In this document: positions 1-32,214 of the stretch, piece after piece
Position numbering within the stretch: position 1 is the stretch's first letter
Layout of the letters: each line of letters opens with the position of its first letter
IMG/VR virus record: IMGVR_UViG_3300006736_000048
Location: 1 to 32,214 of that record
Source: a virus
DNA: 32,214 bases
Reading direction: 5' to 3' (one strand)
The notes under the pieces: generated by a model
Database searches by the model: none
What the model saw: only the letters and a program-made list of their open reading frames with translations
Told to the model about the DNA's origin: nothing
Position numbers and translations under genes: made by a program

Positions 1-1596
1 GCTATTACGGCTGCGCCAACCTATGCGAGTGGAACTCTCATGAACCCGTCTGGTGCTGCGGCAACAGAAGGCTGGGCATTGCACGTTGCTGATGGGTGGT
101 CATACTTCGGGGATGATGTTGCGATAGCCCCAACTGCCAAGTTGTTCCTTGACGGCGGTGGCGACACTTACATTTCTGAATCAGCAGCAGATGTCCTTGA
201 CATTTATGTCGGGGGCGTCAACTTCATGGAGTTTACGGAAGCTGCCAGTGACGGTCTAATTTTCAACCCAGACTCCAACGATATCGACTTCACCATCAAA
301 AATTCAACGGGTGGAACGTCGTTCCATGTAAACGGCTTAAACTCCGGGGTGGTTGTTTCAGCTACCGGCAAGTTGTACCTAGACGGTGGAACCGACACCT
401 ACATCTACGAGGAGTCTGCTGATGACCTGCACGTGGTAGTGGGCGGGCGTGCGCTAATCCAGATAGACGAGAACATCAACGCTGCTGATGGTTCGATGGC
501 GTTCGGTACTGCTGCTGCCCCAAACGAAAATAACTTCTTCCGCATCGTTCCATCAGCCGTGACGCTAAATGCAGCACAAGGCGTTTATAACATTGCGCAG
601 GTTGAGAGTGGAACGATCACGACTGCTGGGGCATCGGAGGTTTACTCAACCATCACCGGGGTTCGTATTCAAACATTCGGGATTACTCTGGGTTCAGGAG
701 ACTCGGCAACTGTTGCGGCAGGGCTGTATGTTGACGCTCCAACCGGAGCCACAACCAACGCTGCGATTTACGTGGCGAGTGGTGACATTATCACGGCAGG
801 TGGCGGTAATTGGGGAATCGGAACCTCTACACCGTTGTCACTTAGAGGTGGCGGGGCGTTCAATACGGATAACACTGATGTTTGGGCGTTCCACGCTACT
901 GCGGGTGATACCGCTGCGATGGTTATTTCAGCAGACGGTGCAGCAGGGTCTGCTGTTCGACTCATCTTTGAGCAAACAACTGCTGCCAACGATGCGGAAG
1001 CCGCCGACATTCTCTGGCACTCGGACGTTCTTAGCTTCGGCTTGGTGGACGAAGATGACCTGTCCCGCACAGAGAAATTTGGAATAGCAACTGATGGTGC
1101 GTTTGTTCCTGCAACAAAGCAATTCAATTTTGATGGCGAGGCTGGCGACACCTACATCTACGAGGAATCAGACGATGACTTGCACATAGTTGTGGGTGGC
1201 GTTGCGATGATTGAACTTGACCAAGATGGTCCGATTACTAGGCTGAAGGGTCCGGTGGAAATCAGAAATATTGCCGGGGATGCGAACTCTGCGTTCAAGC
1301 AATCAACAGGCAACATTCAAGGAACAACAACAACTCCTGTTAATCTTGGTCCAGATTTCGGTGGGACTTCCGGTGATACAGGGTTCATATACGTGAACAA
1401 CATACGAATGGACACTGGATATTGGGGTAATGGAGACTTGCTATTTGTTCACGATAATCAAGTAGTGCTGATCGCCACAGTTGGTGACGGAAAAACAACA
1501 ACCTATGCAATGTCTGGTGGGCAGGTAACTATCGCTTTTTCATCAGGCACATGGGACACAAACTGGTTCGTAATAGACCCGGCAGACCCGAATTAG
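1..1596 (+). CDS. Phage tail/fibre-like structural protein with internal repeats (5' partial)
   Basis: The reading frame is open from base 1, so the gene very probably begins before the window; the first internal ATG is at 40. About 531 residues are visible. Counting from that ATG, three copies of a roughly 32-residue repeat occur at residues 34-65, 111-142 and 360-393. Each runs xLxLDGGxDTYIYEES, then DDLHxVVGG, then a hydrophobic strand. The sequence between is rich in Gly, Thr, Ala and Asp, as in beta-rich phage fibre and appendage proteins. It contains no enzymatic motif. It is followed by tail genes, so a virion appendage role is inferred from composition and position; the exact family is not recognised. 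Confidence 0.7.
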   Translation, partial: AITAAPTYASGTLMNPSGAAATEGWALHVADGWSYFGDDVAIAPTAKLFLDGGGDTYISESAADVLDIYVGGVNFMEFTEAASDGLIFNPDSNDIDFTIKNSTGGTSFHVNGLNSGVVVSATGKLYLDGGTDTYIYEESADDLHVVVGGRALIQIDENINAADGSMAFGTAAAPNENNFFRIVPSAVTLNAAQGVYNIAQVESGTITTAGASEVYSTITGVRIQTFGITLGSGDSATVAAGLYVDAPTGATTNAAIYVASGDIITAGGGNWGIGTSTPLSLRGGGAFNTDNTDVWAFHATAGDTAAMVISADGAAGSAVRLIFEQTTAANDAEAADILWHSDVLSFGLVDEDDLSRTEKFGIATDGAFVPATKQFNFDGEAGDTYIYEESDDDLHIVVGGVAMIELDQDGPITRLKGPVEIRNIAGDANSAFKQSTGNIQGTTTTPVNLGPDFGGTSGDTGFIYVNNIRMDTGYWGNGDLLFVHDNQVVLIATVGDGKTTTYAMSGGQVTIAFSSGTWDTNWFVIDPADPN

Positions 1597-1611
1597 AATA
1601 GGAAAATAATT

Positions 1612-1833
1612 ATGACAACAGCAGCGCAAATGAAAACGGCACTCGGACTAACCGATAGCCAACTCACGAAGGTCACAGCGTACCTTGACCGTGTGTCTCC
1701 CAAGACGGAAGCAAACGGTGCAACGGCGCGGGCTAACACGGTGGACGATTTCAAAGACCACATCGTGAGCCACTACACGAGTCTGGTACAGTCGGACTTA
1801 AAGCAGCAGGTTGCTGCACCGGCTTTCGATTAA
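1612..1833 (+). CDS. Small hypothetical protein in tail module
   Basis: A 73-residue protein starting at an ATG preceded by AGGAAAATAATT, 15 bases after the fibre-like gene. It looks like a small helical protein (AAQMKTALGLTDSQLTKVTAYLD, with a later DDFKDHIVSHYTSLVQSD stretch) and has no Cys, signal peptide or membrane segment. It sits inside the tail operon between a fibre-like gene and another small gene, so a tail-assembly or accessory role is possible. The family is not recognised. Confidence 0.6.
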   Translation: MTTAAQMKTALGLTDSQLTKVTAYLDRVSPKTEANGATARANTVDDFKDHIVSHYTSLVQSDLKQQVAAPAFD

Positions 1834-1843
1834 GAGGAACAGT

Positions 1844-2185
1844 ATGAAGTACGTGAAGATTGAAGAAATCAAGGGCTACGAGGACACCCGGATAAACATC
1901 GGCACAGCCGAAGCAGAGGAGATGCTGGACTCAAAGTCAGCACTCAGGATGTTTGCGGTGAACTCGGAGCCGGGTGAGGACGTTGAGGCGTGGGTGAAGG
2001 TACAGAAGGTCATCGAGAGCATCGGCAGGGCGAACGGCTACATCGAAGTCGAGGACGATCATTGGGCGCAAGCGATGAAGAACAAGAGGAAGATCGCTGC
2101 AACCGTATTTGGGATTAACAGCCCGCAGATATTGTCGAACTTCGATGCGCTTGTATCTGACGAAGAACCAGAAGCGATTGACTGA
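1844..2185 (+). CDS. Small hypothetical protein in tail module
   Basis: A 113-residue acidic protein. I chose the ATG at 1844 because it is preceded by TAAGAGGAACAGT, a good ribosome-binding site. The frame can be extended to a TTG at 1811, but that would overlap the previous gene. Its stop overlaps the next start (TGATG), so the two are probably translationally coupled. It has no recognisable domain. It could be a tail-assembly protein acting with the large downstream tail gene; this is inferred from position only. Confidence 0.6.
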   Translation: MKYVKIEEIKGYEDTRINIGTAEAEEMLDSKSALRMFAVNSEPGEDVEAWVKVQKVIESIGRANGYIEVEDDHWAQAMKNKRKIAATVFGINSPQILSNFDALVSDEEPEAID

Positions 2186-3771
2186 TGGTCGTTTATGATG
2201 CCGTCCTTGATTACGATGCCCCGCGTGGTTGGGACGGCTTCCCTCTTGGATTCGGTCGCTACGTCGTGCGGGTCGATTGGAACAACGATGGTGATTTCAC
2301 CGACACATATGATGAAATAACCGACGATGTTTTAGAAGTCACTTGCAAGCAGGGACGCAACTTTGCTTCACAGCTAACCGGCAAGGCTGTCGCTGGTACT
2401 TTGGAAGTTAAGCTGAAGAACAATACCGGCAAGTATTCGCCATTCAATACCAGCAGCGTTCTGACCGGCAGCCTGTTCCCGAACCGCAGAATCGAGATCG
2501 CAACTGATCTGCCAACGGCTACAACAATCTGGTCGGGCTACATCGAGAATATCCAGCCGTCAGTGACGAAGGGTGCGTATACGTCGGCGACGATAAGGGC
2601 ACTCGGTATCTTCAAGAAGTTTGCGACCACTGATGCACGCGTAACGATGCAGACTTCTAGGACTACTGGTGCAGCCATAGGCGACGTTCTCGACGCTGTT
2701 AGTTGGTCAGCCCCGCTCCGCAGTATCGACACCGGGCAGACAACAATGACGAGGTTCTTCGGTAGCGGTAAGGCACTCGATTTAATGCGGCAAGTTGAAT
2801 CAACTGAGTCGGGATTCCTGCGCGAAACAAAAGACGGCAAAGTTGCATTTGAGGATAGATACCACCGGCTGAACACAGCAGCTTCTACAACGTCACAGGC
2901 GACCTTCGCAGACGATGGAACCGGATACAGTTATATGGCTATCCAGCAAGAAGATGCGATGGGTCTTTTGTACAACGAGTTCCTGTGTCCGGTATCGACA
3001 TATTCGACTGGCAGCGTCACGACGTTGTGGACGCACCCGCTCGCTGATACGGCTGGCAACGCTCCGACATTACAAGCTGGCGAGGTCATAACGATTCTTG
3101 CGGAGTATCCGAACCCCGATACGGCAAACGGGGCTGTGGGGGTCAATGCTTGGACAACCCCGGCAGCGACAACAGATTATCTAGCCAATGCTGCGACTGG
3201 CGGCGGGGGAACTAACTACACATCGAGCCTCGGAATCTCTACGGTCAAGACTGCGAACACCATGCAGATTCAAGTCACGAACAACGCTGCGGTTACTGTT
3301 CACCTGACCAAGTTCCAAGCAAGAGGAACGGCTGTGACTGTATCAAATCCTGCAACGGTCTTGGCGAACGACTCAGCAAGTCAGACTGCTTACGGAGTAC
3401 GTTCGTACCCACGCAGCAGCGAGGCGAAATGGGTTCCGACGCAACAGGAAGCAAAGTCGTGGTCGTTGCAGAATCTTGGAGCGCATAAGCAACCGACTCC
3501 AGTTATCAATATTTCATATTCTGCGAACCAGAGCGGGGCGGTTCTGGCGAAGGCTCTGGCTCTTGATGTTTCCGACCGGGTGACTGTCAAAGCATCAGCG
3601 AACGCTAAACTTGGGTTGGATCGAGATTTCTATATTGAATCTGTAACGCACCAGATCAAAGCAGGTGGAACGCACCAGACCAGTTATTCACTCAGTGACA
3701 CGGCTGGCTTCGCTGGCTTCTGGGTGGTCGGGACTTCGGAACTTGGATTAGCGACAAGGTTGACCTACTAA
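2185..3771 (+). CDS. Minor tail protein
   Basis: A 528-residue protein. The N-terminal part reads VRVDWNNDGDFTD, then CKQGRNFASQLTGKAVAGTLEVKLKN and NTGKYSPFN. This is the signature start of a minor tail protein family common in siphophages, especially of actinobacteria. The Asp/Asn-rich VDWNNDGDFTD segment resembles a calcium-binding loop. The middle and C-terminal parts are beta-rich (for example residues 380-420 and the final DRDFYIESVTHQI stretch, which resembles baseplate hub or tail-tip folds). It overlaps the preceding and following genes by one base each. Placement directly before fibre-like genes supports a distal tail or baseplate component. The exact position in the tail is not certain. 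Confidence 0.72.
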   Translation: MVVYDAVLDYDAPRGWDGFPLGFGRYVVRVDWNNDGDFTDTYDEITDDVLEVTCKQGRNFASQLTGKAVAGTLEVKLKNNTGKYSPFNTSSVLTGSLFPNRRIEIATDLPTATTIWSGYIENIQPSVTKGAYTSATIRALGIFKKFATTDARVTMQTSRTTGAAIGDVLDAVSWSAPLRSIDTGQTTMTRFFGSGKALDLMRQVESTESGFLRETKDGKVAFEDRYHRLNTAASTTSQATFADDGTGYSYMAIQQEDAMGLLYNEFLCPVSTYSTGSVTTLWTHPLADTAGNAPTLQAGEVITILAEYPNPDTANGAVGVNAWTTPAATTDYLANAATGGGGTNYTSSLGISTVKTANTMQIQVTNNAAVTVHLTKFQARGTAVTVSNPATVLANDSASQTAYGVRSYPRSSEAKWVPTQQEAKSWSLQNLGAHKQPTPVINISYSANQSGAVLAKALALDVSDRVTVKASANAKLGLDRDFYIESVTHQIKAGGTHQTSYSLSDTAGFAGFWVVGTSELGLATRLTY

Positions 3772-4064
3772 TGGCATGGACAACTCCGGGAACATATCAA
3801 ACAGGCGATCTTGTTGATGACGATAATCTGAACGCTCAGATCAAAGGCAACCTCGACGTTCTAACCTCACACGCCCACACGGGGGCTGCTGGTAACGGAG
3901 CGGCTGCACTGGGTGCATTGAACACACTTACCGAGGCAAGTATCTCGGAGCCGTCTACGCCTTCCTCGAACAATATTATATTGTGGGTTGATGGCACGAC
4001 ACTGAAGGTCAAGAATTCAGCGGGAACAGTAACGGCGATTAGTCTGGAAGGACACGCGCACTGA
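3771..4064 (+). CDS. Short tail-fibre-like protein, paralogue 1
   Basis: A 97-residue protein whose N-terminus (MAWTTPGTYQTGDLVDDDNLN) is paralogous to the next gene (MAWTTPKTWADGDIPDADDLN). Both then carry HAHTGAAG/HAHSGAAG motifs and end a shared module with GHAH/GHTH. His-x-His motifs of this kind bind metal in trimeric phage fibre tips. This copy ends right at its second His motif, so it equals the N-terminal 100 residues of its larger neighbour. It overlaps both neighbours by one base. A tail fibre or tip role is inferred from composition and position. Confidence 0.65.
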   Translation: MAWTTPGTYQTGDLVDDDNLNAQIKGNLDVLTSHAHTGAAGNGAAALGALNTLTEASISEPSTPSSNNIILWVDGTTLKVKNSAGTVTAISLEGHAH

Positions 4065-4819
4065 TGGCATGGACAACTCCGAAAACGTGGGCAGACGGTG
4101 ACATTCCTGACGCTGACGATTTGAATACGCATATCAGGGATAACATGAATGTCCTTTCCACTCATGCACATTCTGGTGCTGCTGGCGATGGCTCTGCTGC
4201 ACTTGCTCCCATTTCAACAGTTACGTTCGCAGATCAGGGCAGCACTCCGTCGGCTCCGGGGTCGAGCAAAGTAAATATCTTCAGCGAATCTGAAACGCTA
4301 AAAGTTCGGGAAGGTGCTTCAGGCGCAGCGGTCACAATATCATTAGTTGGACACACTCACATTATTGCGGATCAACAACAGGGCGAGCAGCAGCGAATTG
4401 AAAGTGATGAGGCAGGGTTAGAAGCTGCGTTGGACGGCGACGAAGGCGGAGGCAACCCTGTTGCCTACGGCACGATTCCAAACAAGTCTCACACAATGAC
4501 ACCCACGGCTGGTAATTCTGTTGTGACAAGCGGATTCAATGTGTTCTGGGGGCAAGACTCGGACTCAAACGGTACAGCGAATGTGACTGGTTACGTGAAG
4601 CTGACACGCGCCGGTGCTCAAGTTAAAGAATCAAGCAACATTGTTTCTTCATCGACTACGAATTACATATTTGCGGGGAGTGTTCAAAGTACCTATGTAG
4701 ACACCGACGAGGCAGCGAGTTCGACTGCGTATGGGGCTGAATTCAAGGTGGCTCGGAATAGTGGCGATGGCAGCCATTGTGCGGGAAGCGGTGTAACTGC
4801 CGTAGAGGTAGGGTTCTAA
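4064..4819 (+). CDS. Tail-fibre-like protein, paralogue 2
   Basis: A 251-residue protein made of the same roughly 100-residue module as the preceding gene (MAWTTP start, HAHSGAAGDG, GHTH) plus a C-terminal extension of about 150 residues. That extension is rich in Ser, Thr, Asn and Gly, ends with a small Cys-containing segment (HCAGSGV) and is predicted to be mostly beta. It would suit a receptor-binding tip, but no family is recognised. The first 18 bases of the two paralogues are identical, pointing to a recent or constrained tandem duplication. It overlaps the following gene by one base (TAATG). Confidence 0.65.
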   Translation: MAWTTPKTWADGDIPDADDLNTHIRDNMNVLSTHAHSGAAGDGSAALAPISTVTFADQGSTPSAPGSSKVNIFSESETLKVREGASGAAVTISLVGHTHIIADQQQGEQQRIESDEAGLEAALDGDEGGGNPVAYGTIPNKSHTMTPTAGNSVVTSGFNVFWGQDSDSNGTANVTGYVKLTRAGAQVKESSNIVSSSTTNYIFAGSVQSTYVDTDEAASSTAYGAEFKVARNSGDGSHCAGSGVTAVEVGF

Positions 4820-5226
4820 TGATTAAGAAAACGGTCACTTTACCCATAACCGGCGAGGCAGTGCGCGTCATACTACGCAGCGACGGGACGCGTTTAGCGG
4901 AAGGAAGCGTGGTTCCGTTAGGTATGAGCGAACTGTTTGGTCTTGTAGGAAGTTCTCCGAAAAGCCTGTGCGAGATTACCGTACTAGACCACGACATTGA
5001 TAATTCAGAAGCCACCGTCTTGATTGAATATGAAGATGCAAGCTGGCAATCTAACCTTGATGCGTATTTTGCGAGTAAAGATACAGCCACCAAAATACGT
5101 GATGATTCCGATTATCTAACCGAGGCGAGCGATGGAAGCGGTTTGACCGGTGAAATAGTTCGTGGCGGTAGCAGGAAAGACGTTTCCTTGCGAATGAAAT
5201 TAGTTACTAAGGCTGAAGGATTCTAA
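4819..5226 (+). CDS. Hypothetical protein in tail module
   Basis: A 135-residue protein. The ATG at 4819 overlaps the previous stop (TAATG), which is the prevailing junction style here; a longer in-frame start at 4777 would overlap the fibre gene. The N-terminal strand-rich portion (KKTVTLPITGEAVRVILRSDGTRLAEG) could be a small beta domain. No motif identifies it. Its position after the fibre genes suggests a tail accessory or fibre-assembly role, but this is only positional. Confidence 0.55.
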   Translation: MIKKTVTLPITGEAVRVILRSDGTRLAEGSVVPLGMSELFGLVGSSPKSLCEITVLDHDIDNSEATVLIEYEDASWQSNLDAYFASKDTATKIRDDSDYLTEASDGSGLTGEIVRGGSRKDVSLRMKLVTKAEGF

Positions 5227-5642
5227 TGTACGAGTATGCAGCCAAGCTGGTTCGGATTATCGACGGCGACACATTCGTTGCAGAATTAGACCTCGGCTTC
5301 AAAACGCATAAGATCGAAACCGTCCGCATGTCAGGCATAAACACGCCTGAGAGCCGCACACGCGACTTAGAGGAGAAGCGTCACGGGTTAGCCGCTAAGA
5401 AGTTCCTCGGAGCGTTACTGGTGGGAACCGAGAAGCTGGTTATCACTGTCAAGGACATTGGAAAGTTCGGGCGTGCGCTTGGTGTCGTTTACGCTGACGG
5501 TCTGAATATCAACTTTGAGTTGATCGACAAAGGTTATGCGTATCCGTACACCGGCGAAAAGAAAATGACGTACCAAGAAATGTTGGTTCGATACGCTGCG
5601 ATGAACGATGTATACAAGGAACTTGAAAAGGGAACTTCGTGA
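5226..5642 (+). CDS. Staphylococcal-nuclease-like (SNase/thermonuclease) protein
   Basis: A 138-residue single-domain protein with the SNase OB-fold pattern. IIDGDTF at residues 11-17 supplies the calcium-binding Asp. VRMSGINTPE at 33-42 and GKFGRALG at 79-86 match the catalytic Arg35/Glu43/Arg87 of S. aureus nuclease as Arg34, Glu42 and Arg83. The NFELIDKGYAYPY segment at 96-108 matches the conserved C-terminal helix. The calcium ligand Asp40 is replaced by Asn39, as in many homologues. The family hydrolyses DNA and RNA with calcium. No signal peptide is visible. It sits between tail and holin-like genes, so it might act on host DNA late in infection, at DNA entry, or in nucleotide recycling. 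Confidence 0.85.
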   Translation: MYEYAAKLVRIIDGDTFVAELDLGFKTHKIETVRMSGINTPESRTRDLEEKRHGLAAKKFLGALLVGTEKLVITVKDIGKFGRALGVVYADGLNINFELIDKGYAYPYTGEKKMTYQEMLVRYAAMNDVYKELEKGTS

Positions 5643-6748
5643 TGATTCGTAAGCTGCTCCGGGTTCTGCTCTGGTTGCCCTTGCTCGCTCGCCCTGCATT
5701 TACAGGCAGCGTGAAGCTAGGTCGCAAGGCACTTAAGGCTGCGCTCTGGCTTCCGCTGCTTGTTCTTAGGGCATTGCGTGCGGTCTGCTACGGCATAGTA
5801 GCCACACCGGGAGCCATAGGGCGTTCGCCTATGCGCTTGTACCGCAAGGCGGCTGTGTGGCGTGACTGGCTGCTTGCAAAGATAGATTACTTGCAGGGTG
5901 AGTCGGACAAGTGGCGCAGGACATTCACGACCTTGAAGGCTCCATATTCTTTTCTTCGTGCAATGGGGTTTAGCCCTCAAATGGCGTTTGGCTTACTGGC
6001 TGTCGGCTCGACTGCCGCTACGGGGGTCGTGGTGAACGAAGCGATGAAACCACCGTCCTTCGCGGCTGGCGACCCCGGCATTTACAACGCACCGACAGAC
6101 TCGCCCGTTTTCAGTAGCGATGAGTTTAATACGTTGCGCCTAGATTTAGGGACAACCCCGATTGGGGTAGTTGAAATCTCAGATATTACTGTTGGAACCG
6201 CATACGCTAACTCTGCTTTGCCATCAGGCGAAACTAAGCCAGTAATAGTAGGTGGTTTGCCAACAGTTGCTGACCCCGCTTTCGCGGAAACATTCCTTGA
6301 GGTCGGGCATATGACCGTAGACCGCTGGCGATGTGATACTTTGACTCTGACGAACATTGAAGCGCATGAACTAATTGTCAGGGACAACGCCAGTGATGGG
6401 CAGTCGATAGCTGCTGTTGCAGGCACGCCAAGAGATCGTGCAATCTCCGGTGGTAACAGAGCAGACGATATGCTGACTTCTGGCGGCTACTACGACCAAG
6501 TGAAAATCACAGCAGCAACCACAAACGTAAACGGCAAGGTTGACAGGCTGATACTCAGCAACCTTTATACGAAGGGTGGCGCGTGTGTCTTAGACAGAAT
6601 TAAGGCTGGTACTTTGGAAGTAATACTTAACGAAGTTGGTCTTGGTAACGGCTTTGCAACTAAGGAATTTACAATCGCAACGAGTGTTATCTATAAAACA
6701 TTTGTGAACGAAGATAATGTTGAAGTCAGCATTTCACCACCAAGCTAA
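5642..6748 (+). CDS. Membrane-associated protein of unknown function
   Basis: A 368-residue protein; the ATG at 5642 overlaps the nuclease stop (TGATG), with an in-frame GTG one codon earlier. The first 80 residues are strongly basic and hydrophobic, with repeated LLWLPLL and LWLPLLVLRAL stretches, and another hydrophobic segment lies near residues 115-135 (MAFGLLAVGSTAATGVVV). The remainder is beta-rich with a long Ser/Thr/Gly pattern (TLTLTNIEAHELIV, VKITAATTNVNGKVDRLIL) typical of structural proteins. It could be a membrane-anchored virion or lysis-region protein; no family is recognised. It overlaps the following holin-like gene by one base. Confidence 0.55.
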   Translation: MIRKLLRVLLWLPLLARPAFTGSVKLGRKALKAALWLPLLVLRALRAVCYGIVATPGAIGRSPMRLYRKAAVWRDWLLAKIDYLQGESDKWRRTFTTLKAPYSFLRAMGFSPQMAFGLLAVGSTAATGVVVNEAMKPPSFAAGDPGIYNAPTDSPVFSSDEFNTLRLDLGTTPIGVVEISDITVGTAYANSALPSGETKPVIVGGLPTVADPAFAETFLEVGHMTVDRWRCDTLTLTNIEAHELIVRDNASDGQSIAAVAGTPRDRAISGGNRADDMLTSGGYYDQVKITAATTNVNGKVDRLILSNLYTKGGACVLDRIKAGTLEVILNEVGLGNGFATKEFTIATSVIYKTFVNEDNVEVSISPPS

Positions 6749-7032
6749 TGATTGATTACTGGCGGTGGACTGCCCTGATTACCTATCTGGTGATCTGCGT
6801 TTACGATTTCATCGTCGTGCCTGTCTGGTACGGGCTGTCGAGAGTGGGATTAGATGTAGACGGCTACATGGCAAATCTGCAACTTATCGACGATCCGTTG
6901 GTACAAATGGAATACCTGAAGAAATTAGTGAGTCAGCATGAGCCGTTCACGCTCAAGGGTGGCGGCTTGTTCCACCTTGCTTTCGGAGCGTTGCTCACCG
7001 GGTCAACGCTAGGTAACAAGAAGGGCAAATAG
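6748..7032 (+). CDS. Holin-like protein (GTA/3TM holin type)
   Basis: A 94-residue protein. The N-terminal DYWRWTALITYLVICVYDFI forms a transmembrane segment that continues into a VVPVW turn. The C-terminal PFTLKGGGLFHLAFGALLTG is a second hydrophobic segment followed by a basic tail (GNKKGK). This arrangement (W-R near the start, D-F-x-x-x-P after the first helix, LTLxGGGLFHxAxGAxL near the end) is what I know from small phage holins of the three-transmembrane type, which form lesions in the inner membrane to release endolysin. No endolysin gene is visible in the window. Overlaps and position after the nuclease gene fit a late lysis cluster. Confidence 0.65.
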   Translation: MIDYWRWTALITYLVICVYDFIVVPVWYGLSRVGLDVDGYMANLQLIDDPLVQMEYLKKLVSQHEPFTLKGGGLFHLAFGALLTGSTLGNKKGK

Positions 7033-7034
7033 AA

Positions 7035-7187
7035 ATGATTGGCAAGATACGACCGCAGATATTCCTAGCCATTCTGGTGTTGGGAATCTTGGCTGCTTTT
7101 GGAGCAACAAATGAGATGCCAGAGATTGCAACCGGAACCATCGGCGGCATCATTGCGCTAGGCATGAAAGTGCTTGAAGCTGAATAA
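7035..7187 (+). CDS. 50-residue two-segment membrane peptide, possible second holin/antiholin
   Basis: A short gene starting two bases after the holin-like stop, with ATG at 7035. It encodes 50 residues: MIGKIRPQIFLAILVLGILA begins a first transmembrane helix, and GTIGGIIALGMKVLE forms a second hydrophobic segment ending in acidic LEAE. Two hydrophobic segments joined by a short TNEMPEIA loop fit class II holins or antiholins. Small IRPQ-type membrane proteins next to holins are familiar from marine phages, which supports a lysis role. I have not verified a family by search. Confidence 0.6.
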   Translation: MIGKIRPQIFLAILVLGILAAFGATNEMPEIATGTIGGIIALGMKVLEAE

Positions 7188-7207
7188 GTCTCGCGCGTTA
7201 AACTTTA

Positions 7208-7273
7208 AGTAACTTAGTTATTAAGTAACTGAATATATTAAATTAATAAGAGTTACTTAGTTGCTTAGTTACT
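7208..7273. repeat. Inverted array of 8-bp AGTTACTT-type repeats, locus R1
   Basis: Three units of AGTAACTT/AGTTATTA type at 7208-7230 face three units of AGTTACTT/AGTTGCTT type at 7251-7273, each with an exact 8-bp period. They are separated by a 20-bp AT-only core except for one G at each end (GAATATATTAAATTAATAAG, 7231-7250). The two 23-bp arms are inverted repeats of each other. The whole lies in the gap between the 50-residue membrane gene and the next small gene. Such iteron-like arrays around an AT-rich core are seen at replication origins and at cooperative repressor sites. A related array occurs at 19393-19493. Confidence 0.75.
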
Positions 7274-7284
7274 AGAATGAAAAA

Positions 7285-7512
7285 ATGAGAAAAATACTAG
7301 AAATATTAACCGGATTTTTGCCACCGAAAATTCGGATACCGCTGGAGTTCAGCCGAAAGATTTTCGCCAACCTCGACACGGCGACGGAGCGCAGGGAAAC
7401 AATGGACTTCATTAACGAAGTATTGATTGATGGGACAGTCACAACTTCGGAGTGGAAAGAACTGGGCGGCTTGTTGGGGATTACGAGGGCAAACGGCAAG
7501 CGCAAGAAGTAG
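7285..7512 (+). CDS. Small hypothetical protein
   Basis: A 75-residue basic protein (MRKILEILTGFLPPKIRIP start). The second half reads MDFINEVLIDGTVTTSEWKELGGLLGI, a short helical motif of the type 'DGxVTxxEWxxLGxxLGI' that I know from small proteins near phage lysis genes. It is preceded by an AT-rich leader (GAATGAAAAA) rather than the AAAAGGAACC site used further on. It ends with a basic NGKRKK tail, is the last gene of the late cluster, and is followed by a terminator. Function unknown. Confidence 0.55.
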   Translation: MRKILEILTGFLPPKIRIPLEFSRKIFANLDTATERRETMDFINEVLIDGTVTTSEWKELGGLLGITRANGKRKK

Positions 7513-7556
7513 CCTCTGGTGGTATGATTGGTGCGACCGTCTTGTCACGGAATCTC

Positions 7557-7580
7557 CTGCGCGGTTTGGTCGCTGTGCAG
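7557..7580 (+). other. Hairpin with TTTGGTCG loop, copy 1
   Basis: CTGCGCGG (7557-7564) pairs with CTGTGCAG (7573-7580), with two G-U pairs, and encloses the loop TTTGGTCG. The same 8-base loop is enclosed by a different 10-bp stem at 17726-17753. Same loop with different compensating stems suggests selection for an RNA structure or for a loop-binding partner. It lies just before a terminator. Confidence 0.5.
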
Positions 7581-7607
7581 TCGAGAGACATTTTGGTTCC
7601 TTTTGTT

Positions 7608-7639
7608 CAGCCTCGGCAGAAATGTCGGGGCTGATTTTT
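7608..7639 (+). terminator. Rho-independent terminator closing the late/lysis cluster
   Basis: CAGCCTCGGCA (7608-7618) pairs over 11 bp, with two G-U pairs, with TGTCGGGGCTG (7623-7633) around a GAAA tetraloop, and is followed by ATTTTT. This is a textbook intrinsic terminator. It ends transcription coming from the tail and lysis genes just upstream of the first TTGACA promoter of the early region. The sequence GGTTCCTTTT at 7595-7604, exactly complementary to the phage's ribosome-binding site, lies immediately upstream. Confidence 0.85.
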
Positions 7640-7659
7640 GTAATGCGTCGCTCTAGGTG

Positions 7660-7689
7660 TTGACAATAGAAATGGAACCGTAGTAAGGT
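7660..7689 (+). promoter_or_regulatory. Sigma-70-type promoter P1
   Basis: A perfect -35 box TTGACA at 7660-7665 lies inside the conserved block TAGGTGTTGACAATAG that recurs at 13850, 15260 and 17791. The -10 region is weaker: TAAGGT begins 18 bases after the -35 box, or TAGTAA 15 bases after. It follows the terminator at 7608-7639 and precedes the gene at 7726 with a short leader, so it is likely to start the early transcript. Confidence 0.7.
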
Positions 7690-7725
7690 TGACCTAGTTA
7701 CGAAACCAGATAAGGAACCAAGACC

Positions 7726-7947
7726 ATGAAACTCAGCACAGCAATCAACCAGTCCTCAAACATCAAAGCAATCGTAGTTGTCGGCGACAAGTCCAGCTAC
7801 ATCAAGGTCAGCCGAGCAACAGCCCGTGAACTGGTTGGTGAGTATCTCGACGAGACTTGGGACGGAGAGTCATACTACGACGAGAGTGGAACATCAATCG
7901 CCACGATTATTCTCGGCGCAGGTTTCAAGCACCTTTACATCGGCTAA
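7726..7947 (+). CDS. Small hypothetical protein (first early gene)
   Basis: A 73-residue acidic protein with a strong ribosome-binding site (TAAGGAACCAAGACC before the ATG). It is the first gene after promoter P1. It has the look of a small alpha/beta protein (IKAIVVVGDKSSYIKVSRATA, then IATIILGAGFKHLYIG) and no Cys or membrane segment. It is followed by intergenic hairpin element copy 1. The position right after a strong promoter suggests an early host-takeover or anti-defence protein, but no family is recognised. Confidence 0.65.
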   Translation: MKLSTAINQSSNIKAIVVVGDKSSYIKVSRATARELVGEYLDETWDGESYYDESGTSIATIILGAGFKHLYIG

Positions 7948-7955
7948 CCGCCGCC

Positions 7956-8025
7956 CACATACACCCAACAGCCCCTGCCGGTACGCCGAGCAGGGGCATA
8001 AGGGTTAAAACGGTCAAGCGACCGT
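7956..8025 (+). repeat. Intergenic double-hairpin element, copy 1
   Basis: CACATACACCCAAC is followed by a compound hairpin: GCCCCTGC (7971-7978) pairs with GCAGGGGC (7990-7997), CGG pairs with CCG around TACG, and ACCC (7963-7966) can pair with GGGT (8002-8005) after an ATAA spacer. The box ends in GGGTTAA. A second hairpin, ACGGTC-AAGC-GACCGT (8010-8025), lies before the next gene's AAAAGGAACC site. There is no U-tract, so it is not a plain terminator. Four further copies have different but compensating stems. Confidence 0.75.
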
Positions 8026-8050
8026 AAGCACTAGAAAAGGAACCACAGAT

Positions 8051-8308
8051 ATGGCATACGAAATTATAGATGGTAACGACAAAGCCGGGAACAGAATCTT
8101 TACTGTTAAAGACCCTCACCCGATGTTTCCGGTCGTTTACGCAATCTACGGCAGCAGGGGCGACGCAGAAGAAGCACTTGCCGAGATAAAGCGGGACGAG
8201 GACATTCACGACTCATTCGACGCTTGGATACACGCCAAAGCCGACGAGCATGGCGTACACCGTTCAGAGATTGCCAAGCAACTCGACGTTCATCAATTCA
8301 TGCGCTAA
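8051..8308 (+). CDS. Small hypothetical protein
   Basis: An 85-residue acidic protein preceded by GAAAAGGAACCACAGAT. It starts as a strand-rich segment (MAYEIIDGNDKAGNRIFTV), then VYAIYGSRGDAEEALAEI resembles a small alpha/beta domain, and the C-terminus is helical and His-rich (HAKADEHGVHRSEIAKQLDV). No catalytic motif is apparent. It lies between intergenic hairpin elements 1 and 2, which isolates it as a single-gene cassette. Confidence 0.65.
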   Translation: MAYEIIDGNDKAGNRIFTVKDPHPMFPVVYAIYGSRGDAEEALAEIKRDEDIHDSFDAWIHAKADEHGVHRSEIAKQLDVHQFMR

Positions 8309-8318
8309 TCATCAACCG

Positions 8319-8404
8319 ACATACACCCACCCAACGCCCCACCTCGCACAGCGTCGTGGGGCTTAGGGGTTAACCGGGCAATGGGAACGCCTCACTGTAC
8401 CCGG
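8319..8404 (+). repeat. Intergenic double-hairpin element, copy 2
   Basis: ACATACACCCACCCAAC is followed by GCCCCAC (8336-8342) pairing with GTGGGGC (8356-8362), with an inner CGC-ACA-GCG stem separated by CT/TC bulges. TTAGGGGTTAA follows. The second hairpin uses CCGGG (8374-8378) and CCCGG (8400-8404) with a longer loop. The stem differs from copy 1 but preserves the pairing and the flanking boxes. A third hairpin, GGGGCAGCA (8407-8415) with TGCTGCTCC (8430-8438), fills the rest of this 156-base gap. Confidence 0.7.
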
Positions 8405-8464
8405 CAGGGGCAGCAGCAGCGGACACTGGTGCTGCTCCGCAACTAACAAAAGGAGCGCGAGGGA

Positions 8465-9175
8465 ATGTTTAGAAATAAACAAGACAAAACTGAATATCGT
8501 AATTTACCGAAACAACCGAGACAGATGCTGGAGATACTTGCGAAGCTGGACAGCATCAATCAACGACTCGATCAGGCGAGCATATGGGCGAAAGCTGCTG
8601 ACCTGATTCTCCATGACGTACAGGAAAAGCTGGACACTCTACTGCTGCTTAAGCGGAGCGCACAGGTGGAACGTAACAGCAGGCAGCGTGTAGAGCCGGT
8701 TGAGGTAATACCGCAGGTCGCCGTCCAGAATGTATATCTGGACGAAGTAACGCCTAATGCTGAACCCGACAAGCTAGACACTCTGCTGTACGCTCGTGAC
8801 GGAAAACTCAAAAGGGTTTACTACAACACCGACCCGGTTGGTTACATCGAACGGAAAATCTATAACGCAACAGCATCGCACAAAACTGCAACTTGCATTT
8901 TCTTATCGGCTCTGTGGTCTGCGGTTAATACTCCTGCAACAAATCGCCGCAAACACATTACAGCAGCCAAGCTGGTTGAGCATCTGCTGGAACTGTTATC
9001 GGACAAGAGGATTATTGCTGTCAAAGCAAAGCCCCGAAAGACGAAAGTTCCTTCCGGGGATATTGGGTTCCAACTGGCTTCCTCTGAAACCCCGGTGCTA
9101 GACCGGTATTCGGTACTCTCAGACGAAGAAGCCACGGAAATCTTGAACTTGTTTGCGAGGTGGAACAATGGGTAG
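8465..9175 (+). CDS. Hypothetical protein with N-terminal coiled-coil
   Basis: A 236-residue protein preceded by AAAAGGAGCGCGAGGGA. Residues about 20-75 (MLEILAKLDSINQRLDQAS, then LILHDVQEKLDTLLLLKR) form a heptad-like helix likely to oligomerise. The middle part is polar. The C-terminal 100 residues look like a small helical domain (ITAAKLVEHLLELLSDKRI, then DEEATEILNLFARW). It overlaps the next gene by 8 bases and opens the replication operon that continues to 13843. No known family is recognised; a replication-accessory role is inferred from context only. Confidence 0.6.
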   Translation: MFRNKQDKTEYRNLPKQPRQMLEILAKLDSINQRLDQASIWAKAADLILHDVQEKLDTLLLLKRSAQVERNSRQRVEPVEVIPQVAVQNVYLDEVTPNAEPDKLDTLLYARDGKLKRVYYNTDPVGYIERKIYNATASHKTATCIFLSALWSAVNTPATNRRKHITAAKLVEHLLELLSDKRIIAVKAKPRKTKVPSGDIGFQLASSETPVLDRYSVLSDEEATEILNLFARWNNG

Positions 9176-9629
9176 TCAAGACCAAATAATCCGACTAGAC
9201 ACGATGGAAGGTGCGGAAGCGGAGCGCACAGGTGGAACCGTAACGGATAGCCAAGAGTACATACGATTCCGACTGGACACGCTGGAAAGCATGAAAGCGG
9301 AGCGTAAGGAACTCACCGATAAGATCGGCAAGATGACCGGGCAAATCCAGCGGCAACTTGAAGCTGACGATGCTTTACTTTACGAGGACGATTCTTGGGT
9401 CGCAGAGATTAAGGTGTCGGCGGTCTGGAACGAAGAAGCATTGAAGCCGCTGCTGGAGCATTACGACTCTGATGATCTTGAAGCATTACTGACGAAGCCC
9501 AAGCCTCGGACATTCAATAAGACGAAGTTGAACAAAGAAGCAAAGAAGGGCGGCGACGTAAAGCGGATTATCGACTTCGCGAAACAAGAAGGATTGCCAG
9601 AACTAACCATCAGGCAGAAGGGAAAATAA
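9168..9629 (+). CDS. Hypothetical protein with helical core, replication operon
   Basis: A 153-residue charged protein. I chose the ATG at 9168, which follows AGGTGGAACA. Residues about 30-65 form a long amphipathic helix (YIRFRLDTLESMKAERKELT, then IGKMTGQIQRQLEA), followed by a strand-like DSWVAEIKVSAVWNEE and a Lys-rich TKPKPRTFNKTKLNKEAKKG segment. This pattern resembles small phage proteins encoded beside recombination or replication genes, but I cannot assign a family. It overlaps the previous gene by 8 bases and the next by one. Confidence 0.6.
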   Translation: MGSQDQIIRLDTMEGAEAERTGGTVTDSQEYIRFRLDTLESMKAERKELTDKIGKMTGQIQRQLEADDALLYEDDSWVAEIKVSAVWNEEALKPLLEHYDSDDLEALLTKPKPRTFNKTKLNKEAKKGGDVKRIIDFAKQEGLPELTIRQKGK

Positions 9630-9823
9630 TGGCACGAATCATCAAGGGCGCAGAGGATACGCCACGCAACCGTATAATCCTCGACCTGCACCGTAAGGGA
9701 CTCTCGTACAACAAGATAAGTCGGGAGATGCTTCGCCGGGGTTTCGACCTTACGGCGCAGCGGTGTCAGGCGATTGTGAAAAGTAAAGAAGCAGCCGCAG
9801 CAGCGGCAAGAGGAACAAAGTAA
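9629..9823 (+). CDS. Small helix-turn-helix protein
   Basis: A 64-residue basic protein. Residues 15-52 (RIILDLHRKGLSYNKISREM, then LRRGFDLTAQRCQAIVKSK) read as a helix-turn-helix: a 'GLSYNKISREM' turn like those of resolvase or sigma region 4 proteins, followed by a recognition-type helix. The C-terminus is Ala-rich. It overlaps its neighbours by one base each, inside the replication operon just before the putative ssDNA-binding gene. It may be a DNA-binding regulator or a replication accessory. Confidence 0.65.
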   Translation: MARIIKGAEDTPRNRIILDLHRKGLSYNKISREMLRRGFDLTAQRCQAIVKSKEAAAAAARGTK

Positions 9824-10506
9824 TGACGAGCGAATATGGAACCATCGAAATAGACTGGCAGCCAGTCCTGAAGCCCGACGGCATCACACCAGTAACAAGC
9901 AAGGACGGAACGCCGATTGTGCAATCTCCGACTCTGCTGCTGACACCAAAGCTGCAAGGCGAATACGGCGGTTGGGCATTTGAGGACTTGGAAGGCTTCT
10001 GGACGTACCGTGGAGCCGCTTCGGACATTGTGCAGAACGTCGAATCAGAAGTTGTACTTTCACTTGGTGGGTTCAAGCAGAACGGCAATCGGTACAACAA
10101 CATCAACTCAATCAAGCCTGTAAACCGCCCTATGGCGAACGGACAGGCGCAGCAGGGGGCTTGGCAGGGTAGTAACGCTATTGCGCCATCGCAAACGCCC
10201 TCTGGTGAAGCACGGAACGAGTCGATCAGGGAACAGGCGTTCTTCAATAACCTCAACCCTGACATTCTGGCGCAGCTACCAGCGGAGCAGCAGGAAGCAT
10301 TACTGGTCGCATATTTCGACACCGGGATGCTGATGCTTCGTGAGTCCGTTAGGAAGCGTGCGCTGGCGAAACTGAATGAGTCCAAGGAGCCTGAGATTCC
10401 AGACACGCCAATGGTCAACGCAGCTATCGAAGCGGGTGGCGTTGTGACTAATATAGAATCGGCGACACCGCCACTGGAGAACGTCGAACAAATCCCGTGG
10501 GGATAA
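9823..10506 (+). CDS. Putative ssDNA-binding protein
   Basis: A 227-residue protein directly upstream of the primase-helicase. The N-terminal 100 residues are beta-rich with aromatic residues (EYGGWAFEDLEGFWTYRG, then LGGFKQNGNRYNNINSIKPV), the composition expected of an OB-fold ssDNA-binding domain. A low-complexity Gln/Ala/Asn linker follows. The C-terminus ends LENVEQIPWG, an acidic tail with a final Ile-Pro-aromatic like the DDIPF tip of bacterial SSB, which recruits partners. Neither feature is conclusive. The gene order SSB then primase-polymerase is common in phages. An alternative is a recombination mediator. Confidence 0.45.
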   Translation: MTSEYGTIEIDWQPVLKPDGITPVTSKDGTPIVQSPTLLLTPKLQGEYGGWAFEDLEGFWTYRGAASDIVQNVESEVVLSLGGFKQNGNRYNNINSIKPVNRPMANGQAQQGAWQGSNAIAPSQTPSGEARNESIREQAFFNNLNPDILAQLPAEQQEALLVAYFDTGMLMLRESVRKRALAKLNESKEPEIPDTPMVNAAIEAGGVVTNIESATPPLENVEQIPWG

Positions 10507-10533
10507 CAACCGAAAACGAAGGGAACCAAGACC

Positions 10534-12537
10534 ATGAACAAAGTGGACATTGCTTTGGATTTCGCGGGGCGGGGCTGGAAAGTCCTCGCCCTGCAACCCA
10601 ACAGCAAGATACCAATTAAGTCGGTACTCCAAGAACACGGCTCAACCGATGCGACCGACAACCCAACCAAAATCAGGATGCTGTGGGGGGAGTATCCGAA
10701 CGCTAACGTCGGCATCGCAACCGGGGAAGTATCAGGGCTGACAGTCCTAGACCTCGACGATGACAGCGCGAAAGCCAGAATCGAAGCCTTGCCGGGATTC
10801 ACGCACCCGCCACTGACGTATGGCGTAAGGACTCCGCGGGGGTATCACCTGTATTACCGCTTCGACGGAAGTATCAGCCAGTCGGCTGGCAGGGTTGAGT
10901 CAGCGGATATTAGGAATAACGGCGGCTATGTCGTGGCGGCTGGCTCTGAGGTTGACGGAGTTACTTACAAAGCCCTGAACAGCCTACCTGTTGCCACTTG
11001 GGACTTCCCGCCGATATTCAAGAATGGCTACCAAGCGACCCGCCCCGCTGTAAAAGATTGGGTGACTCAACTGCAAACGTCAGGTGAAACACAAGGCGGT
11101 CGCAATCACCAGTTCTTCCGCTTGGCTTGTGCGTACAGACAGATGGGTCACGAAGTCGAAGAAATCCAAATGCTATTGGATACTGCCAACGCCAAAAGTA
11201 ATCCACCTTTGGACGAACGTGAACTGGCAAGCGTTATTGCTTCTGCGATGAGGTATGACGCTGGCAGGAAATTGCAATACTCAGGAAAGCTGGTTAACCC
11301 GCCACTGGTGGAATCTCAGACCGACCGGCGCACGACGTTCTACTGGGCAGAGCCAGACATTCGCGTGGAGTTGAGCAAGATCGACCGAAGGGGAACAAGA
11401 GCCTACGCCAAGATGCGGGTCTGGACTGGCGAGCGGGGCATGATCTACATGGCTTCGATTTCGCTATACGACCAGCGCAGTCGGAAAGAGATCGTGGACT
11501 ACCTGATGCACTCGCACCCGCTTGCGGACTGGAACTCGATACTGCATCACATCGCTGCCATCGTTGATAGCCACTCAGAAAAGACCGGGGTAATTGTTGA
11601 CCTAGCAGCGCACGTTCCTGAATCGCTAAGTCCTTATCTTGTGTATCCGTTAGTCCGGCAGAACCAATCGACGGTTCTATATGCGGACGGCGGCAGCGGC
11701 AAGTCTACGTTTGCTCTTGCAGTAGCGGCGACAGGAGCGACACAGGCGACGTTCATACCCGGCGTGACTAATACCGCCCAACGACCGATCAAGACGTTGT
11801 ATTTGGATTGGGAAGCTGACAGTGATGACGTTTCCAAGATGCTCAAAGAATTGAGTCGTGGAGCGCAGGTGAAAATACCTGACGGACATATCCACTACCA
11901 GAGCATGAGCGGGGCATTTATTGACCACGTTGACGATTTGGTGGAAACGATTGTGCAGAACGATATTGACCTGATAATTGTGGACTCGCTGGTGGCTTCG
12001 GCTGGCGGTGACGTAACCGATGCGGAAGCTGCTCGGTTCTTCCACAATGCTGTTCGGTCGCTGAACGTGGCTTCGATTGGGATTACTCACACCAACAAAT
12101 CGGACGGTCTATATGGCAGTCGGTTCTTCTGGAACCTCGCCCGGCAAGTGTTCCGATTGACGAGCGTTTCGGAGCCTGAGACTAATCCGGTGCTGGGGCT
12201 GTACCACGAAAAGTCGAACCGCTCAAAACTGATCGCCCCGGTCGCTTACGATGTGGAATATGGCAACGCTGAATCTGACAACGCATTTATCAAATATGTT
12301 GCCCAAGATATTCAGACTGTGCCAGAACTTGCGAAGGGAACGAGCCTTAGAGATAGGCTGATCGGATTGATGCGGAACGGCTCGATGACGATAGAGCAAC
12401 TGGCAGATCGTACAGGCGCACCAGACAACGTGATACTAGCGACGCTGGAGCGCATGACCGATACGTTCGTCAGGGTCGCTGGCATGGGCAACGCATGGAC
12501 GCTTATGAGTATCCAAATACCGCAAGGGGATGCGTGA
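10534..12537 (+). CDS. Primase-polymerase/helicase fusion (prim-pol plus RecA-like ATPase)
   Basis: A 667-residue replication protein preceded by GAAGGGAACCAAGACC. Residues 1-165 are an archaeo-eukaryotic-type prim-pol domain: GLTVLDLDDD carries the metal-binding Asp73 and Asp75, GYHLYYR contains His105, and DIRNNGGYVVAAGS supplies Asp125. Residues 185-245 form a helical primase C-terminal domain. Residues 370-560 are a RecA-like ATPase with Walker A ADGGSGKS at 384-391 and Walker B DLIIVDS at 479-485. The C-terminal 65 residues look like a winged helix. It should synthesise primers and unwind DNA at the fork. With no DNA polymerase gene in the window, the phage probably borrows the host replicase. 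Confidence 0.88.
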   Translation: MNKVDIALDFAGRGWKVLALQPNSKIPIKSVLQEHGSTDATDNPTKIRMLWGEYPNANVGIATGEVSGLTVLDLDDDSAKARIEALPGFTHPPLTYGVRTPRGYHLYYRFDGSISQSAGRVESADIRNNGGYVVAAGSEVDGVTYKALNSLPVATWDFPPIFKNGYQATRPAVKDWVTQLQTSGETQGGRNHQFFRLACAYRQMGHEVEEIQMLLDTANAKSNPPLDERELASVIASAMRYDAGRKLQYSGKLVNPPLVESQTDRRTTFYWAEPDIRVELSKIDRRGTRAYAKMRVWTGERGMIYMASISLYDQRSRKEIVDYLMHSHPLADWNSILHHIAAIVDSHSEKTGVIVDLAAHVPESLSPYLVYPLVRQNQSTVLYADGGSGKSTFALAVAATGATQATFIPGVTNTAQRPIKTLYLDWEADSDDVSKMLKELSRGAQVKIPDGHIHYQSMSGAFIDHVDDLVETIVQNDIDLIIVDSLVASAGGDVTDAEAARFFHNAVRSLNVASIGITHTNKSDGLYGSRFFWNLARQVFRLTSVSEPETNPVLGLYHEKSNRSKLIAPVAYDVEYGNAESDNAFIKYVAQDIQTVPELAKGTSLRDRLIGLMRNGSMTIEQLADRTGAPDNVILATLERMTDTFVRVAGMGNAWTLMSIQIPQGDA

Positions 12538-12613
12538 GCAGATGTTCCAAATAGTACATTTGAAAACTATCCAAGAATTTTGGAATGAATTCTAAAGAGG
12601 AAGGAAGTTTGGA

Positions 12614-12823
12614 ATGACCCCAAGAGCAGAACCCCGCTCCACCATCGGAGAGTTGAGGCGTATAGCAAAACTCGACGTAATCGGTGAGGACGTTCGGGGG
12701 ATTGAAAGTTGTCCGAGGTGCGAAGGCATCTTGAGGTGGGGCGAAGATAGCCGGTACGAAGATGTCGTGTCCTGCGTCTACTGCGGATGGCGACCGAGTG
12801 CAAAGTTGGAGATGGAACTATGA
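12614..12823 (+). CDS. Small zinc-ribbon protein
   Basis: A 69-residue protein containing CPRC at residues 33-36 and CVYC at 54-57 with a hydrophobic WRP after the second pair. This is a typical four-Cys zinc ribbon of the kind found in small phage transcription or nucleic-acid-binding proteins. It follows a 76-base gap holding the imperfect palindromes TCCAAGAATTTTGGA and TTCCAAAT-AGTAC-ATTTGAA. A 10-base direct repeat, TTTGGAATGA, occurs in the leader (12579) and at this start (12608). Its stop overlaps the next start (ATGA). Confidence 0.7.
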   Translation: MTPRAEPRSTIGELRRIAKLDVIGEDVRGIESCPRCEGILRWGEDSRYEDVVSCVYCGWRPSAKLEMEL

Positions 12824-12933
12824 ACGTGAAATGGCAACCGACATTCCGCTGTCCGCATGGCTGCGACAAGTTCTTCGGCAGCAGCGTGGCATTGAAATGG
12901 CATCTGGAAGAATATAAAGAGGAAGCACGATGA
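12820..12933 (+). CDS. 37-residue C2H2-like zinc-finger peptide
   Basis: A very short gene in ATGA overlap with both neighbours. The peptide carries FRCPHGCDKFFGSSVALKWH, which matches the classical C2H2 finger spacing: Cys11-x3-Cys15, Phe19 four residues on, Leu25, then His28. The expected second His three to five residues later is absent (Tyr32). It could be an incomplete finger or use His13 as a ligand. Coupled translation with the zinc-ribbon gene and the alpha-CTD-like gene suggests that these three small proteins act together on DNA or transcription. Confidence 0.65.
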   Translation: MNVKWQPTFRCPHGCDKFFGSSVALKWHLEEYKEEAR

Positions 12934-13295
12934 CTGACTACGACTACTACATATACAACACACTAACTCAAATACGGGATATTCTCCGACTAGGATTTGC
13001 TAAAGAAATAATTGAGGAAAATCTAAGGCTGGCTGAACATAAAGTAAGTAAGGAAAACTTTGTAAAACAAATTCTCGACTATACGGATGAACTGATTAGC
13101 GAAGGGGAGTTAGAGCAATCACAGAAACACGTAGGAACGAGAGTATCTAGTTGCTTGACCAGAGCAGGGATTACCTCATTTGAGGAATACGCCAACTGGG
13201 GCGACAAGGAGTTGGTAAAGATTCGCAACTTCGGTAGGCGCACATTAGAAGTTGCAACAAAGATAAGGGCATGGCACGAAAGAAAAACACGATGA
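12930..13295 (+). CDS. RNA polymerase alpha-CTD-like protein
   Basis: A 121-residue protein with an N-terminal helical region (residues 1-62) and a C-terminal domain (64-118) matching the RNA polymerase alpha-subunit C-terminal fold. It reads VGTRVSSCLTRAGITSFEEY, then LVKIRNFGRRTLEVATKI. In the E. coli alpha-CTD, Arg265, Cys269, Gly296, Lys298 and Ser299 contact UP-element DNA. Here the aligned residues are Arg71, Cys75, Gly102, Arg104 and Thr105; Asn268 aligns with Ser74 and Glu302 with Val108. It could compete with, or replace, host alpha-CTD contacts at promoters. Tandem helix-hairpin-helix DNA binding is an alternative. Neighbours are small zinc proteins and a resolvase. Confidence 0.8.
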   Translation: MTDYDYYIYNTLTQIRDILRLGFAKEIIEENLRLAEHKVSKENFVKQILDYTDELISEGELEQSQKHVGTRVSSCLTRAGITSFEEYANWGDKELVKIRNFGRRTLEVATKIRAWHERKTR

Positions 13296-13843
13296 CTGAC
13301 ATTCTGGCAATCGACCCCGGCACGACTAAATCAGGTTGGTGCTACATTCAGGACGGCGAGCCGCTGGATTGGGGCTGGTTCGATAACGAGAAGATTTACA
13401 CGCTGATCGGTTCGTTCGGTTGCCAAGTCGTGATCGAGGACGTTGCCCATTACGGTATGCCGGTCGGCAGGGACGTATTCGAGACAATCCGCTGGACTGG
13501 ACGCTTTGACCGGCACGCAGACACGCTTGGCTTGGCGGCGACGTATGTTACCCGTCCAGATGTGAAGCTGGCTCTGTGTGGCTCGACTAGGGCGAACGAC
13601 GGCACGATCAGGCAAGCATTGATAGACCGGTACGGTGGTGACGAGATTGCTATTGGCGGGAAGAAGTGTAAGGGCTGCAAGGGCAAAGGCTGGCTCGGTC
13701 GAGATCATGCGCCCTGCGAGGATTGCGACAGCCGGGGGGCTGTAACGCCAGCCGGGGTGCTTCACGGTATTAGCGGTCACGTATGGTCTGCGCTAGCTGT
13801 CGGATTGACGCATCACGACAGGTTGCTGATAAATCGGCTGTAA
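13292..13843 (+). CDS. RuvC-like Holliday junction resolvase with zinc-finger insertion
   Basis: A 183-residue protein from the ATG at 13292, which overlaps the previous stop (ATGA). An in-frame ATG at 13271 would add MARKKNT. ILAIDPGTTKSGW at residues 4-16 has the catalytic Asp8, and VVIEDVAHYG contains Glu49, as in RuvC-type nucleases. Between the catalytic parts lies CKGCKGKGW (126-134) and CEDC (142-145), a DnaJ-type zinc finger inserted in the fold. The last motif, SGHVWSALAVGL (161-172), has His in place of the usual first Asp, as in some phage RuvC relatives. It should resolve branched DNA before packaging. Confidence 0.8.
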   Translation: MTDILAIDPGTTKSGWCYIQDGEPLDWGWFDNEKIYTLIGSFGCQVVIEDVAHYGMPVGRDVFETIRWTGRFDRHADTLGLAATYVTRPDVKLALCGSTRANDGTIRQALIDRYGGDEIAIGGKKCKGCKGKGWLGRDHAPCEDCDSRGAVTPAGVLHGISGHVWSALAVGLTHHDRLLINRL

Positions 13844-13849
13844 TAAGTG

Positions 13850-13879
13850 TTGACAATAGCAAGCAGCGGGTAATAAGTT
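13850..13879 (+). promoter_or_regulatory. Sigma-70-type promoter P2
   Basis: TTGACA at 13850-13855 within TAAGTGTTGACAATAGCAA, the same block as P1, P3 and P4, with TAAGTT 18 bases downstream or ATAAGT at 17. A short hairpin GTCAA-CT-TTGAC and a strong GAAAAGGAACC site follow before the gene at 13923. Confidence 0.7.
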
Positions 13880-13922
13880 TTAAGGGTCAACTTTGACACA
13901 GCTTGAAAAGGAACCAACCGAC

Positions 13923-14261
13923 ATGAAAAACCGACAACTCATAATTGAGCAGCTTGATTGGCTCAACTCTCACATGGGTCACTACGCTTCTTACGACCAT
14001 TTCCGATCAACAAGCAATGGCTCACACGCCGTACTACGTGCCGATGTGAACCAGCTTCTAAATCTGGTTGATGCTCTAAGCTGGACTGAACAGCAGTTTG
14101 CTTTCAAAGGCAAAGTCACTGACGATTTTCAGCAGACTCTTGAAGCGATCTACCGATCAGCACGATCAATGGACATAACGGTTATGGAAGCCAATGTTCG
14201 CTTGCTCATCATTGACCCAATCACCGAATGGGCGACCAAGCCAAAACTCGCCAGCAAGTAA
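13923..14261 (+). CDS. Hypothetical protein
   Basis: A 112-residue soluble, helical, His- and Asp-rich protein. The start at 13923 follows GAAAAGGAACCAACCGAC, so I prefer it to the in-frame earlier codon at 13893. It contains IIEQLDWLNSHMGHYASYDH and LLNLVDALSWTEQQF, consistent with helices, and no known motif. It is the first gene after promoter P2 and is followed by intergenic hairpin element 3. Confidence 0.6.
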   Translation: MKNRQLIIEQLDWLNSHMGHYASYDHFRSTSNGSHAVLRADVNQLLNLVDALSWTEQQFAFKGKVTDDFQQTLEAIYRSARSMDITVMEANVRLLIIDPITEWATKPKLASK

Positions 14262-14267
14262 TCACCG

Positions 14268-14335
14268 CACATACAGCCCACAGCCCCTGCCGGTCTAACC
14301 GAGCAGGGGCATAGGGGTTAACAGGGGCTTCCCTG
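14268..14335 (+). repeat. Intergenic double-hairpin element, copy 3
   Basis: CACATACAGCCCACA precedes a compound hairpin: GCCCCTGC (14283-14290) pairs with GCAGGGGC (14303-14310), and CGGT (14291-14294) pairs with ACCG (14298-14301) around CTA. ATAGGGGTTAA follows. The second hairpin is CAGGG-GCTT-CCCTG (14322-14335). The gene's AAAAGGAACC site follows a few bases later. Confidence 0.75.
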
Positions 14336-14358
14336 AATAACCTAAAAGGAACCGACTG

Positions 14359-14607
14359 ATGGGAATGAAAATACAAGCAATCAATAGAGGTGATGGACTC
14401 GACATCGAGGTCGGCAAGACTTATTACATCGAGGACACCGGCTACAACATAACTGGCGAGTATCCGTTGACGGCTCTGGAAGTTATCTCAGCACCGACCG
14501 CATCAGGAATAGAGGTGCGAGCGGAAATCGAAATCGAGAATCCGATTACTGAATCGTGCAAGTATTACGACATTTCGATTGACGGGATTGTCGAGGACGC
14601 AAACTAA
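14359..14607 (+). CDS. Small hypothetical protein
   Basis: An 82-residue beta-rich acidic protein (GDGLDIEVGKTYYIEDTG near the start, and SGIEVRAEIEIENPIT near the end), with a single Cys. It is preceded by AAAAGGAACCGACTG and overlaps the next gene by one base (TAATG). It could be a small beta-barrel partner of the ART-like protein that follows, because they are the only two genes in this coupled unit before the 15059 gene. No family is recognised. Confidence 0.6.
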   Translation: MGMKIQAINRGDGLDIEVGKTYYIEDTGYNITGEYPLTALEVISAPTASGIEVRAEIEIENPITESCKYYDISIDGIVEDAN

Positions 14608-15062
14608 TGGCACGACCGAAAGTTCTCTATCACTACACCAGCCCTGTTCATGTCCCGGCGATTCTGGAAACGGGGTTCTTGAAAGTGACTGAATCGAATG
14701 TCAGTTTCAAGATTGAGAACGCCGCTCCACAGGTCGTATGGCTGACACCTGAGACACTCATTCGCCCACCTAAGTATCTTGCCAGCATTGCAAACAAGAC
14801 AGCCTACCGTTTCGTGGTCGCTCCTGCGGACGCACAGCGTTCAGACAAGTGGCTCCGGTGTAACGGAGCATCCAGTGAGCAGATACGGCTGCTGGAGGAG
14901 GCTGGAGGTGGAACAAAGGCGACAAGGTGGTACGTCGTAGCCCGACCGATTCCAAGAGAAGAATGGCTTGCGCTGGAAATGCGTGAAGGCAACCGATGGA
15001 TACAAATTTATTCGGCATCCGACTTATTCTTACTCCGAGCAAAATGGGGGGCAGCGGAATGA
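14607..15062 (+). CDS. ADP-ribosyltransferase-like (HYT-motif) protein
   Basis: A 151-residue protein beginning MARPKVLYHYTSPVHVPAIL and ETGFLK. 'LYHYTS...L..IL.TGFL' is the N-terminal signature of ADP-ribosyltransferase and DarT-like folds, where the His and following aromatic residues bind NAD. A strand VVWLTPE follows near residue 45, as in phage relatives. I see no certain catalytic Glu; candidates lie in the C-terminal half (EEWLALEMREGN). An active enzyme could modify host proteins or nucleic acids; an inactive relative could bind NAD or ADP-ribose. It is coupled to genes at 14359 and 15059. Confidence 0.55.
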   Translation: MARPKVLYHYTSPVHVPAILETGFLKVTESNVSFKIENAAPQVVWLTPETLIRPPKYLASIANKTAYRFVVAPADAQRSDKWLRCNGASSEQIRLLEEAGGGTKATRWYVVARPIPREEWLALEMREGNRWIQIYSASDLFLLRAKWGAAE

Positions 15063-15253
15063 GCAGCTACACCGTCACAGTTACAGACAAGAGCGGCAAC
15101 ACTGTTCACAGTATTCCAGTCGCTTCTGCCGACGGCTACGTCTTTCCGCTGACAGCAGCGGGCGCAGAAGAACTATCCGCAGAGATCGAGCGAGCCATTG
15201 ATGAGCATGAGGCGCATCTGGAAACTATCGCAAAGACCGAAATCGCTATGTAA
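15059..15253 (+). CDS. Small hypothetical protein
   Basis: A 64-residue protein in ATGA overlap with the ART-like gene. It starts at 15059 just after GCAGCGGA; an upstream in-frame ATG at 14996 lies inside the previous gene and is rejected. It has a beta N-terminus (SSYTVTVTDKSGNTVHS) and an acidic helical C-terminus (EELSAEIERAIDEHEAHLET). It could regulate or bind the ART-like protein, but there is no direct evidence. It ends just before promoter P3. Confidence 0.55.
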   Translation: MSSYTVTVTDKSGNTVHSIPVASADGYVFPLTAAGAEELSAEIERAIDEHEAHLETIAKTEIAM

Positions 15254-15259
15254 TAGGTA

Positions 15260-15289
15260 TTGACAATAGCAATGAGCGGGTAGTAAGTT
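15260..15289 (+). promoter_or_regulatory. Sigma-70-type promoter P3
   Basis: TTGACA at 15260-15265 inside TAGGTATTGACAATAGCAA, with TAAGTT 18 bases downstream (or TAGTAA 15 bases downstream). The leader contains AGTTACGAAACCAGATA, which is also found downstream of P1, then AAAAGGAACC before the gene at 15331. Confidence 0.7.
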
Positions 15290-15330
15290 TAACGCAGTTA
15301 CGAAACCAGATACGAAAAGGAACCGACCAA

Positions 15331-15624
15331 ATGCCCAAGATTGCAATTACATACATCAGCCGCTCAACGCAGGAACTCATTGAGAACATAGCGGAGAACG
15401 CCAGCACTTACACTTACACCAAAGTAGTAGAGGCTCACGACAACCCGCTTACCCGCCCCGGTCATCGTGACGGATTTGGTAGTCAAGTCGTTGAATATAG
15501 CCACGGTGTTGCTCTCGCTATCGTGACCCAGTATTACATGGCGATGAGGTCAGGACTCGCAAGGGTAGATGACAAGCACGCTATTGATGAAATCGTTTCA
15601 CAGATTTGGGCAGCAGTTCGATAA
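15331..15624 (+). CDS. Small hypothetical protein
   Basis: A 97-residue protein beginning MPKIAITYISRSTQELIENI. It contains a His-rich central stretch (NPLTRPGHRDGFG, YSHGVALAIV) and a helical C-terminus (DKHAIDEIVSQIWAAV). It is preceded by the promoter P3 leader and GAAAAGGAACCGACC, and followed by intergenic hairpin element 4. No family is recognised. Confidence 0.6.
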   Translation: MPKIAITYISRSTQELIENIAENASTYTYTKVVEAHDNPLTRPGHRDGFGSQVVEYSHGVALAIVTQYYMAMRSGLARVDDKHAIDEIVSQIWAAVR

Positions 15625-15632
15625 CACCAACC

Positions 15633-15704
15633 CACATAAACCAACAGCCCCTGCCGGTCTAACCGAGCAGGGGCATAGGAGTTAAAGAACCCCGACGTTC
15701 GGGG
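15633..15704 (+). repeat. Intergenic double-hairpin element, copy 4
   Basis: CACATAAACCAACA precedes GCCCCTGC (15647-15654) pairing with GCAGGGGC (15667-15674), with CGGT/ACCG inside around CTA. ATAGGAGTTAA follows. The second hairpin is CCCCGA-CGT-TCGGGG (15690-15704) before AAAAGGAACTGACC and the ArdC-like gene. This copy has the clearest substitution in the trailing box (GGAGTT for GGGGTT). Confidence 0.75.
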
Positions 15705-15722
15705 GAACAAAAGGAACTGACC

Positions 15723-16637
15723 ATGACAACGAAATTTAGCGCATACGACAAAATCACAGACCAGATCATCGAGGCTCTGGAGCAGGGCGAGATTCCGTGG
15801 GAAAAGCCGTGGACTGCATCAGCCAATCCACCGCAGAGCGTACACGGCAAAGCCTACCGGGGATTCAACTCCTTATGGCTCGGCTTCGTCGCTGGTAGGC
15901 TCGGCTACACTGACTCACGTTGGATTACATACAACCAAGCCAAGAAGCAGGGTGGCAAAGTTCGCAAGGGTGAAAAGTCTCAGTCGGTAACGCTGTGGAT
16001 GCAGAATTACAAGCACCAGACTTCTTGCCCCGTAAGGAAAAGCAGCCAGTCGTGCGCCAACGTCGCCAAAGCCAAGTGCCAGCGATTCATGTTCATGCGG
16101 TATTACTCGGTGTTCAACGTCGAGCAGGTTGACGGCTTAGAACTCAAGCCACAGGCGACTGGAACGCTCAACGACTTCGACCCGATTGAAGCAGCGATGG
16201 AAGTGGTTGACGAATACCGAAACCGTGAAGGCGTTGCGATCAACTGGAAGGGCGATGCAGCTTACTACTCACCTGACCGTGACGAAGTAACTGTTCCCGA
16301 CCGTCGGACTTTCCGATCTGCTGAAAGCTACTACTCGACCGTGTTCCACGAACTTGCCCACAGCACCGGACACAAGAGCCGCTTGAACCGCAAGGACAAT
16401 ACGCAGACGATTCGCTTCGGCGACCCGGTCTACGCTCAAGAGGAACTGGTGGCAGAGATGACAAACGCTTTTGTTGGCGGCGTAACCGGTGTCACAAGCG
16501 ATGTAGAGGCAGATCAGCGGGTAGCCTACATTCAGTCTTGGCTGAAGGCTCTCCGTAACGATAAGAAGATGGTAGTGATAGCAGCAGGTCAGGCGCAGAA
16601 GGCAGCAGACCTGATTCTCAACAGAGAGGTGAAGTGA
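15723..16637 (+). CDS. ardC: ArdC-type antirestriction protein (ssDNA-binding domain plus zinc metallopeptidase)
   Basis: A 304-residue protein. Residues 5-135 match the ArdC N-terminal ssDNA-binding domain (IEALEQGEIPWEKPW, GFNSLWLGF, ITYNQAKKQGGKVRKGEKS, YYSVFNVEQ). The C-terminal domain is a zincin-like peptidase with HELAHSTGH at residues 209-217 (zinc ligands His209 and His213, catalytic Glu210) and YAQEELVAEM at 238-247 as the likely third-ligand helix. In plasmid ArdC, this protein protects incoming DNA from type I and type II restriction. Here it likely shields phage DNA during early infection, which fits the predicted DNA modification operon. The leader carries AAAAGGAACTGACC. Confidence 0.85.
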   Translation: MTTKFSAYDKITDQIIEALEQGEIPWEKPWTASANPPQSVHGKAYRGFNSLWLGFVAGRLGYTDSRWITYNQAKKQGGKVRKGEKSQSVTLWMQNYKHQTSCPVRKSSQSCANVAKAKCQRFMFMRYYSVFNVEQVDGLELKPQATGTLNDFDPIEAAMEVVDEYRNREGVAINWKGDAAYYSPDRDEVTVPDRRTFRSAESYYSTVFHELAHSTGHKSRLNRKDNTQTIRFGDPVYAQEELVAEMTNAFVGGVTGVTSDVEADQRVAYIQSWLKALRNDKKMVVIAAGQAQKAADLILNREVK

Positions 16638-16638
16638 T

Positions 16639-16986
16639 ATGACCGACTTTATGGATACGGCACTAAATTACCAGCCGGGCATCAGGGTTACTCCTGATGC
16701 CAAACGCTGGGTGATAACGAACGGCATCGGGCAACTGCCGCTGTGCCGTGTATGCGCCCAGCCGATGCAGGATGGACACGTAGATTGCACCTGCCCCAAG
16801 AACCACCCTGAGAACTGCGACCGACCGACCTACGACCAGTTGAAGGCTCAACACGACGCACTCGTAGCAGCGTTGGAACGACTCGTTGATACCGTAGACG
16901 TTCGTGCTAGTGAATTCTCGACACACAGCATTCAGTTTCAAATGTCAGTTACGAAAGCACGAGAAGCACTGGAACAGGTGAAGTAA
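16639..16986 (+). CDS. Small Cys-rich hypothetical protein
   Basis: A 115-residue protein one base after the ArdC stop. It has CRVC followed by CTC within PLCRVCAQPMQDGHVDCTCP (residues 34-53), a likely zinc site. A helical C-terminal half follows (YDQLKAQHDALVAALERLVD, SVTKAREALEQVK). The short C-terminal SVTK motif recurs in the gene at 17264. It lies in an ArdC-led unit of five genes. Confidence 0.6.
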   Translation: MTDFMDTALNYQPGIRVTPDAKRWVITNGIGQLPLCRVCAQPMQDGHVDCTCPKNHPENCDRPTYDQLKAQHDALVAALERLVDTVDVRASEFSTHSIQFQMSVTKAREALEQVK

Positions 16987-17264
16987 TGGAAATGGAACTA
17001 ATAACCCAAGAACGCAACGGTGGCTCTAGGCTCGTCCACAGCAGCGACCGGGCTGTAATCAACCGAGAGTTCAATAAAGCATGGCGCAGGCGAGTAGACA
17101 CACGCGTCTATGTGGGCAATGACCCGCACCCGCTAGCTGAAATCTACCAGAACCACGGGCAGCATGAAGAATTCCGTTACGATCAGTGGATTTGGTACTC
17201 AGGACTGGACGTTGTTGGCATCTCTGTACAGACTTCGCAAGCAGCCGCAGAGCAGGTGAAGTAA
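16986..17264 (+). CDS. Small hypothetical protein
   Basis: A 92-residue protein overlapping both neighbours by one base. The N-terminal part is basic (INREFNKAWRRRVDTRVYVG) and the C-terminal part aromatic (EEFRYDQWIWYSGLDVVGIS). No motif is recognised. Its start is preceded by CAGGTGAAGTA, the same ribosome-binding sequence as the next gene, so the two junctions look alike (AGGTGAAGTAATG). Confidence 0.6.
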   Translation: MEMELITQERNGGSRLVHSSDRAVINREFNKAWRRRVDTRVYVGNDPHPLAEIYQNHGQHEEFRYDQWIWYSGLDVVGISVQTSQAAAEQVK

Positions 17265-17458
17265 TGAACCTCGCCACTCAACTCCAAGAAATGGGCGTAC
17301 ACGTTGAAGTGAAATGCCCGTCACATCACCCTGACCCTGATACATCTCACACCCTTACGGAATACTGCGATGACGCTCGTATTCAGTGGGTTCAAATGGC
17401 AGGTTCAGTTACGAAAACGCCCGAACAAGGCTGGAAGGAAATGCAGGAAGGTAAATAA
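17264..17458 (+). CDS. Small hypothetical protein
   Basis: A 64-residue protein starting at the ATG within AGGTGAAGTAATG. An earlier in-frame ATG at 17186 lies inside the previous gene and is rejected. It has an N-terminal helix (NLATQLQEMGVHVEVKC), a His- and Asp-rich segment (SHHPDPDTSH), and ends SVTKTPEQGWKEMQEGK. No family is recognised. Confidence 0.55.
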   Translation: MNLATQLQEMGVHVEVKCPSHHPDPDTSHTLTEYCDDARIQWVQMAGSVTKTPEQGWKEMQEGK

Positions 17459-17459
17459 C

Positions 17460-17681
17460 ATGAGCAGCGTAAGTGATCGAGCAACAGTCGATGAGATCAT
17501 CGCAGCTAATGGCAGCGACGGTATCACGCACATAATCGAATACCAGAATCAGTTTGATGGTCGCCTCGCTTGGAAGCTGTGCGCGGGTGAGAGGCATTAC
17601 GAGTACGCTATGGCAGAAGGGGCGTTCATCGAGCCGCTCCTGATCTGGCGTAGGAAGCAAATTGGATTAGGAGATTTCTAA
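17460..17681 (+). CDS. Small hypothetical protein
   Basis: A 73-residue protein starting at 17460, preceded by CAGGAAGGTAAATAAC. It reads SDRATVDEIIAANGSDGITH near the start and EGAFIEPLLIWRRKQIG near the end, a compact alpha/beta type without a known motif. It is the last gene before the terminator at 17680-17724. The gene order suggests it is part of the ArdC unit. Confidence 0.55.
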   Translation: MSSVSDRATVDEIIAANGSDGITHIIEYQNQFDGRLAWKLCAGERHYEYAMAEGAFIEPLLIWRRKQIGLGDF

Positions 17682-17724
17682 GGAACCAGCGATATGCTTG
17701 CTGCTTCGGCAGCAGGTTCCTTTT
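17680..17724 (+). terminator. Terminator/attenuator hairpin with UUCG loop
   Basis: AAGGAACC (17680-17687) pairs with GGTTCCTT (17715-17722). Inside, GCTGC (17700-17704) pairs with GCAGC (17709-17713) around a TTCG loop. TTTTC follows the stem. It is a good terminator, and it also contains the phage's ribosome-binding sequence AAGGAACC followed by a 27-codon open frame from 17694. The stem would hide that site, so an attenuator role is possible. Confidence 0.7.
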
Positions 17725-17725
17725 C

Positions 17726-17753
17726 GCCCCGGCAGTTTGGTCGCTGCCGGGGC
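17726..17753 (+). other. Hairpin with TTTGGTCG loop, copy 2
   Basis: GCCCCGGCAG (17726-17735) pairs perfectly with CTGCCGGGGC (17744-17753) around TTTGGTCG. The identical loop at 7565-7572 has a different stem. Both copies are adjacent to a GGTTCCTTTT sequence and 70-90 bases upstream of a TTGACA promoter, so the whole terminator-promoter unit appears duplicated. Confidence 0.6.
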
Positions 17754-17790
17754 AACTTATTTAATAGCCTAAATTGATATGCTCTAGGTG

Positions 17791-17819
17791 TTGACAATAG
17801 CAATATACACGCTTACTAT
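17791..17819 (+). promoter_or_regulatory. Sigma-70-type promoter P4
   Basis: TTGACA at 17791-17796 and TACTAT at 17814-17819 with a 17-base spacer: the best-formed of the four promoters. It carries the shared block TAGGTGTTGACAATAG. The leader includes the hairpin CGTTCC-ACA-GGAACG (17821-17835) and GCACTAAAAGGAATC before the gene at 17863. Confidence 0.8.
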
Positions 17820-17862
17820 TCGTTCCACAGGAACGAAACAAGCACTAAAAGGAATCAAGACC

Positions 17863-18774
17863 ATGACCAAACGAACAGACATACACCGACCGAGCACACC
17901 AGACTTCGACCCTGACTCTTATAAATACATCGGTGTTATTGACTTGAACCCGTTTGAATTTAGGGACAGCGATGGGCGTGTTGAAGCTGTTATGGACGAA
18001 ACCGATATCGACTTCGACGAGGTTGAGAATCTCATCAAGCGTGGATACCAGCCAGCAGCACATTACGGCATAGGCGAAATCACGCCAGACTTCATCGTTG
18101 ACCGCATTTACGAGGACATGAACAACTGCGGTCACTGTGGCTCACGCTTACGCTTCGCAGCGGTGATGGCACATGAGCAGAGCATGGAGTTCATCGTTGT
18201 TGGGCAAGACTGCCTGACCAACCGCTTCAACGAGATGAGCGCAGCCGACTTCAAGGCATTACGGGACGCAGCTACAAAGGCAGCGCAGGAATCCAAGAAG
18301 GCTGAACAGCGAGCAGCACTTATAGCCGAACACCCTGAGTTGGCAGGAGCAGCAGAATCAAGCAACTCGTTTATCCAAGACGTAATGCGAAAGTTCTACC
18401 GGTACGGCGACCTGAGCGACCGCCAGATTGCAGCCGTCAAGACTGCGCTGGTACGTGACGCAGAGCGAGCCGAGCGCGAAGCAGTATGGGCTACCGAAGC
18501 GGAACTGGCTGCGGACGCTCCTACGGGCAAGATAACGGTCACAGGCGAGATTCTTTCGCTCAAGTCTCAAGAGACAATGTTCGGCTCAACGCTGAAGATG
18601 ATCGTCAAGACTGAAGCTGGCTGGAAGCTATGGGTGACAGTACCGAGCAGCATCATGGGAACCAACGACGCTCTAACTGGCAAGACAGTCACGCTAACAG
18701 CGACGGTTACGCCTAGCGACCGTGACTCCAAGTTCGCTTTCGGCAAGCGACCAAGCAAAGCGAGTTTGGTCTAA
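17863..18774 (+). CDS. Zinc-binding hypothetical protein with OB-like C-terminus
   Basis: A 303-residue protein. The ATG at 17863 follows AAAAGGAATCAAGACC; an in-frame ATG at 17788 lies upstream of the promoter's -10 box and is rejected. CGHCGSRLRFAAVMAHE begins near residue 87 and VVGQDCLTNRF follows, a zinc-binding arrangement common to a phage and plasmid family. A helical, Ala/Glu-rich middle follows (residues about 125-215). The C-terminal 75 residues (GKITVTGEILSLKSQE, GWKLWVTVP, GKTVTLTATVTPS) resemble an OB-fold. It may bind nucleic acid. It ends with KRPSKASLV, shared with the next gene. Confidence 0.65.
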   Translation: MTKRTDIHRPSTPDFDPDSYKYIGVIDLNPFEFRDSDGRVEAVMDETDIDFDEVENLIKRGYQPAAHYGIGEITPDFIVDRIYEDMNNCGHCGSRLRFAAVMAHEQSMEFIVVGQDCLTNRFNEMSAADFKALRDAATKAAQESKKAEQRAALIAEHPELAGAAESSNSFIQDVMRKFYRYGDLSDRQIAAVKTALVRDAERAEREAVWATEAELAADAPTGKITVTGEILSLKSQETMFGSTLKMIVKTEAGWKLWVTVPSSIMGTNDALTGKTVTLTATVTPSDRDSKFAFGKRPSKASLV

Positions 18775-18974
18775 TGGCAACCACGCAGAAAAAATGCGGT
18801 CACTGTGAAAAATCGTTCGGCAGACGCATCGGCTTAGATGCTGGAACTTGTGTGCGTCGCCGCCCACCGAACACCGACCACTGTGGCAAGCGACTCTGCT
18901 ACCACTGCTCACGCGTTCAAATGGGTAAATCAAAGTGCATGAAGCGACCAAGCAAAGCAAAGTTGGTCAGCTAA
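18774..18974 (+). CDS. Small Cys-rich (zinc finger) protein
   Basis: A 66-residue basic protein with KKCGHCEKSFG, TCVRRRP, HCGKRLCYHC and KCMKRPSK: eight Cys residues likely bind two zinc ions. It overlaps the previous gene by one base and shares its C-terminal KRPSKA(S/K)LV and the underlying DNA, including a GACCAA...TTGGTC hairpin (18749-18771 and about 18945-18967). This suggests a fragment duplication. A nucleic-acid-binding role is likely. Confidence 0.6.
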   Translation: MATTQKKCGHCEKSFGRRIGLDAGTCVRRRPPNTDHCGKRLCYHCSRVQMGKSKCMKRPSKAKLVS

Positions 18975-18980
18975 CCAACC

Positions 18981-19041
18981 CACATACACCCCAACGCCCG
19001 GCTTCATGCCGGGTTTAGGGGTTAAAGAGCCAAGCGGCTCT
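18981..19041 (+). repeat. Intergenic double-hairpin element, copy 5
   Basis: CACATACACCCCAACG precedes CCCGGC (18997-19002) pairing with GCCGGG (19008-19013) around TTCAT. The outer ACCCC (18988-18992) pairs with GGGGT (19018-19022) across an AA(CG)/TTTA internal loop. The second hairpin AGAGCC-AAGC-GGCTCT (19026-19041) has the same AAGC loop as copy 1 with a different stem. GCACTAGAAAAGGAACT follows. The inner stem shares no sequence with copies 1, 3 and 4 but folds alike. Confidence 0.75.
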
Positions 19042-19066
19042 AGGCACTAGAAAAGGAACTAATCAA

Positions 19067-19324
19067 ATGACCGACGCAACAAGCCGACCGGAAAATGATC
19101 GTTACTGCAAAAATGGAATGACAGAAAAGACACAAGACACTCCTGACGGTGGGTGGGAACTTGTTTATGAACAAGGCTGCAAGTGCAAGGCTTTTACACC
19201 AAGGCAGTTGTGGTCGTGCGGAACCTTCTATGACGCTTGTAATTGTGGGCATCATGTCCGTGACCATGAGTTCCGAACCGATCAACAAATTGGTGACTTC
19301 ATGGCACAGGAATTGTCCTACTAG
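19067..19324 (+). CDS. Small Cys/His-rich hypothetical protein
   Basis: An 85-residue protein preceded by AAAAGGAACTAATCAA. It has CKCKAF, LWSCGTF and CNCGHHVRDHEF, a Cys/His pattern that could form a zinc-binding site. Acidic residues are abundant. It is the last gene before the terminator at 19346, closing the early region. Confidence 0.6.
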   Translation: MTDATSRPENDRYCKNGMTEKTQDTPDGGWELVYEQGCKCKAFTPRQLWSCGTFYDACNCGHHVRDHEFRTDQQIGDFMAQELSY

Positions 19325-19345
19325 ATTCCCCCTGATGCGAGTTAG

Positions 19346-19374
19346 CCCCGGCAGAAGTGTCGGGGTTTTCTTTT
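19346..19374 (+). terminator. Rho-independent terminator closing the early region
   Basis: CCCCGGCA (19346-19353) pairs with TGTCGGGG (19358-19365) around GAAG, followed by TTTTCTTTT. The core is related to the terminator at 7608-7639 (CGGCAGAAATGTCGGGG). It separates the early genes from the DNA modification operon. Confidence 0.85.
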
Positions 19375-19392
19375 GCTTCGCGCACGTGCGTA

Positions 19393-19493
19393 GAAACTTA
19401 AGCAACTAAGTCACTCGGTAACTTATGTAACTCCAAATATATATTTAGTTAAACAGTTACTCAGTAACTAAGACTCTAGGGACTTATGTTACT
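19393..19493. repeat. Inverted array of 8-bp AGTTACTT-type repeats, locus R2
   Basis: Units GAAACTTA, AGCAACTA, AGTCACTC and GGTAACTT follow each other with an exact 8-bp period from 19393 to 19424, with TGTAACT at 19426. After an AT-rich core (about 19433-19454) come AGTTACTC and AGTAACTA (19455-19470), and a last TGTTACT at 19487-19493. The arrangement (repeats of opposite orientation around an AT-rich core) parallels locus R1 at 7208-7273. It lies in the 377-base gap before the DNA modification operon and could be an origin, partition or operator site. Confidence 0.65.
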
Positions 19494-19547
19494 GCCAGAA
19501 ATATCAATTCTTGGACGCTAGAAGCGACGGAGAGGCTCTTGCAGGGC

Positions 19548-19673
19548 GGTAGCAGTAGATAACCCGCTCCTCTGATTCTGCGTACGTCTGTGCTACCCTC
19601 TGATACGGGCGTGGTTCCTCTCGCTCCGACAGGCTCCGGGACTTGGTACGTCTGTCACTAGCGGAACCAGCCC
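19548..19673 (+). ncRNA. Structured RNA leader of the DNA modification operon
   Basis: Two stem structures lie just upstream of the ParB-like gene. GGTAGCA (19548-19554) pairs with TGCTACC (19591-19597). GGGC-G-TGGTTCC (19607-19618) pairs over 11 bp, with one bulged G, with GGAACCAGCCC (19663-19673). Inside that, GCT (19623-19625) pairs with AGC (19660-19662) and GACAG (19628-19632) with CTGTC (19652-19656). No tRNA arm signature, U-tract or convincing reading frame is seen. It ends 16 bases before the AAGAGGAAC ribosome-binding site. It may be a riboswitch-like leader or an RNA-stability element. Confidence 0.5.
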
Positions 19674-19701
19674 AATCTAATAAGCCAAAAGAGGAACGAC
19701 A

Positions 19702-20292
19702 ATGGCAAAAGATTCTCCAACGCACGAAGCCATGCGACAGGCAGCAGGTGGTAACACCGATGCTCAGCCTCACGCGGGCAAGCTAGCGGTTCAGTATCGC
19801 AACATCGACACGCTGATTCCGTACGTCAACAACGCTAGAATACACAGCAACGATCAGGTGGCTCAGATAGCAGCGAGCATCAAAGAGTTCGGCTGGACTA
19901 ACCCGGTACTGGTAGACGGCGACAACGGCATCATCGCAGGGCATGGTCGTGTACTGGCTGCGCGAAAGCTGGAAGCGACTGAGATACCCGTTATCGAGTT
20001 GCAAGGGCTGTCCGACGCTCAGAAGCGGGCTTACATACTGGCTGATAATCGACTGGCAGAGAACGCAACGTGGGACGCAGACTTGCTTCCTTTTGAAGTC
20101 CAAGAATTATCGGCACTCAATTTCGACCTAAATCTTGTAGGGCTATCTGACTTTGAAATTAAGTACATGATTGACTACGGCTCTGAGGACGATACCTCAG
20201 TGAACGAGTTTGAAGAACTAGACCCGGCTAGTGATTCACTTGGATACAAATGCCCATCATGTAACTATGAATGGGACGGCGCAGCACGTTGA
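19702..20292 (+). CDS. ParB/sulfiredoxin-fold protein with C-terminal zinc motif
   Basis: A 196-residue protein with AAGAGGAACGAC before the ATG. Residues 28-105 form a ParB-like domain: LIPYVNNARIHSNDQVAQIA, then GWTNPVLVDGDNGIIAGHGR and EIPVIEL, with the family's GHxR motif at 80-83. A helical stretch with YILADNRLAE follows. The C-terminus has KCPSCNYEW at 183-191, one Cys pair that could bind zinc with a partner. Free-standing ParB-like proteins are often encoded next to phage DNA methyltransferases and terminases, and ParB-like DpdB belongs to a bacterial DNA modification system. A role as an ATP-using accessory or nicking enzyme is inferred. It overlaps the next gene by 22 bases. Confidence 0.8.
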   Translation: MAKDSPTHEAMRQAAGGNTDAQPHAGKLAVQYRNIDTLIPYVNNARIHSNDQVAQIAASIKEFGWTNPVLVDGDNGIIAGHGRVLAARKLEATEIPVIELQGLSDAQKRAYILADNRLAENATWDADLLPFEVQELSALNFDLNLVGLSDFEIKYMIDYGSEDDTSVNEFEELDPASDSLGYKCPSCNYEWDGAAR

Positions 20293-21353
20293 AGCGTCCG
20301 TATACGCTTCCCACAATGTCTGATATTGAGTCAGTAACGCCAAACGGGTACGTCGCCGCATCGACATTTAGTGGGGCAGGTGGGTCGTGTCTTGGGTATC
20401 GTATGGCTGGCTTTGATGTTAGATATGCAAGCGAATTTATACCAGCAGCGCAAGACACATATCGACTAAATCACCCAGACACTTTCCTAGATGAGCGCGA
20501 TATTCGTGAAGTAAAAGGGCAAGAGATATTAGATGCTTGCCAAGTAAAAAAAGGCGAATTGGACTTACTCGACGGCTCGCCACCTTGTGTCGCATTTTCG
20601 ATTGCAGGGAAGCGGTCGAAAGTATGGGGGCAGCATCGGACATACAGCGGTAGGCGACAAGAAGTTGATGGCTTATTTTACGAGTTCACTCGGCTACTGA
20701 ATGAAATCCAACCAAAAGTCTTTGTTGCAGAGAACGTCCCCGGCTTGACAGTCGGCAAAGCTAAAGGTCACTTCAAGCTAATACATAAAGCGATGACAGA
20801 CTGTGGCTATAAGGTTTCCGCTCGTATCTTAGATGCAAGCGCACTAGGCGTACCTACGAAGCGTCAGCGGCTCGTTTTTATTGGTGTGCGTAATGACTTG
20901 GAAGCCAGTCCTGTTTACCCGCTACCAAAGCCCGAAAGGTTCTCAGCGGAAGAAGCCTTTGTGGGATTACCGCCAGCGACATTAGAAAACGCGCATTGGC
21001 TAAACCCAACCACAAAGATGTACCAATTCTGGCATCACATCAAAGCTGGCGAGAAGTTCCAAGATATTGGGCGACGTATCGACGGCAAAGAACGATATTA
21101 CAACCACCGCAAACTTGACCCTCATAAGCCTTCGCCAACTATTGTTCAAGCAAGTGAAGATATTTACCACTGGCTATATCCTCGGTCGCTTTCAATTCCA
21201 GAAATAAAGCGGCTCTCATCGTTTCCAGATGATTTCAAATTGACTGGCAGCCGGGCAAAACAATGGGAGCGAATCGGTCGAGCCGTACCACCTCTAATGA
21301 TGAAAGCCGTTGCTGATACGATAGTAACTGAGGTGCTTGATGCGTGTTCATAA
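20271..21353 (+). CDS. C5-cytosine DNA methyltransferase with motif X Asn to Arg: predicted carboxymethyltransferase
   Basis: A 360-residue Dcm-family protein. Motif I is STFSGAGGSCLGY at residues 31-43; motif IV is DGSPPCVAF, with catalytic Cys106; motif VI is ENV at 154-156; motif VIII is KRQRLVFIG from 197; motif IX is RSLSIPEIKRLSSFPDDF at about 305-322. The motif X GNxVPP is changed to GRAVPP (336-341), so the invariant Asn is Arg337. From memory, replacing this Asn with Lys in M.MpeI lets the enzyme use carboxy-SAM. With a CmoA-like gene nearby, it probably makes 5-carboxymethylcytosine. The target domain is short (about 80 residues). The start could also be the ATG at 20316 or TTG at 20289; none has a strong ribosome-binding site. 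Confidence 0.85.
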   Translation: MGRRSTLKRPYTLPTMSDIESVTPNGYVAASTFSGAGGSCLGYRMAGFDVRYASEFIPAAQDTYRLNHPDTFLDERDIREVKGQEILDACQVKKGELDLLDGSPPCVAFSIAGKRSKVWGQHRTYSGRRQEVDGLFYEFTRLLNEIQPKVFVAENVPGLTVGKAKGHFKLIHKAMTDCGYKVSARILDASALGVPTKRQRLVFIGVRNDLEASPVYPLPKPERFSAEEAFVGLPPATLENAHWLNPTTKMYQFWHHIKAGEKFQDIGRRIDGKERYYNHRKLDPHKPSPTIVQASEDIYHWLYPRSLSIPEIKRLSSFPDDFKLTGSRAKQWERIGRAVPPLMMKAVADTIVTEVLDACS

Positions 21354-22152
21354 AGACGCTGTGGCTACTGTTCTTATGGAAGAACTCGACAACACGCCTC
21401 AAAACGTCGCTCTGGCTCTGTCAGGCGGGATTGATAGCCTGTCAGTAATGTTCACTCTGCTACGGTTAGGGCGATCAGTCACCGCATATTCCTTCCGACT
21501 CGACGCAGTTCAATCTAGTGACTTTTCTGAAGCCCGCACATGGGCTGCTAGATTTGATGTGAAGTTTGTACCTATCGTGCTTCCAGTTCAAGTATCTCGA
21601 TTAAAGGACGATATACGGGAACTTGTTGACCAATATGGTCTGCGGCGCAAGACTGATATTGAGTGCGCGTGGGCGTTCTTGTATCTAATCCCAGCGGTTA
21701 CAGAATCCGTCCTAGTAACAGGGTCGGCAAGTGACGGTCATTTCGGTATTAGTAAAAAGGCGATGATTCATTTCAGACACTCGGCGAAACAACTTGACGA
21801 TTTCCGACGTATGACTTTCGGGAACCCTAACTACGCACAACAACAAACTGTTTCTGCAATTGGTAAAGAGTCGGGCGTTGATCTAAAAGTTCCTTACGCA
21901 AGCAGATCAATGCAGGAGTTATTTATGGGAACAGAATGGGAAGACATAAACAAACCGAAACAGAAACAGTCGATTCTTGAATCTTTTGATACTGAATTTG
22001 CGTCTGGTAAAGTTCGACCACATACAAATCTGCAACTTGGTGATTCTAAAATAGCGGAACATTTTACGAAGTTGTTAACGAGCGATTGGAACGTGCGAAA
22101 CCATAAGTCTGTCGTTGGTATCTATAACGACGTTGCGAAAGGTGCAGTATGA
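21340..22152 (+). CDS. Asparagine-synthetase-like ATP-pyrophosphatase (stand-alone ligase domain)
   Basis: A 270-residue protein starting at an ATG with GAGGTG upstream, overlapping the methyltransferase by 14 bases. LALSGGIDSLSV contains the PP-loop SGGIDS (residues 28-33). LVTGSASDGHFG (125-136) aligns with the LTGEGSDELFGG segment of AsnB, and VDLKVPYASRSMQELFM (180-196) with its VRVPFLDxxLVEFA segment. The usual N-terminal glutaminase domain is missing, as in ammonia- or amine-using relatives. This fold adenylates a carboxylate and forms an amide. In this operon the likely substrate is the carboxymethyl group placed on cytosine. Its stop overlaps the CmoA-like start (ATGA). Confidence 0.75.
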   Translation: MRVHKDAVATVLMEELDNTPQNVALALSGGIDSLSVMFTLLRLGRSVTAYSFRLDAVQSSDFSEARTWAARFDVKFVPIVLPVQVSRLKDDIRELVDQYGLRRKTDIECAWAFLYLIPAVTESVLVTGSASDGHFGISKKAMIHFRHSAKQLDDFRRMTFGNPNYAQQQTVSAIGKESGVDLKVPYASRSMQELFMGTEWEDINKPKQKQSILESFDTEFASGKVRPHTNLQLGDSKIAEHFTKLLTSDWNVRNHKSVVGIYNDVAKGAV

Positions 22153-22889
22153 CATACGAGACACAGATTCGTCCTGACGAGAACACAGACACCGGATACG
22201 CCGCAGACCGTTGGGCATTTGATGATGAAGTGACGCGAGTATTCGACGATATGCTTGAACGGTCAATCCCCGGCTATAAGTCGATGCGGGCTGGCATCAT
22301 AGGCGTGGCTGCTCAAACGTACAATAAAATATGGGGCGACCGTGAAATCATCGTTGATATAGGTACGTCACGTGGGCAGACAATCGCATCGTTGCTTCCG
22401 GTCGTTGAGGCGGGTACTCGGTTCGTCGGGCTGGAAGTATCAACTCCGATGGTGGAAGCCGCTACCGAGCGATTCAAAGATGTTGAGGACGTTACCATCA
22501 GGCAGCACGATCTCACGATTGAGTCACTACCAATTCTGAGCCATGTGACTTCCGTACTTTCGCTGATGTTCACGCCCATTGAAGATCGTCCACGAATCGT
22601 TGGTGGCATAGCTGCCGCTATTCCAGACGGTGGCACATTCATTCTTGTTGAAAAGTTGATGGGTGAGACACAGATAACCGACCAAGTATTTACCGATGCC
22701 TATTACGATTTCAAACGTGAGCATGGATATACCGAAGATGCCATACTCAGGAAGCGTGCGTCCCTGAGTGGTGTGCTAGTTCCACAGACTGCTAGGGAGA
22801 ACGAAGCTATGCTGCGGTCTGCTGGCTTCTCGAAGGTTGAGTGCTTCTGGCGACAATGGAACTTTGCTGGTTGGATAGCCGTGAAGTAA
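22149..22889 (+). CDS. cmoA: CmoA-like carboxy-SAM synthase
   Basis: A 246-residue protein preceded by GAAAGGTGCAGT. It aligns with E. coli CmoA along its length: RWAFDDEVTRVFDDMLERSI and PGY at 21-43 ([22 protein letters not shown] in CmoA), the SAM motif VDIGTSRGQT at 69-78, VEKL at 168-171, and YYDFKREHGYTEDAILRKRA at 185-204. Arg203 aligns with CmoA Arg199, recalled as the residue gripping the carboxylate of Cx-SAM. CmoA makes Cx-SAM from SAM and prephenate. In bacteria CmoB then uses it on tRNA, but no CmoB is present; the adjacent DNA methyltransferase homologue is the likely user. Confidence 0.85.
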   Translation: MTYETQIRPDENTDTGYAADRWAFDDEVTRVFDDMLERSIPGYKSMRAGIIGVAAQTYNKIWGDREIIVDIGTSRGQTIASLLPVVEAGTRFVGLEVSTPMVEAATERFKDVEDVTIRQHDLTIESLPILSHVTSVLSLMFTPIEDRPRIVGGIAAAIPDGGTFILVEKLMGETQITDQVFTDAYYDFKREHGYTEDAILRKRASLSGVLVPQTARENEAMLRSAGFSKVECFWRQWNFAGWIAVK

Positions 22890-23261
22890 ATGCCAACTCC
22901 AGCGCATAAGCCAACAACGGAACACCGCCGCATGGTCGAAGCTATGTCTGCTTACGGCATACCGCACGACGATATATCCCTTGTGGTTGGTATCGACCGC
23001 AACACGCTTACAAAGTATTACCGTCGAGAACTCGACCAAGCCGCTGCGAAAGCCAATGCGAAGGTTGCCGAGCGACTGTATGACCGAGCGATGGACGGCG
23101 ACGTAAAGGCGATGATGTTCTGGCTGGAGCGTAGGGGCGGCGATGCGTGGAAGCACAAGCCAGTCGTGCAGCTAGTACCGGGCGACTTCACCATCGAAAT
23201 GAACCCCGCGAACTTCTTGGAATTGCCGAGCATCACGGACTCCGATGACAACCAAGACTAG
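22890..23261 (+). CDS. terS: Terminase small subunit
   Basis: A 123-residue protein starting immediately after the CmoA-like stop. Residues 12-48 form a helix-turn-helix (HRRMVEAMSAYGIPHDDISL, then VVGIDRNTLTKYYRRELD). AKANAKVAERLYDRAMDGDV and AMMFWLERRGGDAWKHK follow, the oligomerisation region typical of small terminase subunits. It should recognise the packaging start site. It overlaps the large subunit gene by 17 bases, as in other phages. The last 35 residues are acidic. Confidence 0.8.
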   Translation: MPTPAHKPTTEHRRMVEAMSAYGIPHDDISLVVGIDRNTLTKYYRRELDQAAAKANAKVAERLYDRAMDGDVKAMMFWLERRGGDAWKHKPVVQLVPGDFTIEMNPANFLELPSITDSDDNQD

Positions 23262-24441
23262 AATCCTCTACACACGACCGTGGCTGTATAAGAAGCAAGA
23301 GGAAGCTATCTTCTGCGATGAGCGGTACAGCGTGGTCGAGGCTTCTACTAAGTCAGGCAAGACGGTTGGGTGCATGGTGTGGCTCGCTGAACAGGCAGCT
23401 ATTCACGGCGGTCTGAACATGAACTACTGGTGGATTGCTCCGATTTACGGTCAGGCAGAGATCGCCTTTCGCAGACTCAAAGCGGGACTCGGCGAAGGTA
23501 ACTACATCGCCAACGGTTCCAACCTAACGATCACACTTGCGAACGGCTCAATTATCTGGTTCAAGGGCGGCGACAAACCAGACAGCCTGTACGGTGAGGA
23601 TGTTCACGCTGTTGTTGTCGATGAGGCTTCCCGATGCAAGGACGAAGTGTGGCACGCTGTTCGATCAACCGTGACCGCTACCCGCGCCGCTGTGCGTATC
23701 ATCGGCAACGTCAAGGGTCGCAAGAATTGGGCGTACCAGTTAGCACGTAAAGCAGAGTCAGGTGTCCCGAACTGGCGGTACAGCAAGATCACCGCAGCGG
23801 ACGCAATAGAAGCGAACGTCTTGCAAGCCGACGAGGTAGCAGAGGCAGAGCGTGACCTTCCCGATCAGGTATTCAAGGAACTGTATCTGGCAGAGCCGAG
23901 CGATGATGAAGGCAACCCGTTTGGCATCGACGCTATATATAACTGCGTTGCTCTAATGTCGAACAAGGAGCCGGTCTGCTGGGGCTGGGACTTAGCAAAA
24001 TCAGTGGACTGGACTTGGGGAATAGGACTCGACGAGAACGGTGCAGTCTGTCGCTCCGAACGGTGGCAAGCACCGTGGGAAGAAACCCTCAAGCGTATTG
24101 TCAATATCACCGGCGATATTCCTGCATTAGTTGACAGCACAGGTGTAGGTGATGCGATACTAGAGTTCCTCGCGAAAGCCGGTAGCAATTTCGAGGGATT
24201 TAAATTCACAAGCACTTCCAAGCAGCAGCTAATGGAGCGGCTTGCTGTCGCTATTCAGCAGCAGCAGATTACGTTTCCAGAAGGTCAACTGCTGAACGAG
24301 TTGCTATCGTTTGAATATGTATACACTCGCACCGGCGCACAGTATTCAGCACCGACCGGACTCCATGACGATGGAGTCTGTTCGCTTGCTCTCGCCGTTT
24401 ACCACCAAGACAATAAACCGGGTATCGGAGTTTGGCTGTAA
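23245..24441 (+). CDS. terL: Terminase large subunit (packaging ATPase/nuclease)
   Basis: A 398-residue protein. The ATPase domain has Walker A ASTKSGKT (residues 33-40) and Walker B VVVDEAS with catalytic Glu127. The C-terminal RNase H-like nuclease has candidate acidic metal ligands in WGWDLAKS (Asp249), LVDSTGVGD (Asp297) and LHDDGV (Asp375/Asp376). It moves DNA into the capsid and cuts it. It overlaps terS by 17 bases and the portal gene by one base. Confidence 0.92.
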   Translation: MTTKTRILYTRPWLYKKQEEAIFCDERYSVVEASTKSGKTVGCMVWLAEQAAIHGGLNMNYWWIAPIYGQAEIAFRRLKAGLGEGNYIANGSNLTITLANGSIIWFKGGDKPDSLYGEDVHAVVVDEASRCKDEVWHAVRSTVTATRAAVRIIGNVKGRKNWAYQLARKAESGVPNWRYSKITAADAIEANVLQADEVAEAERDLPDQVFKELYLAEPSDDEGNPFGIDAIYNCVALMSNKEPVCWGWDLAKSVDWTWGIGLDENGAVCRSERWQAPWEETLKRIVNITGDIPALVDSTGVGDAILEFLAKAGSNFEGFKFTSTSKQQLMERLAVAIQQQQITFPEGQLLNELLSFEYVYTRTGAQYSAPTGLHDDGVCSLALAVYHQDNKPGIGVWL

Positions 24442-26414
24442 TGGGATTTCTTGATCGGTTCATTCCAGCGCGAAAAGCTGAAGCAAATGAAGTTATTGTC
24501 TCCACTGTTATCAATGCGACTAACAGCGGCTTTACTTCACCAGATGCCAGCTACGGGAACTTCGCCAGAGAAGGGTACGCAGGGAACGAACTGGTCTTTG
24601 CTTGCATCAGGGAAATAGCGACCTCAACCGCAGAAGCCACTCTCTGCCTATATGACGCGAACCATGAGAAGATCGACAACGCTCCACTCGCTCAACTTGT
24701 TGCGGAACCAGCAGAAGGCATGACGCAGTACGAGTTCCTTGAGAACCTAATAACCCACCTTCAGATTGCTGGAAACGCTTACGTGCTAAAGGAGCGTGCA
24801 AGGGTCGGCGTTGTGTCGCTGATGCTGCTGCGCCCTGACCGTATGGAAGTGATGCCGGGCGGCGGTTATTCCTACGAGGTCGGTGGCAAGAAGTATCTGA
24901 TACCGGCTGAAGATATCGGGCATCTGAAGTTCCCAAATCCCAACAACGATTTCTACGGGTTGTCGCCGCTACAAGTATTAGCAAAACAGGTCAACCTCGA
25001 CACCGACGCAACTACATTCACCAAAGCCTTCTTCAACAATGCCGGTGTACCGTCTGGAATCTTGAAGCTACGGCGCAAGCTATCGCATCAGGACGAAGCT
25101 GACCGACTCAGAGCCGCATGGCGTGGACAGTTTCAAGGCAACAAGAACTGGCACAGGATTGCGATACTCGACGAGGATGCTTCATACGAGAAGATGGGCA
25201 GCACTCTGGGCGAGATGGAAATACCTTCGCTTCGTAACTTGTCCGAAAGCCGTATCTGTTCAGCGTTGGGCGTTCCTGCAATCTTGGTCGGCGCGAACAT
25301 CGGCTTGCAGCGCAGCACCTTTAGTAATTACGCAGAAGCAAGGGAGTCATTCTGGGAAGAAACCCTGCTGCCGTTGTATCGCCGCATTGAGCAATTCATG
25401 GTTGGGCTTCTGGAGCCAGAGTTCCCGCGAGAGCGTGGATATTTAGAGTTCGACTTCAGCGAAGTTCGCGCTTTGCAAGAGGATGAAGATGCGATGGTGA
25501 ACCGGCAGCTTGTTCGGTCGCAGATCGCCAGCCAACTTATTACCGCAGGATTCACGCCTGAAGCAGCCTTACAAGCCGCAGGGATAGAGGACGAACTAGA
25601 ACACACTGGCTTCCTTCCGACGAGCCTCTCTGTGCTTGGACAGCGACCCGTTGAAGGCAAGGAATTGAAGGCACTTACTCAGGCAGCAGCGGAAAGGTTG
25701 TTGGAGCCGCTTCAAGAATCTTACGAAGAAGAAGTTGAGGCGATGGAGCGGGTACTGGCAAAGTATTTCAAGGAACAGCTAAACCGCGCCGACGGCATCA
25801 TGGGTCGCTACTTATCGCAAGGCGAACCAGAAGCTAAGACGCAGATGCCGTTCAACGAGTTGACTCTTATTCCTTACCTTATGGACGAGGAACTAAAACG
25901 CCAAATGAGTCCGGTACTTATCGACGCTTTCCGAAAGTCTTGGGAAGTTATCAATGCAGCCGGGGTCTTTACTGAATTACCATTCGATGCAGAGTTGCCA
26001 CTGTTCCAAAACGTCTTACGGGGAGCAGGTAAGAAGATCAACGACGTATCCAGAGATGCGCTGAGTAACCAGCTTCAAATCGGCGGCGGTCGAGGTTACA
26101 GCCTTGATCAGATGGTTCGGGGTGTTCCGAAAGATGATTTCCGAGGACTTCGCAGCTACGTGAAGGAAACATATAAGAACCGTTCCAAGACAATCGCCCG
26201 AACCGAAATGGCAACTGCTCAGAACACTGGAACGGCTGCTCGATATAAGGCTGCTGGAGTTACTGAGGTTATTATTCAAGACGGTGATGATGACGAATTA
26301 TGCGCGCCGTATGCTGGCACTCGCCAGCCGATAGATTGGGCATTGGATAATCCGATTGCTCACCCGAATTGCACAAGGGCTTATTCAGCCGTAATTGATG
26401 GAGTGACGGAGTAA
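24441..26414 (+). CDS. Portal protein fused to MuF-like head morphogenesis domain
   Basis: A 657-residue protein, much longer than the roughly 400 residues of HK97-type portals. Residues about 1-400 are portal: NELVFACIREIATSTAEA, FLENLITHLQIAGNAYVLKE, FYGLSPLQVLAKQVNLD, FFNNAGVPSGILKL, and SALGVPAILVGANIG. A helical linker follows. The last 120 residues resemble the SPP1 gp7/Mu F family: ARTEMATAQNTGTAARYKAA, then DDELCAPYAG and AHPNCTRAYSAV, whose Cys and His residues may bind zinc. Fusion ties the portal to a minor capsid protein usually encoded by the next gene. The ATG at 24441 overlaps the terminase stop. Confidence 0.88.
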   Translation: MGFLDRFIPARKAEANEVIVSTVINATNSGFTSPDASYGNFAREGYAGNELVFACIREIATSTAEATLCLYDANHEKIDNAPLAQLVAEPAEGMTQYEFLENLITHLQIAGNAYVLKERARVGVVSLMLLRPDRMEVMPGGGYSYEVGGKKYLIPAEDIGHLKFPNPNNDFYGLSPLQVLAKQVNLDTDATTFTKAFFNNAGVPSGILKLRRKLSHQDEADRLRAAWRGQFQGNKNWHRIAILDEDASYEKMGSTLGEMEIPSLRNLSESRICSALGVPAILVGANIGLQRSTFSNYAEARESFWEETLLPLYRRIEQFMVGLLEPEFPRERGYLEFDFSEVRALQEDEDAMVNRQLVRSQIASQLITAGFTPEAALQAAGIEDELEHTGFLPTSLSVLGQRPVEGKELKALTQAAAERLLEPLQESYEEEVEAMERVLAKYFKEQLNRADGIMGRYLSQGEPEAKTQMPFNELTLIPYLMDEELKRQMSPVLIDAFRKSWEVINAAGVFTELPFDAELPLFQNVLRGAGKKINDVSRDALSNQLQIGGGRGYSLDQMVRGVPKDDFRGLRSYVKETYKNRSKTIARTEMATAQNTGTAARYKAAGVTEVIIQDGDDDELCAPYAGTRQPIDWALDNPIAHPNCTRAYSAVIDGVTE

Positions 26415-27052
26415 TGGTTCAAGCAGAAGCGGGTCTTATCATCCGCAAAATATCAAAGGCAGATGCCACCACAATCGACGCTGCTGAAGGTGTCGTTGAG
26501 GCGTTTGTAAATACGATGGGCGTTGTCGATCACGATGACGAAGTTATCAGCCTTGATGCGTTCTCAGATTCAATTCTGAAGGGCGGTCAGACGGTGGCGT
26601 GGTTCCACGATCAGAGCGTCCCGGTCGGCAAGGTCATTGATGCCTCGCCAGTATCGGGCGGCGTGGACGAAGCAACAGGCATGGCTACGGGGCAACTCAA
26701 GGCAGTCATGCAATTCAATATGAACACTCAGCGAGGGCGTGAAGCCTTTGCAGATGTGCAGTTCGGTAGCGTCAAGGAGTGGTCGGTGGGATTCCGGTCG
26801 CTGTCAGACGAGATCGAAATGCTTGCGGACGGTACAAAAGCCCGCGTGATTGATGCCCTTGATTGGGTGGAAGTCTCGCCGGTTCTCCGTGGTGCAAGCC
26901 CAAATACTCAAACCATTGCATCGAAGTCTGCCTCAGACGCGCACGACACTGAAGAAGTTGTCGATGTTGCCTCTGACACGGAGATTGAAGCAATCCGTCT
27001 GGGCATTGAAATCGAAATAACAAAACTAAACATTACAGAAGGCAAAAAGTAA
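26414..27052 (+). CDS. HK97-type prohead protease
   Basis: A 212-residue protein. The family's herpesvirus-assemblin-like Ser/His pair is visible as WFHDQ with His65 and KEWSVGF with Ser124. The strand AFVNTMGVVDHDDEVI matches the family's opening. It cleaves the major capsid protein's N-terminal delta domain during prohead maturation. The C-terminal tail is acidic and helical. It sits between portal and capsid genes as expected. Confidence 0.9.
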   Translation: MVQAEAGLIIRKISKADATTIDAAEGVVEAFVNTMGVVDHDDEVISLDAFSDSILKGGQTVAWFHDQSVPVGKVIDASPVSGGVDEATGMATGQLKAVMQFNMNTQRGREAFADVQFGSVKEWSVGFRSLSDEIEMLADGTKARVIDALDWVEVSPVLRGASPNTQTIASKSASDAHDTEEVVDVASDTEIEAIRLGIEIEITKLNITEGKK

Positions 27053-28356
27053 TGGACAAGGTAAACGCGCTTCGTGAGGAAGCCCGCGCCGGTCTTGTGA
27101 CCGCCGCTGATTTCCTACAAGACGGCGAACTTGAATCTGCCACAAAAGCAAAAGCTGAAGCAATCGAAAAGATTGGGAAAGCTGATGCGATTGAGCAGGA
27201 ACTAGGTTCGCTTGAAGTGCTGACTGGTGACTTCAACAAGCCGACTAACTCGGTTCCGTTGAGTTACGAGGAAGCAAAACTGTATAACCCTGCCGACGAA
27301 GGTAAGGACTACCGCAACGACTACAAGCCCGCGAATTGGGTGAAGGGTCTACCCGCAGCAGTTCAGCCGACATGGGTCAGGGAGCAGATGGGTGACAACC
27401 TCAAAGACGAGGAGTCCTTCTACAAGGACACATGGACAAAATGGTTCCGTGACCGATCACCCAACGCTCAGAAGTTCTGGCAACTTGCTGATTCTGATGA
27501 GTTAAAGGCGATGCAAGAAGGAACGGACAATGAGGGTGGATACTTCGTTCCCGAAGATTTCCGCACTCAGGTCATTCACAACACTGGTGTCCCCGGTGGA
27601 GTTCACCGACCTGCTTGCACGGTCATAACAACGTCATTGAAAGATGGCTACCTTCCGACAATGGGTTCAGTCTCTTGGGCTGCCATTGCCGAGGAAGCCG
27701 CTTACGGTGACAACACGCCAACTGTCGGTCAGGTAACTTTTACCATCCGTAAGGCTGGTGGCACGGTGAAGGTATCCAATGAACTTCTTGAAGATTCAGC
27801 GGTCAACCTTCCAGCATTGCTCTCGCAGATTTTCGGTGAGGCGCAAGGGCGTTACGAAGATGAACAACTGATTGCGGGTGATGGCTCCGGTGAGGCAGAA
27901 GGACTTAGGACTTCGGCGACTGACGGTACGGATACGGACGCGAACAACGCTGTTTCCATTGCCGACATCCAGACGTGGTACTTTGACCTTCCTGCACAGT
28001 TCCGGGCAAATGCTTCGGTATCTACGACCAGCAGCTTCATGCAGCAGGTGAACACTCTTGACGTTACATCGTCAAAAGGGTCACTAACATCTGCTCCAGC
28101 CGAAGCCTTGCTTGGTCGCCCAACACTCCTGTTCGACGGGACTGGCTGGGATGATGCAGCAGCGATTGCAACGAATGAAGAAGTTGGCGCAATCGGCGAC
28201 TTCAGTAACTACTACCTGATCGACCGAATCGGAATGTCCATGCGGCGTGACGATTCGATCTATGTCGCGAACGACCAAGTTGGGTTCTTCGCACGATCTA
28301 GGTATGACGGTCGAGTTGGCTTGGCAGACGCATTCAGAATCTTCAAGATTCAGTAG
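27052..28356 (+). CDS. HK97-fold major capsid protein
   Basis: A 434-residue protein. Residues 1-58 form a coiled-coil delta domain (KVNALREEARAGLVTAADFL, then a Lys/Glu/Ala-rich helix) that should be removed by the upstream protease. The HK97 fold follows from about residue 150: NEGGYFVPEDFRTQVI, VSNELLEDSAVNLPALLSQI, GDGSGEAEGLRT, LLGRPTLLFDG and the C-terminal YDGRVGLADAFRIFKIQ. The order protease then capsid gene supports the call. Confidence 0.92.
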   Translation: MDKVNALREEARAGLVTAADFLQDGELESATKAKAEAIEKIGKADAIEQELGSLEVLTGDFNKPTNSVPLSYEEAKLYNPADEGKDYRNDYKPANWVKGLPAAVQPTWVREQMGDNLKDEESFYKDTWTKWFRDRSPNAQKFWQLADSDELKAMQEGTDNEGGYFVPEDFRTQVIHNTGVPGGVHRPACTVITTSLKDGYLPTMGSVSWAAIAEEAAYGDNTPTVGQVTFTIRKAGGTVKVSNELLEDSAVNLPALLSQIFGEAQGRYEDEQLIAGDGSGEAEGLRTSATDGTDTDANNAVSIADIQTWYFDLPAQFRANASVSTTSSFMQQVNTLDVTSSKGSLTSAPAEALLGRPTLLFDGTGWDDAAAIATNEEVGAIGDFSNYYLIDRIGMSMRRDDSIYVANDQVGFFARSRYDGRVGLADAFRIFKIQ

Positions 28357-28363
28357 GAGTTTC

Positions 28364-28753
28364 ATGCCTCGCTTTAATCAACTCGCGAATCGAATAGGAA
28401 TCAACGTCGCTCTTGCTCCGATTAGTAAGAACGCAGGGACTACAACGTCATCTGCGATTGACCTGACTGGTTACTCAAAGGCAGCGTTGATTGTTACGGT
28501 AGGCGTGATTACTTCCAATGGAACTGTTGACTGTAAGGTACAGGCATCAGCAACCAGTGGCGGGTCTTACGCTGACATTACTGGCGCAGCAATAACTCAG
28601 ATGACGGAAGCTGGTGGGGACTCAGGATCAACTGTTCAAGTTGATTTTGAAATTCCGAACGGCAAGCCTCATGTGAAAACTGTTCTGGTGAACGCAACAG
28701 CAGCAGCGGTGCAAGGTGTCCTGATAATAGGCGACCAAGACATTCGCAGCTAA
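28364..28753 (+). CDS. Probable head decoration protein
   Basis: A 129-residue beta-rich protein starting at 28364 after GTAGGAGTTTC. It lacks Cys-rich or catalytic motifs and has Ser/Thr/Gly-rich strands (KAALIVTVGVITSNGTVDCK, GGSYADITGAAITQM, VQVDFEIPNGKPHVKTVLV). Position immediately after the major capsid protein and before a strong hairpin is typical of decoration or stabilisation proteins. The family is not certain. Confidence 0.55.
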   Translation: MPRFNQLANRIGINVALAPISKNAGTTTSSAIDLTGYSKAALIVTVGVITSNGTVDCKVQASATSGGSYADITGAAITQMTEAGGDSGSTVQVDFEIPNGKPHVKTVLVNATAAAVQGVLIIGDQDIRS

Positions 28754-28760
28754 CAGAAAT

Positions 28761-28788
28761 GGTGGCTCGTCCTTCGGGGCGAGTCACC
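28761..28788 (+). other. Strong UUCG hairpin after capsid genes
   Basis: GGTGGCTCGTCC pairs with GGGCGAGTCACC over 12 bp (with G-U pairs) around TTCG, a very stable C(UUCG)G tetraloop. There is no U-tract, so it is more likely an mRNA-stabilising or processing element that protects the abundant capsid transcript, or a weak terminator, than a full terminator. Confidence 0.65.
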
Positions 28789-28808
28789 TGCTCTGATGAA
28801 AGGCAAGT

Positions 28809-29003
28809 ATGGGAAAAGTAAAAGTCTTGTGTATTGAAGGTCGGCAGGTAGCCGATGATATATATAACGCAACGGGCGAATACACGATGGATGAGACACG
28901 TGCGAAAAAGTACCCGAATTATTTTGAAATCATTGGAAAAGTAGTAGCAAAGAAACGCAAGACTACATCCAATAAAAATGCCGGGGCAACCGAGGACAAA
29001 TAA
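28809..29003 (+). CDS. Small hypothetical protein
   Basis: A 64-residue basic protein preceded by GAAAGGCAAGT. It starts GKVKVLCIEGRQVADDIYNA and has NYFEIIGKVVAKKRK near the end. It resembles the short proteins often found between the capsid and connector genes of siphophages. Function unknown. Confidence 0.55.
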   Translation: MGKVKVLCIEGRQVADDIYNATGEYTMDETRAKKYPNYFEIIGKVVAKKRKTTSNKNAGATEDK

Positions 29004-29007
29004 GTAA

Positions 29008-29937
29008 ATGGCGCAGACGTACCACCTTTACGCAAACAGCTACGACTTCAGGGCTTATATGAGCGGAACCGATCATGTTACTGATTGGGACACCGATGAG
29101 GCTCCGATAGTGCGCGTGTTGGGTTCAGCGTCAAAGCGCATTGATACTTACCTCGGTCGCAGTTTCGGCATCCGTACAGAAACCCACACTTACGATATTG
29201 GTCAGGGCGCACTTCGCAACGATCAAATCTTCGGGGGCTATGGAAACGAAGTAAACGACTTCCCTGATTACTGGTCGAGTAAATTATCTGGTGCTGCCGT
29301 CCTGCTGCTCGGAGACTGGCTTGCAACAGCCACGACGGTAACTGCCTATGGTCAGACTGCGCGAACGTCCTCTACGGTGCTTACAGAGGGCATAGGCAAC
29401 GACTTCCTGTTGGAGCCTTATAACCGCTCACCAAAGACGCTGCTGAAGCTGGAAGAAGATACGACCGATTCATTGTCCGGTGGTCAACAGACTTTGACGA
29501 TTCTGGGCGAATGGGGTTGGCAGACCGACAAGATTTCATTATCGACGATTGATGCGATAGGTAGCACAAGCACAACCGCTGTTTCAGTAGCGTCCGGGTC
29601 GGGAACTTATGTTGGGGACACCATCATTATCGACACGGAGCAGTTGTACGTGAGTGCTGTATCAGGGAACAATCTGACAGTCATTCGCGGAGTTAATGGC
29701 ACGACAGCAGCGACGCATAGCGGCGGGGCTGCTTATTACAGGTGGAAGTATCCTGACGATGTAACGCAAGCGGCGTTGGATATTGCTCGCACTTACTGGC
29801 GTAGCCGTGACGCTGGATTGACCACGATTATCGGCAGCGGGGAAATGGGAATAACTACGCCGTCCAGTGAAGAAAATGGAATCCTAAAGCGGCTCGACCA
29901 TTACAGGAACAGCAGGGAGACTGCCGTTTATGTCTAG
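29008..29937 (+). CDS. Head-tail connector/adaptor protein with inserted domain
   Basis: A 309-residue protein. The N-terminal part resembles gp6-like head-tail adaptors (SKRIDTYLGRSFGIRTETHT). The C-terminal VTQAALDIARTYWRSRDAG is the closing helix common to the family. Between them lies a beta-rich insertion (TAVSVASGSGTYVGDTIIID, then a YVSAVSGNNLTVIRGVNGTT segment), making it about twice the length of typical connectors. It overlaps the following gene by 8 bases. It should join portal to tail. Confidence 0.65.
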   Translation: MAQTYHLYANSYDFRAYMSGTDHVTDWDTDEAPIVRVLGSASKRIDTYLGRSFGIRTETHTYDIGQGALRNDQIFGGYGNEVNDFPDYWSSKLSGAAVLLLGDWLATATTVTAYGQTARTSSTVLTEGIGNDFLLEPYNRSPKTLLKLEEDTTDSLSGGQQTLTILGEWGWQTDKISLSTIDAIGSTSTTAVSVASGSGTYVGDTIIIDTEQLYVSAVSGNNLTVIRGVNGTTAATHSGGAAYYRWKYPDDVTQAALDIARTYWRSRDAGLTTIIGSGEMGITTPSSEENGILKRLDHYRNSRETAVYV

Positions 29938-30337
29938 CGTTGGAATGACAGTCGAGATGAAGGGCAAACTGTTCGACATATCAGCGGACAAGCGGCTTCG
30001 TGATGCCATGAATCAGGGCATAACTCGAATGGCGTTAGTGACCGAGCAGCGCGTAAAACAGCCAATGCGGAAAGGCGGTCACGGAGTTATAACAGGGCAT
30101 CTGCGGCGTTCCATATCTGGCGAGTTAGTCGGCGACCTAAAAGCACAAGTAGATGCTGGCTCCGCTCGTCAAGGTGCGAACGTGGTCTACGCCAGTTGGG
30201 TTGAAGGGACTAGCACGCGAAATAGACCAAGACCCGGTTTCCCCGGTCATCATATGTTTCGCGATGCGTTCAAGCGATTAGAGTCTGAAGAGAAGGACAA
30301 GTATTTCGCCGAGCCAATAAAGAAGGCAATCGGATGA
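29930..30337 (+). CDS. HK97 gp10-like minor tail/neck protein
   Basis: A 135-residue basic protein with the gp10-like pattern: N-terminal strand GMTVEMKGKL, a helix RDAMNQGITRMALVTEQRVK, and HGVITGHLRRSISGELVG, then VYASWVEGTSTRNRPRPGFP and a terminal FRDAFKRLESEEKDKY helix. This family is found between connector and tail-terminator genes. It overlaps both neighbours. Confidence 0.75.
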   Translation: MSSVGMTVEMKGKLFDISADKRLRDAMNQGITRMALVTEQRVKQPMRKGGHGVITGHLRRSISGELVGDLKAQVDAGSARQGANVVYASWVEGTSTRNRPRPGFPGHHMFRDAFKRLESEEKDKYFAEPIKKAIG

Positions 30338-30771
30338 GCAGGGCTGGAGCAGTAACACAAATCAAGGCACTACTGGCGGCGAACTCGTCACCGAATTTTC
30401 AAGTTGTCTTGGTTGGCGAGCCGTTGTCTATTCCGTCAGGTGACAGAGTAGCGGCGGCGTGGTTCTCTGGCGAGTCCGCAAAGACTAAGACGCTTGGCAA
30501 CGTGATGGTCACGCAAGCATGGACGGTTCGTTGTTACTGGCGGGTGCAAGCATCAGCGCAGAGCAGGGAAGCCACCGAACTAGAGATTTGGAACGCTGTG
30601 CGTGCGGTACAGGCAGGGTTCCGGGGCGACAGCACTTTGGACGGCAACGTGACGGACTTAGATATATCATTGGCGGCGGTTGGGTGGACAGACGTTGGCG
30701 GTAATTCCTTCCGCATCTGCTCATTCAATCTGGAACTAATTGACTTGGAGGCAGAGAGCATCGCTCCCTAA
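30334..30771 (+). CDS. Tail terminator-like protein
   Basis: A 145-residue protein with the alpha/beta layout of phage tail terminator or completion proteins: an N-terminal helix (GAVTQIKALLAAN), strands (FQVVLVGEPLS, MVTQAWTVRCYWRVQ) and a helix (ATELEIWNAVRAVQAGF), then FRICSFNLELIDLEAE. It precedes a tail-tube-like gene, as expected. It overlaps the previous gene by 4 bases. Confidence 0.6.
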   Translation: MSRAGAVTQIKALLAANSSPNFQVVLVGEPLSIPSGDRVAAAWFSGESAKTKTLGNVMVTQAWTVRCYWRVQASAQSREATELEIWNAVRAVQAGFRGDSTLDGNVTDLDISLAAVGWTDVGGNSFRICSFNLELIDLEAESIAP

Positions 30772-30776
30772 AAAAA

Positions 30777-31493
30777 ATGGCAAAGAAATCAGGACTCGGC
30801 AACCAGTTTTATTTCGCAGGATATGACCTGTCGGGAGATGTTGGTGCGATCAATTCAATATCCTCACCACGAGGAGTTGTTGAGGTTGCGTCTATAAATC
30901 AATCAGCGCAGGACAGGCTACTGACCCACAGTGATGGGCTTATAGAGTTCAATTCATTTTTCAACGACGCGTCAAATCAGGAACACGCAGCCCTGTCCGG
31001 TCTGTCAACATCCGACCAACATGCGATGTTCCTCATGGGTGGTTCTGTTGGTGACGTAGGTGCAGGACTTGTCGGTAAACAAATCAATTACGATGGCTCA
31101 CGAACAGCAGACGGTGGGTTGACGTTCTCGGCATCGGTGCAGGGGAACGCAACTCCTGTCGAATGGGGCGTATCACTTACGACAGGCAAAGCAACGACAG
31201 GTGCAGCTTCGTTTGCTTCGGTAGACCAATCAGCCTCATCATCCTCTGGTGCGCTTGGGTATATTCAAGCATTTTCGATTGCGTCTGGAACTGCTACGGT
31301 CAAGATTCAAGAGTCAGCAAATGACAGTAGTTGGTCTGACCTGATTACGTTTTCAAATGTCACAGGTAGGACAACCGAAAGACTAACAATGACTGGGACG
31401 GTTGCCAGATATATCCGTGTGACTGTATCTGGTTCGATTTCAAGCCTAGTTCTTGCAGTCTTATTTAGGAGAGGCGATGCTTCAGACATTTAG
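30777..31493 (+). CDS. Tail tube-like protein with C-terminal beta-sandwich, paralogue 1
   Basis: A 238-residue protein starting MAKKSGLGNQFYFAGYDLSG. The N-terminal 130 residues have the pattern of a tail-tube family (SINQSAQDRLLTHSDGLIEF then NSFFND). The same start and QDxxxxxxxERLLLL...FND pattern recur in the gene at 31839. The C-terminal 105 residues (GALGYIQAFSIASGTATVKI, then TVARYIRVTVSGSI) resemble a discoidin-like carbohydrate-binding sandwich. Such add-ons occur on tail tubes and could decorate the tail or bind sugars. The start lies in a run of seven A residues, with no clear ribosome-binding site. Confidence 0.65.
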   Translation: MAKKSGLGNQFYFAGYDLSGDVGAINSISSPRGVVEVASINQSAQDRLLTHSDGLIEFNSFFNDASNQEHAALSGLSTSDQHAMFLMGGSVGDVGAGLVGKQINYDGSRTADGGLTFSASVQGNATPVEWGVSLTTGKATTGAASFASVDQSASSSSGALGYIQAFSIASGTATVKIQESANDSSWSDLITFSNVTGRTTERLTMTGTVARYIRVTVSGSISSLVLAVLFRRGDASDI

Positions 31494-31836
31494 AGCATCA
31501 GCACCACCGGCTACACATTTCCGTCCTGCCACCTGTGCCGAAGTGGACTGTACGCATTACCTCGGCGGGTGGCACACAATTCTTCCCACCGACGCTCACA
31601 CGACGTTGGAGTGGATACGCCACGAATCGGGATTACAATTTACTGAGAGTCAAGAAGATGATTTGGTTACTTTCACATTCGCGCCGGGGCAATCGTGCTT
31701 CCGTCGCAACCAGCATCGCATCAGCTTAGAACGACCCAGCATATTTACCGTCAACAGTGGTCTTGGGTTTTCACGCAGAGAACCAGATCAATGGGTCGAT
31801 GAGATGGGCGAGCAACTACACAAACTGGAAGGCTAG
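31477..31836 (+). CDS. Conserved phage hypothetical protein in tail module
   Basis: A 119-residue protein starting at 31477 after AGGAGAGGCG, overlapping the previous gene by 17 bases. It has the pattern EVDCTHYLGGWHTILPTD, WIRHESGLQFTESQ, FTFAPGQSCFRRNQHRI and RREPDQWVDEMGEQLH. I recognise this as a conserved siphophage family without an assigned function, usually near tail-tube genes. Two Cys residues and two His residues could bind metal. Confidence 0.6.
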   Translation: MLQTFRASAPPATHFRPATCAEVDCTHYLGGWHTILPTDAHTTLEWIRHESGLQFTESQEDDLVTFTFAPGQSCFRRNQHRISLERPSIFTVNSGLGFSRREPDQWVDEMGEQLHKLEG

Positions 31837-31838
31837 AA

Positions 31839-32214
31839 ATGGCAAAAGAATCTGGACTAGGTATGGCATTAGCCATTGACGATTCGGGTGGCTCAGCAAG
31901 GACAATATCGAACGACGTAACGAACTTCGATTTTGCGATTCCGAGGGCTGTTCAAGATGTTACCGGACTCGACAAATCAGCAAACGAGCGGCTTCTGTTG
32001 CTCGCTGATTTTTCAATCGGTGTGACAGGTGTTTTCAACGACGCAAGCAATATGTCCCACGACGTATTCAAAACTGTCAGCAGCACCTCAGTCGCAAGGA
32101 CTGTGACGATCACTGTTAGCGGGCAATCGCTCCCGAACGAGTGTTTCTTCACGGACTATGCTCTGAGCCGTGGGGCTGGTGGTGAACTGACGTACTCTGC
32201 TCCCGGTGTATTGA
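31839..32214 (+). CDS. Tail tube-like protein, paralogue 2 (3' partial)
   Basis: The first 125 codons of a gene that runs off the window. It starts MAKESGLGMALAIDDSGGSA, and continues FDFAIPRAVQDVTGLDKSAN and ERLLLLADFSIGVTGVFNDA, paralogous with the gene at 30777 (MAKKSGLGNQ, INQSAQDRLL, NSFFNDA). Without the missing C-terminus it is unclear which of the two is the main tail tube. Confidence 0.7.
   Translation, partial: MAKESGLGMALAIDDSGGSARTISNDVTNFDFAIPRAVQDVTGLDKSANERLLLLADFSIGVTGVFNDASNMSHDVFKTVSSTSVARTVTITVSGQSLPNECFFTDYALSRGAGGELTYSAPGVL

What the first reader, a model, noticed from the sequence alone, without database searches (positions are those of the whole stretch)
7956..19041. 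Five copies of a covarying intergenic double-hairpin element
Copies at 7956, 8319, 14268, 15633 and 18981 share CACATACACCCAAC, then a hairpin, then (T)TAGGGGTTAA, then a second hairpin and AAAAGGAAC. The inner stems are GCCCCTGC/GCAGGGGC, GCCCCAC/GTGGGGC and CCCGGC/GCCGGG: different sequences, pairing kept. The outer ACCCC/GGGGT pairing across an internal loop is also kept. Each sits after the stop of a single early gene. No U-tract follows, so it is not a standard terminator. This looks like a family of structured RNA, perhaps an RNase processing site, mRNA 3' shield or site for a phage RNA-binding protein.
Basis: seen in the sequence. Interest (0 to 1): 0.78.

Follow-up and report, generated by a model that had tools for sequence, protein, structure and literature searches.

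The report
Structured RNA between early phage genes
Uncultured marine phages, some of them unrelated to each other, carry many copies of the same folded RNA segment just after the stop codons of early genes; it is a previously uncatalogued RNA family that probably marks where a long phage message is cut or protected to give separate messages.

Summary
The five copies are real, and they are the only ones in the window. A covariance model found 28 non-redundant copies among 14 uncultured viral contigs, including phages with different terminases and almost no other similarity to the window.

The base pairing is selected at the RNA level. In the inner hairpin, 263 cells are Watson-Crick, 9 are G-U and none is A-C, and 7 of its 12 pairs show compensatory changes. 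Hairpin 2 is found in 20 of 28 copies, against 4.1 in shuffled sequence.

Copies start 2-12 nt after a stop codon in 25 of 27 cases. In the window's early region, each of the 8 gene gaps over 60 nt holds either a promoter (3) or the element (5), never both. "AAAAGGAAC" is the next gene's Shine-Dalgarno, not part of the element.

There was no Rfam match, no convincing match in 50,697 cultured-phage records, and no hit to a strict pattern in GTDB genomes.

Best reading: an intercistronic mRNA processing or end-protection element that works like the early RNase III sites of T7. Cleavage was not tested. The main rival is a cis-acting RNA such as the HK022 put element.

The parts
7956..8008 (+). 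copy 1, hairpin 1 module (CACAUACACCC..GGGUUAA)
   Evidence: 94.8 bits, MFE z -6.6
8010..8025 (+). copy 1, hairpin 2 (ACGGUC-AAGC-GACCGU)
8035..8043 (+). Shine-Dalgarno region of gene 8051-8308 (AAAAGGAAC); not part of the element proper
8318..8373 (+). copy 2, hairpin 1 module
   Evidence: 52.4 bits; syntenic copy in L003 6706 with compensatory change
8374..8404 (+). copy 2, second domain (CCGGG...CCCGG); a third hairpin follows up to about 8440
14268..14321 (+). copy 3, hairpin 1 module
   Evidence: 77.7 bits
14322..14335 (+). copy 3, hairpin 2 (CAGGG-GCUU-CCCUG)
15633..15685 (+). copy 4, hairpin 1 module (GGAGUUAA variant)
   Evidence: 69.1 bits
15690..15704 (+). copy 4, hairpin 2 (CCCCGA-CGU-UCGGGG)
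18981..19025 (+). copy 5, hairpin 1 module (short inner stem GCCCGGC/GCCGGGU)
   Evidence: 71.6 bits
19026..19041 (+). copy 5, hairpin 2 (AGAGCC-AAGC-GGCUCU)
7660..7688 (+). promoter-like repeat TTGACAATA at the head of the unit holding copies 1 and 2
   Evidence: repeat, not tested as promoter
13850..13878 (+). promoter-like repeat at the head of the unit holding copy 3
15260..15288 (+). promoter-like repeat at the head of the unit holding copy 4
17791..17819 (+). promoter TTGACA-17-TACTAT at the head of the unit holding copy 5
7607..7639 (+). intrinsic terminator with U-tract, before the first early unit
17726..17753 (+). intrinsic terminator-like hairpin, end of the third unit
19344..19372 (+). 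intrinsic terminator with U-tract, end of the last unit

Best explanation
The element is a cis-acting RNA that acts as punctuation inside polycistronic early phage mRNAs. Hairpin 1 (CAUANA-ACCC-loop-stem-WUA-GGG-UUAA) folds just downstream of a stop codon, clear of the terminating ribosome. Hairpin 2 starts 0-4 nt after UUAA and ends about 10 nt before the Shine-Dalgarno of the next gene. Most likely a host endoribonuclease cuts in the internal loop of hairpin 1 or in the UUAA linker. The upstream message would then end in a stable hairpin and the downstream message would start with one, so each block of early genes gets its own mRNA with protected ends, as at the T7 early RNase III sites. Shown: structure, covariation, strand, placement, spread over unrelated phages. 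Inferred: cleavage, the enzyme, end protection.
For: RNA-level pairing: inner stem 263 Watson-Crick, 9 G-U, 0 A-C cells, and 7 of 12 inner pairs with double changes. Hairpin 2 is unrelated in sequence between copies but present in 20 of 28, against 4.1 expected, right after UUAA. Placement: stop-to-element median 8 nt, 25 of 27 within 2-12. In the window's early region the 8 gaps over 60 nt are 3 promoter and 5 element, with no overlap; the other 16 junctions overlap or are at most 27 nt. Downstream genes have no other promoter-like site, so it cannot be a full terminator. Small early genes sit in different units in different phages while the element stays at junctions. In L152 the element ends 2 nt before the 5' end of a 140-nt tmRNA-like gene, so hairpin 2 is there replaced by an acceptor stem. 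Phages with different terminases and almost no shared genes carry it, which points to host machinery. T7 early junctions, fetched as a control, show the same layout: a hairpin with conserved flanks just after a stop codon.
Against: No transcript ends are known and no nuclease was tested. The inner stem can be as short as 7 bp with a 5-bp outer stem, short for a classical RNase III site. Four copies (window 8318, L003 6706, L153, L011 3644) have no simple hairpin 2. The invariant CAUANA/GUUAA flanks suggest recognition of sequence, not only of a helix. The T7 sites are not matched by the model, so that likeness is architectural only. The host is unknown, so which RNases it has is unknown.
Confidence: 0.47

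Rival explanations
1. A cis-acting transcription element like HK022 put: the nascent two-hairpin RNA binds host RNA polymerase and suppresses pausing or termination farther down the early unit.
For: Two stem-loops in about 80 nt. The published putRNAs are about 70 nt with two stem-loops, lie downstream of the early promoters (putR about 270 nt from its start site) and need no phage protein (PMC9378689). Most promoter-like sites here have an element about 260-490 nt downstream (positions). Sharing between unrelated phages fits a host polymerase target.
Against: Up to three copies follow one promoter in L003, where one would do; placement follows stop codons rather than promoters; one copy abuts a tmRNA-like gene; early units still end in intrinsic terminators; the model does not hit HK022.
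Confidence: 0.16
2. An uncut mRNA 3' shield and translation insulator: hairpin 1 stops 3' exonucleases and ribosome read-through or re-initiation, hairpin 2 keeps the ribosome-binding site open. Comparable to REP-type intercistronic hairpins.
For: Tight spacing to the stop codon, very stable folds, and presence only at uncoupled junctions.
Against: Does not explain the invariant CAUANA, internal-loop A and GUUAA residues, or the fixed UUAA-hairpin 2 linkage.
Confidence: 0.17
3. Binding site for a protein, phage- or host-encoded, that represses or activates translation or stability of early genes.
For: Invariant single-stranded flanks and internal-loop residues around a variable stem. A small zinc-ribbon protein (window 12614-12823, L003 10495-10911, L152 9091-9537, L171 1-319) was found only in element-bearing contigs among those fetched.
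Against: The zinc-ribbon protein is not next to the elements and was not found in L172, L011 or L012 (partial contigs); zinc-ribbon proteins are common in phages.
Confidence: 0.1
4. Partial terminator or attenuator that lowers expression of the genes behind it.
For: Stable GC-rich hairpin after a stop codon. In L016 at 514 the element's left flank (ACATACACCAACAGCCCC) is joined to a U-tract terminator.
Against: No U-tract in any of the 28 copies, while the same genome uses U-tract terminators; genes behind it lack other promoters.
Confidence: 0.07
5. A DNA-level element (operator, recombination site or small mobile repeat) whose hairpin is incidental.
For: Several alleles are nearly identical between non-homologous junctions, and element-bearing gene cassettes have moved between units and phages.
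Against: 9 G-U against 0 A-C changes, compensatory changes, fixed orientation with transcription and fixed distance to stop codons.
Confidence: 0.03

Closest known systems
Early RNase III processing sites of bacteriophage T7 (R0.3, R0.5, R1, R1.1, R1.3)
   Same: Several copies per genome, confined to uncoupled early gene junctions, just after a stop codon; a hairpin with a variable distal stem and conserved flanks (in T7 ACTCAAGG...CCTTTATGAT).
   Different: No sequence or model match; a second hairpin follows here; the outer stem is shorter; cleavage untested.
HK022 put antitermination RNA
   Same: About 70-80 nt, two stem-loops, early transcripts, no obvious phage factor (PMC9378689).
   Different: Two copies in HK022 against 5-10 or more here; placed after stop codons; no model match.
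Start-associated sequences SAS/ESAS of cluster K mycobacteriophages
   Same: Repeated, early (non-structural) half only, in long intergenic gaps before start codons, with inverted repeats (PMC3203893).
   Different: ESAS arms do not keep RNA pairing according to the authors; here pairing is kept while sequence changes, and the element is tied to the upstream stop rather than to the start.
REP/BIME intercistronic hairpins of enterobacteria (from general knowledge)
   Same: Hairpins between genes of an operon, thought to protect the upstream mRNA.
   Different: Phage-borne, one orientation, one copy per junction, different sequence; not compared here.

Membership tests
T7-type RNase III processing site | cleaved by RNase III | not testable with these tools
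   needs RNA and enzyme
T7-type RNase III processing site | irregular hairpin in early intercistronic gaps with conserved flanks | tested here: met
T7-type RNase III processing site | sequence/structure homology to the T7 sites | tested here: not met
   model R1 has no match in T7 1-8000 at E<=10
HK022 put | two stem-loops of about 70 nt in early transcripts | tested here: met
   PMC9378689
HK022 put | sequence/structure homology to put | tested here: not met
   no match in the HK022 genome at E<=10
HK022 put | suppresses termination through RNA polymerase | not testable with these tools
   needs a transcription assay
SAS/ESAS | motif within a few nt of the start codon | tested here: not met
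   hairpin 1 lies 2-12 nt after the upstream stop in 25 of 27 cases; distance from UUAA to the SD varies from 12 to 110 nt
SAS/ESAS | inverted repeat arms without RNA pairing | tested here: not met
   covariation present; PMC3203893
Intrinsic terminator | U-tract directly after the hairpin | tested here: not met
   GUUAA in all 28 copies; not listed by the terminator scan on the + strand
Any Rfam 15 family | covariance-model match | tested here: not met
   one unrelated sub-threshold match, at 28157

The most novel reading that the evidence does not exclude
The element is a new small self-cleaving or host-factor-triggered RNA that cuts early mRNAs between genes and also sets the 5' end of a phage mini-tmRNA: one processing signal shared by unrelated marine phages of a common, still unknown host.
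Probability: 0.07. Interest if true: 0.88.

Novelty: new variant of a known kind. Interest (0 to 1): 0.57.

Why it matters
If right, these phages use a portable RNA signal to divide long early transcripts into independently maintained messages, so that accessory genes can be shuffled between units without losing proper mRNA ends. The same signal in otherwise unrelated phages suggests a common host enzyme. That would make the RNA-decay machinery of an uncultured marine host testable, and would give a sequence signature linking unrelated viruses to one host group.

Tried and rejected
Known RNA family: no Rfam match. Intrinsic terminator: no U-tract in any copy. Promoter inside the element: no TTGACA/TATAAT-like pair there, and hairpin 2 has no fixed sequence. 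Idea that promoter transcripts also begin with the same 5' hairpin: mixed result; 6 of 16 leaders have a stem from the predicted start site (0.7 expected), but the strongest palindromes (GTTCC-N2-3-GGAAC) begin right after the -10 box and look like DNA operators, so it was not used as evidence. Host: terminase relatives lie in Planctomycetes, Chloroflexi, Proteobacteria and others, the element pattern is absent from GTDB genomes, and seven such genomes gave no model match; host unresolved. More distant terminase relatives whose early region is held in part (L019, L022, L025) show no element, so it seems confined to a narrow set of phages. Pattern hits L114, L117, L121, L158, L159, L161, L163 and L164 look like chance: no CAUANA flank, and no significant model match. 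The extended lower stem UA-n-A/UUA is plausible, but its columns never vary, so covariation can neither support nor refute it.
Full report
OBSERVATION. The five repeats are present at 7956, 8318, 14268, 15633 and 18981, all on the + strand and all directly downstream of early genes. Each folds far better than dinucleotide shuffles (z -6.6 to -2.7, 0 of 200 shuffles as good). A covariance model (R1) scanned without filters over both strands finds exactly these five (52-95 bits); the next matches are weak partial ones on the opposite strand of the same sites. The model was built partly from these copies, so its scores on them are by construction; the gap to everything else is what counts.

ANATOMY. 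From 28 copies: 5' CAUANA, then the C-rich 5' arm of a short outer helix; an internal loop with an invariant A on each side; an inner hairpin of 7-12 bp, often with one bulged nucleotide; the 3' arm WWA-DG(R)G; an invariant GUUAA; then, in most copies, 0-4 nt later a second hairpin of 5-6 bp with a 3-5-nt loop; then a short linker and the Shine-Dalgarno of the next gene.

RNA-LEVEL SELECTION. In the inner stem 263 cells are Watson-Crick, 9 are G-U and none is A-C; on the complementary strand the 9 G-U would be A-C mismatches, so the + strand RNA is what pairs. Seven of 12 inner pairs and five of 6 hairpin-2 pairs show changes on both sides; the covariation score is 0.288 against 0.127 (sd 0.012) in shuffles and at most 0.081 with slid partners. 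Caveat: the alignment was fitted to this structure and the copies are related. A test independent of that alignment: a stem right after UUAA is found in 20 of 28 copies against 4.1 (maximum 10) in 500 shuffles. At a syntenic junction, window 8318 GCCCCAC/GTGGGGC and L003 6706 GACCCAC/GTGGGTC differ by a compensatory change. The outer helix shows no covariation.

PLACEMENT. Distance from stop codon to element: median 8 nt, 25 of 27 within 2-12 nt; the outliers are 19 and 44 nt. Distance from UUAA to the next Shine-Dalgarno is mostly 17-29 nt but reaches 110 (the value 1 for L003 15609 is a motif-matching slip, and the true site there is about 20 nt on). The element is thus tied to the upstream stop more than to the downstream start. 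Of 24 gene junctions between 7726 and 19324, 16 overlap or are at most 27 nt; the other eight are three promoter gaps and five element gaps, with no overlap. Genes behind an element have no other promoter-like site. Small early genes have moved between units: window 8051-8308 behind copy 1 has its homologue in L003 at 14263, behind the element at 14174 in another unit.

DISTRIBUTION. Pattern and model searches found the element on 14 viral contigs including the window: close relatives (L003, L004, L006, L008-L012, L153) and three further groups: L152 (three copies; no nucleotide similarity to the window beyond the elements), L162/L166 (primase 35% identical), and L172 (terminase 23% identical). 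L152 shares only three small or structural proteins with window/L003, at low similarity. The element was not found in most terminase relatives at or below about 83% identity, although many of those hold little early sequence. Nothing convincing in 50,697 cultured-phage records, nothing in GTDB genomes with a strict pattern, no Rfam family. The host is unknown.

A TELLING CASE. In L152 the copy at 11667 (minus strand) ends 2 nt before a 140-nt tmRNA-like gene (Rfam RF00023, 66.6 bits; sequence). Hairpin 1 and UUAA are intact, but hairpin 2 is replaced by the acceptor stem. This is what one expects if hairpin 1 plus UUAA mark a boundary at which a new RNA 5' end is made next to a paired stem. 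It is one case, and RNase P could mature that end without the element.

MECHANISM. The best fit is an intercistronic processing and end-protection element. Inferred steps: the ribosome stops; hairpin 1, starting just outside its footprint, folds; an endonuclease cuts in the WUA loop or UUAA linker; hairpin 1 caps the 3' end of the upstream message and hairpin 2 the 5' end of the downstream one. T7 provides the precedent: its early junctions, refolded here, show hairpins with conserved flanks immediately after stop codons. That likeness is architectural; there is no homology. The put RNA of HK022 (PMC9378689) is the main rival, since it too is a factor-free two-stem-loop RNA of early transcripts, but multiple copies per unit and linkage to stop codons fit it less well. 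Cluster K ESAS repeats (PMC3203893) resemble this in distribution, but their authors report that pairing is not kept, the opposite of this case.

LIMITS. No transcript data, no host, partial contigs. The 28 copies are not independent: several alleles were evidently copied between junctions. Model E-values are rough.

Noticed in passing
L152:11474-11613 (minus strand): A 140-nt tmRNA-like gene (RF00023, 66.6 bits) on a viral contig, less than half the usual length, with a complete tRNA-like end and a possible tag frame GCAAATACGGCAGGGTTGACCGAGTAG (ANTAGLTE, then stop); ARAGORN does not report it.
   Followed up: partly
L152:4795-5670 and L152:6235-6681: The same viral contig encodes a TatC translocase (PF00902) and a VTT-domain membrane protein.
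   Followed up: no
window 8374-8455, L003 about 6760-6830, L153 minus strand about 1575-1655: Downstream of copy 2 a further conserved structured leader: GGGAACGCCTCACT in a loop plus a third hairpin whose arms differ between phages. Possibly a separate regulatory leader of gene 8465-9175.
   Followed up: partly
window 17791, L003 18043, L006 894, L011 3044 and 4009: GTTCC-N2-3-GGAAC palindromes directly after the -10 box of TTGACAATA promoters, probably operators of a phage regulator.
   Followed up: partly
window 7200-7270 and 19395-19480: AT-rich tandem TAACTNAGT-like repeats flanking the early region on both sides, possibly replication-origin or partition sites; similar repeats in L016 near 560.
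   Followed up: no
L016:514: Left half of the element (TACATACACCAACAGCCCC) joined to a U-tract terminator resembling window 19344, suggesting recombination between element and terminator.
   Followed up: partly
window 12614-12823; L003 10495-10911; L152 9091-9537; L171 1-319: A small zinc-ribbon protein family found, among the fetched loci, only in element-bearing contigs.
   Followed up: partly
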